From positions 1-64,000 of the forward strand of contig DAOUPT010000014.1 of assembly GCA_030626025.1 (NCBI GenBank): 64,000 nucleotides of DNA, given 5' to 3'. This DNA is from Anderseniella sp. (GTDB lineage: Bacteria; Pseudomonadota; Alphaproteobacteria; Rhizobiales; Aestuariivirgaceae). Every line of letters starts with the position of its first letter. The first letter of the stretch is position 1. Below are positions 1-64,000 of the stretch, in pieces. The position numbers and the translations under genes are program-made. Under the pieces are notes generated by a model that worked only from the letters and a program-made list of their open reading frames with translations, searched no databases and had not been told where the DNA came from.

Positions 1-153
1 TATCTTGGCTGGCACTATGCCGTAGATGGCTATCTTGGCTGGACAGTTGCCATAGGTACCTGGTTCACTTCGGCCCCCATTGCACGATGGTGGTATGGGC
101 GTCCCGAAGTCGCCGCTTTCGACGATTGCGTGGAACGGTTAAATGCCCGTTAG
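1..153 (+). CDS. PAP2-type membrane phosphatase/transferase, C-terminal part only (5' end outside window)
   Basis: The window opens inside a reading frame that ends at TAG 151-153 and encodes 50 residues. They match the last part of the complete PAP2 protein at 512-1663 almost residue for residue (GWHYAVDGYLGW here, GWHYAMDAYLGW there). This includes the histidine of the third PAP2 phosphatase motif and the end of the last membrane segment. It is therefore the upstream member of a tandem gene pair. It ends a few residues earlier than its partner. Whether the whole gene is intact cannot be seen. Confidence 0.85.
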   Translation, partial: YLGWHYAVDGYLGWTVAIGTWFTSAPIARWWYGRPEVAAFDDCVERLNAR

Positions 154-166
154 CAAGCATCGCTGG

Positions 167-264
167 TTAAAGCTCAACCAACTGATCTGCCGGGTCAAAC
201 AGGTCGATTGTGCTTGCCAGCATCAAAATCGCTTTCAGCGCCGTCCAGACTCTTCCAGGTGGCA
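167..264 (-). pseudogene. Rhodanese gene fragment (3' end only)
   Basis: Read on the reverse strand, this piece matches the last 32 or so residues of the intact rhodanese gene at 1660-2109. It starts near GGFAAWK in that protein and ends at the same TAA. One extra A in CACAATCGAC shifts the frame, so the tail DLFDP-DQLVEL is only recovered after correction. The catalytic cysteine region is missing. It is a leftover of the duplication that also copied the PAP2 gene and has no function of its own. Confidence 0.75.
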
Positions 265-268
265 GTAG

Positions 269-379
269 ACCATATATGCCATCCAGAATTCACGCACACA
301 AATAGAAAACCTTTACCTACGCGAGTATGATCCAGTGGGGCGCAAGCATGTGGATTTTAAGGAAGCCAAGATTAAATAA
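269..379 (+). pseudogene. rpmG: Truncated rpmG (50S ribosomal protein L33) 3' fragment
   Basis: The frame ACC(269)...TAA(379) ends in REYDPVGRKHVDFKEAKIK, which is the conserved C-terminus of bacterial L33. Upstream residues (QNSRTQIENLYL) also fit L33. The N-terminal third is absent: an in-frame TAG lies at 266-268, and the rhodanese fragment begins directly before it. L33 is normally about 55 residues and only about 36 remain. A functional copy must exist elsewhere if L33 is needed. The terminator at 402-437 was probably that of the original gene. Confidence 0.72.
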
Positions 380-401
380 TCTGCTTTTCAGCTCAGAATT
401 G

Positions 402-437
402 AAAAAGGTCGGTATTTTTACATCGGCCTTTTTGTTT
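402..437 (+). terminator. Rho-independent terminator after the rpmG remnant
   Basis: AAAAAGGTCG (402-411) pairs with CGGCCTTTTT (424-433) with one G-T pair, and a T-rich tract follows. It sits 22 bases after the rpmG stop and upstream of the intact PAP2 gene. The stretch 438-511 shows no gene and presumably holds the promoter of the PAP2 gene. Confidence 0.6.
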
Positions 438-511
438 GCTTTGGACCGTTCATTCTTATTCAACACTCCAATGTCATGATGGCCGCTAAAATAAACAGCG
501 AGACGGGCTAG

Positions 512-1663
512 ATGGCAAATAATACAATCGGTGGGAAAGTCCTCACACGTTCGCAGTTTGGAGAAACATTCGAACTGTTTGCCCGGTCATTTTCAGCTCA
601 CAGCTTGTTAATTGCACTAACGCTGGTTTCTTTTTCCGCATACGTGTTGCTTATCCCGGCGATGCCAAACCAAGATCCGTTGAACTTTACAATCATCGCA
701 GCAACCTCTTTCTTTGGAATGATTCTTTGCGTGATAGCTGGTATGTTCTTGCTGAGCTTTTACGACGTGCTGGTACATCAGAAGCCAAAATCAGCGACAG
801 TTGCTCTCATAAAAACTTTTTGGAACTACACCACGGACCGTCGACGTGCTGCACTTGGAATTCCATTTATTTTTTTATTCAACCTTTATTTGATCAGCTA
901 TGTAGAAATTAAAAACCATATATCTGTTACCAATCCCTATTCATGGGATCAGCTGTTTTATGAGTGGGATAAAATACTTCATTTCGGTGTTTCACCCTGG
1001 GAATGGGTTCATCCGTTTTTTTCCTCCAACCCATATTTGGTTTTGGCGCTCAGTATAAACTATCATTTTTGGTTTATTACGATGTGGCTGATCATGATTC
1101 CTTTCGCATTTTCGAGTGGCAACACACAACTAAGAACACAGTATTTTCTCGCATTCTTTCTGACATGGAGCGTTGGCGGTAGTTTGCTGGCAACAGTATT
1201 TTCATCTGCTGGCCCTGCTTTTTATTCGGGTCTTGGTTTATCGCCAGACCCTTATGCTCCGTTGATGACATATTTACATGAACTCAACCAGACCCTGCCC
1301 ATTTGGGCTATCGATATCCAGGATCGCATGTGGAGAGAGTATTCAAATCAAGGATTAAATTTAGGAATTTCAGCAATGCCAAGTATGCATAATGCAACGG
1401 CGTTATTGTTTGTTATAGGCGGTTGGCACTTGAATAAAAAAGGTTCCATTCTCTTGGCGGCCCACGCTTTTTTAATTTACATTGGCTCATTTTATCTAGG
1501 CTGGCACTATGCCATGGACGCCTATCTTGGCTGGATAGTTGCCATTTCTGCATGGTTCATTTCAGCACCCATTGCACGCTGGTGGCATGGTCGCCCCGAA
1601 GTGATTGCTTTCGACGATTGTCTGGAGCGGGTAAATGCCCGATATCACGCATCAGTTCGTTAA
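512..1663 (+). CDS. PAP2-superfamily membrane protein (inositolphosphotransferase Aur1/Ipt1-like)
   Basis: This 383-residue integral membrane protein has several hydrophobic segments between residues 30 and 360. The C-terminal half carries the PAP2 signature: SSAGPAFYSGLG, then ISAMPSMHNATALLF with the PSMH motif, then GWHYAMDAYLGW with the second catalytic histidine. The family transfers or removes phosphate or phosphoalcohol groups on lipids at the membrane. The substrate is unknown here. Its stop codon overlaps that of the convergent rhodanese gene by two bases. A diverged second copy ends at position 153, so this locus was duplicated. Confidence 0.85.
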   Translation: MANNTIGGKVLTRSQFGETFELFARSFSAHSLLIALTLVSFSAYVLLIPAMPNQDPLNFTIIAATSFFGMILCVIAGMFLLSFYDVLVHQKPKSATVALIKTFWNYTTDRRRAALGIPFIFLFNLYLISYVEIKNHISVTNPYSWDQLFYEWDKILHFGVSPWEWVHPFFSSNPYLVLALSINYHFWFITMWLIMIPFAFSSGNTQLRTQYFLAFFLTWSVGGSLLATVFSSAGPAFYSGLGLSPDPYAPLMTYLHELNQTLPIWAIDIQDRMWREYSNQGLNLGISAMPSMHNATALLFVIGGWHLNKKGSILLAAHAFLIYIGSFYLGWHYAMDAYLGWIVAISAWFISAPIARWWHGRPEVIAFDDCLERVNARYHASVR

Positions 1664-2109
1664 AGCTCAACCAATTGATCTTTTGGATCAAACAGGTCGA
1701 TGTGCTCTGCGGCATCAAAATCGCTTACAGCACCATCGAGAAGCTTCCAGGCGGCGAATCCGCCAACCATGTTCGACGCCCCTTCAAATCCCATGTTCTG
1801 CAATGTCTGAACCACCAGGGCTGATCTGCGTCCAGACGCACAGCAGATCAGAAATTTGTGGTCTTCTGCAAATAGAGGTTTGAAGTATTCACTTGCAGGA
1901 TCAATCCAGCCTTCAATCAATCCGCGCGGCGCATGATAAGCGCCGGGAATGCAACCGTCGCGTTGCAGCTCACGAATATCGCGAACGTCAATGATGATGG
2001 CATTGCCCCCTTCCATCATGTCGAGTGCTGCGACCGGAGGGATGTTTTCAATTTGCTTTGTTGCCTCTCTTACGAGGTCATCATAATTGGTTTTCAATTT
2101 GCCGGGCAT
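1660..2109 (-). CDS. Rhodanese-like domain protein
   Basis: This is a 149-residue single-domain sulfurtransferase-like protein. The active-site loop CASGRRS follows the strand KFLIC near residue 90, giving a catalytic Cys in a six-residue loop typical of rhodanese domains. IIDVRDIRE and GGFAAWK are further family hallmarks. It has no signal peptide, so it is probably cytoplasmic. It lies 51 bases downstream of isovaleryl-CoA dehydrogenase on the same strand and may be cotranscribed with it. Its 3' end was duplicated and survives as a fragment at 167-264. The sulfur acceptor is unknown. Confidence 0.88.
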   Translation of the reverse strand: MPGKLKTNYDDLVREATKQIENIPPVAALDMMEGGNAIIIDVRDIRELQRDGCIPGAYHAPRGLIEGWIDPASEYFKPLFAEDHKFLICCASGRRSALVVQTLQNMGFEGASNMVGGFAAWKLLDGAVSDFDAAEHIDLFDPKDQLVEL

Positions 2110-2160
2110 ATTCTGACTTTCAAATAAAAAAAAGCCACAATAACCGACAGCGTTGCCCGA

Positions 2161-3333
2161 TCAAGCAGTTTCCTCAAACAATTCACGACCAATCAGCATC
2201 CGGCGAATTTCTGAGGTTCCTGCGCCGATTTCATACAGTTTTGCGTCGCGCAACAGGCGCCCGGTCGAAAACTCATTTACATAACCGTTACCCCCCAGAC
2301 ACTGAATCCCCTCCAGTGCCATCCAGGTGGCTTTTTCAGCGGCAAACAAGATTGCACCAGCGGCGTCTTTTCGGGTGGTTTCACCACGGTCGCAGGCCTG
2401 GGCAACCGTGTAAACATAAGATTTAGCGGCATTCATAATAGTATACATATCGGCCAGCTTTCCCTGCATCAATTGGAAGCTACCAATCGCCTTACCAAAT
2501 TGTTTTCGTTCATGAACATAGGGTAGTACCACATCCATTACCGCCTGCATGATTCCTAAAGAACCCGCAGCAAGCACTGCCCGTTCATAATTTAGCCCTG
2601 ACATTAAAACCCGAACGCCCTTGTTCAGTTCGCCAATAATATTTTCTTCGGGTACTTCACAATCGTTAAAAACCAGCTCGCCGGTATCTGACCCGCGCAT
2701 GCCAAGTTTGTCCAGTTTCTGAGCGGTTGAAAACCCGGCAAAGCTACTCTCTATGATGAACGCTGTTATGCCCTTTGGACCGGCGTCCATATCTGTTTTG
2801 GCATAAACAATCAGGGTGTCGGCGCAGGGACCATTGGTGATCCACATTTTGGTCCCGTTGAGGACATATCGGTCACCTTTCTTGTCCGCACGTAACTTCA
2901 TCGACACAACATCGGAACCAGCACCAGGCTCGGACATGGCAAGAGCCCCAACATGTTCGCCCGACAACAAGCCTGGCATGTATTTGCGCTTTTGCTCGTC
3001 GCTGCCATTTTTGCTTAGCTGATTAACGCACAGATTTGAGTGGGCCCCATAGGACAGCCCGACCGAAGCCGATGCCCGTGATATCTCTTCCATTGCGATG
3101 CAATGATCAAGATAGCCCATACCTGCCCCGCCATACTCTTCTGCGACCGTAACACCCAGCAAACCAAGTTCACCCAGTTTGGGCCATAAATGGCGGGGAA
3201 ACTCATTGTCCTGATCAATCTGTGATGCAATCGGCGCAATTTCATCAGCGCTGAAACTGCGTGTCATATCCCGCAGCATATCGGCGGTTTCTCCGAGATT
3301 GAAATTCAGGCCCGCAAAACTGTTAGGCAACAT
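2161..3333 (-). CDS. ivd: Isovaleryl-CoA dehydrogenase
   Basis: This 390-residue FAD acyl-CoA dehydrogenase oxidises isovaleryl-CoA to 3-methylcrotonyl-CoA in leucine breakdown. [10 protein letters not shown] (132-141) and MWITNG (163-168) are the usual FAD and substrate signatures. Glu250 in [10 protein letters not shown] sits where isovaleryl-CoA dehydrogenases place their catalytic base. The usual C-terminal glutamate is replaced by the IVD-type [10 protein letters not shown]. The start overlaps the thioesterase stop by 11 bases and is preceded by AGGGA. The carboxylase and hydratase genes that often follow in liu operons are absent here. Confidence 0.9.
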
Positions 3334-3802
3334 GGTCTTTTTCCCTGTTTCTCATCGCTGGTACAAGTATCATTGTCAATAATGCTGTGGCAATCAGCGT
3401 TTCCTTGTTTTCTTTTTCCGCATAAATGTCGCTCTGACAAACCGTCAACGTTCGCCCCGGTTTTATAACCCGCCCACGGGCAATTAACCTGTCACCGATT
3501 GCCGGGGCAACGAAGTTGATTTTGAATTCGGTGGTAAGTACCGTTGATCCGTTGGCAATCAAAGTTTGAGCCGCTATTCCTGCCGAGCTGTCGGCAATGG
3601 TTGCTGTGGCACCGCCGTGAAAATATCCGTGTTGCTGATCTACATTACTGCTGTGCGGCAGTAGAATTTCGACAAAACCAGGTAAAATCAGACCCAGTTC
3701 AGCCCCTGCGTGGATAAGAAAACCCTGCCTGTTGAAGTTTTCGGTAATCCGCCTTTTGGTTTCGTCGTCGGGAAAACTGAATTTGGTATCAGGCGTGGTC
3801 AT
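3323..3802 (-). CDS. PaaI-family thioesterase (hotdog fold)
   Basis: This 159-residue hotdog-fold protein has [17 protein letters not shown] near residue 80, the family's active-site helix with the acidic residue. Such enzymes hydrolyse acyl-CoA thioesters. Lying between a MerR regulator and isovaleryl-CoA dehydrogenase, it may relieve CoA trapping during branched-chain acid breakdown (inference). Its ATG overlaps the regulator's TGA by four bases (ATGA), which implies translational coupling. Confidence 0.82.
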
Positions 3803-4224
3803 TTTTGTTGCAACTCCTGCATGCGCGCATCGCAGCGCTGTTCAACTTTATCCAGCTCAGTCAATGTGGTTTCTATGTCTTTTTGTTTTTCCAGCAATGC
3901 CGTCCGTCGCTCACTGATCTTTGTGCGAAAGTGTTCAAGCTGCCCTTTTTCTCCCGGTGTGGCATCATACATGGAAATGATTTCAGCTATTTCTGCGAGT
4001 GAAAATCCCAAACGCTTGCCCCGTAAAACAAGCTTGAGTTGCACACGCTCTTTCTGGCGGAAAAACCGGGTACGCCCACGTCGTAACGGTTTTAAGAACC
4101 CTTGCTCTTCGTAAAACCGGATCGTTCGAGTGGTGATGTCATTTTCCGCAGCTAGTTCGCCTACAGCCCATAGTCGTTCGTCTTTGACGGCTCTCCACGC
4201 GCTTTTTTGAGTATCAGTTTTCAT
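3799..4224 (-). CDS. MerR-family regulator, LiuR-like
   Basis: This 141-residue protein has an N-terminal MerR winged helix-turn-helix (WAVGELAAENDITTRTIRFYEEQGFLKP) and a C-terminal coiled coil rich in Glu, Lys and Leu (about residues 80-140). It lacks metal-binding cysteines in the usual positions; its only Cys is near the C-terminus. MerR proteins of this type next to isovaleryl-CoA dehydrogenase are called LiuR and control leucine/isovalerate use. It is the first gene of the regulator-thioesterase-ivd unit, which suggests autoregulation. The effector is not shown by the sequence. Confidence 0.8.
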   Translation of the reverse strand: MKTDTQKSAWRAVKDERLWAVGELAAENDITTRTIRFYEEQGFLKPLRRGRTRFFRQKERVQLKLVLRGKRLGFSLAEIAEIISMYDATPGEKGQLEHFRTKISERRTALLEKQKDIETTLTELDKVEQRCDARMQELQQK

Positions 4225-4242
4225 TTTCAGACCTCTAAACGC

Positions 4243-4271
4243 ACTTTATCGGCATTTAACGGTCTCGTCAA
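4243..4271 (-). promoter_or_regulatory. Candidate promoter of the merR-paaI-ivd unit
   Basis: On the reverse strand TTGACG (4271-4266) and TAAAGT (4248-4243) are separated by 17 bases and lie about 20 bases before the regulator's ATG. This is a near-consensus sigma-70 type arrangement. I see no clear operator palindrome within it. Confidence 0.4.
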
Positions 4272-4309
4272 TTGGGATATATACTCGTTGTTTTACAACT
4301 AGTTATAAA

Positions 4310-4774
4310 CTATCGACTTAATATGCGGCGAACCTGAACGATCTGACCTTCTGGTCCGGCGTTGTATTCATCAAACAGCAACTTGGCGCGAAAATCTGAG
4401 CGATTGAGGTGCCAGAACACCTGCGAACTTTTCCTTTTGTCGGCGGTGACAAAGATTTCATCCATCAGCGCATGCCCCGCTCCTTGACCGCGTAGGTCCC
4501 GAGCTACATACAAATCCTGAAGATGGCACAAAGGCCCCCTGGACCAACTTGATGGAGAAAAACTTATATGTGCCAGACCAGCCATGCGGAAGGTATCCAT
4601 CATGGCCACCAGACCAATCAAGGGAACATTTGGGTCAATCAACTTGTTCCAGGTATCTTCCACTGATGTGTCAGGTACTTTGGTGCGAAGGTGGTCTTGA
4701 TAGCCCCGCCACAACAATTCCCACCCTGCCCGGTCGTTCTCGTCAACCTCTCGAACCGAAATTTTGTCGCTCAT
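4310..4774 (-). CDS. GNAT-family N-acetyltransferase
   Basis: This protein is 154 residues from the ATG at 4774, which overlaps the mgtE stop as ATGA. An upstream ATG at 4786 would add four residues but loses that coupling. The acetyl-CoA loop is DLYVARDLRGQGAGHALM, the (Q/R)xxGxG/A motif. The substrate is unknown. It is very likely cotranslated with mgtE. No functional link to magnesium transport can be seen. Confidence 0.85.
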   Translation of the reverse strand: MSDKISVREVDENDRAGWELLWRGYQDHLRTKVPDTSVEDTWNKLIDPNVPLIGLVAMMDTFRMAGLAHISFSPSSWSRGPLCHLQDLYVARDLRGQGAGHALMDEIFVTADKRKSSQVFWHLNRSDFRAKLLFDEYNAGPEGQIVQVRRILSR

Positions 4775-6150
4775 AACAACCACCATGCTGCCAAACCCAA
4801 AAATGCGAAAAACCCGACGACATCTGTCACGGTTGTTACAAAAACACCCGATGATACAGCCGGGTCAATTTCGTGGTGGTCCAGCGCCAGCGGGATCAAA
4901 ATGCCGGCCAGTGCCGCTGCCAGCATGTTAACGATCATCGCGACGGCGATCACGATCCCCAGTAGGTCAGAGCCAAACCACCACCACGAAAACAATCCCA
5001 AAACCGTGGCAAATATTAAACCATTGATAATGCCGACAGTGGTTTCGCGGCCAATCACCTGAGCCGCATTGGCCGCGCCAAGGTCGCGGGTGGCGATTGC
5101 CCTGACCGTGACTGTCATGGTTTGAGTTCCGGCATTGCCACCCATGGAAGCAACGATGGGCATCAATATTGCCAGAGCAACCATTTGCTCAATCGAGGCA
5201 TCAAACAAGGAAATAATCCATGACGCAAAAATCGCCGTTGCCAGATTAATCAGCAACCAGCCAAGCCTGGAGCGAGTTGTTGTGAAAATGGATGAAGTAA
5301 TGTCCTCCTGGCCAACACCACCAAGGTGGAGGATATCTTCCTCGGCTTCATCCTGGATAACGTCAACCATATCATCAATCGTCAAGGTTCCGACCAGCCT
5401 GCCGTCCTCATCTATTACAGCTGCAGATGCCATGTTGTACTGTTCGAATTTATAGGCCACGTCTGAATCTGAATCTGTAACCGAGAAAACATTGGTATGC
5501 GGCTGCATAAAGTCTTTGATCAATGTGTCCCGCGATTGCCGCAAAATGTGTGAAACCGGCAGCCATCCTGTGGTGTGGTACGACACATCGACCACATAAA
5601 CCTCGTAAAAATTTTGTGGCAAATCATCGTCTTTACGCATGAAGTCGATGGTTTGTCCGACGGTCCAAAAAGATGGTACCGCAACAAATTCGGTTTGCAT
5701 CAAACGGCCGGCGGTATCTTCGGGATAATCCAGCGCTCTTTTAAGAGCATCGCGCTCAGTGCGCGGTACTTTTTTTAGAATTTCCTCGCGGTCTTCATCG
5801 GCAAGGTCTTCAATCAGATAAAGCGCATCATCGGTTTCAAGCTTGCGCACCGCCGAAGCAATAACGCTATTCGGCAACGCCTTCATCAACTCATCACGAA
5901 CATCTTCATCAAGCTCGGGCAGTGATTCGACATCGAAGGTTCGACCCAGCTTGTCGATCAAATCAACCCGTTCCGAACGCCGTAATTGTTCGATCAGATC
6001 GGCGAGATCGGCAGCATGCAATTGCCGGGTAAGAGAACGGACTGCTTTGTTGTCATCTTCCGCCAGAGCACTTGAAACAGACCGAACGAATGCCGCCGTC
6101 AGTGCACCATCACTGTCATGAATAATCAATGTTTGTAATTCATCAGCCAT
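4771..6150 (-). CDS. mgtE: Magnesium transporter MgtE
   Basis: This 459-residue protein has the standard MgtE layout: an N-terminal helical domain of DLIEQL/ALxxLP-like repeats (about 15-125), two CBS domains that sense Mg2+ (about 130-255) and five membrane helices (about 280-455). The pore-helix signature MGGNAGTQ is present. It is a Mg2+ channel of the inner membrane, gated by cytosolic Mg2+. The ATG at 6150 is preferred over an upstream TTG because GAGAG precedes it. I see no M-box riboswitch in the leader. Confidence 0.93.
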   Translation of the reverse strand: MADELQTLIIHDSDGALTAAFVRSVSSALAEDDNKAVRSLTRQLHAADLADLIEQLRRSERVDLIDKLGRTFDVESLPELDEDVRDELMKALPNSVIASAVRKLETDDALYLIEDLADEDREEILKKVPRTERDALKRALDYPEDTAGRLMQTEFVAVPSFWTVGQTIDFMRKDDDLPQNFYEVYVVDVSYHTTGWLPVSHILRQSRDTLIKDFMQPHTNVFSVTDSDSDVAYKFEQYNMASAAVIDEDGRLVGTLTIDDMVDVIQDEAEEDILHLGGVGQEDITSSIFTTTRSRLGWLLINLATAIFASWIISLFDASIEQMVALAILMPIVASMGGNAGTQTMTVTVRAIATRDLGAANAAQVIGRETTVGIINGLIFATVLGLFSWWWFGSDLLGIVIAVAMIVNMLAAALAGILIPLALDHHEIDPAVSSGVFVTTVTDVVGFFAFLGLAAWWLL

Positions 6151-6280
6151 CTTTGCTCTCAACCTTTGCCCACAACCGGCAAAAAGGACTATAGACTGAC
6201 TCGCCCGATCACAAATATAAAACTCGACTTAAAAAGATATCCGCCAAACTCGGATTAACATAATGTTTTATGTTAGAGCA

Positions 6281-6378
6281 CTTCGTGTGCAGAATGAACA
6301 CGAAGGGCCAGAGCAAGTAATTGACGTCATTGCATTTCTGATTGAGTTTGTGATTCAAACTAAATCCGAAACGCTATA
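6281..6378. repeat. Palindromic intergenic repeat (two hairpins)
   Basis: CTTCGTGT (6281-6288) pairs with ACACGAAG (6298-6305), and AGTTTG (6345-6350) pairs with CAAACT (6356-6361). The second hairpin and its flank (CAAACTAAATCCGAAACGCT) closely resemble 25530-25560, so this is a dispersed element. Such short palindromic repeats are common between genes in Hyphomicrobiales. The rest of 6163-6558 holds no gene. Confidence 0.55.
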
Positions 6379-6384
6379 GGTAGA

Positions 6385-6399
6385 ATGGCAGAGAGGAAG
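6385..6399 (+). other. Candidate left attachment site (attL) of the island
   Basis: ATGGCAGAGAGGAAG here is identical, in the same orientation, to 24932-24946, the 3' end of tRNA-Ser(GCU). It lies 160 bases before the integrase start. A 15-base match to a tRNA 3' end beside a tyrosine integrase fits a duplicated att core. Identity ends exactly at these limits. Confidence 0.6.
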
Positions 6400-6558
6400 T
6401 CTGCCAATTAATAGTTTCATATGGTCTCATATCATCTCATTAAAGCAAACATTATCCCTTTATTCTCGCCATTTAGTGATATAGTGTATCTCATATAGCC
6501 TCACAAGACATCAGTCAATCTCATTAAAAATGTGGGGCTAAACGTGGGTCTATAGCTT

Positions 6559-7791
6559 ATGGCAATAATTACCGACATTCTCGCCCGCAATATGGCTCCT
6601 CGCAGTAAATCAATCAGCGACGGAGTAGTTACCGGACTGAGTCTACACCCTGGTTCGGTGAAAGGTCGTGGCAAATGGATTTTGCGTTATGTCTCGCCAG
6701 TTGCAGGCAATCGAAGGGACATGGGTTTAGGGACTTACCCCAATATTGGAATCGCCAATGCCAGAGCGAAAGCGAACGCTGCACGCCAGGAAATTGTTGC
6801 TGGTCGGGACCCAATTGACGAACGCAACGCCAGGAAGCGAGACAGGAGAACCTCAGCAGCCGTCTTGTGTTTCAGTGAGGCTACGAAAAAGGTGCATGCG
6901 GAACTGAGCCCGGCTTGGAAAAACACTAAGCATAAGGCACAGTGGCTTACTACAATGCGAGATTATGTGTTTCCTTATATCGGTAAATGTAAGGTTGATA
7001 TTCTGACACCCGCAGATTTCGCTGATGTGCTCAGGCCCATCTGGCTCAGCAAACCTGAGACGGCATCGCGAGTTAAGCAGCGTTGTCATACAGTGATAAA
7101 GTGGTGCTGGGCCTGCGGTCTAGTGCAGGGTAATCCATTGGACGTCGTTGATCATTTGTTGCCCCAGCAGCCTGCAAAGCGGATTAGGGTCCAACATCAA
7201 CCAGCTATGCCATGGAAAGCGGTGCCGAAGTTCGTAGCTAATGTCCTTCATAATGGCAAAACGAATGTAACGCGGGCCATTATTGAGTTCACAATTTTGA
7301 CGGCTGCTCGTTCAGGCGAAGTACGCGCGATATGCTGGGAGGAAATCGGGTTCGCCAACAAGATATGGACTATCCCTGCAGAGCGAATGAAGACTGGAGT
7401 TGAGCACCGAGTGCCGTTATCAGCTAGGGCGATTGCTATTCTTCACGCGCAACGCGTTTTGCACCCAGACACTGACCTTGTGTTTCCCTCGATACAGGGC
7501 AAAGTTCTTTCCGATATGGTAATGACAAAGTTCTTGCGCGATCGTCAGGCGCCCAGCAGTACAGTAGGCAGAACGGCCACCATGCACGGTTTTCGATCGA
7601 CCTTTCGTGACTGGGCTTCAGAAAATGGGTATGCTCGCGACTTAGCAGAACGGGCCCTTGCTCACACTATTACAAATCAATCTGAGGCTGCGTATCATCG
7701 AACGGATTTGCTTGAACAACGGCGGGCGATGATGGAGGCTTGGGCAAAATATGTACAGAGCCTACATCGACCTGATGCTCATAGCTGTTAG
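6559..7791 (+). CDS. int: Tyrosine-type site-specific integrase
   Basis: This 410-residue protein is of the P4/CP4-57 type. The N-terminal Arm-binding domain (about 1-95) ends in GLGTYPNIGIANARAKA, typical of tRNA-targeting integrases. The catalytic domain shows the first Arg in TAARSGEVRAI, HGFRSTFRDWA with the His-x-x-Arg pair, and AERALAHTITNQSEAAYHR with the final His and nucleophilic Tyr. It would recombine the island's att site with the tRNA-Ser 3' end. It looks intact. The ATG at 6559 lacks a strong ribosome-binding site. Confidence 0.93.
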   Translation: MAIITDILARNMAPRSKSISDGVVTGLSLHPGSVKGRGKWILRYVSPVAGNRRDMGLGTYPNIGIANARAKANAARQEIVAGRDPIDERNARKRDRRTSAAVLCFSEATKKVHAELSPAWKNTKHKAQWLTTMRDYVFPYIGKCKVDILTPADFADVLRPIWLSKPETASRVKQRCHTVIKWCWACGLVQGNPLDVVDHLLPQQPAKRIRVQHQPAMPWKAVPKFVANVLHNGKTNVTRAIIEFTILTAARSGEVRAICWEEIGFANKIWTIPAERMKTGVEHRVPLSARAIAILHAQRVLHPDTDLVFPSIQGKVLSDMVMTKFLRDRQAPSSTVGRTATMHGFRSTFRDWASENGYARDLAERALAHTITNQSEAAYHRTDLLEQRRAMMEAWAKYVQSLHRPDAHSC

Positions 7792-7822
7792 TTTTCTTTA
7801 TCAAACCATGGATGCTACATAG

Positions 7823-8058
7823 TTATTCTCGTGGTGCATCACGCCAGCGCAAGCCGTTACGCAGAACAAATATGATGCCGGAAATCACCTTTTTATCGTC
7901 AACACGTGCGATACTGTGAGACCGTGGAAAACAGGGTTTAATGCGTTCAAGCTGCTCGTCAGAAAGCCAAATCAAATCATTCATTTGCGAATCCTCCTGA
8001 ACACAGGGAATCACAAATCAACCCAAAATGGAATCCTGAAAATTAGTGGGTCCTGAGC
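7823..8058 (-). mobile_element. IS5-family transposase remnant
   Basis: From ATG 7984 the reverse strand encodes about 53 residues: LSDEQLERIKPCFP, then VISGIIFVLRNGLRWRDAPRE, then a stop. This is the N-terminal DUF4096-type part of IS5-group transposases and is cut off right after WRDAPRE. A likely terminal sequence, GGGTCCTGAGCC, lies near 8047-8058. The catalytic region and the other end are missing, so it cannot move by itself. Confidence 0.7.
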
Positions 8059-8099
8059 CTGGAAAGGCAAGATACAAATGTAAGTACACAATATTAAAA

Positions 8100-8155
8100 T
8101 TTAAAATATAGGTTTTAAAGTATAGTATTTAAAGTATAGTATTTAAAGTATAGTT
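8100..8155. repeat. Four tandem 14-bp AT-rich repeats
   Basis: The unit TTTAAAGTATAGTA recurs at 8114, 8128 and 8142 (last base differs), with a weaker copy at 8100. Identical spacing and the position upstream of the AlpA-type gene suggest iteron-like binding sites for an element protein, or simply a low-complexity expansion. Confidence 0.55.
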
Positions 8156-8305
8156 TTGTTTTTATTAAAAATTTACCTTGATAATACTTAAATTAACCTG
8201 TACATCTTGATTCATCCTGAGATGCTAAAATCTTTACTCACTCACTCACTCACAAAAGAAAATAACGCTCTCGGCCAAACTTGGCGCATACACGAGGAGT
8301 GAGCT

Positions 8306-8635
8306 ATGCCTACAAACGTTCTTTATCAACACACGCCGTCATGTGGTGACGGGATTAACTCAGTTACAGCAAACTCTTTGCGGCAATTTGATCAACTGCC
8401 AGACAGTGCTCTTGTCTCAGTAAGAGTCGTCTCGCTGCTCCTGGGGCGAAGTCAGGCAAGCATCTGGCGGGACGTGAAGTCGGGCCGTCTTGCAAAGCCC
8501 GTCCGGATTGGTCAACGGTGCACACGGTGGCGCGTTGGTGACTTGCGAGCATTGATGCAGGGGGGGGATAAACGTCAGCTTCTCGCGTGGGTTAAAGTGA
8601 AAACATCGGAGCAGATGGTAAGTGATGAAACATAG
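8306..8635 (+). CDS. AlpA-type helix-turn-helix protein (excisionase/regulator)
   Basis: This 109-residue protein has a MerR/AlpA-like winged helix at about 35-85: VSVRVVSLLLGRSQASIWRD followed by the wing KPVRIGQRCTRWRVGDLRALM. Small AlpA proteins beside integrases act as excisionases or activators of integrase expression. A good GAGGAG site precedes the ATG. The 14-bp repeats upstream could be its targets (inference). Confidence 0.75.
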   Translation: MPTNVLYQHTPSCGDGINSVTANSLRQFDQLPDSALVSVRVVSLLLGRSQASIWRDVKSGRLAKPVRIGQRCTRWRVGDLRALMQGGDKRQLLAWVKVKTSEQMVSDET

Positions 8636-8709
8636 TCACAAACTGAAAGTCAGCACATTTTTCATCAAAACAACAACGTCTCCAGCCAAGGTGGTGGGGT
8701 GGTGTTATC

Positions 8710-9459
8710 ATGAGAAAAAAACGCTCAAGATTAGACCAAATTGAACGCCAAGCAGCTACGCATGCCAGGCGCCTGACATATTACCTCAAGAAAATTATAA
8801 CGCTTCAGAATGATGCTGAAGAGCAAATACTTATTGCAGTGAGGGGTTTTTTGAATTGGCATCCGATGCAGACGGCCACAAAAGAGCAGGCCGCACTGCA
8901 CGAGGCGGGACATTTCGTGGCATATGAAGTCGAGGGGCTCGGTGCAGGACAGTCGGAGATAAGGGGGACGCCTTTCGGACGCGGTGGTTGGTCAGGCAGC
9001 GCTGCCCCGTATGAATCTCGGCTGGACCCGTGGTCTGATCCCACTGCTAACGATCTCATCGCAGAAGCAAAAACTGCCATTGCGGGTCCTTGGGCCGAAG
9101 AACTGTTAGGATCTGGTGACCTCCTCAGCTCAATAAGTGAAGTACTTGAATTTCATTTTTTGGTAGCTGTAGCCGCAAAAACATTGGGGAACGACCGCCA
9201 TAAACTGCTAGCGGCAACGATAACAGAGATGACGGATTTTACCTGGCAATATGAAAATGAGATTCGGGGCATAGCGGACCGCCTCCAGAGGCGACGAAAG
9301 ATTAGCCGTTTTGACCGCACGCCACACCTCAGAGCCATAAGAGCCAAAATGACGGGTGGGACGCCGATTTTTGAGTATCTCAACGATCGTACATTGCAGG
9401 AAAAAGTTACCACCCTGCCCGGCATTGATCGGTTGGTCAACGAACTTTGCGGAGTTTGA
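8710..9459 (+). CDS. Mobile-element protein with M41-like peptidase domain
   Basis: This 249-residue protein has the zinc-peptidase motif HEAGHFVAYEVEG near residue 65. Further on, AIAGPWAEELLGSGD resembles the FtsH/M41 segment that supplies the third zinc ligand region. The AAA ATPase part of FtsH is absent, so it is a stand-alone M41-like domain. A role in cleaving a regulator or host factor is possible but unproven. It ends one base before the primase/RepA-like gene starts, so the two are probably cotranscribed. Confidence 0.6.
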   Translation: MRKKRSRLDQIERQAATHARRLTYYLKKIITLQNDAEEQILIAVRGFLNWHPMQTATKEQAALHEAGHFVAYEVEGLGAGQSEIRGTPFGRGGWSGSAAPYESRLDPWSDPTANDLIAEAKTAIAGPWAEELLGSGDLLSSISEVLEFHFLVAVAAKTLGNDRHKLLAATITEMTDFTWQYENEIRGIADRLQRRRKISRFDRTPHLRAIRAKMTGGTPIFEYLNDRTLQEKVTTLPGIDRLVNELCGV

Positions 9460-9460
9460 A

Positions 9461-11422
9461 ATGGCTGAGCTAAAAATAAAGTCCGTTAAACCACTTAAAG
9501 TCGAGCCGGACGGCATTCCGGAAGTACTGAAAGGTCTTGATCGCTGGGTAATCTGGAAAGCTGGTAAGCAGAACGAAACTGGAAAGTTCAGCAAAATACC
9601 ATGTGATCCAGTTACCGGCCACAATATCAACGGATTAGCCCCAAACAACTGGCTTTCCTATGAGCAGGCATTAAGCTTTTACAACACCGGTAACGTTAGC
9701 GGTATAGGTATTGTCCTGAGCGCCGAGCATCCCGTTCATTACGATGGCAAGCAGTGTTGCTTGGTGGCATTGGATCTGGATGATGTGGTCAACTCTGCCA
9801 CAGAGGTCAAAAGACTCAAGTTAGAACTTGGCCAACCATATGTCGAAGTCTCGCCAAGTGGTCGCGGTCTCAGAATGTTCGCCCTCAGTACCGAGCCTAT
9901 CAAAGGTGGAAATGACGGCAGTGGTCATGAGATGTATTCAAGCGACCGCTTTATGACCATCACTGGTGTAGGCTCAAAAGGGAAAATCAGGGAAAATACC
10001 TCTGGTTTAAAGGCTCTAGAAAACCGGTGGTTTCCTAAGCGTGCAGACAACAACGCCGTAGCGCTCAAACCTAACATATTGGGAGGAGACCTGCCTGAAA
10101 CCGAAAAAAATATTGCACGCGTTAATGATCTCCTGACTCATACATCACCCGATATCGAATACCAGGCTTATAGGGATATAGTATGGTCGGTCCTGTCAAC
10201 GGGTTGGGCATGCGCCGAGGACTTAGCCCGTGACTGGAGCAAAAGCGTTGAAAAAATAGATGACCGAAAACACGAGTTTTCGGAAAGTACTTTTCAGAAT
10301 TTGGTTACAAGCTTTGATCCGTCCAGAGACATCACATTGGGAACGCTTTACTACCATGCCAAGCAGAACGGGTGGACAAACTCGCAAGCTTCTACCACCA
10401 AGCCTATCGACCTGCCGGGAAGTACAGGACCTACTCAGGGGCGGCTTCTCACCGCAGAAGAGGTTAAAAACCTTCCGAACGAACCCTATCGCGTACGTGG
10501 ACTTTTACCTGCAAGAGGGGTTGCGGCTATTTATGGTGAGTCGGGCTCGGGGAAATCGTTCCTCGTTATGGACCTGATCTTTGCAATTGCTGCTGAGCAT
10601 ACTGACTGGTTCGGTATGCCGGTTAAGCCTGCACCTGTTGTCTACGTCGCTCTTGAAGGCCGAGGGGGCATTGCAAAGCGGATCAAGGCCTGGGAAATGC
10701 ACCATAAGAAAGATGCACCTGAACAGTTAAGAATATGGCTGAGCGACTTCAGCCTTCTTATCACCGAAGATAGTGAGAAGCTGGCCACCGCGGTCAATGA
10801 TGCTTTGGGAGAAAGGGGCGTAGTTGTCATTGACACACTAAATCAGTCTGCCCCCGGTGCCGACGAAAACAGCTCTGCCGACATGGGAAAAATACTTAAC
10901 AATGCGAAATTACTGGCTGAGCGCATAAACGGTCTTGTTGTTCTTATCCATCACACCGGCAAGGACAAAAAACGTGGATTGAGGGGGCACTCATCACTGA
11001 TAGCTGCCCTGGACGCGGCGGTTGAAGTTAACTACTCCTTGGTCGGCAGGTCATGGAAGGTGGCCAAGGCCAAAGACGATGAAGGGGGTATCAGCTTGAA
11101 TTTCGAGTTGGTCCGTTATGTTGTTGGTAATGACGAGGATGGGATGGAAGTTACAAGTTGTGCAATACAATGGACCATCAACGCGGTGCACAAACCGCTC
11201 AAGAAACTTACTGGTAAACACCAGGTCGCCTGCATGAAGAAGTTACGGGAGTTGCAGGAAAAGCATCCTGACGGGGTCGACCGCAAAAGTGTACTTGAGC
11301 AGGTGGCAGCAAAACTCGAGTGTCCCGCGGGTCGTAGCAATGCAATTGCCAAGGAGACAATTGAGCGGCTGATCATCAACGGCCATCTTTCTGACAATGA
11401 GGGGGTAATTAATCTTGTTTAA
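9461..11422 (+). CDS. Primase/RepA-like replication protein
   Basis: The protein is 653 residues from the ATG at 9461, chosen because it follows directly on the peptidase gene's stop (an upstream in-frame ATG at 9356 lies inside that gene). The N-terminal part (DRWVIWKAGK, LVALDLDDVV, VSPSGRGLRMF) resembles the primase-polymerase-like domain of phage NrS-1-type proteins. A middle segment resembles their helical domain. The second half is a RepA/AAA_25-type ATPase with Walker A YGESGSGKSF and Walker B VVVIDTLNQS, followed by VLIHHTGKD. It probably starts replication of the excised element. Confidence 0.78.
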   Translation: MAELKIKSVKPLKVEPDGIPEVLKGLDRWVIWKAGKQNETGKFSKIPCDPVTGHNINGLAPNNWLSYEQALSFYNTGNVSGIGIVLSAEHPVHYDGKQCCLVALDLDDVVNSATEVKRLKLELGQPYVEVSPSGRGLRMFALSTEPIKGGNDGSGHEMYSSDRFMTITGVGSKGKIRENTSGLKALENRWFPKRADNNAVALKPNILGGDLPETEKNIARVNDLLTHTSPDIEYQAYRDIVWSVLSTGWACAEDLARDWSKSVEKIDDRKHEFSESTFQNLVTSFDPSRDITLGTLYYHAKQNGWTNSQASTTKPIDLPGSTGPTQGRLLTAEEVKNLPNEPYRVRGLLPARGVAAIYGESGSGKSFLVMDLIFAIAAEHTDWFGMPVKPAPVVYVALEGRGGIAKRIKAWEMHHKKDAPEQLRIWLSDFSLLITEDSEKLATAVNDALGERGVVVIDTLNQSAPGADENSSADMGKILNNAKLLAERINGLVVLIHHTGKDKKRGLRGHSSLIAALDAAVEVNYSLVGRSWKVAKAKDDEGGISLNFELVRYVVGNDEDGMEVTSCAIQWTINAVHKPLKKLTGKHQVACMKKLRELQEKHPDGVDRKSVLEQVAAKLECPAGRSNAIAKETIERLIINGHLSDNEGVINLV

Positions 11423-11428
11423 TATCTA

Positions 11429-11516
11429 CCGAAATCCCCCGAAACCGAACCCCTTAGGGGGATTCGGTACTTCGGTAAGTGGATTCACCCGAAACGGTAC
11501 CGATTCGGTTTTTCGG
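11429..11516. repeat. CCGAA/TTCGG box cluster after the replication gene
   Basis: CCGAA occurs at 11429, 11439, 11445 and 11489, and its complement TTCGG at 11463, 11471, 11504 and 11512, so eight boxes lie in 88 bases. The central pair forms a hairpin, CCGAACCCC-TTA-GGGG-GA-TTCGG (11445-11467). The cluster begins seven bases after the replication gene's stop. Arrays like this next to rep genes often serve as origins or as autoregulatory sites. The function here is inferred. Confidence 0.5.
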
Positions 11517-11555
11517 TTGCCACAACCCCTCAGTAAATCACAGCAGGAGCTAAAT

Positions 11556-11895
11556 ATGAGCGCCTATGTCAATCAACTAAAAGCCCTTGCCGAGGCCGAG
11601 CAAGTTAAACAGGCCAAAATTCGTGATACTGAGCAACAAACCGTTCGTGACCGCCTGACACCCCTGGAAACTCGCCTTGAGAAGCTACTGACTACTATAC
11701 CGGTCGGTGTCCAAAATGAAGGCCTGTCACTGAATACCCTACAGGCGAGTCTCAGGGGCCGCTGGAGGGGCACTTGTCATCCCGGCGAGCTTTTTCGGCA
11801 CTGCGTTGCGCAAACTGGGCTTTAAGCGTGAGCGCAAATGGTCTGGTGATGATGTGTTCAGGGCGTTGTGGTTTCCTGGAAGTGTGGAGGTATGA
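11556..11895 (+). pseudogene. Small element protein interrupted by a frameshift
   Basis: From ATG 11556 (CAGGAG upstream) the frame runs through a charged, probably helical region (VNQLKALAEAEQVKQ, DRLTPLETRLEKLL) to CHPGEL. It then leaves the natural course in a run of five T near 11790 and stops at 11825. If one T is skipped, the sequence continues as FGTALRKLGFKRERKW...FRALWFPG up to TGA 11895, a plausible basic, aromatic ending. It is either a broken gene, a sequencing error, or a slippage site. I do not recognise the family. Confidence 0.55.
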
Positions 11896-11965
11896 TGAAC
11901 TGATCTATAAATAACCATAAATAGAATGAGTAGCTTTAGAGGGTCTCTAAAAATGTACACAAATT

Positions 11966-12214
11966 TTAGGGTAGCCTTGCCAGCGCATTGCGGCACACAA
12001 TCGGCGCGTTGTAATCATTCCACTGGTCTGCCAGCCACACCAGCCGCGAGGTGCCGTGTCCCAGCTTCAGCCCCAGTGGTGCAATAAATGCCGGTTTGTC
12101 TTCAACATGACCAACAATGACCCGCGGCTGAATATCCTCTTTTTTGCCGCCGTTTTCTGACCGGGTTTCCCGGCAGGTATTACCTTGGACGAATTTGAAC
12201 ATGCTCTCAAACAA
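11966..12214 (-). pseudogene. Possible remnant of a CelD-like (GNAT/BioF2 fold) acetyltransferase
   Basis: The reverse frame contains LGLKLGHGTSRLVWLADQWND followed by YNAP. This resembles the segment of CelD-type GNAT proteins where a hydrophobic strand precedes a conserved 'dYnapl' turn. No proper N- or C-terminal part is present and the frame ends abruptly. It lies 136 bases downstream of the flippase on the same strand, so it may once have been the last gene of that operon. The rest of 11896-12350 shows nothing else. Confidence 0.35.
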
Positions 12215-12350
12215 ACCGGAAATATAAAATCACCGGCATCGAACCATGGCACAGTTAAGAAAGGAGCGATTTGCGTGCCATTTATCAACCGATCTGTGCG
12301 TACCAAAACGGGACAGCAAGGTTCGGGGTGCAAAGGACACAGGCCAGGCG

Positions 12351-13685
12351 TTATTTTATCTCGACGACTTTGCCGGCATCACGCTTGAGGTTCCAAAATC
12401 CCAGCACCGAACCGTGAAAACCGTAGGTGTAATAAACCGCATGACTTAACCGGGTATGCCAGAACAGCGATGCCAAAACAAATGCCGCAGCCGCGCCATT
12501 AATTCCATATCCTGTCGCAAGTCCAATATTCAGCAGCCCCAGTAAAACAAGGCCGGAGCCGAAAATTGGAATCATTCTGTTTTGTTGCCCTGCAAGATTG
12601 AGCAATTGCACATTCGGCCCGCACATAGCGATGACCAGTTGCACTGCCATCAGTACCACGATGGTCTTTGCACCGACACGAAATTCCTCACCAAACAGAC
12701 CAAGTATCTGTTCGCCATAGACAGCCGCCAGCAAGGTTGCCGTGCCCGCAAACGCTATTGTCAGCCCATTGGCCCGCCGCAAGGATGCCATTATCTGTTC
12801 AAATTCGTTACGGGCATAGGCCTTGGACAAATCCGGCATGAGCAACTGGAAAATCACCTGAAGCACAAACCCGGTAAGCATCGCCAAACGAAAACAGATG
12901 CTGAAGATTGCAATGTCCTGTTTTGATAACAACAGCGCCAGCAGCAGTATGTCCAGATCACCAATGAGCGACGTGAGCATAACGACGATGGTCATTGGCA
13001 ACGCGGCCCGTGACCAGGTTTTCGTATCAACTGTTTTGGCCCGGGCGGTAAAAAGCTCTTTTTTACGCCGCTGCAAAATAAACATCTGTGCCGCTGACAG
13101 CAAAAAGACAATCGTTACAAAAGCCCAAAGAACCGGTAGAACATTCGGGCCGGGCAAAAACCACACCAGCGCCATGGTCGCTGCAAGCAACATGGCCGGT
13201 TTAACAAGAAGGTCCGGAAGAAACGACAAGATTGTATAGCGCAAACTGACAGCAAGAGCGCCATTAAGCCGCATTAGCCCGAGAAACGGCGCAGCAAAAC
13301 TACCAAAGCCGAGCGCAATTCTTACATGATCAGGCAAGATTGAGGAAGGAAGCAAATATGCCAGGGCTGCAATACTGAGGGCAACAGCCGACATGAAAGC
13401 CAGATGCTTCCGGCTTGAGTGCACAAACCCTGCCGCCAAACTATATTTTTTATCCGCTAGATATGGTGGTATGAAGCGCGGTGTTACCGATGGAAATCCC
13501 AGACAAACAGCTATCCCCATAACGCCTGCCACCGCAACAGTCAAAACATAAGTTCCCAGTTCCCCCGCACCCAGCCACCTGGCCAGAACAACTTGCAATA
13601 TCAATGCCAGAACTGCCCCGCCGAGCCGTAACGAAAATACTGATGCGGCAAGCTTTACCAGAACTCGAAAGCTGAGTGGTGTCAT
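12351..13685 (-). CDS. Oligosaccharide flippase family protein (Wzx/PST type)
   Basis: This 444-residue protein is almost wholly hydrophobic with about 12-14 membrane helices. It opens with ASVFSLRLGGAVLALILQVVLAR and WLGAGELGTY, the hallmark N-terminus of polysaccharide flippases (MOP superfamily). It should move a lipid-linked or otherwise polar building block across the inner membrane. Its ATG overlaps the stop of the FemAB-like gene as ATGA, so it is coupled to it. It is the last intact gene of the six-gene operon. Confidence 0.85.
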   Translation of the reverse strand: MTPLSFRVLVKLAASVFSLRLGGAVLALILQVVLARWLGAGELGTYVLTVAVAGVMGIAVCLGFPSVTPRFIPPYLADKKYSLAAGFVHSSRKHLAFMSAVALSIAALAYLLPSSILPDHVRIALGFGSFAAPFLGLMRLNGALAVSLRYTILSFLPDLLVKPAMLLAATMALVWFLPGPNVLPVLWAFVTIVFLLSAAQMFILQRRKKELFTARAKTVDTKTWSRAALPMTIVVMLTSLIGDLDILLLALLLSKQDIAIFSICFRLAMLTGFVLQVIFQLLMPDLSKAYARNEFEQIMASLRRANGLTIAFAGTATLLAAVYGEQILGLFGEEFRVGAKTIVVLMAVQLVIAMCGPNVQLLNLAGQQNRMIPIFGSGLVLLGLLNIGLATGYGINGAAAAFVLASLFWHTRLSHAVYYTYGFHGSVLGFWNLKRDAGKVVEIK

Positions 13686-14833
13686 CTGCCAAGCCAGCTC
13701 TGTACGGTTTGCGCATTAAAACTGCGCACATTGCGGACCAGCGACCTCAAACCCGTTACACTTTCAGCCACAATCCAGCTAAGCGGATCATCCCAGGTTT
13801 CAAACTCACCGGGCATGGCATAAATTACACCTTCCTTGCCGGTCAGACCTTTTTTGAACTGACGCAATCCCGGTTCCATGGCCTCACCGCCAAGATCATA
13901 CCAGTGGACATCCTTTCGCTCGCTCAGCCGGTTGATGATCCACCACTGCATCGCATACCCCGCCTTTAATTGCAGGGCGCGATCATCGGTTGCACCAAAA
14001 AGATAAGAAGCCGTATCACCAATCGATCCAATAACAGCCCCGGCTGTCGGTTTGCCGTCGTGTTCGACCAGAACAATTTCCGGAGTCATGCCGTCAGGAA
14101 GCTCGTTTGCCAGGTCTTTGAGAGCATTGACCGGTGTGCTTTCATTGAACCCCTTACGTTTGATCATTGTTTCGTACAGCGACATAAAACGGTCCAGAGA
14201 CTCACCCGTAGTGCTGGCTGAAATGGTGAATTCGTTTTTCAGCGACTTGCGAAGATTATAGCGCCATTTTTGCTGCAAGCTGCTCATTTGCGCCTGCTCA
14301 TCCAGACTCACATTGACCAGAAACCGGTTTGGGTCGACCATCTTGCCGCTAATTTGGAAACCGTGATTGTGCAGGACTTTTTCCGCCGACCTGCCAAAAT
14401 CAGCATCCGGTGGCAACAGCACCATAACCATCAGGCCGCGACGAATGCTGTATTCCTGTTTGATCGCCTCGGCAATTGTTGCCAGCGTATTCAGATCAGG
14501 CTGTCGGCCCTTGCGTCGCCACATAGGACCCATTTTGAGATAGGCAATCCCCTTGTTGATCAGCGGCGCGGTCAGAACAACCAAAGCAGCAGCAGCCAAT
14601 GGCTCCCCATTTTGGCTAACGACAATATGGCTCAGTTTTTCGCTGCCCCATTTATCGGCGAGAAACGAGGTCGACTGATCGTAGGTTGCATCCTCAAATT
14701 GGCAGATGGTTTGCGCCCATTGTTCGCGCGTGCACTGATCAATTGCCACACTGATCCCGGGCACCGAGTGCAACCTAGCAGCAATCTCTTTGGCACTGAC
14801 CAAAGCCTCTGGACGCGCAATAACACGACTCAT
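13682..14833 (-). CDS. FemAB-like aminoacyl/acyl transferase (double GNAT fold)
   Basis: This 383-residue soluble protein looks like the FemAB/BioF2-like group. AYLKMGPMWRRKGRQ lies in the first GNAT half. SLQQKWRYNLRKSLKNEF near residue 190 is the basic helix that precedes the second half. GYAMQWWIINRLSER and WYDLGGEA...LRQFKKGLTG form the C-terminal signature found in FemAB-like proteins. Relatives attach amino acids from aminoacyl-tRNA to peptidoglycan precursors, or acylate polysaccharides. It overlaps both neighbours by four bases. The true substrate is unknown. Confidence 0.75.
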   Translation of the reverse strand: MSRVIARPEALVSAKEIAARLHSVPGISVAIDQCTREQWAQTICQFEDATYDQSTSFLADKWGSEKLSHIVVSQNGEPLAAAALVVLTAPLINKGIAYLKMGPMWRRKGRQPDLNTLATIAEAIKQEYSIRRGLMVMVLLPPDADFGRSAEKVLHNHGFQISGKMVDPNRFLVNVSLDEQAQMSSLQQKWRYNLRKSLKNEFTISASTTGESLDRFMSLYETMIKRKGFNESTPVNALKDLANELPDGMTPEIVLVEHDGKPTAGAVIGSIGDTASYLFGATDDRALQLKAGYAMQWWIINRLSERKDVHWYDLGGEAMEPGLRQFKKGLTGKEGVIYAMPGEFETWDDPLSWIVAESVTGLRSLVRNVRSFNAQTVQSWLGR

Positions 14834-16086
14834 GATGTTTTCTCCTCAAGAGTTTTGATTGTTTTCCCTGACCGGGAACTGTCTAAAAACCGCCGCACGA
14901 TTGGCACTTGCCGACCAAACAGCACAAGTTCGGGCACAGGATCTGAAATGCTTCCACTTAACTGGAAATCGGCCCGAATAACGGTAACTACCATCTTCAT
15001 CGCCCACACCGCAGCATCGAAAATACCGATTTCGCCTTCCGCAATAGCTGATTTGAGGCCTCGAATGTCGCCATAGGTCCAGCCGTAACGCAAGCCGGTT
15101 TTTGTTTTGTATGACACCCGGCCGCGATCATACTGGCCGTTGGCAATTGTCACCGCCAATTCTGTCAGCGGCAGCCCGGCAGCCTCGGGTACGGCATGAC
15201 TGCCTGAAATGCGCGGGTTTAGTTCGAGAAAGCATCGCTCTCCCGAGCGCTCATCGATTATAAACTGGGTCAGCCCGATGCCCGAATAGCCGGTTGCCGC
15301 TATCAGGGCGCTAGTATCGCGAATCAGACTTTCAGTTGGTTTTACGGTTTGGCCATCGGTCGCAAGTCCGGTGCCATCAGGATGATCAGTGCGAAAAATC
15401 CGGCTCTCGACAGCCCCGACAAGCGAGCCTTTGTCGGCAGCAAAATAAACATTGTGCCGGATACCTGTCGCAAAGCGCTGCAACAGCAATTGGTTGTGGC
15501 CGACCGGCCAGTCAGGAAACAGGGCGGCCAGCGCATCACTATTTTCAATAATTTCCGCTTTCTTGTGGCCAAGCCGGGCCGTGATGCCGACAGGCCGCAC
15601 GATCAGCGGAAAGCCGACCCTGACCGCTTCCTGCAACAGTTCGCCATGGCTGGCCACCAAAGCCGTTGGCAAACACGGAACACCGGCTTTGTCTGCCACT
15701 TCATAGGCACTTTGTTTTTTCCAGAACTTTTTAACAATTTCAGCATCAGGAGAGGCCAGAGTCACATCGCGGCAAAGCCGGTTTGCCTTTTGCGCAAGCA
15801 ACACAACAAAATCTTCCGAAATCGGTACGATGGTCTGAATTTCCGGACAGAGCTGCAAAAGCCTGTTGAGTTCTGAAAGAAAAACCTTCGGTGATTTCTG
15901 CGGACAGGGATGGTCCCAGCAACGGGCGACAAATCTGGAATATTCGATGCCACCCTCACCGCTTCCCTTGCCCAGCATGACAGAAAATCCAAGTTTGGCC
16001 AGCTTGCGGGCAACCACCAGTGCCGGGCGATAATTTCCCAGCAGCAGTACACCTTTTTTGTTCTTCATCATGGCTTTTTCAATCAT
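14830..16086 (-). CDS. ATP-grasp ligase
   Basis: This 418-residue enzyme begins with a Rossmann-like domain (GVLLLGNYRPALVVARKLAKLG), followed by an ATP-grasp fold. FPLIVRPVGITARLGHKK supplies the ATP-binding Lys/Arg. RCFLELNPRISGSHA is the Mg2+-binding Glu-x-Asn loop near residue 310. Such enzymes join a carboxylate to an amine or another nucleophile. A later Met (16068) could be the true start. There is a 120-base gap from the CotH-like gene upstream, but ATGA overlap with the FemAB-like gene downstream. It probably makes a precursor for the operon's product. Confidence 0.8.
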   Translation of the reverse strand: MIEKAMMKNKKGVLLLGNYRPALVVARKLAKLGFSVMLGKGSGEGGIEYSRFVARCWDHPCPQKSPKVFLSELNRLLQLCPEIQTIVPISEDFVVLLAQKANRLCRDVTLASPDAEIVKKFWKKQSAYEVADKAGVPCLPTALVASHGELLQEAVRVGFPLIVRPVGITARLGHKKAEIIENSDALAALFPDWPVGHNQLLLQRFATGIRHNVYFAADKGSLVGAVESRIFRTDHPDGTGLATDGQTVKPTESLIRDTSALIAATGYSGIGLTQFIIDERSGERCFLELNPRISGSHAVPEAAGLPLTELAVTIANGQYDRGRVSYKTKTGLRYGWTYGDIRGLKSAIAEGEIGIFDAAVWAMKMVVTVIRADFQLSGSISDPVPELVLFGRQVPIVRRFLDSSRSGKTIKTLEEKTS

Positions 16087-16206
16087 GTTTACCGCTTTGA
16101 TCGATGTGTGAGTCGATACCTGATACTAAATAGGCACGCAAAAACCATGCCAGCAACCAGGGACTGGATGAAACCAGCCACAATGATGGGTGGTCAAATG
16201 CCATGA

Positions 16207-18486
16207 TCAGTACGCGTTATAACCGCGGACAAGAGATGTTGGTCCGACTTTTCCTGCCACGCCTCCACAATCAAGGACACCGGCCTTTATCTCCAGCAAG
16301 CCGCCGGAAAATTCCTGTTTCTTGTTGTAGAGCTGAAAACATTGTTTAGAATTTTCGATCTTGCCGGAGCCGAGCAAAATGGAACCATAGTCTTTTGCAG
16401 CCAGGCCAATGCCGACATTTTTGGCAAAAAGTGTTTCAATCTGCGCCTTGGAAGTTTCGCCTATTGAAACCGCTTTATCGGCACATTCAACAAGATTGAG
16501 ATTAGTAGCCCGATAGGTGCCATAAGAAAGATCAAGACAGTCGTTGCCGGCTTTTTCAACCCGTAAGTTGTCGAACTTCAGCGTGGAAAAATCAGAATCA
16601 ACCGCATCAAATGCAGCATTGCGGATACGCGCGGATTTCACATTGCCGGTTACCCGGACCAGATTTACAGCATCCTCACAAGTTGCGTTGTTCACCGTCA
16701 ATTGCAAATCCGACAACTCGGCATCGATCACTGTCAGGCAACCTGTCAGGCCCTGACGGTCAAAATTCTGCTCACCGTTTTTGGTATCTTTGACATGCCC
16801 TGACACATCGTCAAATTCGACTGTCCAGCCATCAACTTGGCCGTTGGAAATTACCGCCCGTCCGCTTGCACCCGTCCGCTTTAAAGTAATTTTTCTGTTT
16901 TCCCGGTCGATATGTTGTGAAATATCGCCATAAAGGTCAAGGCGAAAGCCGCCAAGCGACACTTTCTTGTGTTTCGTCGCAGTCGCTTGCCGGTCGGCAA
17001 ATCCGGTAAATGGTTTGTCCAGTTCAGACTTCTTGAAGGCAAAATAGATCGCCGGAAAACCCTTTGGATCGACCCAGTTTTGGGCAAGCAGCACAGCCAT
17101 GATTTTTCTGTCCGGCTTGAACAGGCGGCACTGCTCCAGAGAATCCCTGCACACCTCAACTTCACCCTGCTGATCTGTGTTAAATACGTAGCTGAGTCGG
17201 TTATTTGCCTTGCGATACAAGGTTCTGGCTTTCACCTTGACCGGCTCAACTTCACTCGAGGTTGCCATCGCATCCAGACGCTTGAGCATCGAAGCAATTG
17301 CCGAGCGCAGTTTTTCCTGGCCAATATCAACACCTCTAACCTTCAGGGCTTTTTCCAGTTCACCAACATCAAGGCCCTTGACCAGCTTTGTGGCATCAGG
17401 CACCGCCTTTTGTGCTGACAGGGTGATGTTTCTGTCCAGTTTCTCGTCAGGCTTTGTCAGGATCGTTGAACCACCATCATAATAAATTGGTGTCAGGCTG
17501 TTGGAAACCGGGTCATATACCGCCCGCCGGTCATCCTGGGAAAACCCGTGCGTGCCGGCCATGCTGAAAATGACGGCTTCAAAAACCGGGTAGTTGACGA
17601 AAGTCAGTTGTTGGTTGCCTTTTTGCAGGCGCTGGGCCAATTCGACAATATCGACCATGTTGCTACCATAGATCGTCGCCCAACTCTTGTCATAGCGAAA
17701 CAGCAGCTTATTGAATTGCATCAATGCCTTTTCGGCGATTGCCATGCTTGTTGGCCCTTTTCGGGCCCATTTGTAGTTGGATATCCGCGCCAGAGCCGCA
17801 CCCTTTTTCAGATGTGCGTATTTCTGACTGAAGCCAAAGCGTTCATCCCCCTCGATTATCGGACCTTCGCGGAAGCGGCCGGCTTCAAGAAATTCCTTGA
17901 CAATTTTTTCCTGGAAAATGACTTTTACCGACGGCTTGTTGCCCCCGACAAGGCTCATTGTCGCCATCGACGTACGTGGTGACAGAAATCCCTGTTGCGC
18001 CAGCAGTGTTGCTGCAAAAACCTCATTTTTCCCGTTACGTGTTTCGGGTCGGAACAGAATGAATTTGGTGATGCCAAAGATATGACCGTCTACCAGCGAT
18101 ATATTAAGGCTCGGTTCCTCGGTCATATCACCAGGGTAATGGTCACCAAGGTCTCCGTGGGCACGGATTTTCGCCTTCACCCTGCACGAAACCGCTGATT
18201 TGGTCCGCACAATAATCGTTGCTTTGTTACGCTTTCTTTTTCGCGCATGACCGCGTTTTGCCAGCGACACATAGTTTTTGATCTTCTTTTTTACCCAGCC
18301 GCGATAATCATCGAACGCGATCTCAAAGGTTACTTCACCGAACGCATCAGGGTGAAGCGCCAGTGACTGCGTATAGGGCAATGCATTGCAACCGGGCAAC
18401 TCCGCCAGTTCTTCCAGACCCGTTGCCCTAGCCGAAGAAACACCTGACAAACACAAAGCTGCAACAAAACCAATTATCTTTTTCAT
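16207..18486 (-). CDS. Secreted CotH-kinase-like protein with C-terminal parallel beta-helix-like region
   Basis: This 759-residue protein has a signal peptide (KKIIGFVAALCLSGVSSARA). Residues about 35-330 resemble CotH: KIRAHGDLGDHYPG in place of the usual RGN(S/T) turn, VIFQEKIVKEFL, and IYYDGGST in place of the metal-binding Asp segment. Residues about 540-740 are repetitive with regular Val/Ile/Asp/Asn spacing, suggesting a right-handed beta-helix. CotH proteins are atypical secreted kinases that usually sit beside VTC and DUF4956 genes, exactly as here. The ATG at 18486 overlaps the VTC stop as ATGA. Kinase activity is uncertain because the key motifs are divergent. Confidence 0.65.
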   Translation of the reverse strand: MKKIIGFVAALCLSGVSSARATGLEELAELPGCNALPYTQSLALHPDAFGEVTFEIAFDDYRGWVKKKIKNYVSLAKRGHARKRKRNKATIIVRTKSAVSCRVKAKIRAHGDLGDHYPGDMTEEPSLNISLVDGHIFGITKFILFRPETRNGKNEVFAATLLAQQGFLSPRTSMATMSLVGGNKPSVKVIFQEKIVKEFLEAGRFREGPIIEGDERFGFSQKYAHLKKGAALARISNYKWARKGPTSMAIAEKALMQFNKLLFRYDKSWATIYGSNMVDIVELAQRLQKGNQQLTFVNYPVFEAVIFSMAGTHGFSQDDRRAVYDPVSNSLTPIYYDGGSTILTKPDEKLDRNITLSAQKAVPDATKLVKGLDVGELEKALKVRGVDIGQEKLRSAIASMLKRLDAMATSSEVEPVKVKARTLYRKANNRLSYVFNTDQQGEVEVCRDSLEQCRLFKPDRKIMAVLLAQNWVDPKGFPAIYFAFKKSELDKPFTGFADRQATATKHKKVSLGGFRLDLYGDISQHIDRENRKITLKRTGASGRAVISNGQVDGWTVEFDDVSGHVKDTKNGEQNFDRQGLTGCLTVIDAELSDLQLTVNNATCEDAVNLVRVTGNVKSARIRNAAFDAVDSDFSTLKFDNLRVEKAGNDCLDLSYGTYRATNLNLVECADKAVSIGETSKAQIETLFAKNVGIGLAAKDYGSILLGSGKIENSKQCFQLYNKKQEFSGGLLEIKAGVLDCGGVAGKVGPTSLVRGYNAY

Positions 18487-19097
18487 AGCCATTCACCCGA
18501 GCCAGATTGCGTGGCTATAATCGAGCGGGCATATTTGGAAAACCGTGTACGGCGAAACGGAAACGCTTTTGCTAGCATATCCATCGAAACATCAAATCCG
18601 GCCTTGATTTCAACCGCTGTACTGTCGTCACGTATCGGAAAAAACGACCCGGTTGCACAATACTCCAGATCAGTGTCAATGGTCAGTCGCACCCCACCGA
18701 TCTGAAAATATTCACGGTTGTAAGCCACAGAAACAACAGGTTCGCAAAAGCCGTATTCCCGGTCAAAGATGCCCTGAGTCAGCAACTCCTGCGCTTCTTG
18801 TCCAGACAGCATTTTGGTGGTTTTATGGCGCCCTTCAATCGAAGACACCTTAATTTCCAACGCGTTGTCCCTGTCATGATGGGTATTTGCGTTGTATGTC
18901 CGCACACGGATTTTTTTGCGCGGCACAGAGCCTTCCTCTGATGCGTTGAAAATATCCAGCTCGGCATTATCGAAATAGGTTGAGTAGATCTTGCGTTTGG
19001 GATGAAGCAAAATCGCTTTTTCATCCGAAAGCCATTTAAACAGACTTGCAAGCTGATTGGCCCTAACGAGCAGTTTTTCTTCGACACGAAAACTCAT
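18483..19097 (-). CDS. VTC-domain protein (polyphosphate polymerase-like, TTM fold)
   Basis: This 204-residue single-domain protein has the charged tunnel residues of the VTC/triphosphate tunnel family in order: RVEEKLLV, STYFDN, KKIRVRTY, ALEIK, RLTIDTDLEY, AVEIK and RTRFSKYAR. In yeast Vtc4 this domain makes polyphosphate from ATP. In bacteria the domain is mostly found with CotH and DUF4956 genes and its product is not settled. It lies 12 bases after the DUF4956 gene and is coupled to the CotH-like gene. Confidence 0.85.
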   Translation of the reverse strand: MSFRVEEKLLVRANQLASLFKWLSDEKAILLHPKRKIYSTYFDNAELDIFNASEEGSVPRKKIRVRTYNANTHHDRDNALEIKVSSIEGRHKTTKMLSGQEAQELLTQGIFDREYGFCEPVVSVAYNREYFQIGGVRLTIDTDLEYCATGSFFPIRDDSTAVEIKAGFDVSMDMLAKAFPFRRTRFSKYARSIIATQSGSGEWL

Positions 19098-19109
19098 TTT
19101 TCAGGGCCC

Positions 19110-19775
19110 TTAGATCAGGTTCCCCGAATAACGCACATTCACACTGTCGATTTCAGGGTCCAGTTGCAGACGTTTGATCATCTGGTCAGTTTCTTGCCGG
19201 GTCCGAAAAGCCAGTCTGTAGCTGTAGATATCGTTTTGCTTGTCAAGCTGAACATTTTGCAGACTTTCAGCCTGTAAAAGTGCATCGATGACTTTTTTGC
19301 TTCTGGTTTCGATCAGATTGGCCGGCATGCCTTCATCAAACGACAACGAGAACAGCGGCGTGTTTTGGCGTGCATAGATTTTCTCAAGGAAATGGGCACC
19401 AAATACTGTTGCCAATACCAGTCCCAGCAGCAGCAAGGCCCATTGCGCGTTAACCCCGGCGGCAATGCCGATTGTCAGCAGGGAAAACAGGATAACCAGT
19501 TCAAACGGATTTTTGACAGGGTTTCTGAAACGTACAATCGACAGCGCGCCAACCATACCGATTGACAACGTCAAATTTCCTGAAATGACTTTGGTAATGA
19601 CCAGGGTGATCAGCGGCAGCAGAACAAAAGTCAGGGTGTGGTGATAGGTTGCGACCCACCGCTGGCCAACAGCTGACAGGGCATAGCGGATCAAAAAGCC
19701 GGAACTTCCTGCAATCACGATTGGTAAAATGATGTCCTGTTTTGCCTTAAGCAACTCAAAAAGTGTATCAAACAT
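19110..19775 (-). CDS. DUF4956 membrane protein
   Basis: This 221-residue protein has about four membrane helices in its first 140 residues. IGMVGALSIVRFRNPVKNP is the signature of DUF4956, and the C-terminal cytoplasmic part (about 140-221) looks like a small alpha-beta domain. It is the first gene of the operon. DUF4956, VTC and CotH form a conserved trio, so this is likely the membrane anchor or channel of the complex (inference). Confidence 0.88.
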   Translation of the reverse strand: MFDTLFELLKAKQDIILPIVIAGSSGFLIRYALSAVGQRWVATYHHTLTFVLLPLITLVITKVISGNLTLSIGMVGALSIVRFRNPVKNPFELVILFSLLTIGIAAGVNAQWALLLLGLVLATVFGAHFLEKIYARQNTPLFSLSFDEGMPANLIETRSKKVIDALLQAESLQNVQLDKQNDIYSYRLAFRTRQETDQMIKRLQLDPEIDSVNVRYSGNLI

Positions 19776-19883
19776 GAGAAAATTCCGAATATTTATCCTG
19801 TCTAAATGTTAATCAAGGGGGATTAAAAATTGGTTACAGGCAGGCGTTACAAACCGGACCATTTAAATAATCGACGGGCATGG

Positions 19884-20435
19884 TTAACGCATCGTCCGAA
19901 TATGGGCGAAACGCCCGTTTTGGCCCAGCCGCACCCCTGTCCACTCTGGTAGACGCGGGCTGTCGCCGGGGATGGGGTTCTTGTTGGCAGTGATGTCAGC
20001 CCGTTCCAGAATTGTTTTAACCTGTTTGCTGTTCAGGCCCCTGGATGACACATCGATCAGTGCGATATCGTCGTCGGTGCTGCCTGAAACGATGTGAAGG
20101 TCGCGATTTGACAGTGTGCGCCAGCCAGGGTGCTCGCGTTGTCGGCGACAACGGGCCGCATAGTCCCTGAACTTACCCTCCAGCGCCTCGCCAAACCGAC
20201 AGATACATTGTCGAGGGCAAGCCCAGCCGGTGAACCAACCATTCAATATCTTTGAACCGTAAGCATAGGTCACGCTGTCATGGCTTGAACCGGGGAAGCC
20301 TGTTGTCGTGGTGGCGACATCCGCACCGTGAACCGTAGCAATGCACACTGTTGTCATGGCTGGCAGTGCAACGACTGTTTGGCAAGGGTATGGGGTATCA
20401 GCATAAAGCTCACGGCAATCGGCAAGAGGCCCCAC
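19884..20435 (-). pseudogene. glyA: Degenerate serine hydroxymethyltransferase (glyA) remnant
   Basis: The open frame of 183 codons is not a normal protein, but stretches match SHMT in order. HGADVATTTT fits the HADVVTTTTHKTL region that leads to the PLP lysine, which is missing here. FGEALEGKFRDYAAR follows, then LHIVSGSTDDDIALIDVSSRG, then LERADITANKNPIPGD and GVRLG. The N-terminal half and many residues are gone. It is a decayed fragment about 110 bases upstream of the DUF4956 start. The host should have an intact glyA elsewhere. Confidence 0.75.
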
Positions 20436-20814
20436 CTCCGCCTATATACTGCGGCGCTATAGGTAGGTTACCTCACACACCATTATGATAACTTCTGCCA
20501 AAAATTATTTTATAAAATTTGCCAAAATCCTGTCCTATACAAATCTGGTCATCCATCTTGGCACATTTTTAAATTGTAACATCAGGACAATAAGGGAACT
20601 GTAAATGCTTGTAACGCGTTTAGCATAAGCCGAAACAATGGCCCTACAAAGGTGTGATGCCCAGCCGTTCTTACCCATCCATTATTTGCCAAAGGTCGTT
20701 ATGAATTTGCATAAACTTTTCGATTTATTCGATCTTTTTTTAAATTAATTAGCAAGGCTTTTAGCGTAGATTTAACAAACTCATTGCCGGGGTTACAAAA
20801 AGAGAGTAACAGTG
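20436..20814. other. AT-rich intergenic region
   Basis: I see no gene in these 379 bases. Long A/T runs (for example TTTTTTTAAATTAATTAG near 20737) and an AGAGAG site before the TadG-like gene suggest that the promoter of that gene is here. Confidence 0.4.
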
Positions 20815-22068
20815 ATGATCAAATTAATATTCAGCAGATTAAAACAATTTGTTAGAGACCGGGCAGCGACTACAGCTGTAACCTTTGCATTGGCCGCCGT
20901 TCCGCTCATCGCGGGAGCAGGAATTGCTGTAGATTATGCTCGTGCAATAAAATTTCATACGGAATTGCAGGTTGGTGCTGATGCTGCAGCACTTGGGGCG
21001 GCCCTCATAAATGGTGCTACAGACGAAGAGCGGATTGCGGCAGCCAAGGTAATATTTAACTCGAACCTGGACAAAGGCGTCGCGGTGCCGGTCGTAAATG
21101 TGACTGTCGGGTCTGATGAAGTGCGTGTGGCCGCCACCACCAATCTCAAATCAACATTGATGAATGTCGTCGGGTACAGCAAGAACCGACTCACTGTTTC
21201 TGCGACAGCAGCCTACGGCTCACGGCCAGGGCCATGCATTTTAACCCTGGATACATCCGTCAAGAACGCTCTGTTAATAAATTCCGATGCCAACATTATT
21301 GCCCCTGACTGCGCAGTCCAGGTGAATTCATCAAACAGTGAGGCCCTCAGAGGAAACAGTAATGGGAACATTTCGGCCAAAGAAATTTGTGTCAACGGAA
21401 ATTGGGTAAGCGATTCCAATTCCCAGTTCAACCCGACCCCTGAAAAGTGCGATCCAGTAAGCGATCCATTGGCAGCATTGCCTCCACCGCCTGAAGCTGG
21501 CAATGCCTGCGACTGGACCGACCTCACTGTGGAAGGGATTGTCACCCTGTACCCCGGTGTTTACTGCAAGAAGCTTGAACTCAACAGCGGTGCGAATGTC
21601 ATATTTTCGCCTGGCATATATGTGATCCGCGATGGTGAATTCATCGTCAACAGCCATTCGACTGCGACCGCCAAAGGTGTCATGTTTTATCTAACAGGCA
21701 CAACCAACAATCCGCGTTTCAATATCAACAGCAACAGCCACATTGAGTTCAGTGCCCCAACTTCAGGAACCTATGCAGGCATCGTGTTTTTCCAGGCACG
21801 TGATGCTGTGGCGGATTTTTCAATCCTAAACAGCGATTCCTCATCGATCGTCGAAGGAACGATTTATCTGCCGAACTCACCACTGCATTTGAACAGCAAT
21901 GGTAACATTTCAGAAAGTTCGCCGTGGACTGCAATTATCGTCAAGACGCTTGAGCTGAATTCTAATTCAATTTTGCACATAAATGCTGATTATGCATCCA
22001 GCTCGGTGCCCGTGCCCGTGGCATTGGCAGGAGGTTCTGGCCGAAACAATGTGTGGCTGAAGAGATAG
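20815..22068 (+). CDS. TadE/TadG-like protein with Asn/Ser-rich repeat region
   Basis: The protein has 417 residues. The N-terminus has the TadE/G-type membrane segment (AVTFALAAVPLIAGAGIAVDYARA) followed by LQVGADAAALGAA, as in pilus-assembly TadG. From about residue 145 it carries recurring turns such as INSNSHIEFS, LNSGANVIFS, LNSNGNISES and LNSNSILHIN, which suggest a beta-helix-like extracellular part. No other tad/flp genes are nearby, so it may be an adhesin-like relative. GTG 20812 is an alternative start; ATG 20815 is preferred. Confidence 0.78.
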   Translation: MIKLIFSRLKQFVRDRAATTAVTFALAAVPLIAGAGIAVDYARAIKFHTELQVGADAAALGAALINGATDEERIAAAKVIFNSNLDKGVAVPVVNVTVGSDEVRVAATTNLKSTLMNVVGYSKNRLTVSATAAYGSRPGPCILTLDTSVKNALLINSDANIIAPDCAVQVNSSNSEALRGNSNGNISAKEICVNGNWVSDSNSQFNPTPEKCDPVSDPLAALPPPPEAGNACDWTDLTVEGIVTLYPGVYCKKLELNSGANVIFSPGIYVIRDGEFIVNSHSTATAKGVMFYLTGTTNNPRFNINSNSHIEFSAPTSGTYAGIVFFQARDAVADFSILNSDSSSIVEGTIYLPNSPLHLNSNGNISESSPWTAIIVKTLELNSNSILHINADYASSSVPVPVALAGGSGRNNVWLKR

Positions 22069-22087
22069 CGATCATTTAACGATTATC

Positions 22088-22161
22088 GCGGGCGTAGCTC
22101 AGCGGCAGAGCTGCGATCTACCCGATTGTGTGCATAGGTTCGAATCCTGTCGCCCGCTCCA
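22088..22161 (+). tRNA. tRNA-Gly-like gene with anticodon ACC
   Basis: The 74 bases fold into a full cloverleaf: acceptor GCGGGCG/CGCCCGC, D stem GCTC/GAGC with GG in the loop, anticodon stem GCGAT/ATTGT with two G-T pairs, loop CTACCCG, T stem ATAGG/CCTGT, loop TTCGAAT, then T-CCA encoded. G1-C72, C2-G71, U73 and C35-C36 are glycine identity elements. Position 34 is A (anticodon ACC, codon GGU) and position 37 is C, both very unusual in bacteria. It is either a decaying copy or a specialised tRNA. Confidence 0.7.
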
Positions 22162-22467
22162 TTCTACCTCCCGAGTCTTAGTTGGGTCAAAAACTCCCAT
22201 AAGCGTGGATTGAAATGTACGGCAGTAATTATCTCAACTGCAGACAACATTGGCAAACATATTGACCGGTGAAAGAGTGCCACAAGTTGACACTCGGCGT
22301 GTCGTTTTGATTGATAGATTGTGCTTTTAGCCATCTTCAATAGAGTCTGATTAAAACTCAAGAATTGCCAGATTTGCAACATTGGCACGATCATTGCTCA
22401 GTTATCAGGCATAGCACATGCACGTCTCTTTCTGACAGGGAGAGCCTGCAGACTGGAAGGAAGGTTG
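22162..22467. other. Gap without recognisable gene
   Basis: The 306 bases between the tRNA-Gly-like gene and the formyltransferase hold no gene I can support. GGAAGGAAGG just before 22468 is a strong ribosome-binding site for the formyltransferase. Confidence 0.4.
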
Positions 22468-23280
22468 ATGAGTAACGTATCCGAAACGCCATTGGGCGAC
22501 AAGGTTGACAATGAACAGAAGTCGCGCATTGTTTTTTTGACCAGTGGAGGTGAACTCTACTGGATCATTGCAAACGCCTTAGTTGAGCGGTTCGGGCCAA
22601 TACTCGTTATCCAGGAAAAAGCTGAGTCAAAAGGCGTGTTTCTCAAGCGCCGGATAAAGATACTTGGCCGCGTTGCAGTTATAGGACAAGTTGCATTCGG
22701 TATTCTGACTAAGTTTATCTACAGATTAAGCTGGCATCAACATCACAAGATCATTTCAGATGCTGGGGCAAATTCAGACTTTCCAAGAAGGTGCCCCGTC
22801 GTCAGAGTTCCGAGTGTAAATTCCAGGGAATGTCGACAGGCACTCAAATCCGCAGCACCGGATGTCGTAATGGTCGTCGGCACCCGGATTATCAGCAGGC
22901 CCACATTGAGTTGCATCGACGCCCCTTTCATAAACTATCACCCTGGATTAACCCCAAATTATCGCGGCATGAATGGCGCATACTGGACGCTTTCCAGCGG
23001 TGATGCGGAGAGCCTGGCGATTACAATGCATCTGGTCGATGAAGGCGTGGATACAGGTGACATCCTCTACCAAGAGCGAGTTGTCATGCCGTCAGGAAAC
23101 AATGTCACAACCTACCACCACTATATGGCAATTGAAGCACGGCAATGGGCAGTGAAGGCTGTCGAAGATGCCTTGAGCGACCGTTTGAAACCTTGGAAGT
23201 CCGACGCAGATTCTCGCCAATGGTTCCACCCGACCTTGTGGGGTTATCTATGGTGTGGGCTTACAAGGAGGGTTTGGTGA
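22468..23280 (+). CDS. Formyltransferase-family protein
   Basis: This 270-residue protein has the formyltransferase fold. FINYHPGLTPNYRGMNGAYW near residue 155 contains the Asn-x-His-x-(S/G)LLP-like active-site loop, and HLVDEGVDTGDIL holds the conserved Asp. Relatives use 10-formyltetrahydrofolate to formylate Met-tRNA, GAR or sugar amines. It lacks the C-terminal tRNA-binding domain of Fmt and is longer at the N-terminus than PurN, so a sugar- or peptide-amine substrate is likely (inference). It may modify the island's surface polymer. Confidence 0.8.
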   Translation: MSNVSETPLGDKVDNEQKSRIVFLTSGGELYWIIANALVERFGPILVIQEKAESKGVFLKRRIKILGRVAVIGQVAFGILTKFIYRLSWHQHHKIISDAGANSDFPRRCPVVRVPSVNSRECRQALKSAAPDVVMVVGTRIISRPTLSCIDAPFINYHPGLTPNYRGMNGAYWTLSSGDAESLAITMHLVDEGVDTGDILYQERVVMPSGNNVTTYHHYMAIEARQWAVKAVEDALSDRLKPWKSDADSRQWFHPTLWGYLWCGLTRRVW

Positions 23281-23430
23281 AAGCGTTCGACAAACGTCGA
23301 TTCAGGGTGAAAACACCCTATGTTAAACCAGTAAAGGATGGCGGCGATATCCTCAAAACCAGTCGAAGTAATTTGCAACCCAGCTCCCTCTTGGTCATAA
23401 TGCAAATTCAAGTGTGAGAGAGACTTTATC

Positions 23431-24237
23431 ATGCACCAATTATTCAAACTGCTAATCGTAAGTGTTCTGGCATCGGTGATGTTTGTGTCAGCAGGGGTGG
23501 CTGGCCCTTGGGAGGATGCAGTCGCCGCGGCTGGTCGCAAGGATTACAAGGCTGCATTTTGGTTGTTCAAGTCTCTCGCTGAACAGGGGGATGCTAGCGC
23601 TCAGCTCAGCCTAGGTATGATGTATGGTAAAGGCCATGGAGTGCCTCAGGACCACGTTAAAGCTGCCCTCTGGTATAAAAAGGCGGCCGAACAGGGGGGT
23701 GCTAGAGCCCCATTTTTACTTGGTGGGGCGTATTTTACCGGCATGGGAGTTGTTCAAGATTATGTTAAGGCCATCAGTTGGTACAGGAAAGCGGCTGCAC
23801 AGGAAAATGCAGGGGGCCAATTTTTCCTTGGACTGATGTATGACAACGGTATGGGAGTAGCTCAAGATTACCTCAAGGCCGTCCGTTGGTACTGGAAAGC
23901 GGCTGAACAGGGAGATGCTATGGCCCAATTTAGCCTTGGCTCGATGTATGACAACGGCAAGGGATTACCTCAAGATTACCTCAAGGCCGTCCGTTGGTAC
24001 AGGAAAGCGGCTGAACAGGGGTATGCCAGCGCTCAATATCTCCTTGCTCTGATGTATGCCGACGGCAAGGGAGTAGTTCAAAATTACGTCAAAGCGCATA
24101 TGTGGTACAACTTAGCGACACCTAATGAAACCGTATTGGCATTTGGTCGAGACGCTATTGCTAAAAAAATGACACCAGCACAAATTGCTGAGGCCCAGAA
24201 ATTGGCAAGTGAATGGATGGCGAAACATAGAAAATAA
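23431..24237 (+). CDS. Secreted Sel1-repeat protein
   Basis: The protein has 268 residues with a signal peptide (LIVSVLASVMFVSAGVAG). About five and a half Sel1 repeats of 36 residues follow, with the pattern A-x-x-x-LG-x-MY-x-G-x-GV-x-QD-x-x-KA-x-x-WY-x-KAAEQG. Sel1 proteins are alpha-solenoid scaffolds for protein contacts. Several repeats are nearly identical in DNA: the segment starting at 23861 recurs at 23969, 108 bases on, which points to recent repeat expansion. Confidence 0.88.
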   Translation: MHQLFKLLIVSVLASVMFVSAGVAGPWEDAVAAAGRKDYKAAFWLFKSLAEQGDASAQLSLGMMYGKGHGVPQDHVKAALWYKKAAEQGGARAPFLLGGAYFTGMGVVQDYVKAISWYRKAAAQENAGGQFFLGLMYDNGMGVAQDYLKAVRWYWKAAEQGDAMAQFSLGSMYDNGKGLPQDYLKAVRWYRKAAEQGYASAQYLLALMYADGKGVVQNYVKAHMWYNLATPNETVLAFGRDAIAKKMTPAQIAEAQKLASEWMAKHRK

Positions 24238-24932
24238 CCATAACGCTACAATCTGGCACACAGCCAAAAGCCGAGATAACCGCTACGGTAAAGCAGGCTC
24301 GCGACCGGGGCGATTTAGACCATCACCTGATGCGAGTATACTCACCTTCAACGTGAAGCATGACCGGACCGGGCAACATCGTCCCAACAGGTGCGTCCCA
24401 GTCAATCACACGACCGACCTTGAACGGGTTACGGCCATGATCACCAACCATTTTCCGTGCGGTAGATGCCCACCGGTGGACCATATTAAGCGGCCTGTTG
24501 TGTATGGCCAGTGATGCGATGCCCAGAATATAGGGATTGAGGTCGGTCAGGTTGCCTTTGGTGCGCCATACGGTGTATGCGCCTTCTACGGCATCATTTA
24601 GATACCTTAAATAACGGACATAGAACGCATTTGTTGATCATCTCGATTGGGTAATGAGTATTCAGCCTAATCTCAAATTCAAAATTTTTAAAAAACTTTA
24701 TGAGCAAACAAGTAAGTAGCACCCCCTTGCTCAACCCATTCCCCCCTTACCCCGTCTGAGCAGAAAAAGAATTCTTTTTGCAAAAGCACCATTGGTGCAG
24801 CTGGCATGGTAGTTATACGGGACCCGTCTTAGTCAAGCGACGTCAACAACGTCGCTTATGTGGGTCTACATGTGGGGCCATATCGACTAGATCATATATA
24901 ATTGTTAAATAACAATACCTTACGATGAAATA
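24238..24932. other. Island right end: gene remnant and AT-rich DNA
   Basis: Apart from the orphan reverse-strand frame at 24323-24637, this 695-base stretch shows no gene. It includes pyrimidine-rich runs (CCCCTTGCTC, CCCCCCTTACCCC near 24720-24756) and becomes AT-rich up to the tRNA-Ser 3' end. Confidence 0.45.
24323..24637 (-). pseudogene. Orphan open frame, probably a gene fragment
   Basis: The reverse frame is open for 104 codons with protein-like content (AVEGAYTVWRTKGNLTDLNP, MVHRWASTARKMVGDHGRNP, GRVIDWDAPVGTMLPGPVML) but has no start codon near its beginning. The first Met is about halfway in. The regular mix of charged, aromatic and Gly/Pro residues looks like a piece of a real protein cut off at the N-terminus. 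I do not recognise the family. Confidence 0.4.
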
Positions 24933-24946
24933 TGGCAGAGAGGAAG
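24932..24946 (+). other. Candidate right attachment site (attR) within tRNA-Ser
   Basis: The 15-base copy of 6385-6399 covers the CCA end and acceptor 3' strand of tRNA-Ser(GCU). The tRNA stays whole, as expected when an element recombines into a tRNA 3' end. Confidence 0.6.
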
Positions 24947-25022
24947 GGATTCGAACCCTCGATACGCGTTAACGTATACTCCCTTAGCAGGGGAGCGCCT
25001 TCAGCCACTCGGCCACCTCTCC
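24933..25022 (-). tRNA. tRNA-Ser(GCU)
   Basis: The 90-base reverse-strand gene has acceptor GGAGAGG pairing with CCTCTCT (the last pair is G-U), the long variable arm of serine tRNAs (TATACGTTAACGCGTATC), anticodon loop CTGCTAA with GCT, and an encoded CCA. The G1-U72 pair departs from the usual G-C and may reflect replacement of the 3' end by element DNA. Confidence 0.93.
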
Positions 25023-25218
25023 ACCGGCGCTTATGCCGTTATTTTGATTATTGTTCAAGAGATAAGTTGTAGCTTTTTGTGAAAGGTCGCGTTATTCATT
25101 TTACATTCAAAAAAATGCCATGGTTAAGGAATATTTATCGTGTGCAAGTTTATCGTTTAATGCTAACTAACTGATACACAAAGTATTGGTGCAAAGACTT
25201 AATTTACTGGAGAGTACA

Positions 25219-25515
25219 ATGACTGTTCGTCGTAGCGTTTTGAGTGGGGTTTTGATGGCATCATTTTTGGCGGGCACATCAATGGCCTTTGCTGATAGCG
25301 CCAATCGCATTCCATCCGGCCACAGCTATTCTCCCAGCCAACAACGGCTGCCCGCCCTTAACTCGCGCCGTGACCGCATAAACTCTCGGGCAGATATATA
25401 TGAATCTGAAATTGCCCGCACCAATCGTGAAACTGCCATCACTTTTAGCAACATGCGTATTTTTGGACGTGACAGCCTTTTGCGCGGCGGATCAAGTAAC
25501 CGCCCACGTTACTAG
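25219..25515 (+). CDS. Small exported protein of unknown function
   Basis: This protein has 98 residues from the ATG at 25219, which follows GGAGAG; an earlier in-frame start lacks a site. The N-terminus is a clear signal peptide (VLSGVLMASFLAGTSMAFA). The mature part is polar and rich in Ser, Arg and Asn, ending RGGSSNRPRY, with no cysteines. I recognise no family. It is the first gene right of the island, and a hairpin array follows it. Confidence 0.6.
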   Translation: MTVRRSVLSGVLMASFLAGTSMAFADSANRIPSGHSYSPSQQRLPALNSRRDRINSRADIYESEIARTNRETAITFSNMRIFGRDSLLRGGSSNRPRY

Positions 25516-25757
25516 AGCGTTTCCGATCGAGTTTGCAACTCAAACTAAACCAGAAACACTGCTAGGACTTGTGGACATTCAAGTGTTTCCACTTGAATGC
25601 AGTTTGATTTAACGCGATTCATGATTACAAGGAACTGCTCAAGGCCGCGACTGCGGCCCGGTGCTCCTGCACCGCCCAAGCGGAGCGATGCGCACGGCGC
25701 ATCTTGCGTGAGCGGAGTAAACCTAGACTGTTTCAGTCAAAGAATGAAACAGTCTAG
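25516..25757. repeat. Array of six consecutive hairpins
   Basis: In 242 bases six stem-loops follow each other: AGTTTG/CAAACT (25530-25546, inside an imperfect outer stem 25516-25523/25553-25560), CATTCAAGTG/CACTTGAATG (25576-25599), GGCCGC/GCGGCC (25643-25658), CGGTGC/GCACCG (25659-25674), GATGCGC/GCGCATC (25687-25703) and CTAGACTGTTTCA/TGAAACAGTCTAG (25723-25757). The first resembles 6345-6361. The GC-rich middle differs from its surroundings. The last stem can terminate transcription from either side. A mosaic of intergenic palindromic elements is likely. Confidence 0.7.
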
Positions 25758-26791
25758 CGCGGGATCAACAATCGCTGGCCAATATCAACAGTGTTAGCAT
25801 TTATCAGCAGCTTTTTGTTGGCGCGGTAAATCTTTGGATAGGCCAAAGGATCACCATATGCACGCATGGCAATTTTGCTTAAATTGTCTCCAAGTCGAAC
25901 GATGATATAGCGCTTTTTGGTTTTACGATTCGTTTTGTCATCATTTAGGTTTTTCGACGAAAGCACTCTGCTTTCGCTTTCAAGAGTTGAAAGATATTCA
26001 CTATCGGGTTTGCCAACCTTGGTGATATTTTTCGTTGGCAAAACAGTCGCCAATAGCAATCTGGTATCGAGTTTGCCATCGGAATTGGCCAACGCCGAGG
26101 GAACAGCATCGCGGCCAGCCAAAGCATCATTAATCAATGTCTGAATATACGCACCAGATTTGCCCTTTGTGGTTGCTTGCGTAACCAGTGCGCTGATTGC
26201 CTCACGCAGGTCCTTTGTAGTGGTTGTCAGGTTTTCAGTATCCTTTTTATTTTCCTGTTTTTTTAGTCGTTCAAGTGTGCTGACAACATTGTCAGTCAGC
26301 TTACTTAAACCAGTATTTTTTTGGGAACTCACTGGCGCCTGAAAATCAGGAACCGGCAACGGAGCGGGCAGGCTTTTTTGCCTTGCGGGCAAACGTTGCG
26401 TCTTAGCATATGGGTTGAGTCCGGATTCTGCCTGGCGGGGAACAATTGTTTCGGCTGTCTTGATCTGCCGGAGCGTGTTTGACGACGTGCCCGGTATAAC
26501 CGCTAGCACACCAGCCGAAGCAATTTTAATGGGCTTTTGATCGACGGACCGATCTTCAACAATTGCCTGAATCTGACTGTTGTTCTCTGGGGGAATAACA
26601 AAAGCTGCAGCTCCGGCACCAATCAACAAGGCGACCAAACCTACACCGGCACTGGCTAGTGCCAGTTTGATTTTTGAGGTAAATACTTTTTCAGACCATT
26701 TTCCTGATGTTTGAATTGGGTTGCTTTGAGTTGATGGTTGCTTTCGAGTGTAAAACTCACGGTTGGCGTCACTGATTTGCGCATTATTCAT
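25754..26791 (-). CDS. LysM-domain envelope protein
   Basis: This protein has 345 residues from the ATG at 26791, seven bases after AAGGAG. A single membrane helix (IKLALASAGVGLVALLIGAGAAAFVI) lies near residue 45. A long Ser/Thr/Lys-rich linker follows, then a C-terminal LysM domain (about 290-345: IIVRLGDNLSKIAMRAYGDP to IDIGQRLLIPR-like end). It is likely anchored in the inner membrane and binds peptidoglycan. It is cotranscribed with the rhodanese gene 55 bases upstream. Confidence 0.78.
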   Translation of the reverse strand: MNNAQISDANREFYTRKQPSTQSNPIQTSGKWSEKVFTSKIKLALASAGVGLVALLIGAGAAAFVIPPENNSQIQAIVEDRSVDQKPIKIASAGVLAVIPGTSSNTLRQIKTAETIVPRQAESGLNPYAKTQRLPARQKSLPAPLPVPDFQAPVSSQKNTGLSKLTDNVVSTLERLKKQENKKDTENLTTTTKDLREAISALVTQATTKGKSGAYIQTLINDALAGRDAVPSALANSDGKLDTRLLLATVLPTKNITKVGKPDSEYLSTLESESRVLSSKNLNDDKTNRKTKKRYIIVRLGDNLSKIAMRAYGDPLAYPKIYRANKKLLINANTVDIGQRLLIPR

Positions 26792-26846
26792 AAACATTCT
26801 CCTTACGCTACTTACATGAAACAATGCCGTCCCATTGCAAATTGGT

Positions 26847-27500
26847 TCAGGGTTTGATGATGTTAAAGCCCAGCGCCTGCCAGTTCTGCATACCACCGCG
26901 ATAGTAGAAAATGCGGTTGGCTGGATAACCAGAAGCAATAAGATTTTTAATCGCGCGCGGTGACTGGTCACACCACGGGCCATTGCAAAATAGCATCAAT
27001 CCCATTGCTTTTGAGAAATCCCATTCTTTTGAAGGCTTTTTGACCGCGCCAAGCACGGCAAGTATTCTTTCAAAATAAGGGTTGTCTTTATGTGAAAACA
27101 AGTTGAACGGAATATTGACTGAACCGGGAATGGTGCCGTTCTTGAAAAAAAAAGGCAATCGCGCATCGATCAGCAAGCCACTTTTGTCCTCCACTCTGGT
27201 CTTAAGGAACCTTATGACTTCAATCTCAGCGACTGTTTCTACGCCAATAGCAGCCTTCATCGGGTGGACACAAAAGGGTGGACATGCGCGTGAAGTCTTG
27301 GAGAACCCGTTTGTCAGTCGATGCTTGAGGTCTTGATTTCTTTCTATCCTGACGGTTTTTCCAGCTATTGTTATATCAACATAGGGAAGTTCAGGAGCGA
27401 TATTTACCTGACGTGCCTGTGCCAGTTGCACTCGCCCAAAGACTGCGAAAAATAAAATAGTTAAAAGAATGGCGAACGGCCATTTGCTCAATTGGTACAT
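26847..27500 (-). CDS. Exported rhodanese-like protein
   Basis: This protein has 217 residues from the ATG at 27500 (GAGAGGA upstream). It has an N-terminal signal segment (WPFAILLTILFFAVFGRVQLAQA) and a rhodanese domain from about residue 95: LLIDARLP, GTIPGSVNIPF, then the active-site loop FCNGPWCDQSPRA and YYRGGMQNWQALG. The CNGPWC loop with two Cys is typical of periplasmic rhodaneses linked to respiratory or sulfur-carrier proteins. An upstream Met at 27569 would give a less likely start. Confidence 0.83.
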   Translation of the reverse strand: MYQLSKWPFAILLTILFFAVFGRVQLAQARQVNIAPELPYVDITIAGKTVRIERNQDLKHRLTNGFSKTSRACPPFCVHPMKAAIGVETVAEIEVIRFLKTRVEDKSGLLIDARLPFFFKNGTIPGSVNIPFNLFSHKDNPYFERILAVLGAVKKPSKEWDFSKAMGLMLFCNGPWCDQSPRAIKNLIASGYPANRIFYYRGGMQNWQALGFNIIKP

Positions 27501-27709
27501 TGGTGTCCTCTCAATTGTCCCTCCCGAATTATTCGGAAAAAGACCCAACAATAGTACCGTCCTGAGCAACCCGTATCATCGGATATGGGCATTTAAACGG
27601 CAATCGAGTGGCGAACAAATGGCAGCAATGGGTCTAATGTCACAAACAATCGCGAACATTGAGGAACCCTTGCGTGACGGATCAAGTACCCGCCCGCGCA
27701 ATTGAGCTG

Positions 27710-27970
27710 TTAGTGAATTTGCAACCAATTGCGAGCCTGGCGCTGAGCTTCGGCAATTTCGCTGGCCGACATTTCTGAAGATATTTCTGCACGAACCGCT
27801 TTTGCATCTTCGTTACCGCGCAGTGCGGCAAGATTGAGCCATTTGTGGGCTGATACAAGATCAATTTCGACATCGCGGCCGATGCAGTACATCATACCAA
27901 GATTATACAAAGCTTCTTTGCCGCCGCTTGCAGCCATCAACTGTGTTTCATTCATTTCCATACGAGCCAT
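27710..27970 (-). CDS. Small Sel1-repeat protein
   Basis: This 86-residue protein has one and a half Sel1 repeats (EALYNLGMMYCIGRDVEIDLVSAHKWLNLAALRGN) and a C-terminal helix ending SEIAEAQRQARNWLQIH, the same ending type as the larger Sel1 protein at 23431 (AEAQKLASEW). It has no signal peptide. It stands alone, and the 273 bases upstream (27971-28243) hold nothing I recognise. Confidence 0.75.
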   Translation of the reverse strand: MARMEMNETQLMAASGGKEALYNLGMMYCIGRDVEIDLVSAHKWLNLAALRGNEDAKAVRAEISSEMSASEIAEAQRQARNWLQIH

Positions 27971-28243
27971 TTTAAATTCCCCTTTGTTTCTGTTTTATGC
28001 CTCTGGTTCCCGACTTTCATTTCGGTTACCGAAGTTGTTGCGAGTGCATCGCTTATGGGAACAATTTGACTCAAATTCTCTCAAAACCCGGTTAAGAATG
28101 ACGCTTAACGGGAACTGAATATTTCGATAGAATTTTAAACGTATTTTTTTCCGCAGACAAAAAACTGAGTCATTTCAACAGTTTCGCCGCGGGTATTTTT
28201 AATGTTCGATGCTAATTGTTTACGATCAGATAACCATTAAATC

Positions 28244-28972
28244 TCAAACGCGTTTTTCCTGGCCCTTGCCAAACAGCAGATCATGAGCTGTATCATTATC
28301 TTTCAGGTCAGATGGTTTTCGCCGGAACTCCTCGCCCACAGCGGTGCCACGTTTGACCGCAGGACGCTGGCCAACAGCTTTGAACCATCGATTGAGGTGA
28401 GGAAAGTCTTCGATCTCCTGCCCCTGGCGCTTGTAGGGAATGATCCAGCCAAAACAGGCCATATCAGCTATAGAGTATTCACCAGCCAGATATTCATGGT
28501 TGGCAAGGCGTTTGTTCATGACCCCATAAAGGCGACCGCATTCGCGTTCATAGCGTTCAATGGCGTAGGGAATTTTCTCTTTGGCATATTGTGAAAAGTG
28601 ATGCGCCTGGCCTGCCATTGGCCCTAACCCGCCCATTTGCCAAAACAACCACTCGTTGACAGCAATGCGAGTACGTGGATCTGACGGGTAAAATTTGCCG
28701 GTTTTATCGCCAAGATATTGCAAGATGGCACCGGATTCGAAAACCGAAACCGGTTTTCCATCAGGGCCGTCATGATCAACTATCGCCGGCATACGGTTGT
28801 TCGGGGCGATTTTCAGAAATTCCGGCTCGAATTGGTCGCCTTTGAGGATATCGATATAGTGAACCTCATAAGGTAACTGGCACTCTTCCAACATAATGGA
28901 AATCTTCCAACCGTTCGGGGTCGGCCAGTAATACAGTTCTATGGGTTTTTCTTTGTTTTTTTCTGTGCTCAT
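28244..28972 (-). CDS. Glutathione S-transferase family protein (YfcG/YghU-like disulfide oxidoreductase)
   Basis: This 242-residue protein has an N-terminal thioredoxin-like domain with ELYYWPTPNGWKISIMLEE and the cis-Pro segment NNRMPAIVDH, followed by ESGAILQYLGD, which binds the glutathione gamma-glutamyl part. The helical C-terminal domain includes YSIADMACFGWI with the N-capping box. The TPNGWK start matches the Nu-class, which reduces disulfides with glutathione rather than conjugating. It is cytoplasmic. Confidence 0.87.
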   Translation of the reverse strand: MSTEKNKEKPIELYYWPTPNGWKISIMLEECQLPYEVHYIDILKGDQFEPEFLKIAPNNRMPAIVDHDGPDGKPVSVFESGAILQYLGDKTGKFYPSDPRTRIAVNEWLFWQMGGLGPMAGQAHHFSQYAKEKIPYAIERYERECGRLYGVMNKRLANHEYLAGEYSIADMACFGWIIPYKRQGQEIEDFPHLNRWFKAVGQRPAVKRGTAVGEEFRRKPSDLKDNDTAHDLLFGKGQEKRV

Positions 28973-28992
28973 GAAGACAGCATAGCAAGTGT

Positions 28993-29973
28993 CTAACTGG
29001 TTGGTACAGCCACAATTGCGTTAACAGGGAAATGATCTGACCCCCTGCTGTTGCCAAGACGATGAGGTGAAAGAATTCTGATCTTTGGCGATACAAAAAT
29101 GTGATCAATAGCGACCTGTGGCAAACCGCCAATATGGGCGGGCCAGCTTGGTGTATCGGTCAGGCGTTTTAGTCGGGTTCGCTTGGCAAAAGTATTCAGG
29201 GTGCGGGAAAACGGCGTCGAATTAAAATCACCCATAACAATTTTTAGACCGCGGCGCTGATTGACTGCAGCAGACAAGTAACTAATTTGTTTCATATGGG
29301 CGTTGTAATGCGGAGGCCTTATGGTGTGAACAGCAAATAGGTTCAAATTTCCAAGTGCCTTGCCAAAGGCTATTCGAATATAAGGTGGTCCGCGCCAGCG
29401 TGTGCGGACTTTACTGTTGATGAATGGAAATTTCGAAAGTATCGCCATGTGGCAATAATGGATCTCCAGACAGCTGAGTTGATAAGGGTATTGTTTTTTT
29501 AGCGCCTTCAACAGCGGGGCTTTATCGTCACCAAACTCCATAAGGGTGACAACATCGGGTTTTTTATCGATAATCTCCCTTACGATACCCTGCCAGTTGT
29601 GATTCCTTAGCCATGTGTTGAAGGTCATTAGCTTTAAGCGTTTCTGGCCTGCAGTTGCAGCTTGTTCGACCGGTACCGATTTATGGGTGGCATTGTAACC
29701 GATCATAATCACACCGGCGACGATTAAAATTACCGCCACTCGCAAGTTCCATCGGGGTAAGAAAAAACCGGCCAGCAACGCTCCACCAGCGATCATGTAA
29801 TGCAGCGAGAAGTGAGTAAGCATGTCGACTGCCAGAACGACTTTCGACAAAGGCAAGGTAAACATCAGCAAACCACAGGCAACAACGCCAAGCGCGCACA
29901 ACGCCTTGCCGTTACTGTAGTCGTCGTCTTCGTCCTGATCGTCCACTTCAGAATCGCTGTGCGGCTCTTGCAT
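28993..29973 (-). CDS. Membrane-anchored endonuclease/exonuclease/phosphatase family protein
   Basis: This 326-residue protein has about three membrane helices in residues 20-105, then an EEP catalytic domain: MTFNTWLRNHN, VVTLMEFGDD (metal Glu), VMGDFNSTPFS (Asp-Asn pair), IDHIFVS and GSDHFPVNA (catalytic Asp-His). All catalytic motifs are present. The catalytic domain probably faces the periplasm. Relatives act on phosphodiesters of lipids or DNA. The ATG at 29973 is preferred to a TTG one codon earlier. It precedes the GST gene on the same strand. Confidence 0.83.
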   Translation of the reverse strand: MQEPHSDSEVDDQDEDDDYSNGKALCALGVVACGLLMFTLPLSKVVLAVDMLTHFSLHYMIAGGALLAGFFLPRWNLRVAVILIVAGVIMIGYNATHKSVPVEQAATAGQKRLKLMTFNTWLRNHNWQGIVREIIDKKPDVVTLMEFGDDKAPLLKALKKQYPYQLSCLEIHYCHMAILSKFPFINSKVRTRWRGPPYIRIAFGKALGNLNLFAVHTIRPPHYNAHMKQISYLSAAVNQRRGLKIVMGDFNSTPFSRTLNTFAKRTRLKRLTDTPSWPAHIGGLPQVAIDHIFVSPKIRILSPHRLGNSRGSDHFPVNAIVAVPTS

Positions 29974-30041
29974 CAATGCCTGTTCTCCAGAATCACTTTC
30001 TGCCTCTGATAAAGTGGCAATGTAGCGGAAAAGCGGCGGGG

Positions 30042-30515
30042 TTACAGTTGAATTTTCATACCTTCATGAGTGGATATGAAACCCAGTTTTTGGTAAAAAC
30101 GGTGAGCATCTCCCCGGGTCTTGTCAGTCGTTAACTGGGCCAACAAGCAACCGCGCTGTCGGGCTTGTTCGAGGGCAAACTCCATCATTGTATAGCCAAT
30201 CCCCTCACCTCGCCGGTTACTCGCTGTTCGCACCGCTTCAATCAGACAGCGAACGTTACCGCCGCGTGACAGGTAAGGAATATAGGTGACCTGCCACGTG
30301 CCGACAATTTCACCTGTGTTATGTTTTCCGGTGTTTTCAGCTACCCATAATTCATTGTCGGCAGTGTTGTTTATGGCCTCAAACGCTTTGAGGTATTTTT
30401 GCAATCCCTCTTCACTCATATCTTCACGGGTTTGACCCAGCTTGTCATCGCCAAGTAATGCGCGGATTGCAGGAACGTCAGCACGAGTGGCAAGGCGCAA
30501 ATTCAGGTCTGTCAT
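30042..30515 (-). CDS. GNAT-family N-acetyltransferase
   Basis: This 157-residue single GNAT domain has acetyl-CoA loop RTASNRRGEGIGYTMMEFAL and the C-terminal AHRFYQKLGFISTHEGMKI typical of small-molecule acetyltransferases. It begins right after the stop of the preceding GNAT gene, so the two are cotranscribed, possibly with gatB. The substrate is unknown. Confidence 0.85.
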   Translation of the reverse strand: MTDLNLRLATRADVPAIRALLGDDKLGQTREDMSEEGLQKYLKAFEAINNTADNELWVAENTGKHNTGEIVGTWQVTYIPYLSRGGNVRCLIEAVRTASNRRGEGIGYTMMEFALEQARQRGCLLAQLTTDKTRGDAHRFYQKLGFISTHEGMKIQL

Positions 30516-31010
30516 TCAAAGTAACCTTTCCATTATCAGCGCCGGGATATCACTGTCCCCACCGCAACTATTGGTGCGACCGGTATTAACAAATCCAAGT
30601 GCATGGTAAAACCCTAACGCCTTGGTGTTTTGTGGTTCGACTTCCAGTTCGATCGATTTTGCATCAGGAAAAACTGACAACATGTGTTGATAGAGCATTT
30701 TGCCGATCCCCCTGCCCTGTGCGTCCGGTCTCACATACAAGCGCGTTAGCAAAATCGTATTGTCTGCCCGGAGCCGTGCCAGCAGGTGCCCGGCAATTAC
30801 TCCATCATCCAGCTCTGCCACCAGAAACCGTGAGCCATCATCACCCAACTGGCGTTGAATGATTTCAGGATTATGCCAGCGTCCGGTCAAATCTCTAATC
30901 TGTTCGGCGCTGTATATATTGCGATATGTAGCACGCCATGTCTCTTTGAGAAGATGGCTTACTGCCTCGACATCACCGGCTTGACCTTTGCGAATTTTGA
31001 TATCAGACAT
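30516..31010 (-). CDS. GNAT-family N-acetyltransferase
   Basis: This 164-residue protein has RLYVRPDAQGRGIGKMLYQH as the acetyl-CoA loop and NTKALGFYHALGFVNTGRTN in the C-terminal half. It lies 4 bases after gatB and directly before a second GNAT gene, forming a gatB-GNAT-GNAT unit. It is not close in sequence to the second GNAT, so the pair did not come from a recent duplication. Confidence 0.87.
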   Translation of the reverse strand: MSDIKIRKGQAGDVEAVSHLLKETWRATYRNIYSAEQIRDLTGRWHNPEIIQRQLGDDGSRFLVAELDDGVIAGHLLARLRADNTILLTRLYVRPDAQGRGIGKMLYQHMLSVFPDAKSIELEVEPQNTKALGFYHALGFVNTGRTNSCGGDSDIPALIMERLL

Positions 31011-31014
31011 GGTA

Positions 31015-32511
31015 TCAAGTTAGTTTTTTGCGCAGCATCTCGTTGACGGTTTGTGGATTGGCTTTGCCGCCTGATGCTTTCATGACCTGCCCAACGAACC
31101 AGCCGACCATGCCTGGCTTTTCCTTGACCTGTTCAGCCTTTTCCGGATTGGCGGCTATTACTTCATCGATAACAGCTTCAATGGCGCCGGTATCAGTGAC
31201 CTGCTTCATACCACGATCTTCAACGATCTGGTGCGGGTCACCGCCTTCAGTCCAGACAATCTCAAACAGTTGCTTGCCAATTTTACCGGAGATGGTTTTT
31301 TCTCCGATCAAATCAATAATTGCTCCAAGCTGCCTGGCTGAAACCGGACTGTCGGCAATATCGACACCTTCCTTGTTCAAGCGGCCAAAAAGCTCATTAA
31401 TAACCCAGTTGGCGGCGATTTTACCATCGCGGCCCTCGGCAACATCTTCAAAAAACAAAGCAGATTTGGGTTCAGCAATCAGTATTTCTGCATCATAGGC
31501 TGCCAGTCCGAAATCAGTCATCAACCGGTTTTTCTTGGCATCGGGCAATTCCGGCAATGTGGCGGCAATTTCATCTACCCATGATTGCTCAAACTCAAGC
31601 GGCAACAAATCGGGATCGGGGAAATAGCGATAGTCGTGCGCTTCTTCCTTGGAACGCATGGAGCGAGTTTGGCCTTTCTTGGCGTCGAACAGGCGGGTTT
31701 CCTGGTCAATGGTGCCACCGTCCTCGATGATATCAACCTGGCGGCGGGCCTCATACTCAATCGCCTGTCCCATAAAGCGGATTGAATTGACGTTCTTGAT
31801 TTCGCAGCGGGTGCCAAATTCACCGCCTGGTTTGCGTACGGATACATTGACATCGGCCCGCATCGAGCCTTCTTCCATGTTCCCATCACAAGTGCCCAGA
31901 TAGCGCACAATGGTCCGTATTTTTGTGACATAGGCTTTGGCCTCATCGGCTGATCTCATGTCGGGCTTGGAGACAATTTCCATCAGCGCAACGCCTGACC
32001 GGTTGAGATCTACAAAACTCATGGTCGGATGTAAATCGTGGATAGACTTGCCGGCGTCCTGTTCGAGGTGCAAACGCTCAATACCAATTTCAATATCTTC
32101 TTCAGGGGTCGGGTTGATGGTAACAATCCCCTCACCAACAATTGGCTGCTTGAATTGTGAAATCTGATAGCCTTGTGGCAAGTCAGGATAAAAGTAGTTT
32201 TTGCGGTCAAAGACCGAATAATTATTGATCTTGGCGTTTAAACCCAAACCGGTGCGAACAGCTTGTTCCACGCAATATTTATTGATTACCGGCAACATAC
32301 CCGGCATTGCCGCATCAACCAGCGACACGTGATCATTGGGCTCGCCGCCATATTCGGCCGAAGCGCCTGAAAACAGTTTGGCCTTCGATGACACCTGTGC
32401 ATGGACTTCAAGACCGATTATTATCTCCCAATCACCAGTTGCGCCCTGAATAAATTTTTTGGGATCTGGCGTGCGGGTATCAACTAATTCTGGTTGCATT
32501 TCGAGACTCAT
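31015..32511 (-). CDS. gatB: Asp-tRNA(Asn)/Glu-tRNA(Gln) amidotransferase subunit B
   Basis: The protein has 498 residues from the ATG at 32511. GatB hallmarks run throughout: [67 protein letters not shown] and the C-terminal YqeY-like domain ending [13 protein letters not shown]. It transfers ammonia to mischarged Glu-tRNA(Gln), as in other alphaproteobacteria that lack GlnRS for this role. gatA and gatC are not in the window. A 27-residue longer reading frame to 32592 is unlikely. Confidence 0.95.
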
Positions 32512-32869
32512 AAAATTGGAGGAATGCCTGATCAGGCTTGTATTGCACTTGTGGTAAAACTTACCGGCAAAATCTGCAAGGGGAATCAGCAATTAGCAAT
32601 ATTGGAGTTGAGAATGACGCAAACTGGGCGTGTTGACGATTGAGGCTATGGCACTTTTGAATAGCTTTAAGAGTACGCACCAAGGCAGCGAAACAAATCT
32701 CTACGTCACGTACCTCACATAAATGGTAAATAAATCATACATCGCTGTATACTTCATGCGCTTTATGGTTTGAAACCTGAGTAATTGACCCACGTTCATA
32801 GATGCTAATAATCCTCTTACCACCAATCGATAATTGTGGATGCTAATGGCGGAAAGGATTACTTGTATA
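32512..32869. other. Gap upstream of gatB
   Basis: The 358 bases hold no gene I can support. They should contain the gatB promoter reading left and a promoter for the small frame at 32870. Confidence 0.35.
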
Positions 32870-33049
32870 ATGGAAGAGAATAAATTCGGCGTGGTGCTAC
32901 CGTGCGATCTGGATCAAAAGATCAACACTGCTGTATTGAAGGGTGACACAAGGCTTCTTTTTTCACTGCTGGTTTCTTATATGAATTACAACAGTTTCAG
33001 TCTGCAGGATGCTGCTTCAATTCTGCTTAAGCCTAGTAGAAGTAATTGA
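32870..33049 (+). CDS. Small hypothetical protein
   Basis: This is a 59-codon frame from the ATG at 32870, preceded by GAAAGGA. The product (KFGVVLPCDLDQKINTAVLK, then a helical stretch and ILLKPSRSN) has no signal peptide and no domain I know. Length and context leave coding uncertain, but the amphipathic pattern looks protein-like. Confidence 0.35.
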   Translation: MEENKFGVVLPCDLDQKINTAVLKGDTRLLFSLLVSYMNYNSFSLQDAASILLKPSRSN

Positions 33050-33155
33050 GTGGTTTGTCCGCCTGTATTAACCGGCGATGAACAGATGGCTCAGGTTTCA
33101 TTCAAGCACGTCAAGGTATGTTGGTTACATAATCAACACCCAACGGAGCGAAGAA

Positions 33156-33350
33156 ATGAAACAGTTACTGGTAATCGCAATGGTCGCAAGCTCGACAATC
33201 GGAATTGTCGCGGCAACATCTCAAGCAAATGCTGGCATTAAAGGTGATTATGCCAAAGAGTATTGCCGTTATTACAAAAATAAAGCCGTATGGACGGGTG
33301 ATCCAAGCTGGTGGGATGCCTATTATGCTTGCATGAAGGATAACCGGTAG
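33156..33350 (+). CDS. Small secreted protein of unknown function
   Basis: This 64-residue protein has GGAG eight bases before the ATG. The signal peptide (LLVIAMVASSTIGIVAATSQANA) is followed by a mature part of about 40 residues rich in Tyr, Trp, Lys and Asp with two Cys (EYCRYYKN, DAYYACMKD) that could pair. A strong terminator follows directly, which supports a real single gene. Confidence 0.6.
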   Translation: MKQLLVIAMVASSTIGIVAATSQANAGIKGDYAKEYCRYYKNKAVWTGDPSWWDAYYACMKDNR

Positions 33351-33376
33351 AACTTTATTAGATTAAACTCATTTGT

Positions 33377-33411
33377 AATGCCCCGGCTACGCACCGGGGC
33401 ATTTTGTTTTT
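33377..33411 (+). terminator. Rho-independent terminator
   Basis: AATGCCCCGG (33377-33386) pairs perfectly with CCGGGGCATT (33394-33403), and TTTGTTTTT follows. It ends the small secreted gene and faces the end of valS. No T tract exists on the valS side. Confidence 0.85.
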
Positions 33412-36136
33412 AAGATACACTTGCCAATCGCTGCATAGCTTCTTGCGTTTTAGCCAAACTGGTTTTCAATTCAACTACTTTTTCTTTGGTTTCTTCAATC
33501 ACATGAGGTGGTGCTTTGGCAACGAACCCGGGATTGGCAAGACGGCCTTCGATTGACTTGATCTCTTTTGTTACTTTTTCGGCAGCCTTGTTTAGCCGCG
33601 TTTTTTCGGCATCAAAATCTATAACACCTTTAAGCGGCAGTGCGATTGTCGATTCGCCAAAAACGATTTGAGCAGCGCCTTCCGGGACCTCACTGGCAAT
33701 TTTCAGCCCTTCCAATCGCGCCAACCGACAGGCTTCAACTTCCCACTGCCCTGCGAGTCGACGGTTGTCGGCATTGGCCCCGACCAACAGGCAAGGAACT
33801 TTTGCACCGGCTGGTACATTCATTTCAGAGCGCACCGAGCGCACCTGGGAGACGAAATCGATAATCCAGTCAACCTCAGATTCTGCTACTGCATCGCTCA
33901 GGCCTTCAAATTTTGGCCAGGTTTGATCGGTTAACCAGCCATCACGTTTTTGACCTTTACCAGCGGTTTGTTGCCAAAGTTCTTCGGTAATGAATGGCAT
34001 AAATGGGTGAAGCATCTTGATGATTTGTTCGAGTACAAAATTTGCGGTTTTACGGGTTTCGTCGCGGGCCGCCTCATCCTCACCGTGCAGAACCGGTTTA
34101 ATGAGTTCGACATGCCAATCGCAAAAATTATTCCAGACAAATGTATAGAGCGCCGAGGCCGCTTCATTGTAGCGGTGATCTTCAATGGCAACGGCAACTT
34201 TGTCCGCAACGACCGCCATTTTACCTATAAGCGCCCGGTTGACAGGCAGGCGTGCGGCTTGCGGATCGAAAGCACCCAGTCCGAAACACTCGTTAATTTC
34301 GCAAAAGCGTGCCGCATTCCACAGCTTGGTGCCAAAGTTGCGATAACCTTCGATGCGGGGAATGGACAGTTTAATGTCCCTGCCCTGCGCCGCCATAGCA
34401 GCCAGGGTAAAGCGCAAGGCATCAGCACCGTATTGATCAACAAGACCAATCGGATCGATGACATTGCCCTTTGATTTGGACATCTTGGCGCCGTGCTCAT
34501 CGCGCACCAGAGCGTGGATGTAAACCGTGTGAAACGGGACTTCCGGCTCGCCATTTTCATCTTTCATAAAGTGCAGGCCGAACATCATCATTCGGGCAAC
34601 CCAGAAGAAAATAATGTCAAAAGCAGTGACCAGCACATCAGTTTTATAGAATTGCTCGAGTTCCTTGGTGGATTCAGGCCAGCCAAGGGTTGAGAACGGC
34701 CAAAGGGCCGATGAAAACCATGTATCGAGGACATCTTCGTCACGTCGCAGTGAAACTCGCGAGCCATAATGACGCTCAGCTGCTGCCAAAGCGAGGTTTT
34801 CGGTCTCGGCAACGAAAATCTCATCGTCGGGACCGTACCAGGCTGGAATTTGATGCCCCCACCACAATTGGCGGGAAATACACCACGGCTGGATGTTACG
34901 CATCCACTCATAATAGGTTTTATCCCAATTTGCCGGGACAAATTTGGTCTTGCCTTGCTCAACCGCCTCAATGGCCGGTTTTGCCAATACTTGCGCGTCT
35001 ACATACCATTGCGGCGTCAACCACGGTTCAATAACAACGTCCGAACGATCACCATAGGGTATCTTGTTGGTGTGGGGTTCTATTTTTTCGAGTAACCCGG
35101 CAGCTTCAAAGCGCTCGACAACGATCTTGCGCGCGTCAAACCGGTCCAGACCGTGCAGCTTCATTGTTTCATCAAGGTTGGCACTGACTGGCAGATCCTT
35201 CAAAAACGCCTCATTGCCATCGATATCAATCTGGGCATGTTTATCAAGAATGTTGATTTGATCGAGATCACAGCGTTTACCGACTTCAAAGTCGTTGAAG
35301 TCATGGGCCGGGGTGATTTTAACGGCGCCGGACCCTTGTTCAGGGTCAGCATACTCATCAGCGACAATTGGAATGCGGCGGCCAACCAATGGCAGAATTA
35401 CGAATTTTCCAACCAGATCCTTGTAGCGCTCATCATCAGGATGAACAGCAACCCCGCTATCACCCAACATAGTTTCCGGCCGGGTTGTAGCGACCGTGAT
35501 GAATTGTCCATCTTGCCCTTCGATCGGGTATTTGAAATGCCAAAGGTGGCCTTCCTTCTCAACCGGAACGACCTCAAGATCTGAAATCGCGGTCAGCAGT
35601 TTTGGGTCCCAATTGACCAACCGCATGTCTTTGTAGATCAGGCCTTCTTGAAAGAGCTGGACAAAAACCTTGCGAACTGCATCGGACAGTCCCTCATCCA
35701 TGGTAAAACGCTCGCGCGACCAGTCACAAGAGGCGCCGAGACGACGAAGTTGCCGGGTGATTGTGCCGCCCGATTCTTCTTTCCATTCCCATATCCGTTC
35801 AACAAACTTTTCGCGTCCCATCTCCCAGCGGGTCGGTTCATTGGCAGCAGCCAATTGGCGTTCGACAACCATTTGGGTGGCGATACCGGCATGATCCATG
35901 CCCGGTTGCCATAAAACATTTTTGCCGCGCATCCGCTCAAAGCGGCATAGGATATCCTGAATGGTGTTGTTTAGCGCATGCCCCATGTGCAGTGAGCCAG
36001 TAACATTGGGTGGCGGGATGACAATGCAGAACGGGTCGGCATCGGGCTTATTGCCTGCTTTGAACGCACCTGAGGTTTCCCAGGCTTGATAGAGACGTTG
36101 TTCAACATCTTCCGGTTTGAAATGTTTTTCCAGCAT
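33410..36136 (-). CDS. valS: Valyl-tRNA synthetase
   Basis: This 908-residue class I synthetase has PPPNVTGSLHMGHAL (HIGH motif, residue about 45), an editing domain (about 190-330), MSKSKGNVIDP (KMSKS motif), the anticodon-binding domain around 620-760 and the C-terminal coiled-coil arm (about 840-908). It charges tRNA-Val and edits mischarged Thr. Length and motifs are normal. It follows popZ on the same strand. Confidence 0.97.
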   Translation of the reverse strand: MLEKHFKPEDVEQRLYQAWETSGAFKAGNKPDADPFCIVIPPPNVTGSLHMGHALNNTIQDILCRFERMRGKNVLWQPGMDHAGIATQMVVERQLAAANEPTRWEMGREKFVERIWEWKEESGGTITRQLRRLGASCDWSRERFTMDEGLSDAVRKVFVQLFQEGLIYKDMRLVNWDPKLLTAISDLEVVPVEKEGHLWHFKYPIEGQDGQFITVATTRPETMLGDSGVAVHPDDERYKDLVGKFVILPLVGRRIPIVADEYADPEQGSGAVKITPAHDFNDFEVGKRCDLDQINILDKHAQIDIDGNEAFLKDLPVSANLDETMKLHGLDRFDARKIVVERFEAAGLLEKIEPHTNKIPYGDRSDVVIEPWLTPQWYVDAQVLAKPAIEAVEQGKTKFVPANWDKTYYEWMRNIQPWCISRQLWWGHQIPAWYGPDDEIFVAETENLALAAAERHYGSRVSLRRDEDVLDTWFSSALWPFSTLGWPESTKELEQFYKTDVLVTAFDIIFFWVARMMMFGLHFMKDENGEPEVPFHTVYIHALVRDEHGAKMSKSKGNVIDPIGLVDQYGADALRFTLAAMAAQGRDIKLSIPRIEGYRNFGTKLWNAARFCEINECFGLGAFDPQAARLPVNRALIGKMAVVADKVAVAIEDHRYNEAASALYTFVWNNFCDWHVELIKPVLHGEDEAARDETRKTANFVLEQIIKMLHPFMPFITEELWQQTAGKGQKRDGWLTDQTWPKFEGLSDAVAESEVDWIIDFVSQVRSVRSEMNVPAGAKVPCLLVGANADNRRLAGQWEVEACRLARLEGLKIASEVPEGAAQIVFGESTIALPLKGVIDFDAEKTRLNKAAEKVTKEIKSIEGRLANPGFVAKAPPHVIEETKEKVVELKTSLAKTQEAMQRLASVS

Positions 36137-36228
36137 TTTGGGACTTTCGGCAATATCAGCGATATAGATTGAATTGGTTTGTGGTGCGGTTTAACGCTCC
36201 AATCATCATCTTGCAAGACGCTGTGTCG

Positions 36229-37230
36229 TTATTTGCCGCCCCAGCGGGAAACGCGCTCGATTTCCTCGCGTACCAACCGCTCAACAAGCCGAGGCAAGTT
36301 CTCATCAAGCCATGATTGCAGCATTGGACGTAGCAAGTCTCGGGTGATCTCGTCAATGGAGCGTTCACCCGATGTTGCATTGCCGATAATTGTATCTGCC
36401 AACCGGTTAAAAGCGGCTGATGTTTCTGCTGCGCTTTCATCTGATGTTAGCGGTACTGGCATCTGCGGTACTGGTTCTTGTTGGGTTGGTGCCTGTTGGG
36501 TTGGCACCTGCGGTGCAGCTTCAACAATCGGTTGAACCACGTGCTGAATGGTTTGTGTCTCGGGCGTATAGTGTTGTTCCTGCAAAATCTCTGGTTCCGG
36601 TTCCAGATAAGCTTGTCGGGTTTGCGGACTGAATGAATCTTCCACTTCCTCAAACTGTTCGGGTTCGGGAGCATAACCGTACTCTTGGATGTACTCTTCC
36701 TGGGTTTCGACATATTCAGCGTCGCTGATTTCATCAGTTTCCAGATCCCCGGTCCGAAACTCGTCAATTGCGTCTGGTTGCGGGTCGCCAAGTCCGGCGC
36801 GTTTTAATTTTTCAAGGGCATCTTCAAGACGAGCGTCACCGCTTAAAATTCCGGCAAACCCGTTAGCGCCGGTGGTGTGTCGCAGCGGCGCTGGGCTTGA
36901 TGCTGTATTGCGGGCGAGTGCATGGGGTGAAGTGGCACCTAGCTCATGCAGTTGATTACGCAGTTTGAAAAAGTTTTCTGAATGCTGACGGGTTGAGCCG
37001 CTGGCTTGACCATTTGCTGGTTGCAGACTGACTCGTGTCTGGTTCATCGAACCGGAAACAGTGGCACCGACAGCCTGCTTTTCAGCGAACTGTTGTTGCG
37101 GAACCGATGCCTGCTGAATCAATTGACCTTTTGCATCGCCATGAATTGCCTGACGAATTGATACCAACAATTCTTCAACGCTCGGCTGGCTTTGTGTGGA
37201 TGCCCGATTTTGTGTGTCTGGCCTGCTCAT
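36229..37230 (-). CDS. popZ: Pole-organising protein PopZ (DUF2497)
   Basis: This 333-residue protein has a short N-terminal helix (QPSVEELLVSIRQAIHG), a long acidic Glu/Pro/Gln-rich middle (about 100-265) and the conserved C-terminus FNRLADTIIGN, TRDLLRPMLQSWLDENLP, RLVREEIERVSRWG. PopZ self-assembles at the cell pole and anchors the chromosome origin and polar factors. The location directly upstream of valS is the usual alphaproteobacterial order. ATG 37230 is taken; starts at 37236 or 37242 are possible. Confidence 0.9.
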   Translation of the reverse strand: MSRPDTQNRASTQSQPSVEELLVSIRQAIHGDAKGQLIQQASVPQQQFAEKQAVGATVSGSMNQTRVSLQPANGQASGSTRQHSENFFKLRNQLHELGATSPHALARNTASSPAPLRHTTGANGFAGILSGDARLEDALEKLKRAGLGDPQPDAIDEFRTGDLETDEISDAEYVETQEEYIQEYGYAPEPEQFEEVEDSFSPQTRQAYLEPEPEILQEQHYTPETQTIQHVVQPIVEAAPQVPTQQAPTQQEPVPQMPVPLTSDESAAETSAAFNRLADTIIGNATSGERSIDEITRDLLRPMLQSWLDENLPRLVERLVREEIERVSRWGGK

Positions 37231-37418
37231 GGTCATTATCACTTTACGTCACTTTACGCGAATCACTAAACTTTTATAAACTTTAAATTTGCCCATATCG
37301 TGGTTCAGTGCAAACTGAACCTGTCAACTACGCACAGCTTATAGACAGAAAAAGTACTCGTCACGCTTGTTTTTGAGCGATTCCCGCAATGAAACAGTTT
37401 TTTAAACAATTGTTAAAA

Positions 37419-38789
37419 CTATTTGATGTTGGCGCCAAAATATTGGTCACGCACCCGGCGGGCATTCACAGAAGGGTCATGAATCGCCACGGAAAGACGC
37501 AAATGACGCGCAGTCATGCGACCGGTTGCTGCTATCAACTGATAGGCGGCAACAACTTTATTGCGTTGAGCAACCGCCAGAGTCACTTGAGAGTTTACAA
37601 GCTCACGCTTGGCATCAAGGATGTCCAACGTGGTTCGTGAACCGACCAGTGCTTCCTGACGAACCCCACTCAAAGCCAAAGCGTTGGCACTGACCTGCGC
37701 TTTGATTGAAGTGATGGTTTGCCGACTTGCAACAAAGGCATTCCAGGTACTGACCACAGATTGTCGAACCTGTCGGCGGGTATCCAAAATCAACAATTGA
37801 CGTTCGCTGGCCTGTTGTTTTGCCTGACGAACCTGTGAATAGACCCGTCCAGCCTGATAAAGCGGAATAGACACAACACCTTGAATTACCCCGGTGCCGG
37901 TACGCTTTATAGTTGATGTAGGTTCTGAGCGCAAAGAATATTGGGCTTGCAAACTCAAGGTTGGTAACAGGTCACCTTTGAGCACTTTTATGTTTTGTTG
38001 GGCTGCTTCAAGATTAAATGCGGCCGCCAGTATGCTAGGTGAAGTTTTTGAAGCCGTGTTCAATGCGGCCTGTAAACTTCGCGGCACACTTCGTGATATA
38101 CCGGGGAAGCGCAGTCGCGACGGTCGGTGGCCGATTACGCGAATGTATGATGCAATGCTTGCTGCCAAATTTGAACGGGCAACAGCCAAGTCAGCCCTGG
38201 AACTGGCAAGACGGGCACGTGATTGTGCAACATCTGTACGTGTAATTTCACCAACGGCAAATCTGGCATTGGAAGCTGCCAATTGACTAATTAAAAAAGA
38301 AACATTCTTACGACGCAACGCGGCAATATCCTGATCCCGGATAACATCCATATAAGCTGTCGCGCCATCTAGTAAAACACCTTGCTCAACCGATAAGAGT
38401 TGCTGGCGGCTGGCGTTTACAACAGCTTCTGCCTGCTTGGTGCCGGAAACAGTCTTAAAGCCACGAAAAATCGGCTGATTCAAGGTTATCGAAAATCCGG
38501 CAGGGTTAGTTTTACTGGTCTTAAAACCTGTTGAATTTGACCATTGAGCGCCGGCGTCCGCATTGGCAGACACTGTTGGTCGCCAGCCGGAAAGGGCTTG
38601 AGAAACGTTTTCATCAACTCCGCGTTGTCGGGCTCTGTCGGCCTGCAAACCAGGATGGTTCCTGTAGGCAGATTTTAAAGCTGAGGGTAAGGATTCAGCA
38701 TCGGCAGAGTTAGAGAGACCAAAACCGGCTGCAAACACTGCTAGCCCAATTGCTAAAAAAGTGGTTTTTGATGCATAATTAACGACCAT
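37419..38789 (-). CDS. TolC-family outer membrane efflux protein
   Basis: The protein has 456 residues with a signal peptide (FLAIGLAVFAAGFGLSNSADA) from the ATG at 38789. Two repeats of long helices and strands (LKSAYRNHPGLQADRARQRG; SAKTSPSILAA-like second half) and LNQPIFRGFKT, IPLYQAGRVYSQVRQAKQQA are TolC hallmarks. It should form the outer-membrane channel of type I secretion and drug efflux. In Hyphomicrobiales the pcm-tolC-popZ-valS order is common. An N-terminally longer frame (to 38957) is unlikely. Confidence 0.92.
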   Translation of the reverse strand: MVVNYASKTTFLAIGLAVFAAGFGLSNSADAESLPSALKSAYRNHPGLQADRARQRGVDENVSQALSGWRPTVSANADAGAQWSNSTGFKTSKTNPAGFSITLNQPIFRGFKTVSGTKQAEAVVNASRQQLLSVEQGVLLDGATAYMDVIRDQDIAALRRKNVSFLISQLAASNARFAVGEITRTDVAQSRARLASSRADLAVARSNLAASIASYIRVIGHRPSRLRFPGISRSVPRSLQAALNTASKTSPSILAAAFNLEAAQQNIKVLKGDLLPTLSLQAQYSLRSEPTSTIKRTGTGVIQGVVSIPLYQAGRVYSQVRQAKQQASERQLLILDTRRQVRQSVVSTWNAFVASRQTITSIKAQVSANALALSGVRQEALVGSRTTLDILDAKRELVNSQVTLAVAQRNKVVAAYQLIAATGRMTARHLRLSVAIHDPSVNARRVRDQYFGANIK

Positions 38790-39102
38790 TTTTTGCCTAA
38801 CGCAAATTTCCGCACTGGTTTTTTGCGCAATTTTCGGCATTGTATCCCGCATTGTAAGGTGCCCGCTGTTAAACTCTTTTGTTTTTTTATATATATCAGT
38901 CTGATATAGGATTGTCAGCATTCTTAGCAAACCACTATATCGCAGGCAAGAGCACAAAAGAACTCATATGAAATTTATTGAACTCTATCTCCTGATCCCA
39001 TTTCTGCGTTGACGACACACCTTTTACGCAGAAAACCGTCAGATATTTGGATAAATGATGTTAATTTCGAAAGGCCGGTGTAGAAACATTTATGTTGTAA
39101 AT
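38790..39102. other. Gap between tolC-like and pcm genes
   Basis: The 313 bases probably hold the promoter of the tolC-like gene; the reverse strand has TTGACA-like and AT-rich stretches near 38880-38920. I see no gene and no clear terminator for pcm. Confidence 0.35.
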
Positions 39103-39756
39103 TTAAAACTGGAAACTTCTTTCGGCGGGCTCAAAGCCCATCAACAACGGTGCTGAAGCATCAAATGCCGCCCAAGATGACAGTTTTCCATTAGATTTTG
39201 TCACAATGGTTGCTTTTCCCCGATTTTCCTCACCAATTACAGCTACCAATCGGCCATTTTCAGCCAATTGATCAATAAATGATTGTGGTGCAACAGGAAT
39301 GCGCCCATTTACCACAATTACGTCAAAGGGTGCCTCACTGGCCATACCGCTGGCATGATCACCACAGACTACCGCTGCATTGGTGACACCCAGCTCAAGC
39401 AGTTTTTTACCACAGAGTTCACAAAGTTCTTTGTCTTGTTCAATGCCGACCACCGATTCTGCCAATTGCGCAATGATCGCAGTCGAATAGCCCGTCCCCG
39501 GCCCTATATCGAGGACCAGATCTGATGGTTTAATTTCGGCCAATTGCAAAAGGCGGCCAAGAACCATGGGTTCAAGCAAAAAACGACCGTTGCCGATCGG
39601 TAATTCTTCATCAAGATATGCAACTGAGCGGTGCGACGGGCTTACAAAATGCTCGCGTTCAACCGCGGCCAACGCAGATACCAACGATAAACTGGTGATG
39701 CCGTTGGGGCGAATTTGCGATTCCACCATATTTTGACGTGCAACTGAGAATTCCAT
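39103..39756 (-). CDS. pcm: Protein-L-isoaspartate O-methyltransferase family protein
   Basis: This 217-residue protein has MVESQIRPNGI at the N-terminus and the SAM-binding motif VLDIGPGTGYSTAIIAQLA with VVGIEQDKEL. ApaG-like and repair partners are not nearby. The family methylates damaged isoaspartyl residues so that they can revert. In this group the gene is regularly next to tolC, and a role in protein quality control there has not been settled. Confidence 0.88.
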   Translation of the reverse strand: MEFSVARQNMVESQIRPNGITSLSLVSALAAVEREHFVSPSHRSVAYLDEELPIGNGRFLLEPMVLGRLLQLAEIKPSDLVLDIGPGTGYSTAIIAQLAESVVGIEQDKELCELCGKKLLELGVTNAAVVCGDHASGMASEAPFDVIVVNGRIPVAPQSFIDQLAENGRLVAVIGEENRGKATIVTKSNGKLSSWAAFDASAPLLMGFEPAERSFQF

Positions 39757-39950
39757 TTCCCGACATCCTGATACTGACTTTGGAAGTGCTCACAAATACC
39801 CCATATTCTCAAGTTAGCCAATTTTTAATTGGTTTTTCCTTGGTTTTAAAACTTTCTTCAATGATGATTGTAAATAAAACAGTTTAGGACGATAAAACGG
39901 CTTCTTTTGTGGAAGGTATTGCTCTATACAAGCGCCCACCACTCATATGA

Positions 39951-40024
39951 GGCCTCGTGGCGGAGTGGCTACGCAGCGGATTGCAAATCCGTGTACTCCA
40001 GTTCGATTCTGGACGAGGCCTCCA
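39951..40024 (+). tRNA. tRNA-Cys(GCA)
   Basis: The gene is 74 bases. Acceptor GGCCTCG pairs with CGAGGCC, the anticodon loop TTGCAAA carries GCA, the T loop is TTCGATT and CCA is encoded. No integrase is close, so I see no insertion at this tRNA. Confidence 0.93.
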
Positions 40025-40433
40025 ATGATTTCAATGAGTTAGTCGATTTTTTCGAAAACACCATTTGAATCGTACCACATTTAATACCTCGTGAAGCTTT
40101 AAAGTTTGGCCTTTGGTTCTCAACCATGCCAATGATTCCGGCAGGGCTGCTGCTGTTACTGGGATATACGGTCAAAACGAATACTTGGGTGAAAGACAGA
40201 GGTCGTTAGACGCGTGGGCGGTGAGAGTTATAGGGATTGTTGAAGGTGGAGAGGCGGCGGGGAACGTTTTCAAGTTATGTTGATGGAAAGATATCCGAGC
40301 CTTGCGCGTTAATGTGAAGCCGCTATAGTTGAACTCAATACCATCGCGCGCTTTTCTCAGACTTGCTGTGCGATCACATTTGCGGTCAATCGGGAAATGG
40401 GAGGGTTTGGCGTTGCGGATATTTGCACCCATT
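40025..40433. other. Gap after tRNA-Cys
   Basis: The 409 bases show only low-quality open frames on either strand. The last part probably holds the promoter of the peptidoglycan-binding-like gene. Confidence 0.35.
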
Positions 40434-41216
40434 ATGGGCGCGTTGCTTTTCAGTTTCGCAATCATGATTGTGCCAGCTCAACCAGTTCTGGCGCAAACGG
40501 TGAGCGAAGTATGGGTAACAACAAAGGATACCAAAAGCATTGCCATTCTTGAGGCTTTTGTTGAGGCGTTTCCAGACTCCATCTATGCAAAGCTGGCCAA
40601 AGCCCGGATCAAGGAGCTGCGTGGCCAGAGCGGATCGGATGGCGGTGCAGATGAACAATTGCCCGCCAAGCCCACGCTCCGCGAAAATACTGGCCAAGCA
40701 CAGGGAAATAAACAACCTGAATTCCAATTTGCCAACAGGCGCGAACTGGTGCGCGCTATCCAAACTGAGTTGAAAAAACAACGTTGCTATTCCGCGAAAG
40801 TAGATGGCATATGGGGAAATGGAAGCCGCAGGGCGGTCGACACTTTCATTCAATATGCGGGCGTTGCGACAGATGGTGAACCGTCAAGAGATTTGTACAA
40901 CACCGTGCGGGCAACCAGCGGACCGGTCTGCCCGCTTAGCTGCGGTGCCCGTTTTGTTGTCGGGAACGGCAAGTGTGTTCTGAAAACCTGCAAGAAAGGC
41001 GAACGCTTGTCACGCCGTGGCAAATGCGTAAAACCGGTGGCAAAGAGGCCATGCAACGAATGGCGCTGGCGCGATGACACATGCACTGCCTACGTAAAAA
41101 ACATGGTCTGCTACATCCCGAAATCCGAAGCCAGAAACCTTTATTGCGGATGCCCCCAACGTCCCCCACCGCAATTTCGCCATTGTAAATACCGTATAGT
41201 CGGCGGAGCTGGCTGA
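40434..41216 (+). CDS. Exported Cys-rich protein with peptidoglycan-binding-like domain
   Basis: This protein has 260 residues from the ATG at 40434, chosen because it starts a signal peptide (LLFSFAIMIVPAQPVLA). After a short helical part (TKDTKSIAILEAFVEAFPDS, a TPR-like 'outer membrane lipoprotein' motif) comes RAIQTELKKQRCYSAKVDG and WGNGSRRAVDTFIQYAG, a PG-binding_1-type fold. The last 90 residues have about twelve Cys in a knot-like pattern. It likely sits in the periplasm on peptidoglycan. The frame extends upstream to 40329 without a better start. Confidence 0.7.
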   Translation: MGALLFSFAIMIVPAQPVLAQTVSEVWVTTKDTKSIAILEAFVEAFPDSIYAKLAKARIKELRGQSGSDGGADEQLPAKPTLRENTGQAQGNKQPEFQFANRRELVRAIQTELKKQRCYSAKVDGIWGNGSRRAVDTFIQYAGVATDGEPSRDLYNTVRATSGPVCPLSCGARFVVGNGKCVLKTCKKGERLSRRGKCVKPVAKRPCNEWRWRDDTCTAYVKNMVCYIPKSEARNLYCGCPQRPPPQFRHCKYRIVGGAG

Positions 41217-42125
41217 AAAGCGCAGGGCATTGGATACCTGGGCTTTGAGATTGTTGAGGTTAAAGGCAATGCTGATAACGTGGTGAAATTCAAAGCCTAG
41301 AAAACTCTAAAAATTGTAAGGGACAGAAAACCATCAATACTTAGGGGCCAATATGCCATATTTGCCGTTAATTTGTGAAATACCCATTGGTCCTTATAAC
41401 CTTCGTCGTCCACCGAATCCGGTCGGTATTTTGCCTAGTGGCAATGGACCACGCCTGTACTAGTTTTCATGTGACAGCATTGGCCAGGCGGCGAACTTTT
41501 TCGGCAACCGCCACCATGTGCTTGGGCAATTGTTGGTAGGACCATAGATAAAATTCCAATTGCTAATACGACTACTTTCATTGCTGGCACTCCCATAAAG
41601 TTCGCATAACGTCTCCACTAAAGCATGGCTCCTTTTTTGAGATTCATGTGACATGCTTTAAGTCTTTGTTTTTACGCATGTCTTTATCCCAAAACCGGTG
41701 CCCACTTTTGGGAGACATGCTTTAATCGTAGCCTTCAATTATTTACTGGAAGTTAAATTCAACCATGGGCAACTAAACTAAACCTGAATGGTAAAGTGTT
41801 TGCCATCATATAAAATTGGACAAAATCTTGGATGCAAACATTGGACCGAACCGATACCATCAAAATCGAACCGTCTCAAGACTGATATCGATTCCACGTT
41901 CATGAAGTAAATTTTCCACGTTGCAGAGTGAGAGCAGAAAGCGGACGTACATTATCACCGCAACGCGAATGATTTCAGGTGAAGCCTTGAAATAGCGGAA
42001 TGGATTTTTCATCAACCAAGCCTACGAGGCGTGCAAACAGAGCTCAAGTTATTTTCCTCTGACAGTGCCTCTGGCACGTTTTTTGCTGCGGTATGATGGC
42101 CAGAAACAAGCAGGAAAATCCAACC
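41217..42125. other. Long gene-poor stretch
   Basis: The 909 bases contain no gene I can support. A 36-codon frame (41353-41463) has no ribosome-binding site and a Pro-rich product of doubtful value. Two palindromic repeats lie at 41617-41726. The end holds the promoter for the YdcF-like gene. Confidence 0.45.
41617..41726. repeat. Palindromic intergenic repeat, two copies
   Basis: GCATGTC (41676-41682) pairs with GACATGC (41714-41720), and CCCAAAA (41688-41694) with TTTTGGG (41706-41712), around CCGGTGCCCAC. This design, with AAAACCGG in the loop side, is that of short palindromic repeats found in many copies in Hyphomicrobiales. A weaker copy with GCATG/CATGC ends lies just before it (41617-41657). 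Confidence 0.6.
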
Positions 42126-42914
42126 ATGTCTTTCTATCTCTCAAAAATAATCTGGGCTGTCGTACAACCAACAATACTTATAGGGCTCTTGTTGTTGATG
42201 GGGATTGCTCTGCTCGTTTTCAACAGGAGAACGATGGGACTGATTGCGGTGGGTATTGGAAGCTTCTGCTACTGTTCGATTGTGTTTCTTTCGGCCGGTC
42301 AATTCCTAATCGCCCCGTTGGAAAACCGATATCCGGCAAATCCGGATTTACCTGCAAAAGTTGACGGTATTCTAGTTCTTTCCGGCCCTCTGGATCGTCG
42401 AATGACGGTTGCACGACAGCAATTGTCCATTCGTGACGGTGCGGAAAGATATTTGGAGTTTTCAAAACTCCTACGCAGATACAAAGACGTTGAAGCAGTG
42501 ATATCGGGAGGCAATCCCTCGTTGGCGGGGAAATTGGAAGGTCAGGCTGTGTTCGCCAGGCAAATTCTCGATCGTGTCGGAATCGAGGAATCCCGCGTTA
42601 AATTAGAAATCAATAGCAGGAACACCGACGAAAACATTCGCTTCTCGCACAATTTGCTAAAACCATCTGCCGACAGCAAATGGATTATCATCACGTCTGC
42701 TTATCATATGCCCCGTGCCCAGGCGGTACTGAAAAAACTGGCATGGAAAACGATTCCTTATCCGGTCGATTTCAAAACGGAAGGTCAGAATGGTCGTGTC
42801 CTGTTCACAATGGACAGTGGTGAAGCGTTTACGGTTGTTGATCTGGCCATCAAAGAATGGCTTGGCCTGTTGTACTACTACCTGACGGGCAAATCAGCGG
42901 CATTGTGGCCATGA
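42126..42914 (+). CDS. YdcF-family membrane protein (DUF218)
   Basis: The protein has 262 residues from the ATG at 42126 (AGGA upstream). Two membrane helices lie at about 8-55. The DUF218 domain follows: VDGILVLSG, then VISGGNPSLAG, ESRVKLEINSRNTDENIRF and IITSAYHMPRAQAVLKK. ElyC and SanA in this family act in envelope precursor metabolism. A start at 42093 is possible but has no ribosome-binding site. It may be transcribed alone. Confidence 0.87.
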   Translation: MSFYLSKIIWAVVQPTILIGLLLLMGIALLVFNRRTMGLIAVGIGSFCYCSIVFLSAGQFLIAPLENRYPANPDLPAKVDGILVLSGPLDRRMTVARQQLSIRDGAERYLEFSKLLRRYKDVEAVISGGNPSLAGKLEGQAVFARQILDRVGIEESRVKLEINSRNTDENIRFSHNLLKPSADSKWIIITSAYHMPRAQAVLKKLAWKTIPYPVDFKTEGQNGRVLFTMDSGEAFTVVDLAIKEWLGLLYYYLTGKSAALWP

Positions 42915-43046
42915 CTAGTCGAGGCCGAGATGCTTTGAACGCTGCAATTCATTATAGATACTTACAACGCCTGTCTCTGCACAAATAGCTGGTGAAACAA
43001 GGATAACGAGTAGAGCAAAAATTGAAAAAGACGTTTTGGTAATCAT
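42915..43046 (-). CDS. Very small exported peptide
   Basis: This is a 43-codon reverse frame. AGAGG stands nine bases before the ATG at 43046. The product has a textbook signal peptide (SIFALLVILVSPAICA) and then only about 20 residues, GVVSIYNELQRSKHLGLD. It abuts the end of the YdcF-like gene. The signal peptide plus site make a real gene plausible. The function is unknown. Confidence 0.45.
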   Translation of the reverse strand: MITKTSFSIFALLVILVSPAICAETGVVSIYNELQRSKHLGLD

Positions 43047-43211
43047 TGTTTTAACCTCTAATATCTGCAAACGCATAAATACCTAGATCACGAACCTTCA
43101 GGCCGTTGTATCAAAATACAGCTTGATTAGCCGAAGCAGTCATTGTCGTACGCCCAATCGAATCCCCCGTTGACCAAGTTGCAGTTTCCTGTCCGGGCTA
43201 GAATCAAGTCG

Positions 43212-43727
43212 TTATTGCCGGTTCAACCCGTTGAAGTTGGGGGTGGGGGTTGGGGGTGCCTCAATTCCCAATAACCCACGTTGGGGCGTATTGGAATTAC
43301 GACGGTTAGGGTTTCTGCTGGGCGACCTTGGCGGAACGGCAGATTGACCAAGCATCTGCTTCATTATTTCATAGGATTGCTTTGATTGTCTGCAAATTCT
43401 CGCCTGGTATTTAAACTTGGGCAGAATGCGCCTGTATGTCTTGCTAATCCGCTTCAAATTAGCACTTTCCCTTCTGAGGGCAGCTTTGGCACGCTCATAG
43501 CGTTGTCTGGCATTTGTCAAATCTTGTTGGCTTCTCCTGACAGCAACGGATTGTCTACGAGCTCTTGCGCATTCAATCCTGGCACCATTTCTGGCTTCGT
43601 TGAGATTTTCTCGCGTAACAGCTTGTGCTTGTTTGATCGATCCAAGAGTAATAGTTGTAAAAACTGCTAAAACAGAAAGAAAAAAAACTCCACCGTATGG
43701 AATGTTTAAATGGAATTTTGCAGACAT
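43212..43727 (-). CDS. Exported coiled-coil protein with Pro-rich tail
   Basis: This 171-residue protein has a signal peptide (GVFFLSVLAVFTTITLGS...AQA). A basic coiled coil follows (about 38-125: EARNGARIECARARRQSVAV, LRRESANLKRISKTY) with two Cys, then a Ser/Pro/Arg linker and the end TPTPNFNGLNRQ. That end recalls the FEGL tails of the next two genes. A shifted frame after the stop (43212-43142) encodes CNLVNGGFDWAYDNDCFG, which might be a lost or alternative C-terminus. No family recognised. Confidence 0.6.
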   Translation of the reverse strand: MSAKFHLNIPYGGVFFLSVLAVFTTITLGSIKQAQAVTRENLNEARNGARIECARARRQSVAVRRSQQDLTNARQRYERAKAALRRESANLKRISKTYRRILPKFKYQARICRQSKQSYEIMKQMLGQSAVPPRSPSRNPNRRNSNTPQRGLLGIEAPPTPTPNFNGLNRQ

Positions 43728-43794
43728 CGCGAATAACTCCTTACAGAATATTTGGTTTTATATTTGTTTCATATTGATTGCCGAGAATGCTGTT

Positions 43795-44169
43795 TTACTG
43801 AGGGTCCTCCAAACCTTCGAACAGGCCAGGCTGTAAAGGTGTAGTTTGCCTATTCGACCCACTCGGGTTTTTGGACGGACATCCAATTGACCACCTTTCG
43901 TTGGCGTATGAAATGGCCCACATTTCCGAAGGTATCTGCGGGCAAAGTTTTTGTAGCCGCGAGTAATTTGAATCAGTGGACTTGAAGTAAATCGTACATA
44001 TTCCGGTTTGGCGATTGTAGTCCATATTCTTACAGAAGCTTACGTCCTCACAAATTACCATACATGCGCCTGAGCTGAATTCACTGGTACGCAAGCTCTG
44101 GGCCTGTGCAACCACCGGCATTAGGAACAATACCGCTATCAATGCTGTTCTCACTTTTTTCTTTCCCAT
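43795..44169 (-). CDS. Exported PAN/Apple-like domain protein
   Basis: This 124-residue protein has a signal peptide (ALIAVLFLMPVVAQA). GACMVICEDVSFCKNMDYN followed by GICTIYFKS is a short PAN/Apple-like pattern with paired cysteines. A further Cys pair is in LCPQIP and IGCPSK. It ends in a polar linker and LFEGLEDPQ, shared with the neighbouring SH3-domain protein. It lies 9 bases after that gene on the same strand, so the two are cotranscribed. A ligand-binding role is inferred from the fold. Confidence 0.6.
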   Translation of the reverse strand: MGKKKVRTALIAVLFLMPVVAQAQSLRTSEFSSGACMVICEDVSFCKNMDYNRQTGICTIYFKSTDSNYSRLQKLCPQIPSEMWAISYANERWSIGCPSKNPSGSNRQTTPLQPGLFEGLEDPQ

Positions 44170-44178
44170 ATTCAGACT

Positions 44179-44826
44179 TTATTGCGGATCATCCAACCCT
44201 TCGAACATGTCGGCTGGCGGTGGTGTATTTGGCGCAGTGTTGTCCGACTGCGGGTTATTTGGTTGGTAGAAATTCGGGCTTGGAGTTGGTGCTGGTCTGG
44301 GGGCAACCCTCATGGTGGATGTGTCAGGAATGAGATACATCATGCTGGCCCAACCAACAATTCCTCGGTAGTTAATTTCACACCAATTGCCACGGCAAGG
44401 ACCAAGCATGCTAACGCCTCTGCCATAAGGTGGAATAGAACCTAATTTTCGCCCTCGGGCTGAGGGACGCGAGCGGATATAAAGAACATCCCAGCTAGCA
44501 ATTCCGGTGACGCGATGCGGCGTACTTCCTAACGCTTCGCGAACAAGAAAACGCTTACTGACCCAACCCGTCATATTTCGGTATTTTATCGGGCACCAAC
44601 CAGACCAACATGAACCAAGTATTCTTATTCCGTAACCACTGGGCGGAATTGAACCTATTTTCCTCCCTCGAACAGAGGGTTTTGACCGGATATTCAATAC
44701 GTCTGAACTCCGTACGCCATACACCCGATATGTCTCGGCCACAGCATCAACAGGTCCCAATAGGGACAAGGCTAAAAAGACGCCAACAGCCGCAAGAAAT
44801 CGGCAAAAGACAGAAGATATAACCAT
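44179..44826 (-). CDS. Exported protein with two bacterial SH3 domains
   Basis: This 215-residue protein has a signal peptide (LAAVGVFLALSLLGPVDAVA). Two SH3b domains follow (about 32-95 and 102-165), each with the pattern LNIRSKPS...GSIPPSG...WCPIKYR...GWVSKRFL. A Pro/Asn-rich linker and the tail MFEGLDDPQ end the protein. SH3b domains bind peptidoglycan or peptides. The tail matches the downstream PAN-like protein, so both may use it to reach the same partner. Confidence 0.8.
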   Translation of the reverse strand: MVISSVFCRFLAAVGVFLALSLLGPVDAVAETYRVYGVRSSDVLNIRSKPSVRGRKIGSIPPSGYGIRILGSCWSGWCPIKYRNMTGWVSKRFLVREALGSTPHRVTGIASWDVLYIRSRPSARGRKLGSIPPYGRGVSMLGPCRGNWCEINYRGIVGWASMMYLIPDTSTMRVAPRPAPTPSPNFYQPNNPQSDNTAPNTPPPADMFEGLDDPQ

Positions 44827-45060
44827 TTTTCATTTTATGTAACAGGTTACAAAGCCTTAGAAACTCTAATGAATAAATCCGCCCGTATTCAATATGAATT
44901 GACCTTGTTGATAATTGTTACAATTCCTTTGGAGTTAGAGTACACCCTTGGACCGCAGTCATATTAACATAGGTCAAATTCAGTTTAAGGTGCCGGGATC
45001 AGCACCTTTGATGCAATAACCCCGCCACCTAATTGGATCGTAATACCCTAGCCTTGCGAC

Positions 45061-45444
45061 TCAGTAATTGGTGGTCGGGAATGATCTGCGATGTTGCCGG
45101 AAAAAACGGGCACAAGTCGAGTTGCGTTCGCTTAAACCACGCTGGCAGCCGCATTGTATCCGTGTATATGTCTGGCAACTCCTGTACCCACGTCGATTAC
45201 GGACGCCAAACCGCCTAATCAAATCGCAGGCATGCGCGGTCCAATTACCATTTCTTTGACCCATTTTTTGGAAATTCCCACCGGGCATAACATACCAGGG
45301 ACCGTCCGGAAATCGCAGATCGTGAACAAATGTTGGCTGCCAATTGTTCGATCGACAAGGAGCGGCGTTTGCTGTCCCAAACGTCGTTAGAGAAAAGGCA
45401 GCGGCAACAACCGATACTAAGACCATTTTTCGAATTAACAACAC
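45061..45444 (-). CDS. Small exported Cys-rich protein, unknown
   Basis: This protein has 127 residues from a GTG at 45444 with AAGGAG nine bases before it. The signal peptide is VLVSVVAAAFSLTTFGTANA. The mature part is basic and aromatic with six Cys (APCRSNNW, HACDLIRR, SCQTYTRIQCGCQRG, TCARFF), which suggests three disulfides. I recognise no domain. It lies beside other small secreted genes. Confidence 0.6.
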   Translation of the reverse strand: MLLIRKMVLVSVVAAAFSLTTFGTANAAPCRSNNWQPTFVHDLRFPDGPWYVMPGGNFQKMGQRNGNWTAHACDLIRRFGVRNRRGYRSCQTYTRIQCGCQRGLSERNSTCARFFRQHRRSFPTTNY

Positions 45445-45589
45445 TTCTTGAACTCCTTTTTTTGGTTATTAGGAGCTTGGCCAAGCAGATGTGTTATTCT
45501 ACGCCTACAATTTCCGTTAAACGTTGATATGAGTCAAATTGGACTAATGCCTTTGAACAAATAACCTGCTTTTACTGTTCTAGCGGAAC

Positions 45590-46204
45590 GTGGTAACACG
45601 TCAAAAAGCCTTGGCTGCGTGTAAGGAAGAAATCGTGAGTGCTGACCAACAATCTCCAGATAATGAGTTTTCGGTATCGGGCGACACAGCCTTTTGGCGT
45701 GGCCTCAACGTAAGAGATACAGCAGATATATGTTACGTTGTTGCGGGGCGGTTTGGTGACACTGAGATAGCTGCAAATTCCACTTCTGGAGATTGGATGA
45801 TCCTTGACGAGCCATTGTTTTGGCATCGTGCAGACCGAACAGCCGCCTTAATCAACGAACGCTTCTTTAGCGACCTGATTGTGGTCGACCTGAGCAGTCT
45901 TGATACCAAGATAACAATCGGCCGCGTACACGCCGAATTACTAAGTGAAATGACTTGCGAACGGATCATACGCTTCCTTCTATTCTCAAGTATTTTACGT
46001 ACTTTTGTACATAGCCACTCAGAATTGCAGCTAACCGAGCGTATCGATGGAAGATTCCATCGGGAGCGATATAACGCCAGCCATTTCATTTACACGAGCC
46101 ATGAAATCCGTACTGACTATTCTTCCGAGGTGGAAATTGACACACAAAGCGGATCCATCTCAGTTGGCCCATGTAACAACCCAACTCAAGATGGAATTTC
46201 TTGA
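45590..46204 (+). CDS. Hypothetical protein, unusual composition
   Basis: The 204-codon frame starts with GTG and has no signal peptide or recognised domain. It contains protein-like stretches (DTAFWRGLNVRDTADICYVV, TSGDWMILDEPLF, RIIRFLLFSSILRTFVHSH). Codon use looks unlike the flanking core genes. It has no close neighbour on its strand and may be recently acquired. Confidence 0.45.
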   Translation: MVTRQKALAACKEEIVSADQQSPDNEFSVSGDTAFWRGLNVRDTADICYVVAGRFGDTEIAANSTSGDWMILDEPLFWHRADRTAALINERFFSDLIVVDLSSLDTKITIGRVHAELLSEMTCERIIRFLLFSSILRTFVHSHSELQLTERIDGRFHRERYNASHFIYTSHEIRTDYSSEVEIDTQSGSISVGPCNNPTQDGIS

Positions 46205-46226
46205 GCCAAAACAGAGCCACCACGTT

Positions 46227-46526
46227 TCATTTTGATTTGTGATTATTCACTTTGTTATTGTTATTCGTAAAACCGACCTTTTCTGCAAGTTTTGGGTAGT
46301 TCCGTTTTAGCCAATTACCAAATCTCACTGTCATCTTACGGCGCCAGCGGCGTACTGCCGGGATATCTATGGATAATATCGTCAGGCCCAAAGGAATCAT
46401 CCAAAAGCCAAGAATGGGCAGAAATCCCAGGATGCCGCCAATAATCAGCAAACCGCCAATGATCATACGGGCCAGTCTGCTGGCAGGTAAATTGTAGGTT
46501 CGTCCGGCGAAATTTATTTTTGACAT
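46227..46526 (-). CDS. Small two-helix membrane protein
   Basis: This protein has 99 residues from the ATG at 46526. A hairpin of two membrane helices (MIIGGLLIIGGILGFLPI, PILGFWMIPLGLTILSI) is followed by a basic segment RRWRRKMTVRFGNWLKRNYP, as in PGPGW-type small membrane proteins. The positive segment should face the cytoplasm. An N-terminal extension to 46679 would run into the tRNA-Asn gene and is not real. Confidence 0.75.
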   Translation of the reverse strand: MSKINFAGRTYNLPASRLARMIIGGLLIIGGILGFLPILGFWMIPLGLTILSIDIPAVRRWRRKMTVRFGNWLKRNYPKLAEKVGFTNNNNKVNNHKSK

Positions 46527-46652
46527 GCTGTATAAATTGGGAATTGATGTAAAACTTTGCAAGCGTTGTCGATATTTATAGAAAAATAAACAAATTTTTT
46601 GTAAAAAGGGCTTACATACTGGATAAACCTTTGCTATTAGGTTTTTAAATAT

Positions 46653-46728
46653 TCCCCGATAGCTCAGTTGGTAGAGCAAGCGGCTGTTAACCGCTTTGTC
46701 GCAAGTTCGAGTCTTGCTCGGGGAGCCA
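46653..46728 (+). tRNA. tRNA-Asn(GUU)
   Basis: The gene is 76 bases. TCCCCGA pairs with TCGGGGA, the anticodon loop CTGTTAA carries GTT, the T loop is TTCGAGT, and CCA is encoded. It stands alone with a terminator 8 bases later. Confidence 0.94.
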
Positions 46729-46735
46729 AATTCAT

Positions 46736-46767
46736 AAAAGGCAGTTCTTTATTGAGCTGCCTTTTTT
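46736..46767 (+). terminator. Rho-independent terminator of tRNA-Asn
   Basis: AAAAGGCAGTTC (46736-46747) pairs with GAGCTGCCTTTT (46754-46765), with one G-T pair, and T bases follow. The left arm is A-rich, so the same hairpin can stop the EamA gene coming from the right. Confidence 0.8.
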
Positions 46768-47639
46768 GGTTTTCCCACTTTGGTTTCACGCCAAATGGTA
46801 AAAGCAGAGGCGCTGATGATAACGGCTGCACCGATCAGGGTTTTGCTGTCAGGCCATTCTGAAAATATGAAAATGCCGATCAAACTGGCATAGATCAACT
46901 TGGTGTATTCCATGCCGGTAACAACACTGACCTCCCCTGCCCGATAAGCTTGCACACCCAGCCATTGGGCAACGACCGACACCGCGCCAATGGCGATGAG
47001 AATCAATAGACCTGTTGTATCAGGCGTCTGCCAGACGAAAAAACTTGGGATTGCCACAAGTAGGCCAACAAATATGGCCTGGTAGGACAGCAGCGTCACT
47101 GTACTTTCCGTTGATGTCAGAGCACGAACGCAGGTTACAGCGGTTGCAGCACCTGCAGCAGCGGCGATGGCGATTATAGCGTAATAACTGATGGCGCTAC
47201 CGGCATCGGGGCGCAACATTATCAACATGCCGAAAAACCCTACAACTATCGCAAAGACCCTACGCCAACCGACAGCTTCACCAAGAAAAATTGCTGCAAA
47301 AATTGTCACAAATAGTGTTTTGGTGAAAGAAAACGAGATTGCCGTTGCCAGCGGTAAATATGCGACAGCTGTAAAGCTGAGCGTCAAGGCTGCAAGCGCG
47401 CCGGACAAGCGCAGCACATGTAGTCCTGGCCTTTTGGTAATCAGGCTTTGCGGAAAATGTTTGAGGAGAAGAGGCAAGAGAAATATCAACATGACAGCTT
47501 GCCGAAACAACAAAATCTGCGCCACATGGTAATCTGTCGCTGCCAATTTTACCAAGGCAGTCACGACTGTAAACATTGCAGCCGCGGCCAGTGCAAATAT
47601 GGTTCCGCGAACATTACCGGGCAAATTGTTGAAGATCAT
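46749..47639 (-). CDS. EamA-family (DMT) transporter
   Basis: This 296-residue protein has ten membrane helices in two EamA repeats (about 10-145 and 155-290). It shows PLATAISFSFTKTLFVTIFA and GMEYTKLIYASLIGIFIFSEWP, both typical of the family, which exports amino acids or other metabolites. It lies downstream of the XRE regulator and metZ on the same strand, so it may be coregulated. The substrate is unknown. Confidence 0.88.
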   Translation of the reverse strand: MIFNNLPGNVRGTIFALAAAAMFTVVTALVKLAATDYHVAQILLFRQAVMLIFLLPLLLKHFPQSLITKRPGLHVLRLSGALAALTLSFTAVAYLPLATAISFSFTKTLFVTIFAAIFLGEAVGWRRVFAIVVGFFGMLIMLRPDAGSAISYYAIIAIAAAAGAATAVTCVRALTSTESTVTLLSYQAIFVGLLVAIPSFFVWQTPDTTGLLILIAIGAVSVVAQWLGVQAYRAGEVSVVTGMEYTKLIYASLIGIFIFSEWPDSKTLIGAAVIISASAFTIWRETKVGKPKKAAQ

Positions 47640-47648
47640 TTGTATGCT

Positions 47649-48236
47649 CTAACCGGCAATAGGCCTCATGATCAAGACCATTGTCGCATGGGCACCATTG
47701 GCACCAATGTTGGTAATGGTGTGGGCTTCATCGCCGCGATAACGAAGCGACTCGCCTTGTTTGATGTTTTTGGTTTCTTCACCACATTTCACCTGCAGTT
47801 CGCCCTCAAGAACATACAAATGTTCAATTGAACCAGGTTGATGGGGTTCGGACACCAGCATTCCGCCTTTTTGAGCGTGAAAATCGTACCATTGCACATG
47901 CTCAACAAGATTTAGCGGTCCGGCAATGGCCAGACGGCACAGGCCATCTTCGCTTTCCAATATCGGAATAGCAGATTTACTCTGGTGATCGATAAAGTTG
48001 GGGGTATCGTCTTGCCTTAAAACAACATCAACGGTTGTATCGAGCGCTTTCGAAAGGCGCTGGACCGTGCCAATTGTAGGATTGGTCTCGTTGCGCTCGA
48101 TCTGGGAGATAATTGATTTGGCAACGCCGGACTGCTCTGACAGATCACCGAGTGACATGTTATAGGCTTTGCGCAGGCGTTGAATGGCGTTGCCAAGGGC
48201 CGGGCCGACACCACCCTGTTTTTTTGATTTTGTCAT
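47649..48236 (-). CDS. XRE-family regulator with cupin domain
   Basis: This 195-residue protein has an N-terminal HTH (RLRKAYNMSLGDLSEQSGVAKSIISQIERNETNPTIGTVQRLSKAL) and a C-terminal cupin (about 110-195: LVSEPHQPGSIEHLYVLEGELQVKC, ESLRYRGDEAHTITNIG). Such proteins sense a small molecule and control nearby amino-acid genes. The ATG overlaps the metZ stop as ATGA, so it is translated with metZ and may control metZ and the EamA gene (inference). Confidence 0.88.
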   Translation of the reverse strand: MTKSKKQGGVGPALGNAIQRLRKAYNMSLGDLSEQSGVAKSIISQIERNETNPTIGTVQRLSKALDTTVDVVLRQDDTPNFIDHQSKSAIPILESEDGLCRLAIAGPLNLVEHVQWYDFHAQKGGMLVSEPHQPGSIEHLYVLEGELQVKCGEETKNIKQGESLRYRGDEAHTITNIGANGAHATMVLIMRPIAG

Positions 48237-49408
48237 GATGATATTGCCTGCTGCAGATCTTCTATTAGATCTTGTACATCTTCCAATCCGACTGATAACC
48301 GCAGCATACCATCAGTAATCCCCATTTCGGCACGCGCTTCTTGCCCGATGGCCCGGTGTGTGGTGCTTGCCGGATGCGTAATCAGCGATTTTGAATCACC
48401 AAGATTGTTTGAAATGTCGATGATCTCAAGTTTGCGCATCAGGTCAAAGGCTGCCTGTTTACCGCCGATAATTTCCATAGTGACCAAAGTGCCGCCCGCC
48501 GCCATTTGTTTTTTGCAAAGGCTGGCCTGCGGGTGCGACGGCAGACCGGGATAAAGAACCCCCGAAACACCGCTCATAGTTTCAAGCGCGGTAGCGATTT
48601 CCAGTGAAGCCTTAGATTGCGCCTCAACCCGTAATTTTATTGTCTCCAACCCTTTCAGCATCACCCAGGCATTAAATGGTGATAATGACGGGCCGGTGTG
48701 GCGCAGCATTGGTTTTAGCTTGTCTTCCTTGAATTCATCGCTGGAAAGTATCGCGCCACCGAGTACACGCCCCTGCCCGTCTATGTGTTTGGTGCCGGAA
48801 TAAACTACGATATCAGCGCCAAATTCCATTGGTTTTTGCAAAACTGGCGTGGCAAATACATTATCAATTACCAGAATAGAATTAGATTGATGAGCGATGT
48901 CGGCAACAGCTTTTATATCGATAATTTCCAATGTCGGATTGGATGGTGTTTCCATGAAAAAACAACGGGTTTGAGGTGTCACTGCCTCGCGCCAGGCTTT
49001 AAGGTCAGTGCCATCGACGAGCGTTGAGGTGATGCCAAAGCGTGGTAATATGTTGGTCACGATTTGATAACATGACCCAAATAATGCTTTGGCTGCTACG
49101 ATGTGGTCTCCCGCTTCCAGGTGAGATGACAGCGCGCCCCAAACTGCTGCCATACCGCTGGCGGTGCCGTAACATGCCTCTGCCCCCTCCAGAAGACGCA
49201 GACGCTCTTCAAACATTTCTACGGTCGGGTTGCCATAACGGCCATATACAAATCCGTCATCTTCGCCCTTAAAACGGCGTTCTGCGGTTTCTGCATCGTC
49301 ATAACAAAACCCCGAGGTTAAATATATCGCCTCAGAAGTTTCTCCGTGATGTGACCGCTCTGTACCACCACGCACCAGATTGGTTGCTTCTCGCCAGTTT
49401 TTAGTCAT
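48233..49408 (-). CDS. metZ: O-succinylhomoserine sulfhydrylase
   Basis: This protein has 391 residues from the ATG at 49408. It belongs to the Cys/Met metabolism PLP enzymes: YGRYGNPTVEMFEERL, TASGMAAVWGAL, and the PLP lysine in YSGTKHIDGQGRVLGG. The last motif is typical of MetZ rather than MetB or MetC. It makes homocysteine directly from O-succinylhomoserine and sulfide. A rhodanese gene ends 11 bases upstream and might help supply sulfur (inference). Confidence 0.9.
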   Translation of the reverse strand: MTKNWREATNLVRGGTERSHHGETSEAIYLTSGFCYDDAETAERRFKGEDDGFVYGRYGNPTVEMFEERLRLLEGAEACYGTASGMAAVWGALSSHLEAGDHIVAAKALFGSCYQIVTNILPRFGITSTLVDGTDLKAWREAVTPQTRCFFMETPSNPTLEIIDIKAVADIAHQSNSILVIDNVFATPVLQKPMEFGADIVVYSGTKHIDGQGRVLGGAILSSDEFKEDKLKPMLRHTGPSLSPFNAWVMLKGLETIKLRVEAQSKASLEIATALETMSGVSGVLYPGLPSHPQASLCKKQMAAGGTLVTMEIIGGKQAAFDLMRKLEIIDISNNLGDSKSLITHPASTTHRAIGQEARAEMGITDGMLRLSVGLEDVQDLIEDLQQAISS

Positions 49409-49419
49409 TTTTCTCTCTT

Positions 49420-49812
49420 TTATCCTTGCACCCACGGTAATCCGGCAACTTTCCAGCCGCCGATTGTACCGCGATGGCCAGCCTGATCCCTGTCGCCCTC
49501 AAATCCTTCAGCAACATTGTAACAGTTTTCGAATCCCGCTGCCGTTAACTCTGCTGCGGCACGGGCAGAGCGAACGCCTGATCGGCAAATTAGATAAATT
49601 GGTACATTAGCCGGTACGCCCAATGCCTTGATGGTATGAACAAAATCCGGGTTTTCCGGCGTCGGCGGCCATGATGCTTGTATCATGGCTTCCATCAACG
49701 GAATGCCAACATAGGTCCACTCTTGCGGGGTGCGGACATCGATTAGTACCGCATCGCGGTTTGATGAAAGCGCTTCATAGGCCTGTTTCGGACTGACGTC
49801 ACCTTGGTACAT
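49420..49812 (-). CDS. Rhodanese-like domain protein
   Basis: This protein has 130 residues from the ATG at 49812. AVLIDVRTPQEW is the N-terminal signature and YLICRSGVRSARAA the active-site loop (CRSGVRS). It ends GWKVAGLPWVQG. It is cytoplasmic, the first gene of a rhodanese-metZ-XRE unit, and 11 bases separate it from metZ. Sulfur donation to methionine synthesis is a reasonable guess. It is distinct from the other two rhodanese genes in the window. Confidence 0.88.
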   Translation of the reverse strand: MYQGDVSPKQAYEALSSNRDAVLIDVRTPQEWTYVGIPLMEAMIQASWPPTPENPDFVHTIKALGVPANVPIYLICRSGVRSARAAAELTAAGFENCYNVAEGFEGDRDQAGHRGTIGGWKVAGLPWVQG

Positions 49813-49835
49813 AATTTCCCTCGTTCTTTTTAACG

Positions 49836-49845
49836 AACGATCGTT
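49836..49845. promoter_or_regulatory. Candidate operator palindrome before the rhodanese-metZ unit
   Basis: AACGATCGTT is a perfect 10-bp palindrome inside GAACGATCGTTTC, 24 bases before the rhodanese start. It could be a regulator site. The spaced copies of TTTTGGCAAA at about 49877-49900 lie in the same divergent promoter region. Confidence 0.4.
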
Positions 49846-49984
49846 TCTAACAGCAAAACAGCCATGATTGCAATCAAATTTTGGCAAATTTTGGCAAATT
49901 CTCGCTGATTTACTCACCGCATTGACGTGGCTGGAAATTGCGGCGCAAAATAGCAAAACTATCGAATCACTGGGAGGCAACGAA

Positions 49985-51973
49985 ATGCGCAATAGACTGG
50001 TAGCTTTGGGACTCGTTTTAGGGTTGGTATTCAACCCGACTGCGTTATTGGCACAAGCGTTCAATGCCAGCCACCCGATGGATGCGCTGACACCAGGAGA
50101 GGTGCAACGGGCTGTACAACTTCTTAAGGCAGCTGGTCATGTGGATAAAGACACCCTTTATCCTATGGTAACTCTGTATGAGGCACCTAAAAAGGAAGTC
50201 CTTGCGTGGAAACCCGGCGGCAGTTTTACCCGCAAGGCTTTTGTCATTTCCCGACGCAACAACAAAACATTTGAAGCCGTAATCGACCTTACTGGCAACA
50301 AAATCAATTCCCACAAAGTTGTTCCCGGTGCTGAGCCAGCGATTTTGCAAAAAGAATGGAATTTGGCCCGTGACTTGACGTTTCAAGACCCACGCTGGCA
50401 AGCGGCAATGAAAAAACGTGGCATTACTTCGGATAAAGGCATTTTATGCACACCGCTGTCTGCCGGTTTTTTTGAAGATGACCCGAATGCCGGACGCCGC
50501 CTGCTTAAAGTGCCCTGCTACGATGGTCGTGACAGATTACACCCGACCATTGCCCGTGAAATCGAGGGGGTAATTGCGGTTGTAGATACCAATGCCGGTA
50601 AAGTTGTTGAAGTCATCGATACCGGCGAAATTGTACCGTCTCCCCCCACGCCCGAGGGCTATGGCAAGACCGCACCGAAGCTGGAAGCAAAATTACTGCC
50701 AGTAATCCTGGACTCTCCTTCAGGTACCAATATCAAGATCAAGGGTGCGGTAGAAGTGGAATGGCGCAATTGGTCGTTTCACATCAGGGCAGACCGCCGG
50801 GCCGGGGCAATTATGTCTTTGATAAAATTCAAGGACGGCGACAAGAAGCGATTGATTGCCTACCAGATGAACATCTCGGAAATGTTTGTGCCTTATATGG
50901 ACCCTGATCCGACGTGGAATTTCAGAACCTATCTGGATGCCGGTGAGTTCGGGCTGGGGTATCTGGTTTCCTCCTTGAAACCGGGCGTTGATTGCCCTGA
51001 AAGTGCATTTTTCGTTGATCTGCTTTATCCAAGTGACCGTGGCGGGGTTTTCAAGGCGCCGCGGGCTTTATGCATATTTGAACGTTCAGTGGGCGATCCG
51101 GCTTTCCGGCACTGGGACGTTACCAATAAGACCGTTGAAGGTGTGCCGGAAATAGAACTGGTGGTTCGCATGATGCCAACGGTTGGAAATTACGATTACA
51201 TTTCAGATTATATCTTTCAGTCGCGTGGTAATATCAAGGTGCGGGTTGGCGCATCCGGGTTTGTTGCCATCCGCTCGGCGAAATCGAAAAACATGGAATC
51301 ACCGACCGCCAAAAAGGATACCCGTTACGGAGCCCTGGTTGCGCCTTATACAGTAGCGCCCTATCACGACCACCACATCAATTATCGTATTGATCTTGAT
51401 GTGGACGGACAGAAAAACAATTTTGTCCGGGACTTTTTTACCCGGCAATCTCTGCCCAAATCAAACCGTCGTCGTGGCATCTGGACGCTGACTTCGTTAA
51501 TCCAGAAAACCGAAAGTCCGATTACCGCCTGCAAACCAGCTACAGATGGAGCGGCATGGCGAGTGGAAAACCAAAACAAGAAAACACCAATTCTGAAAAA
51601 CTACCCCAGTTATGAATTGATGCCCTGGCATACAACCACATCGCTGATGCCTCCGAACGACCCGGCCCAAACTCGAGCCCAATTCACCAGCAGCTCCCTG
51701 TGGATGACAAAATTCAAACCACGCGAACTATGGGCAGCCGGTGATTATCCCAATCTTTCCAAAACAGACACCGGCCTGCCAGTCTTTGCCGGTGATCGCG
51801 AAAGCATCGACAATGAAGATATCGTCCTGTGGTACAATGCAGCCTTTCACCACATCACCAGACCGGAAGACTTCCTGATCATGCCTACAATGTGGTTCGG
51901 CTTCACCCTGCGCCCGGTGCATTTCTTCGATCGTAATAAATCAGCCTTGCAGGACCCGGAATTTGCCAAATAA
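49985..51973 (+). CDS. Copper-containing primary amine oxidase
   Basis: This protein has 662 residues from the ATG at 49985 (GGGAGG upstream) with a signal peptide (LVALGLVLGLVFNPTALLAQA), so it is periplasmic. VGNYDYISDY carries the Tyr that becomes topaquinone. PYHDHHINYRIDLDVDG supplies two copper His and WYNAAFHHITRPED the third, with TMWFGFTLRPVHFFDRN after it. It oxidises primary amines to aldehyde, ammonia and peroxide. No TPQ-specific helper is needed. The length is normal. Confidence 0.92.
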   Translation: MRNRLVALGLVLGLVFNPTALLAQAFNASHPMDALTPGEVQRAVQLLKAAGHVDKDTLYPMVTLYEAPKKEVLAWKPGGSFTRKAFVISRRNNKTFEAVIDLTGNKINSHKVVPGAEPAILQKEWNLARDLTFQDPRWQAAMKKRGITSDKGILCTPLSAGFFEDDPNAGRRLLKVPCYDGRDRLHPTIAREIEGVIAVVDTNAGKVVEVIDTGEIVPSPPTPEGYGKTAPKLEAKLLPVILDSPSGTNIKIKGAVEVEWRNWSFHIRADRRAGAIMSLIKFKDGDKKRLIAYQMNISEMFVPYMDPDPTWNFRTYLDAGEFGLGYLVSSLKPGVDCPESAFFVDLLYPSDRGGVFKAPRALCIFERSVGDPAFRHWDVTNKTVEGVPEIELVVRMMPTVGNYDYISDYIFQSRGNIKVRVGASGFVAIRSAKSKNMESPTAKKDTRYGALVAPYTVAPYHDHHINYRIDLDVDGQKNNFVRDFFTRQSLPKSNRRRGIWTLTSLIQKTESPITACKPATDGAAWRVENQNKKTPILKNYPSYELMPWHTTTSLMPPNDPAQTRAQFTSSSLWMTKFKPRELWAAGDYPNLSKTDTGLPVFAGDRESIDNEDIVLWYNAAFHHITRPEDFLIMPTMWFGFTLRPVHFFDRNKSALQDPEFAK

Positions 51974-51983
51974 AGCTATTCGA

Positions 51984-52769
51984 TCAGTGTCCCTTAAAAA
52001 CGGCCGCTCGTTTCTCCATAAATGCTGCTACCCCCTCACGAAAATCATCGCTGCGGGACGCTTGTGATTGCAGCTTTTTTTCCAACTCCAGCTGAGTTAC
52101 CATGTCGTTGCTTGTGGCAGCGTGCATTGCCTGTTTTATTGCAGCGAAGGCTTTCGTTGGTTGAGTAGAAAGATGTTTTGCCATTTTAATGGCGGTTGGC
52201 ATCAAGTCTTCATCGTCAATTACATCCCAAATCAAGCCCCACTCCAGAGCCTTTTGAGCACTCAGGGGTTCGGCCAGCATGGCAAGGCCTTTGGCCCGGG
52301 CCATGCCTATCTGACGTGTCAGGGTCCAGGTGCCGCCAGCATCGGGGATCAGGCCAATTTTGGCAAATGCCTGAATGAATTTTGCTGATTTAGCAGCCAG
52401 AACGATATCGCAGGCAAGAGCAATATTGGCACCGGCACCGGCTGCTGCGCCGTTAACGGCAGCGATGACCGGAAATGGCATGTTGATTATTCTTTTGATC
52501 AGAGGATTATAGTTTTGTTCAATCGAGTCTCCAGCATCAAAATCGTCATTGATTTTGAAGGCTTCATCGCCCAGATCCTGCCCGGCGCAAAAGCCTCGTC
52601 CCTGCCCGGTTATAATCATCGCCCTCACCTTGCTGTTTTCGATCTCCTCAAAGGCTGAGCGCAGTTCAGCGTGCATGGCCTGGGTAAAGCTGTTGAGTTT
52701 GTCGGGGCGATTTAAGGTGATCACAGCAATGTCACCGTCAAAGTCGAGTATAAGGTTTTCGTACGACAT
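51984..52769 (-). CDS. Enoyl-CoA hydratase/isomerase (PaaG-like)
   Basis: This 261-residue crotonase has ITGQGRGFCAGQDLGD and AAVNGAAAGAGANIALACD as the two oxyanion-hole segments, then FAKIGLIPDAGGTWTLTRQIG. Together with length these fit PaaG, the ring-epoxide isomerase of phenylacetate breakdown. No other paa genes are nearby, so a general enoyl-CoA hydratase is the cautious name. ATG 52769 is preferred for AGGG spacing; 52775 is possible. Confidence 0.85.
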   Translation of the reverse strand: MSYENLILDFDGDIAVITLNRPDKLNSFTQAMHAELRSAFEEIENSKVRAMIITGQGRGFCAGQDLGDEAFKINDDFDAGDSIEQNYNPLIKRIINMPFPVIAAVNGAAAGAGANIALACDIVLAAKSAKFIQAFAKIGLIPDAGGTWTLTRQIGMARAKGLAMLAEPLSAQKALEWGLIWDVIDDEDLMPTAIKMAKHLSTQPTKAFAAIKQAMHAATSNDMVTQLELEKKLQSQASRSDDFREGVAAFMEKRAAVFKGH

Positions 52770-52829
52770 TTCCATTTCCCTGAATTTATCATTGATTTGA
52801 GAAAACCCTAAACCGGCGCGGTAATCTGG

Positions 52830-52849
52830 TCTATAGACTAGTCTATAGA
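52830..52849. promoter_or_regulatory. 20-bp perfect palindrome between divergent genes
   Basis: TCTATAGACTAGTCTATAGA reads the same on both strands and lies midway between the hydratase start (52769) and the FAD monooxygenase start (52882). It also contains GTCTATAGA twice. The size and place are those of a dimeric repressor site that could control both genes. Confidence 0.6.
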
Positions 52850-52881
52850 TTGTTGCAGATTGATTTATCAGGATTACGCTT

Positions 52882-54099
52882 ATGAGCGATCTTAAAGAGT
52901 ATGATGTCGTTGTTGTTGGTGGTGGACCTGCCGGTTTATCTGCAGCTTGCCTGTTGGCAGAGCAAAAGCTTTCAACTGCCATTGTGTCGCCATTTTATCC
53001 CAAACCTGTGCCACAAGGCCAACGGGACCCACGCACCATTGCCATGATGCAACCATCAGTCCGACTTATGGAACACATGGGGCTGTGGCCAACCGAACTT
53101 GAATCAGTTTCCAGCCCGCTGAAACATTTGCGACTGCTCGATGACAGCGGCAACCTGCTTTCAGGAACAGAAGTTACGTTTAACTGTCAGGAATTAAGCG
53201 ATCAGCCCTTTGGCTGGAATGTTCCCCTACCTGATTTGTCGCTGGCATTGCTGGCCCTGGCAAAAAAATCCGGCTTTGACTTTTATGAAGATGAAGCCCT
53301 TGGCGCACCTCTAAAAGGTGATGGAGTGCTGGTCCAGCTGAAGAATTTGGATGACCTGGTAGCCAAGGTGGTCGTGGCCGCTGATGGCCGTGCTTCAAAC
53401 TTGCGCAAGTCGGCTGGTATTGGCATCGCACAGTGGTCCTATGACCAGGTTGCCATTGGCGCGGTGTTTGCCCATTCGGGACCGCACAATGACATGTCGA
53501 CTGAGTGCCACAAGCAGGATGGGCCTTTAACTACGGTGCCGATGCCCGATAATCATTCAAGCCTTGTGTGGATGGTCCGACCTGAACGTGGCAAAGAACT
53601 GATGTCGCTGAGTGCAAAATCATTTGCCGGGGAATTGCAATTGGAACTACACGGCGAGCTTGGGATTATTTCTGATGTCATCAACCGGAAATCCTTCCCC
53701 ATGCAGGGAATGAATGCCATGACATACGCCAGCAACCGGGTGATCTTGATTGGCGAAGCTGCTCACGTGGTTCCCCCGATCGGCGCTCAAGGTTTGAATA
53801 TGTCTTTGCGTGACGGAGCGATGGCAGCAGAGCTAATAGGTGATGCCTGCCGGTTTGGTGAAGATATTGGTGGTGACAAGGTGCTGACAAAGTACGACAC
53901 AAACCGGCGCCGTGACGTCTGGCCACGGCAAAAAGTGATTGATCTGATGAACCGCTCACTGCTTTCAAAATTGCCATTTATTCACGATGCCCGTGCTTTG
54001 GGCCTGAATCTGGTCGACCGTATTACACCATTGCGCAATGCCGTGATGCGTGAAGGAATTTCACCGACGGAAAACCTGCCGCGCGTGATGCAAACTTGA
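52882..54099 (+). CDS. UbiH/UbiF-family FAD-dependent monooxygenase
   Basis: This 405-residue protein has the dinucleotide motif VVVGGGPAGLSAACLLA at the N-terminus, AADGRASNLRKSAGI in the middle and VILIGEAAHVVPPIGAQGLNMSLRDG for FAD ribityl binding, all in the standard positions. The family hydroxylates the ubiquinone ring or other aromatics. It is divergent from a PaaG-like hydratase and shares a palindromic region with it. The substrate is not certain. Confidence 0.88.
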   Translation: MSDLKEYDVVVVGGGPAGLSAACLLAEQKLSTAIVSPFYPKPVPQGQRDPRTIAMMQPSVRLMEHMGLWPTELESVSSPLKHLRLLDDSGNLLSGTEVTFNCQELSDQPFGWNVPLPDLSLALLALAKKSGFDFYEDEALGAPLKGDGVLVQLKNLDDLVAKVVVAADGRASNLRKSAGIGIAQWSYDQVAIGAVFAHSGPHNDMSTECHKQDGPLTTVPMPDNHSSLVWMVRPERGKELMSLSAKSFAGELQLELHGELGIISDVINRKSFPMQGMNAMTYASNRVILIGEAAHVVPPIGAQGLNMSLRDGAMAAELIGDACRFGEDIGGDKVLTKYDTNRRRDVWPRQKVIDLMNRSLLSKLPFIHDARALGLNLVDRITPLRNAVMREGISPTENLPRVMQT

Positions 54100-54122
54100 T
54101 AAGGCGCAAGCGTCGGGAACCC

Positions 54123-54192
54123 AGAAAAAAAGGGGCCGACCCGGGGAAGTTTTTCGAGGAGGCCTCTCGAACTTTCCGGATCGGCCGACCCC
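54123..54192 (-). terminator. Strong terminator hairpin on the reverse strand
   Basis: Read on the reverse strand, GGGGTCGGCCGATCCGGAAA (54192-54173) and AGTTCGAG pair imperfectly with CTCGAA...CTTCC...GGGTCGGCCCC (to 54132), and seven T follow (54131-54125). It is a textbook terminator for transcripts coming from the pleD side. It lies about 255 bases after pleD, so it may also end a small RNA encoded in 54193-54449. That interval holds no protein gene. Confidence 0.65.
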
Positions 54193-54449
54193 ATGGGCAT
54201 CAGGAGATGCGGCGGACCTGAAGCACCGCGGGGGTAGATCGATTGATTCACCTATTACTTGAAGCCCCGAATGCGAGGACAAGTGTTTCACGATGAACCA
54301 ATTCGGTTTTCGGGAATATACAATGCAACCTTGGTGCCAAGATGGGGCCCGGAAGATGTTTTTTGTGGTTGAAATTTGATAATTGGTGGAACTACGTCAG
54401 ACAATCCGCCAAATTTGGCCATTTTGTGACCGATGTGGAAACGAACTAA

Positions 54450-55820
54450 TCAGGCTGCGTAGGCAATTACTTTGTTTCGGCCCTGAGTTTTCGCATCATA
54501 AAGCGCTTGATCGGCGCGCTTGAACAATTGTTCTTGTGTGTCATTGGTGCCATCAAGCGCCGCCAACCCTATGGAAATGGTGATTTCAAGACCTTTGTTC
54601 TGATTTGGAACAACGAATGGTTTGCTACAAACTGCACGGCGCAACCGTTCGGCAATCTTGGTCGCAATTTTTTGATGGGTTTCGGGAAGGATGATCATAA
54701 ACTCCTCGCCGCCAACACGACATGGCAAATCAACATTGCGAATATTCTGTTTGAAGCGCAATGCCAGCTCTTTCAATACCGCATCTCCCGCGTCATGCCC
54801 ATGGGTATCGTTTACTGACTTGAAAAAATCAACATCCAGTGCCAGCACAGAAAGCGATTTTCCCCGGTTTGAAGCATTATCGACAAGTATAGAAATCTGA
54901 GTTTCCATATGTCGTCGATTGAACAAGCCGGTCAAAGGGTCAGTAACAGCAAGTTCCATCGTCTGACTGACATGAGAACGTAGTTTCTGGGTGTAACGCC
55001 AACGCCGCAATTGCGTGTTGATGCGGGCGGCTAACTCTTGCTGGTCTATCGGGCGGGTCAGATAGTCATTTACCCCCATTTCAAGGGCACGCAGCATCTT
55101 GCGGCTGTCATCCGGGTCCACAATAACAAGAATTGGAATTTGCCTCGTCCGCTCCAACGAGCGTAATTGTGAGCACAATCGTAATCCGTCAAAGGTTTGC
55201 ATATCCAGATCAACAATGGCCAAATCATATTGCGTTTCTGTTGCGGCAAAAATAGCCTGCTGCGGGTCGGTGATCTTGGTCAACCGATGCAGGTTGGATG
55301 TTCCGGAAGAAATTCGCTCAAATAAAGTACCGTGATCATCGACGACCAGAATGTTGCAGTCGGTCAGACTTTCGGTGAATTCACCGACAACCGGCATGTC
55401 GAGTTTTTTGTCGTTTTCAGAAGCGCGCAAACGTAATTCGTCGGTAAGCATTTTTAGGCGAACAAGACTTTTTACCCGGCAAAACAGTGCGAGGTCATTG
55501 ACAGGCTTGGTCAAAAAATCGTCGGCACCGGCTTCGAGCCCGCGGACCCGGTCTTCGGGCTGGTCCAGCGCCGTGACCATAATCACCGGAATATGTTGAG
55601 TGGCGGGGTTGGATTTTATACGATGGCAAACTTCAATGCCGTCCATACCGGGCATCATGACATCAAGCAATACGATGTCAGGATTGGTACGCTGGATGGT
55701 TTCCAGGGCATCTACTCCATTCATTGCAGTGCTTACGTCGAAATATTCTGCTGTCAGTTTGGCTTCCAGAAGCCTTACGTTGGCAAGCAGATCATCGACA
55801 ACCAAAATCCGTGCGGTCAT
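54450..55820 (-). CDS. pleD: PleD-type diguanylate cyclase response regulator
   Basis: This 456-residue protein has two receiver domains and a GGDEF domain. The first receiver (about 4-118) has Asp53 in [11 protein letters not shown]. The second (about 152-265) keeps [10 protein letters not shown]. The GGDEF domain (about 290-455) has [11 protein letters not shown]. This is the layout of PleD, which makes cyclic di-GMP during cell-pole development. It overlaps the end of divK as ATGA. Confidence 0.93.
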
Positions 55821-56227
55821 TTTTCTGCTTTCAAGAACCCGTCTATAGTCTGTAGAAATCCAACAACCGATATCGGCTTGGAAATGTAGGCCTCACAGCC
55901 TCCTTCGCGAATTTTTGCTTCATCGCCTTTCATGGCAAAGGCTGTGACAGCGATCACCGGTATATGTTTCAACTGATCATCTTCTTTAAGCCACTTGGTA
56001 ACTTCGATGCCGGAAACTTCAGGCAGTTGAATATCCATGAGAATTAGGTCCGGCATGTTTTGCCGGGTGATATCAAGCGCAGACAAACCGTCTCTGGTTT
56101 GCAAAACAGCGTAACCTTGGGCCTCTAGCAGGTCGTTGAACAACTTCATATTCAACTCGTTGTCTTCAACGACCAGCACTTTCTTTTGCGTCTGTGAGCC
56201 CGCATCTGGTGTATCTGATGATCCCAT
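55817..56227 (-). CDS. divK: Cell-cycle response regulator DivK
   Basis: This 136-residue single receiver domain has [24 protein letters not shown], Asp65 in [20 protein letters not shown] and YISKPISV. These sequences match DivK closely. DivK is phosphorylated by DivJ/PleC-type kinases and, in Hyphomicrobiales as in Caulobacter, controls asymmetric division. ATG 56227 is chosen over a TTG at 56251. divK-pleD is the conserved order. Confidence 0.93.
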
Positions 56228-56379
56228 TGTTCGCAATTCACCTTGTTGCAATGTTCAATCCACCTTGTCTTGTTGACTATTCAGTTATTTTCCTGAAAAT
56301 TCAACTTGTTTTCGTTGGGTCTATTTTGCCTGCGAACAGTAACCAACCTCTTAACCGGAACAGAAAAGAAAAAACGCCA

Positions 56380-56697
56380 ATGAAAGTGGTTAATCGTTTA
56401 AAAATAAAACCGATAAAGTCAGGGCTGAGTGAGTCTCAGGCAGAGAGTATAGCCGTTTCTGCGTTTGTTTTTCTTGCTGGTGAACCTGAATACTTTTCAC
56501 GATTTGCCGATATGACTGGATTGGATCTCGCAGATATTGCCGAAATTTCCGGCAGTCGAGATTTTTTAACAGCCGTATTGGCCTATTTGCTGACCGACGA
56601 TTCGCTGTTACTGGTTTTTTGCCAGAATAACAATATGCAACCTGAAAATATCAACACAGCTCACACGGTGTTAGGAGGTGAACATGCCTGCAACTGA
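56380..56697 (+). CDS. DUF3572 family protein
   Basis: This protein has 105 residues from the ATG at 56380. Conserved parts include SESQAESIAVSAFVFLAGEPE, RFADMTGLDLADI and FLTAVLAYLLTDDSLLLVFC. DUF3572 is found next to divK in this order of bacteria and its role is unknown. It is all-helical by appearance. It is divergent from divK and ends 9 bases before the ROK gene. Confidence 0.85.
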   Translation: MKVVNRLKIKPIKSGLSESQAESIAVSAFVFLAGEPEYFSRFADMTGLDLADIAEISGSRDFLTAVLAYLLTDDSLLLVFCQNNNMQPENINTAHTVLGGEHACN

Positions 56698-56706
56698 AGC
56701 AACATC

Positions 56707-57612
56707 ATGAAAGTTTGCAATAAAATTGGCATTGATCTTGGCGGAACAAAGATCGCGGCGATTGTTTTATCAGCAACTGGGGGTGTATTGTTTGAAACAC
56801 GGGTGGCGACGCCAAGGGGGAATTATCAAGGCGTTATTGCGTCTATTCACGCTCTGGTCCAGCAAGCCATGACATTTTGCAACGGCGAGGCGACCATTGG
56901 CATCGGCATTCCCGGCTCCCAATCACCGCAAACAGGCCTCATTCAGAATGCCAATTCCACATGGATGAACGGTCAGGATTTTCGGAGCGATATAGCTGCT
57001 GCACTTGGCCAACCGGTTAAGCTTGCCAATGATGCAAACTGTTTTGCGCTGTCGGAAAGCTATGACGGTGCTGCATGCGACGCCAAAACTGTTTTCGGTG
57101 TGATTATTGGCACAGGTTGCGGTGGCGGACTTATTGTTGACCGCAAATTGGCTACAGGTCGCCATGCAATTGCCGGTGAATGGGGGCACACACCCCTGCC
57201 CTGGCCCGATGAAAGTGAATTTCCGGCTCCAATTTGTTGGTGCGGACGAAAAGGATGCCTTGAAGTATGGGTGTCGGGCAGCGGTTTGGAGCGCGATTGT
57301 AAAACCGTCAGCGGGATGCACTTTACTGCCGATGAAATATCAGAACGAGCAAGCAGTGGTGATGAAGTTTGCCGTGATTTGCTTAACAGACATTGTGATC
57401 GACTGGCGCGCGGTCTGGCGATGATCAGTAATATAATTGATCCAGATGTGATTGTGCTTGGTGGCGGGTTGTCAAAAATGAACCATTTGTATACACAATT
57501 GCCGCAATTGATGGAGCCGTATATTTTTGCTGATCACTTCAGTCCCGATATACGTTCCCCGGTCCACGGCGATGCATCGGGGGTTCGCGGCGCGGCTCGA
57601 TTGTGGGATTAG
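56707..57612 (+). CDS. ROK-family sugar kinase
   Basis: This 301-residue protein has the phosphate loop GIDLGGTKIAAIVL at the N-terminus and VIIGTGCGGGLIVD in the middle. The ROK zinc site is HTPLPWPDE...CWCGRKGCLEVWVSG with its His and Cys ligands. The family phosphorylates fructose, glucose, mannose or N-acetyl sugars. A fructokinase or N-acetylglucosamine kinase is most likely, but the specificity cannot be told. It overlaps the frame upstream of dinB but not its likely start. Confidence 0.88.
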   Translation: MKVCNKIGIDLGGTKIAAIVLSATGGVLFETRVATPRGNYQGVIASIHALVQQAMTFCNGEATIGIGIPGSQSPQTGLIQNANSTWMNGQDFRSDIAAALGQPVKLANDANCFALSESYDGAACDAKTVFGVIIGTGCGGGLIVDRKLATGRHAIAGEWGHTPLPWPDESEFPAPICWCGRKGCLEVWVSGSGLERDCKTVSGMHFTADEISERASSGDEVCRDLLNRHCDRLARGLAMISNIIDPDVIVLGGGLSKMNHLYTQLPQLMEPYIFADHFSPDIRSPVHGDASGVRGAARLWD

Positions 57613-57617
57613 TGGGT

Positions 57618-58910
57618 ATGACCGCCTCTTCAACCAACCCAGCAACTGGATTTTGTCGCGATTGCTATGAATTGATATCCGGTAGCGAGGCGCGCTGCAG
57701 AAAATGCAAAAGTCCGCGTCTGGTCCGACATGAAGAATTGTTCGATCTGTCAATCGCTCACATAGATTGTGATGCTTTTTATGCGGCGGTTGAAAAGCGT
57801 GACAACCCAGAGCTGGCAGACAAACCGGTGATCATTGGCGGCGGCAAACGCGGTGTCGTTTCTACCGCTTGCTATGTGGCCCGCATTTATGGTGTGAAGT
57901 CAGCAATGCCGATGTTCAAAGCCAAGAAACTGTGCCCTGATGCTGTGGTTGTTCGCGGTGATATGAAAAAATATACACAAGCAGGCGGTGAAATTCGCAA
58001 GCTAATGCGCGAGTTGACACCGCTGGTTGAACCCCTTTCGATTGATGAAGCCTTTCTTGATCTTTCAGGGACGGAACGATTGCTGAAAAACCCTCCTGCC
58101 CTGTTGCTGGCCAAACTGACTGAACGCATTCAACTAGAGGTTGGCATATCGGTATCGGTAGGTCTTTCCCACAATAAATTCCTGGCGAAAATTGCATCCG
58201 ATCTCGACAAGCCGCGAGGGTTTTCGGTTATCGGCAAACAGGAAACCCTGACATTTTTGGCAGACAAACCGGTCAGTTTTATATGGGGTGTTGGCAAGGC
58301 GATGCAGAAATCGCTGGCGGCTCAAGGGATATCGACCATCAAGCAATTACGTCAACACGAGAAATCCGAGCTTATGCGCCACTTCGGTGTCATGGGTGCC
58401 CGACTTTATCATCTATCACGCGGTAAAGATGCCCGTAAAGTTACAGTGTCAAGTGGCACAAAAAGCATCAGCAATGAAACGACTTTTAACGATGATATCG
58501 CCAGTTTTGAAACGCTTGAAAAAACTTTATGGAAATTGTGTGAAAATGTCTCGCGGCGGGCCAAGGCAAAAGCACTTGCCGGACGAACGGTGACGGTTAA
58601 ACTTACCACATCACGTTTTAAAAGCCGCACCAGATCAACGACGCTCAATGATGTGACATTTTTGGCCGATCGCATTTTTTCGGCCGCTCGCCCGTTGTTG
58701 AAAAAGGAAGCTGACGGTACTGCATTCCGCTTGCTCGGTGTCGGTATTTCACACCTTGAAAACCTGTTGGTCGGTGACATGCCCCAAGACCTTGATCAGC
58801 GTGTTGCCCAACAAACCAAAGCCGAAGTTGCAATGGACAAACTCAGATCGAAATTTGGTGCCGATGCGGTGAGTAAAGGGCGTGGATTTGAGCCACCGGA
58901 AAAAACCTAG
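57618..58910 (+). CDS. dinB: DNA polymerase IV with N-terminal zinc-finger-like segment
   Basis: This protein has 430 residues from the ATG at 57618. A CxxC...CxxC segment (FCRDCYELISGSEARCRKC) in the first 35 residues precedes the Y-family polymerase core: IAHIDCDAFYAAVE, ACYVARIYGVKSAMP and LSIDEAFLDLSGT with the catalytic Asp/Glu. The little finger and C-terminal part are complete. It carries out translesion synthesis. Similar N-terminal extensions are seen in alphaproteobacterial DinB. Confidence 0.93.
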   Translation: MTASSTNPATGFCRDCYELISGSEARCRKCKSPRLVRHEELFDLSIAHIDCDAFYAAVEKRDNPELADKPVIIGGGKRGVVSTACYVARIYGVKSAMPMFKAKKLCPDAVVVRGDMKKYTQAGGEIRKLMRELTPLVEPLSIDEAFLDLSGTERLLKNPPALLLAKLTERIQLEVGISVSVGLSHNKFLAKIASDLDKPRGFSVIGKQETLTFLADKPVSFIWGVGKAMQKSLAAQGISTIKQLRQHEKSELMRHFGVMGARLYHLSRGKDARKVTVSSGTKSISNETTFNDDIASFETLEKTLWKLCENVSRRAKAKALAGRTVTVKLTTSRFKSRTRSTTLNDVTFLADRIFSAARPLLKKEADGTAFRLLGVGISHLENLLVGDMPQDLDQRVAQQTKAEVAMDKLRSKFGADAVSKGRGFEPPEKT

Positions 58911-58916
58911 CGCCTG

Positions 58917-59765
58917 CTACTCGCATTTGTGTTGCGGGAGCTTATCGAGGTGGGTCAACTTCCCGGTCATGGCAAAATCACCATAGTCGATGGTCAGGTC
59001 ACCTGCGATGCCGTTTTCGTACATCAGGAAGCTTATTTGCTGGCTCGGCGTATCCTGATGTTCTTTGTCTTTCAAAGAATAATAGCTAACCGTTACCGGC
59101 CATGAAATGGTGTTGTTTAACAAGGCATTCTCACCATTACCTTTGAGGTTTCTGGACTGCTTTGTACCAATCCGTTTTTTGCCGATGAATGTGATTGCCT
59201 GATAGATGTTATCATGATCAGCACCATCATAAACAACGCTTTTGTCGCGCAAAATTCCTCCGCGGGCTTTTTCGATCAACCGCATCTGGTGCGTGACTGG
59301 AAAGACCGCATCTTGAGGAATATCAAACACCAGTATTTTTGGTTTTTTCTGGCGAACCTTGCCATCGTTAAGTGACGCTTTTAAACGGGTCACCTGATAA
59401 GGGCGGTTGTCGATAAATTCGCGCTCTAAAAAGGACATCCGCGAACCATCACCAGATTCCCATGATGTGGAGCGAGAATCGACAAGTCGTTGCTTGCCAC
59501 GAGAAAATTGAAAGTCATTTACCAAGCGAAAATTGACACTCCAGCCTTCACAGACCGAACCGGTCATTTCGATCACCATACGACCCGTCAAATCCTTTAC
59601 GCCGCTCCGCGCACGGGCTGATTTAAGTTTGAGGTCATAAACGGCTCTGTGAGGTGACAAATTCACGAATGCGACTGCGGAGGTCTCCATCATCAGGCTC
59701 AGACCAAGCATCGCAACTGTGGTGCGCACAAGTGTTGCACCATTTGGCAAATTCATTATTGTCAT
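58917..59765 (-). CDS. eipB: EipB-family envelope integrity protein (DUF1849)
   Basis: This 282-residue protein has a signal segment (TLVRTTVAMLGLSLMMETSAVAF). The family starts after it: LSPHRAVYDLKLK, GRMVIEMTGSVCEGW. A second Cys is at the end (LPQHKCE), and the pair is known to form a disulfide in EipB. EipB is a periplasmic beta-spiral protein that maintains the cell envelope and genetically interacts with TPR proteins in Brucella. An AAGGGA site precedes the ATG. Confidence 0.9.
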   Translation of the reverse strand: MTIMNLPNGATLVRTTVAMLGLSLMMETSAVAFVNLSPHRAVYDLKLKSARARSGVKDLTGRMVIEMTGSVCEGWSVNFRLVNDFQFSRGKQRLVDSRSTSWESGDGSRMSFLEREFIDNRPYQVTRLKASLNDGKVRQKKPKILVFDIPQDAVFPVTHQMRLIEKARGGILRDKSVVYDGADHDNIYQAITFIGKKRIGTKQSRNLKGNGENALLNNTISWPVTVSYYSLKDKEHQDTPSQQISFLMYENGIAGDLTIDYGDFAMTGKLTHLDKLPQHKCE

Positions 59766-59843
59766 CGTAATCCCTTTTTCATGTCAGCTGTGATCTGCTG
59801 CATTTCAACTTATAACCTATCACCAGCCAAAAAAGGCGTAAAA

Positions 59844-60815
59844 ATGTCCCAAAAACCTAAAGTTTTGGCAACGCGGCACCTTCCTGAACCGGTTGAAGCG
59901 CGTTTGAGCACTGATTTTGCCGTTGTTTTAAGTCAAGATGATTCGGAAATCAGTGGTGCCGATATCATAAAAAAACTGGATGGTTTTGATGGCGTGCTGG
60001 TTTGTCCAACTGACAAATGTGACGCCAATTTTATCAACGCCCTGCCCGGTTCAGTCAAAATTCTGGCTACTTTTTCTGTCGGCTATGATCATATTGACAT
60101 AGCTGCTGCCGACAATGCCGGACTTGTTGTCACCAACACACCAGATGTTTTAACTGATGCAACCGCAGACATCGCGCTTTTGCTGATGCTGGGTGCCGCA
60201 CGCGGGGCTTACTGGGGTGAGCGAATGGTGAGGGACAAAACCTGGGGAAAGTGGTGTCCGACCCATCCGCTGGGTTTGGATGTGACCGGCTGCAAACTTG
60301 GCATTGTGGGGATGGGGCGGATTGGTCAGGCGGTGGCTAAAAGGGCTCGCGGCTTTGACATGGAAATTCATTACCACAATCGTTCAAGATTACCGCAGGA
60401 GCTTGAGCAAGGAGCAGTTTTTCATAAATCACTGGAAGAATTAATGCCAAACTGCCAGTTTCTTTCAATAAACTGCGCTTCCACACCCGAAACAAAAGGG
60501 TCTGTGAATGCTGAAACAATCGCTTTGATGCCCGATGATGCGGTAATCGTGAATACGGCGCGCGGTGATATCATTGACGACGATGCACTGGTTAAAGCTC
60601 TTTCATCAGGAAAGCTGGCGGCGGCGGGCCTTGATGTCTTTAATAATGAACCCAATATAGATCCGCGATACCGGACAATGGAAAATGTCTTTCTGCTGCC
60701 GCATTTAGGCAGTGCAACGCCGCAAACACGTATTGCCATGGGCATGCGGGCAGTAGATAATCTGCAACAGTTTTTTGCCGGGCAAAAGCCCGGTGATCAG
60801 GTAACTTACAAATAA
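59844..60815 (+). CDS. D-2-hydroxyacid dehydrogenase (glyoxylate/hydroxypyruvate reductase type)
   Basis: This protein has 323 residues from the ATG at 59844, preceded by AAAAGG. It belongs to the D-isomer-specific dehydrogenases: ILATFSVGYDHIDIAAA, GCKLGIVGMGRIGQAVAKRA for NAD(P), NTARGDIIDDDALVKAL with catalytic Arg, and LLPHLGSATPQTR with catalytic His. Closest in pattern to glycerate dehydrogenases (GhrA/GyaR). It is followed by ridA 19 bases later. Confidence 0.88.
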   Translation: MSQKPKVLATRHLPEPVEARLSTDFAVVLSQDDSEISGADIIKKLDGFDGVLVCPTDKCDANFINALPGSVKILATFSVGYDHIDIAAADNAGLVVTNTPDVLTDATADIALLLMLGAARGAYWGERMVRDKTWGKWCPTHPLGLDVTGCKLGIVGMGRIGQAVAKRARGFDMEIHYHNRSRLPQELEQGAVFHKSLEELMPNCQFLSINCASTPETKGSVNAETIALMPDDAVIVNTARGDIIDDDALVKALSSGKLAAAGLDVFNNEPNIDPRYRTMENVFLLPHLGSATPQTRIAMGMRAVDNLQQFFAGQKPGDQVTYK

Positions 60816-60834
60816 TAATCTCAAAGAGGATAAA

Positions 60835-61299
60835 ATGGGCAAGATCGACGATAAATTAAAAGAGCTCGGCATTGAATTACCGGAAGCTGCCACACCGGTT
60901 GCGAACTATCTCGGATTCGTGCAAACGGGAAATCTGGTTTTTACCGCCGGACAAGTGCCACTCAAGGACGGTGAATTTCAGTATCAGGGTGTGGTTGGCA
61001 AAGATGTCAGTATTGAAGATGCAACCGCTGCAGCACGGTTATGTGCGATCAACATACTTTCTCAGATCAAAGCAGCCTGTGGTGGTGATCTTGACCGGGT
61101 GGTGCGCTGTGTGAAACTGGTCGGTTTTGTTAATGGTGTGCCGGAGTTTCAGGGCCAGCCGACAGTCATTAACGGTGCGTCGGACCTGATGGTTGCGGTT
61201 TTCGGTGACAAGGGGAAACATGCCCGTTCAGCCGTTGGCGCAGGCTCTCTGCCCCTTAATGTATCGGTGGAAATTGAAAGCATCTTTGAGATCGAATAG
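60835..61299 (+). CDS. RidA-family protein
   Basis: This 154-residue protein is of the YjgF/YER057c/UK114 group, longer than the core 130-residue type. YLGFVQTGNLVFTAGQVPLKDG and the C-terminal AVGAGSLPLNVSVEIESIFEIE are family marks, including the Gly-rich strand that holds the substrate's carboxylate. It may deaminate enamine/imine intermediates. Here it lies between a hydroxyacid dehydrogenase and a phosphodiesterase in one tight group. Confidence 0.85.
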   Translation: MGKIDDKLKELGIELPEAATPVANYLGFVQTGNLVFTAGQVPLKDGEFQYQGVVGKDVSIEDATAAARLCAINILSQIKAACGGDLDRVVRCVKLVGFVNGVPEFQGQPTVINGASDLMVAVFGDKGKHARSAVGAGSLPLNVSVEIESIFEIE

Positions 61300-61308
61300 T
61301 TTCCGACA

Positions 61309-62064
61309 ATGACCAAATCCATAGACTGGCTAAGAGCCCGCCCGATTGCGCACCGTGGTTTGCACGATGTTTCACAACGGGTTGTTGAAAACACCAGGAC
61401 GGCATTCGATCTGGCAATCGCTGGTAATTATGCCATTGAGTGTGATTTGCAGATTTCATCCGATGGCGAGGCCATGGTGTTTCACGACCCTGATCTCGCC
61501 CGGCTTACTTTTCAGAAAGAACATGTAAATTCCCTGACTGTCGCCCAACTGAAAGAAGTCAACTTCAGGGACAGTGATGACAAAATTCAAACACTTGGTG
61601 AATTGCTGTCTCAGGTCGCTGGTAGAGTGCCGCTTGTTATCGAGCTTAAATCTCTGGTCGATGGAGACATGCGCCTGGCAGAACGGGCGATTGAAGTTCT
61701 GCGCACCTATAAGGGCGACTACAGTATCATGTCATTTGGTCCGATGCTGATGCGGGCGGTTAAAGACCTGGCACCACAAATATTGCGCGGTGCTGTTGTC
61801 ATGCCTGATACAGAAAAACTGTGGTTGCAGTCTCCCCTGCATGAAAATCCGCCGACGGGCGAAACGCCATCGGCAACGATGCTTGATTTGGTTGATCCTG
61901 ATTTTTTGTCCTATGATGTCAGAGGCCTGCCCAGCGAGTTTGTGTGGAAATTCAAATCGGCAACAAAACCGGTTATTTGCTGGACCATAAAAGATCAAAA
62001 AACCGCTGATTTTGGCTATAAATATTGTGACCAGATGACTTTTGAAGGCTTTACACCAAAGTGA
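61309..62064 (+). CDS. Glycerophosphodiester phosphodiesterase
   Basis: This 251-residue protein has IAHRGLHDVSQRVVENTRTAF at the N-terminus with the conserved His-Arg and Glu, followed by IECDLQISSDGEAMVFHDPDLARLT with the metal ligands and second His. KSLVDG and ICWTIKDQKTADFGYKYC complete the TIM-barrel. It cleaves glycerophosphodiesters to glycerol 3-phosphate. There is no signal peptide, so it is cytoplasmic. It overlaps the next gene by four bases (GTGA). Confidence 0.88.
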   Translation: MTKSIDWLRARPIAHRGLHDVSQRVVENTRTAFDLAIAGNYAIECDLQISSDGEAMVFHDPDLARLTFQKEHVNSLTVAQLKEVNFRDSDDKIQTLGELLSQVAGRVPLVIELKSLVDGDMRLAERAIEVLRTYKGDYSIMSFGPMLMRAVKDLAPQILRGAVVMPDTEKLWLQSPLHENPPTGETPSATMLDLVDPDFLSYDVRGLPSEFVWKFKSATKPVICWTIKDQKTADFGYKYCDQMTFEGFTPK

Positions 62065-63221
62065 GTACGACCGAATGGACGCTAGAAACCATTTCGACGT
62101 TGGATGATATTTCCAGCACCGAATGGAACATCTGCGCCCAATCTGGCAACCCTTTTATTCGCTATGAGTTTTTGCATGCACTGGAAGCTTCGGGTTCGGC
62201 CTGCGCTGAAACCGGATGGTATGCCCAACATCTGATTTTACGGGATGAAACCGGTCAGGTGAGAGCTGTGGTTCCGGCCTATTTGAAAAGCCATAGTTGC
62301 GGTGAATATGTATTTGATCAGTCATGGGCCGAAGCGTTTCAACGGGCCGGTGGGAATTACTATCCCAAGTTACAAGTCAGTGTACCCTTTACTCCCGCAA
62401 CTGGTCCGCGTCTTTTGATCAAACCTACAGACAATGAAAAGCCGGTAATTCAGGCTTTGGAACACGGCTTACGCTCACTGTGTGAGCGGCACCAATTATC
62501 GTCAGCTCACATCACATTCATGACCCAAAATCAATCAGAAGCCATGAGCGAACTGGGCTGGTTGCAACGCACCGATACGCAGTTTCACTGGCAGAACAAC
62601 AACTACCAATGCTTTGACGACTTCCTTGGTGCCCTTTCTTCGCGCAAACGCAAAAACATTCGAAAGGAACGGGCCAGCGTTGCCAAATTGGGCTTTACGT
62701 TCGAACTGATATCAGGCAAGGACATTAAGGAGCACCATTGGGACAGATTTTTTGAATTCTATCATGACACCGGTGCCCGCAAATGGGGCACTCCCTATTT
62801 AACCCGGAGCTTTTTCAGCCTGATCTCCCATTACATGGCCGATGATGTATTGTTGATCATGGTCAAGGACGGTGATCGCTATATCGCTGGTGCATTGAAT
62901 TTCATTGGAAGCAGTACTTTGTACGGGCGCTATTGGGGCACCCTTGAAGACTATCCGGGTTTGCATTTTGAAACCTGTTATTATCAGGCAATGGAATTTG
63001 CCATTGCTCAAGGCTTGCAAACAGTAGAAGCCGGTGCACAAGGGCCGCACAAACTGGCCCGAGGTTATGTGCCAGTCACGACATGGTCAGCCCACCACAT
63101 CAGCAATCCAGATTTTTCTGCCGCCATTAGTGACTATCTAAACCGCGAAAGGTCTTATGTGGAACAGGACAATGAGATATTGTCGAACCAGACACCATTT
63201 AAAAAAGGGACAGATCAATGA
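62061..63221 (+). CDS. FemAB-like / DUF482 peptidoglycan-type transferase
   Basis: The protein has 386 residues from a GTG start that overlaps the phosphodiesterase stop (GTGA). GNPFIRYEFLHALEASGSA is the DUF482 N-terminus. FLGALSSRKRKNIRKERASV, FYHDTGARKWGTPYLTRSFF and VEAGAQGPHKLARGYVPVTTWSAHHI are further marks of this FemAB-related double-GNAT family. The role is unproven. It is not the same subgroup as the island's FemAB-like protein. Confidence 0.85.
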   Translation: MSTTEWTLETISTLDDISSTEWNICAQSGNPFIRYEFLHALEASGSACAETGWYAQHLILRDETGQVRAVVPAYLKSHSCGEYVFDQSWAEAFQRAGGNYYPKLQVSVPFTPATGPRLLIKPTDNEKPVIQALEHGLRSLCERHQLSSAHITFMTQNQSEAMSELGWLQRTDTQFHWQNNNYQCFDDFLGALSSRKRKNIRKERASVAKLGFTFELISGKDIKEHHWDRFFEFYHDTGARKWGTPYLTRSFFSLISHYMADDVLLIMVKDGDRYIAGALNFIGSSTLYGRYWGTLEDYPGLHFETCYYQAMEFAIAQGLQTVEAGAQGPHKLARGYVPVTTWSAHHISNPDFSAAISDYLNRERSYVEQDNEILSNQTPFKKGTDQ

Positions 63222-63643
63222 GCACCTACGACGACAAAAATGTATTCGGCATGATTTTACGTGGTGAACTGCCTTGCCATAAGATTTATGAAGATGATGA
63301 CACGCTTGCCTTCATGGATGTAATGCCCCGCTGTGATGGTCATTGTCTGGTCGTTCCCAAAAAACCGTCACGCAATCTGCTCGATATCGATCCAAAAGAC
63401 CTGGCCACAATGATGGCAAGTGTCCAGATCGTGATGCGGGCTGTCAAAAAAGCCTTTAAGGCCAATGGTATCACCATTCAACAATTTAACGAGCCCGCCG
63501 CCGGTCAAGAGGTATTTCATACCCACATGCACATTCTGCCACGTTTCGATAGCGTACGGCTTGGAAATCACACCACAGAAATGGCTGACAATGACGCGTT
63601 GGCCAAACATGCGAAAATGATCATAGCCGCACTTGAGACCTGA
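63218..63643 (+). CDS. HIT-family protein
   Basis: This 141-residue protein starts in ATGA overlap with the previous gene. It has the histidine triad near the end as FHTHMHILPRF with QEV upstream, and VVPKKPSRNLLDID. HIT proteins hydrolyse nucleotide conjugates such as AMP-amine bonds. It is the Hint-like type by length. Confidence 0.9.
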   Translation: MSTYDDKNVFGMILRGELPCHKIYEDDDTLAFMDVMPRCDGHCLVVPKKPSRNLLDIDPKDLATMMASVQIVMRAVKKAFKANGITIQQFNEPAAGQEVFHTHMHILPRFDSVRLGNHTTEMADNDALAKHAKMIIAALET

Positions 63644-63645
63644 TC

Positions 63646-64000
63646 ATGACCACCCTCACCCGCCAGCTGACACGTCTGATTGCTGACAAACCGATCAACG
63701 CCCACGATATTGAAATCGCTCAACTTTTTTTGCTCGATGCTGCCGCTAACATTATCGCCGGGCAAAACAGCGTGGCAGGACAAAAACTGTTGAAATGGGC
63801 GCGTGGTATTGCACCTGAGGGTGATCTCGATAAACTGGATGTCGCCAGAAAGGCTTTTCTGTTTGGCGGATTGTGCCACATTCTCGAAGTTGATGATTTG
63901 CATCGCGCCTCGGTTGTTCATCCCGGTTGTGTTGTTGCCCCGGTGATTTTTGCAATGGCGGCAGGCCAAAGCGGCCGGAACGCCCTGACCGCTTTTCTGA
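63646..64000 (+). CDS. MmgE/PrpD-family protein, N-terminal part (runs off the window)
   Basis: The first 118 codons are visible. LDAAANIIAGQNSVAGQK and LCHILEVDDLHRASVVHPGCVVAPVIFAMAA are the MmgE/PrpD N-terminal signature. The family contains 2-methylcitrate dehydratase and related enzymes. It lies 2 bases after the HIT gene, so it is in the same operon. The exact substrate cannot be told from this part. Confidence 0.85.
   Translation, partial: MTTLTRQLTRLIADKPINAHDIEIAQLFLLDAAANIIAGQNSVAGQKLLKWARGIAPEGDLDKLDVARKAFLFGGLCHILEVDDLHRASVVHPGCVVAPVIFAMAAGQSGRNALTAFL

Follow-up and report, generated by a model that had tools for sequence, protein, structure and literature searches.

The window, by which the full 64,000-nt stretch of alphaproteobacterial DNA is meant, holds six open reading frames (ORFs) on the minus strand at positions 12351-19775. 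They encode a DUF4956 protein, a VTC-domain protein, a CotH-like protein, an ATP-grasp ligase, a FemAB-like transferase and a MOP-type flippase (Table 1). These identities agree with the first-pass annotation and rest on Pfam matches, except for the CotH-like protein, which was recognized by profile and fold. The six genes form two modules: module 1 is composed of DUF4956, VTC and CotH-like genes, and module 2 is a separate cassette of ATP-grasp, FemAB-like and flippase genes. DUF4956 and VTC are separated by 12 bases and the CotH-like and ATP-grasp genes by 120 bases, and ATGA overlaps are found at the ATP-grasp/FemAB-like and FemAB-like/flippase junctions, all as described earlier. The ATGA overlap also given for VTC/CotH is correct from the second ATG (4 bases), and the overlap is 10 bases from the first.

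All six genes are carried by an 18.5-kb island at a tRNA-Ser gene. The integrase and the 15-bp repeat of the tRNA-Ser 3' end, of which the window has two copies only, support the previous suggestion of a mobile island. The left flank occurs in three genomes (G001-G003) without six-gene matches, but no joined empty site was seen: in the stretches read, the two flanks are on separate contigs or adjoin other genes. A 237-bp match to 7824-8060 in G003 was rejected as synteny, as its reading frame looks like a transposase fragment. No ORF of the other loci compared was related to the formyltransferase at E 1e-3. A Pfam scan covered 40 window ORFs, neighbours included, out of 102 mechanical ORFs of at least 100 aa. 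Neither a glycosyltransferase nor Wzy was found among these 40, consistent with the earlier statement that glycosyltransferases and sugar polymerases are missing, and no pel-type genes were present among them.

Table 1. Positions of the island features in the window
Feature	Coordinates	Strand	Evidence or remark
Left attachment repeat, 15 bp	6385..6399		exact copy of tRNA-Ser 3' end
Tyrosine integrase	6559..7791	+	Phage_integrase, Phage_int_M, Arm-DNA-bind_3; phrog_1 integrase 4.8e-50
MOP-type flippase	12351..13685	-	MatE 26.9 bits (cut-off 24.9)
FemAB-like transferase	13682..14833	-	Acetyltransf_6 51.6 bits (cut-off 22), FemAB 46.1 (24)
ATP-grasp ligase	14830..16086	-	CPSase_L_D2 60.5 bits (cut-off 19.8), 2.2e-16
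Sigma-54-type promoter site, TGGCATG-N4-TTGC, between modules	16138..16152	-	exact match; starts 66 bases upstream of ATP-grasp ORF
CotH-like protein, kinase domain (52-414) and right-handed beta-helix (502-761), probably exported	16207..18492	-	AlphaFold model, fold and profile matches
VTC-domain protein	18483..19097	-	VTC 78.6 bits (cut-off 23), 7e-22
DUF4956 protein, N-terminal helices (membrane) and ACT-like C-terminal domain	19110..19775	-	DUF4956 32.2 bits (cut-off 30.6)
Divergent extra tRNA-Gly (ACC), A49-U65 and A51-U63	22088..22161	+	ARAGORN; Rfam 47.3 bits; T-stem comparison
Second exact sigma-54-type site	22383..22397	+	ends 67 bases before formyltransferase ORF
Formyltransferase, possible third unit (uncertain)	22465..23280	+	Formyl_trans_N 4.7e-19
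Right attachment repeat	24932..24946		at 3' end of tRNA-Ser(GCT) 24933-25022(-)

Predicted functions of the module 1 proteins

The CotH-like protein gave no Pfam match at E 0.01 and did not reach the CotH Pfam cut-off. Among its relatives, L013 exceeded this cut-off (65.5 bits), while L003 (23.7) and L106 (19.6) fell below it. A six-sequence profile matched the solved CotH structure 5jd9 (E 6.6e-5). The AlphaFold model (pLDDT 84.9) was aligned with 5jd9 over 305 residues within the kinase domain (Z 19.7), and Foldseek matched it to 5jda (6.9e-8). D339 is invariant in 15/15 sequences and is aligned with the Asp of the 5jd9 IPWD motif, which we take to be metal-binding; the HN of relatives is DD in the window protein. 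As modelled, the protein has the CotH kinase fold, in agreement with the first-pass annotation, and kinase activity is predicted. That annotation had missed the beta-helix, whose predicted structure resembles AlgE/AlgG (AlgE4, Z 20.0). This domain points to a polysaccharide.

The core residues R64, R66, E81, K83, K92, R128, R137, E163, K165 and K188 of the VTC protein are invariant in 18/18 aligned sequences, and some of them are presumably catalytic in yeast. The VTC profile matched yeast Vtc4 (3g3q, 1.1e-10). The alignment shows a conserved basic and acidic core, as in VTC polyphosphate polymerases, and polyphosphate synthesis is predicted. The DUF4956 model (pLDDT 83.4) has helices followed by a beta-alpha-beta domain, and the protein gave Lrp/AsnC and ACT matches. 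On plasmids, no match to the CotH-like protein and two partial matches to DUF4956 were found.

The same three families are contiguous at Gram-positive Pel loci, where CotH is secreted, according to the available parts of two reports (PMC7112168, PMC12345266), and the DUF4956-type protein there also has transmembrane segments and an ACT domain (PMC12345266). In contrast, the trio in the window is Gram-negative, carries a beta-helix on CotH and has no pel genes next to it among the window ORFs scanned. In the accessible text, the authors of the S. intermedius study found their trio at Pel loci only (PMC12345266). As reported there, deletion of the CotH-type gene lowers Pel, deletion of the DUF4956-type gene raises it, and either deletion reduces aggregation, while aggregation and Pel remain after deletion of the polyphosphate-polymerase gene (PMC12345266). 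These opposite shifts in Pel, the ACT-like domain and the protein kinase role of CotH in spore coats, as given in part of PMC7112168, could mean that CotH, VTC and DUF4956 regulate polymer making through signalling and do not modify the polymer. Such a role is rather unlikely, since the CotH-like protein of the window has a fused beta-helix resembling those in polysaccharide epimerases and lyases, and a pyrophosphatase is fused to CotH in L087 and L100.

The ATP-grasp/FemAB-like/flippase cassette and the extra tRNA-Gly

Relatives of the ATP-grasp ligase were found in 17/150 genomes, own included, and the cassette genes are adjacent in 12/20 regions from relatives. ATP-grasp, FemAB-like and flippase genes form a common cassette that was overlooked in the first-pass annotation. 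No ATP-grasp match was found at 1e-30 among 72,556 plasmid records, and a pattern search of viral contigs found no FemAB relatives. The FemAB-family profile matched FemX (1ne9, 1e-12) and also the lipid II:glycine glycyltransferase 6snr; with the NCBIfam FemX equivalog, the protein scored 43.3 bits against a cut-off of 500. Its FemAB domain and relation to FemX place it with the FemABX transferases. An aminoacyl-tRNA donor is predicted, to which the linked tRNA-Gly points indirectly, and the aminoacyl chemistry proposed earlier is supported as the likely theme. The flippase scored 25.7 bits with Polysacc_synt, under its 28.2 cut-off, and matched flippases of L077 (53%) and L062 (47%) that stand beside FemAB-like genes. 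L062 has the nearest ATP-grasp relative, of the same family, and NeuB, epimerase and cytidylyltransferase genes come after its cassette. A glycosyltransferase cluster that shares this flippase had been named in advance as evidence against the envelope-polymer reading, and none was seen in the loci read. The nearest hints of such a cluster were the NeuB-type genes behind the L062 cassette and a Wzy_C gene adjoining L082, a locus that carries both modules. A second GNAT protein (F3) gave three matches in its own genome at 22-26% identity, too distant to be assigned as a copy. HfsK of the Caulobacter holdfast is likewise a FemX-like tandem GNAT protein tied to surface polysaccharide; in the part of the report available, its neighbours gave no functional hint and neither an ATP-grasp/flippase cassette nor a tRNA is mentioned (PMC5362036).

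Instead of a surface polysaccharide, the target of the cassette could be a peptidoglycan precursor that it modifies, or its product a small exported peptide. This is rather unlikely in view of the beta-helix in the partner module, the NeuB-type neighbours of L062 and the Wzy_C neighbour of L082. In its favour, ATP-grasp and FemX-like enzymes are found in peptide natural-product pathways, and the window ORFs scanned include no glycosyltransferase. The substrate of FemX, in the available text, is also a peptidoglycan precursor (PMC4052509).

The island carries an extra tRNA-Gly 2.3 kb from DUF4956, on the opposite strand and not behind the cassette, which the first-pass annotation did not mention. 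The tRNA-Gly genes directly behind two other cassettes share its T-stem signature, in which A49-U65 and A51-U63 replace G49-U65 and G51-C63. The signature was found in 3/3 cassette- or island-linked tRNA-Gly and in 0/13 other tRNA-Gly compared, a count that rests on these three linked cases. The available part of PMC4052509 describes these weak EF-Tu pairs in three tRNA-Gly of S. aureus. The staphylococcal FemXAB system also combines a FemAB-family enzyme with a tRNA-Gly carrying A49-U65 and A51-U63. The window differs from it in being alphaproteobacterial, in its mobile-island tRNA, ATP-grasp ligase and flippase, and in keeping G18-G19 (by eye, in the Rfam alignment), which are replaced in the S. 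aureus tRNA-Gly (PMC4052509). No tRNA was found in 18 other cassette regions among L062-L081 and one partial region. Eleven further regions around FemAB matches held no tRNA-Gly, and the exact signature was absent from viral contigs. No title among the matches listed dealt with a dedicated tRNA-Gly outside staphylococci, subscription papers being mostly out of reach.

Islands enter tRNA 3' ends, and the three linked tRNA-Gly share their 3' 29 bases except at three positions. In addition, three of the regions around FemAB matches hold Thr, Lys or Leu tRNAs. The tRNA-Gly genes could therefore be mere attachment-site copies left by mobile DNA and unrelated to FemAB-like activity. We consider this doubtful: the island itself has its repeat at tRNA-Ser and not at tRNA-Gly; ordinary tRNA-Gly are also present in G000 (GCC on C7, TCC on C134) and G088 (CCC, TCC, GCC); and the change common to all three affects the two pairs that, in the available text, are known to set EF-Tu binding (PMC4052509). 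The extra tRNA-Gly may instead be set aside to supply a surface polymer, not proteins, with glycine.

Sigma-54-type sites and the linkage of the two modules

The first-pass annotation had treated the six genes as one operon and did not mention the sigma-54-type sites. The -24/-12 consensus used is taken to be the sigma-54 promoter pattern. An exact site precedes 7/21 cassettes and 2/240 control ORFs, and 14/21 cassettes lack one. It precedes the first cassette gene in both the window and L082; its promoter function is predicted, and an RpoN domain is present in the genome. Upstream of the trio, a site was found in 0/19 cases with up to one mismatch allowed. Two weak terminator-like matches in the 120-base gap are no more than expected by chance in the region, where counts of sigma-70 promoters and terminators resembled those of shuffles. 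A single six-gene operon is doubtful because of the sigma-54-type site between the modules and the separate occurrence of the two halves in other loci.

Module 1 was absent from 20/20 cassette regions of relatives. Both modules were present at 1/20 CotH loci of the genome scan, and 19/20 had no cassette in the flanks read. The exception, L082, holds the nearest module 1 (CotH 61% identical), and behind it lies an ATP-grasp/FemAB cassette from a different lineage. A FemAB clade uniting the window and L082 was rejected (p-AU 7e-183), and the corresponding ATP-grasp clade test was marginal (p-AU 0.041). L082 has an ABC transporter where the window has a MOP flippase. It matched the HepA (2.5e-91) and PglK (2.7e-87) models, both far below the NCBIfam cut-off. 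A PglK/HepA-type protein stands at the transporter place; such exporters are ABC proteins, in contrast to the window's MatE-type flippase. Among 20 whole-trio loci, the order DUF4956-VTC-CotH occurs only in the window and L082. The modules, with putatively separate promoters and with separate histories, occur side by side in two lineages whose cassettes differ in descent. This supports a recurring link between the two gene groups. The earlier reading was to fail if they were never found together elsewhere, which L082 contradicts. No paper on this gene combination appeared among the matches listed, subscription papers being mostly out of reach.

The modules could still be two unrelated cargoes that adjoin by chance, with module 1 serving a chromosomal polysaccharide and module 2 making something else. 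Their mostly separate occurrence and the site that divides them are consistent with this. The same neighbouring, gene order and site in L082, where the cassette comes from a different lineage, make it rather unlikely.

Proposed pathway and its significance

Our tentative preference, held with slightly less than even confidence, is that the two modules jointly produce a decorated surface glycoconjugate, with a lipid-linked unit fed by glycyl-tRNA being made, flipped and then phospho-modified outside. Gene content, predicted folds, recurrence, sigma-54-type sites, island repeats and the tRNA signature are observations; the reactions, the use of glycine as donor and a common polymer for both modules are all inferred. 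Module 2, with its own putative sigma-54-type promoter, would begin in the cytosol, where the ATP-grasp enzyme would form an amide-type bond on the lipid-linked unit. The charged island tRNA-Gly would provide the FemAB-like enzyme with the amino acid to be added, most likely glycine. The T-stem of this tRNA should bind EF-Tu weakly, and it would thereby be spared from the ribosome. The flippase would turn the product outward. Module 1 would add phosphate chemistry: the VTC protein would make polyphosphate in the cytosol, DUF4956 may act in the membrane as a sensor or partner, and the CotH-like protein, once exported, would grip the glycan by its AlgE/AlgG-like beta-helix and phosphorylate it.

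A bolder extension, which we regard as distinctly improbable, is that mobile Gram-negative "amino-acid diversion" cassettes exist. An EF-Tu-escaping tRNA-Gly would feed a FemAB-like enzyme and an ATP-grasp ligase that glycylate a lipid-linked glycan, and a coupled VTC-DUF4956-CotH set would export polyphosphate as phosphate donor for the secreted kinase. The resulting surface polymer would be both glycylated and phosphorylated. Polyphosphate as the phosphate source would explain how a kinase can act extracellularly, where little ATP is available.

Should the FemAB-like enzyme draw on this tRNA-Gly, the staphylococcal split between tRNAs for surface chemistry and for translation would have a Gram-negative parallel, and an island could carry such a separation from host to host. 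The DUF4956-VTC-CotH trio acquires a set of partner genes and a hypothesis open to testing, namely that a secreted CotH kinase may obtain its phosphate from polyphosphate.

The six genes and their island

As the first-pass annotation had described, six genes stand head-to-tail on the minus strand of the window: DUF4956, VTC and CotH-like genes (the trio), followed by ATP-grasp, FemAB-like and flippase genes (the cassette). The spacings it gave (12 bases, an ATGA overlap, a gap of 120 bases and two further ATGA overlaps) hold, except that the VTC/CotH overlap is 4 bases only from the second ATG and 10 from the first. A 15-bp sequence from the 3' end of tRNA-Ser(GCT) is repeated, its sole two window copies enclosing all six genes, and this island also carries integrase and primase/helicase genes. 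The joined empty site was not found in the stretches of genomes G001-G003 compared.

Pfam confirmed the VTC, DUF4956, ATP-grasp (CPSase_L_D2), FemAB/Acetyltransf_6 and MatE-type transporter assignments. At E 0.01 neither Pfam nor NCBIfam recognises the CotH-like protein; its proposed identity is supported by a six-sequence profile, which reaches the Bacillus cereus CotH structure 5jd9 (E 6.6e-5), and by structure prediction (15 sequences, mean pLDDT 84.9). Residues 52-414 of the model form a CotH kinase domain (5jd9, Z 19.7), and residues from about 502 to 761 form a right-handed beta-helix (AlgE4, Z 20.0; AlgG, Z 18.6). Tailspikes and pectin enzymes give comparable Z, so the helix fold is established, not a single enzyme class. 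The protein is probably exported, because its N-terminal sequence is a hydrophobic signal-like stretch. The DUF4956 model consists of helices and then an ACT-like domain, an arrangement likewise described for the Streptococcus intermedius homologue in the cited section of PMC12345266.

Coordinates of features in the window and in compared loci (L-numbers)
Feature	Location	Remark
Six-gene row	12351-19775 (-)	window
15-bp repeats	6385 and 24932	window
Integrase	6559	island
Primase/helicase	9356	island
Transposase-like fragment	7824-8060	window; 91% identity to part of G003 (C44), a genome of the same genus
Serine hydroxymethyltransferase fragment (PF00464, C-terminal part)	19884-20435 (-)	island, upstream of DUF4956; apparently decayed
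tRNA-Gly(ACC)	22088-22161	island
Sigma-54-type site, gap	16138-16152	window
Sigma-54-type site, gap	L082:12260-12274	
Second exact sigma-54-type site	22383-22397 (+)	island; ends 67 bases before formyltransferase ORF 22465-23280 (+)
Third exact sigma-54-type site	42072-42086 (+)	window, outside island; directly before DUF218 gene
EcpR1 sRNA (RF02500)	54129-54236 (-)	window; Rfam, 72.8 bits
FemAB_like gene, other family (PF04339, 531.6 bits)	62061-63221 (+)	window, outside island; behind GDPD gene
Membrane protein, ~230 residues, no Pfam match	L071:9275-9949; L064:10743-11441; L065:8514-9410	beside ATP-grasp
FemAB-like genes near more distant ATP-grasp	L152:7821-10344; L153:8873-11396	2.9e-12 and 2.6e-10 to the window's; perhaps a sister cassette
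CotH-like/pyrophosphatase fusion	L087:2-2707	directly before VTC gene; frame cut at locus start
CotH-like/pyrophosphatase fusion	L100:9872-12670	directly before VTC gene
tRNA-Thr	L149:8755-8829	same strand, 117 bases before FemAB-like gene

Cassette and trio in other genomes

Among 150 relatives, own genome included, ATP-grasp relatives occur in 17 (E 1e-20) and FemAB-like relatives in 26 (E 1e-10). Twenty regions were compared, 15 from the 16 other ATP-grasp genomes (the contig-cut G091 was omitted) and five chosen for a FemAB match only. The three cassette genes are adjacent in 12 of them (L062, L063, L065-L071, L073, L074, L076), one gene in each of L066, L067 and L069 being placed by genome-search coordinates since a longer overlapping frame hid its ORF. 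Three regions have FemAB-flippase without ATP-grasp, three have ATP-grasp without FemAB beside it, and two have FemAB without an adjoining flippase. A second GNAT is found in six of the 20, as is an unnamed membrane protein, once behind the flippase; no membrane protein gene of the ~230-residue kind precedes the window's ATP-grasp gene. Among the retained ORFs, none of the 20 regions has a trio gene (E 1e-5). In L062, the nearest cassette by ATP-grasp, same-strand NeuB, epimerase and cytidylyltransferase genes follow, a single case that hints at a nonulosonate-type glycan.

CotH relatives at E 0.001 are found in 5/385 genomes of the class and 4/327 of the order, own genome counted, one of the latter four being weak. 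A pattern-based scan of genome contigs gave 20 CotH loci (L090 appears to be the same contig as L010), of which 14 are Pelagibacteraceae by title and the rest include one Prochlorococcus and one Amylibacter. The whole trio is present in 14; the remaining six, where the CotH frame reaches one end of the locus, each lack one trio gene. Across 20 whole-trio loci (window and other searches included, L010 and L090 taken as separate loci), 18 have DUF4956-CotH-VTC, and only the window and L082 run DUF4956-VTC-CotH. In all 18 aligned sequences the VTC core residues are unchanged. Two CotH-like genes are fused to inorganic pyrophosphatase (PF00719, 1.6e-31 in L087 and 3.1e-33 in L100), and a Metallophos match slightly under the Pfam cut-off follows the trio in L089, which together make phosphate chemistry a theme.

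Streptococci, clostridia and bifidobacteria carry the trio families beside Pel genes, according to the cited part of PMC7112168. The cited sections of PMC12345266 report that S. intermedius makes less Pel without the CotH-type gene and more without the DUF4956-type gene, with aggregation in 10% ASM falling by more than 50% in either case; no such effect is stated there for polymerase gene loss, and Pel loci were the only places where the authors found their trio. In contrast, the window trio has no pel genes among the 40 window ORFs scanned.

Two trio-cassette junctions

L082, from the Hyphomicrobiales MAG OFTM377, reads DUF4956-VTC-CotH-ATP-grasp-ABC transporter-FemAB-GNAT, with a divergent Wzy_C gene upstream. 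The L082 and window CotH proteins share 61% identity over the best segment and 59% in alignment (next loci, at most 35%), whereas their ATP-grasp and FemAB proteins share only 37% and 33%, each being nearer to cassettes elsewhere. Trees separate the two cassettes: constraining them together gave p-AU 7e-183 for FemAB and a marginal 0.041 for ATP-grasp, the L082 rows having long branches. The L082 transporter best matches HepA and PglK models, far under their cut-offs. The same trio thus precedes cassettes that differ in descent and in transporter type (ABC against MatE-type), through either two joins or a single join followed by a swap. These two cases speak for a working link. In the flanks available, no ATP-grasp or FemAB relative (E 0.1) accompanies the other 19 CotH loci.

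The gaps of the window and L082 both hold an exact sigma-54-type site, TGGCAYRNNNNTTGC. An exact sigma-54-type site lies upstream of the first cassette gene in 7/21 cassettes against 2/240 other ORFs of the same loci (Fisher 2.5e-7), and in 11/21 against 14/240 with up to one mismatch (1.2e-7), in a test designed after the exact matches had been seen, with mechanical ORF starts and the standard -24/-12 consensus. The 21 cassettes comprise those of the window, L082 and all 20 regions but the truncated L076, and the controls exclude the window. Without the window and L082, the values are 2.4e-5 and 3.6e-6. No such site, at up to one mismatch, precedes the 19 trio starts. The whole window has three exact sites against about 0.12 expected, and the genome encodes a sigma-54 domain protein. 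The window gap also holds two weak terminator-like matches, their region-wide count being no higher than in shuffles.

The extra tRNA-Gly and the proposed function

Only two of the 21 loci L062-L082 carry any tRNA: L065 and L082 each have a same-strand tRNA-Gly(TCC), which follows the final cassette ORF after 152 and 130 bases, respectively. A 3' signature common to these and the window's tRNA-Gly occurs in no other locus compared, with up to two mismatches allowed. By BLAST, the L082 copy is 83% identical to those of the window and L065 and at most 77% (full-length) to ordinary tRNA-Gly in five matching genomes, a sixth giving no match; globally, the window copy is 72-74% identical to the L065/L082 copies and no more than 71% to the others. 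Ordinary tRNA-Gly genes are present as well in G000 and G088. The pairs A49-U65 and A51-U63 are found in 3/3 linked tRNA-Gly and 0/13 other distinct tRNA-Gly compared (p = 1/560), 12 of which have G49-U65 with G51-C63 and one G49-U65 with C51-G63; among the remaining 28 distinct tRNAs, one tRNA-Val has them. In the cited part of PMC4052509, these same two exchanges mark three S. aureus tRNA-Gly as weak EF-Tu binders; G18-G19, likewise exchanged in those tRNAs, is kept here. Eleven further regions around FemAB matches hold no tRNA-Gly and three of them have Thr, Leu and Lys tRNAs (two implausible ARAGORN predictions omitted), which counts against the link between tRNA-Gly and cassette. Nine more flanking stretches of known cassettes also hold no tRNA-Gly, one having Gln and Pro tRNAs. 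The tRNA-Thr of L149 may point to a different donor amino acid or stand there by chance. The tRNA-Gly itself may be a working component of the system or a passenger.

Folds and conserved residues support the enzyme classes assigned. The cassette is taken as performing glycyl (aminoacyl) transfer and flipping, and the trio as modifying the same glycan by phosphate-linked chemistry; the donors and acceptors are inferred, as is the supply of a secreted CotH-like kinase by polyphosphate.
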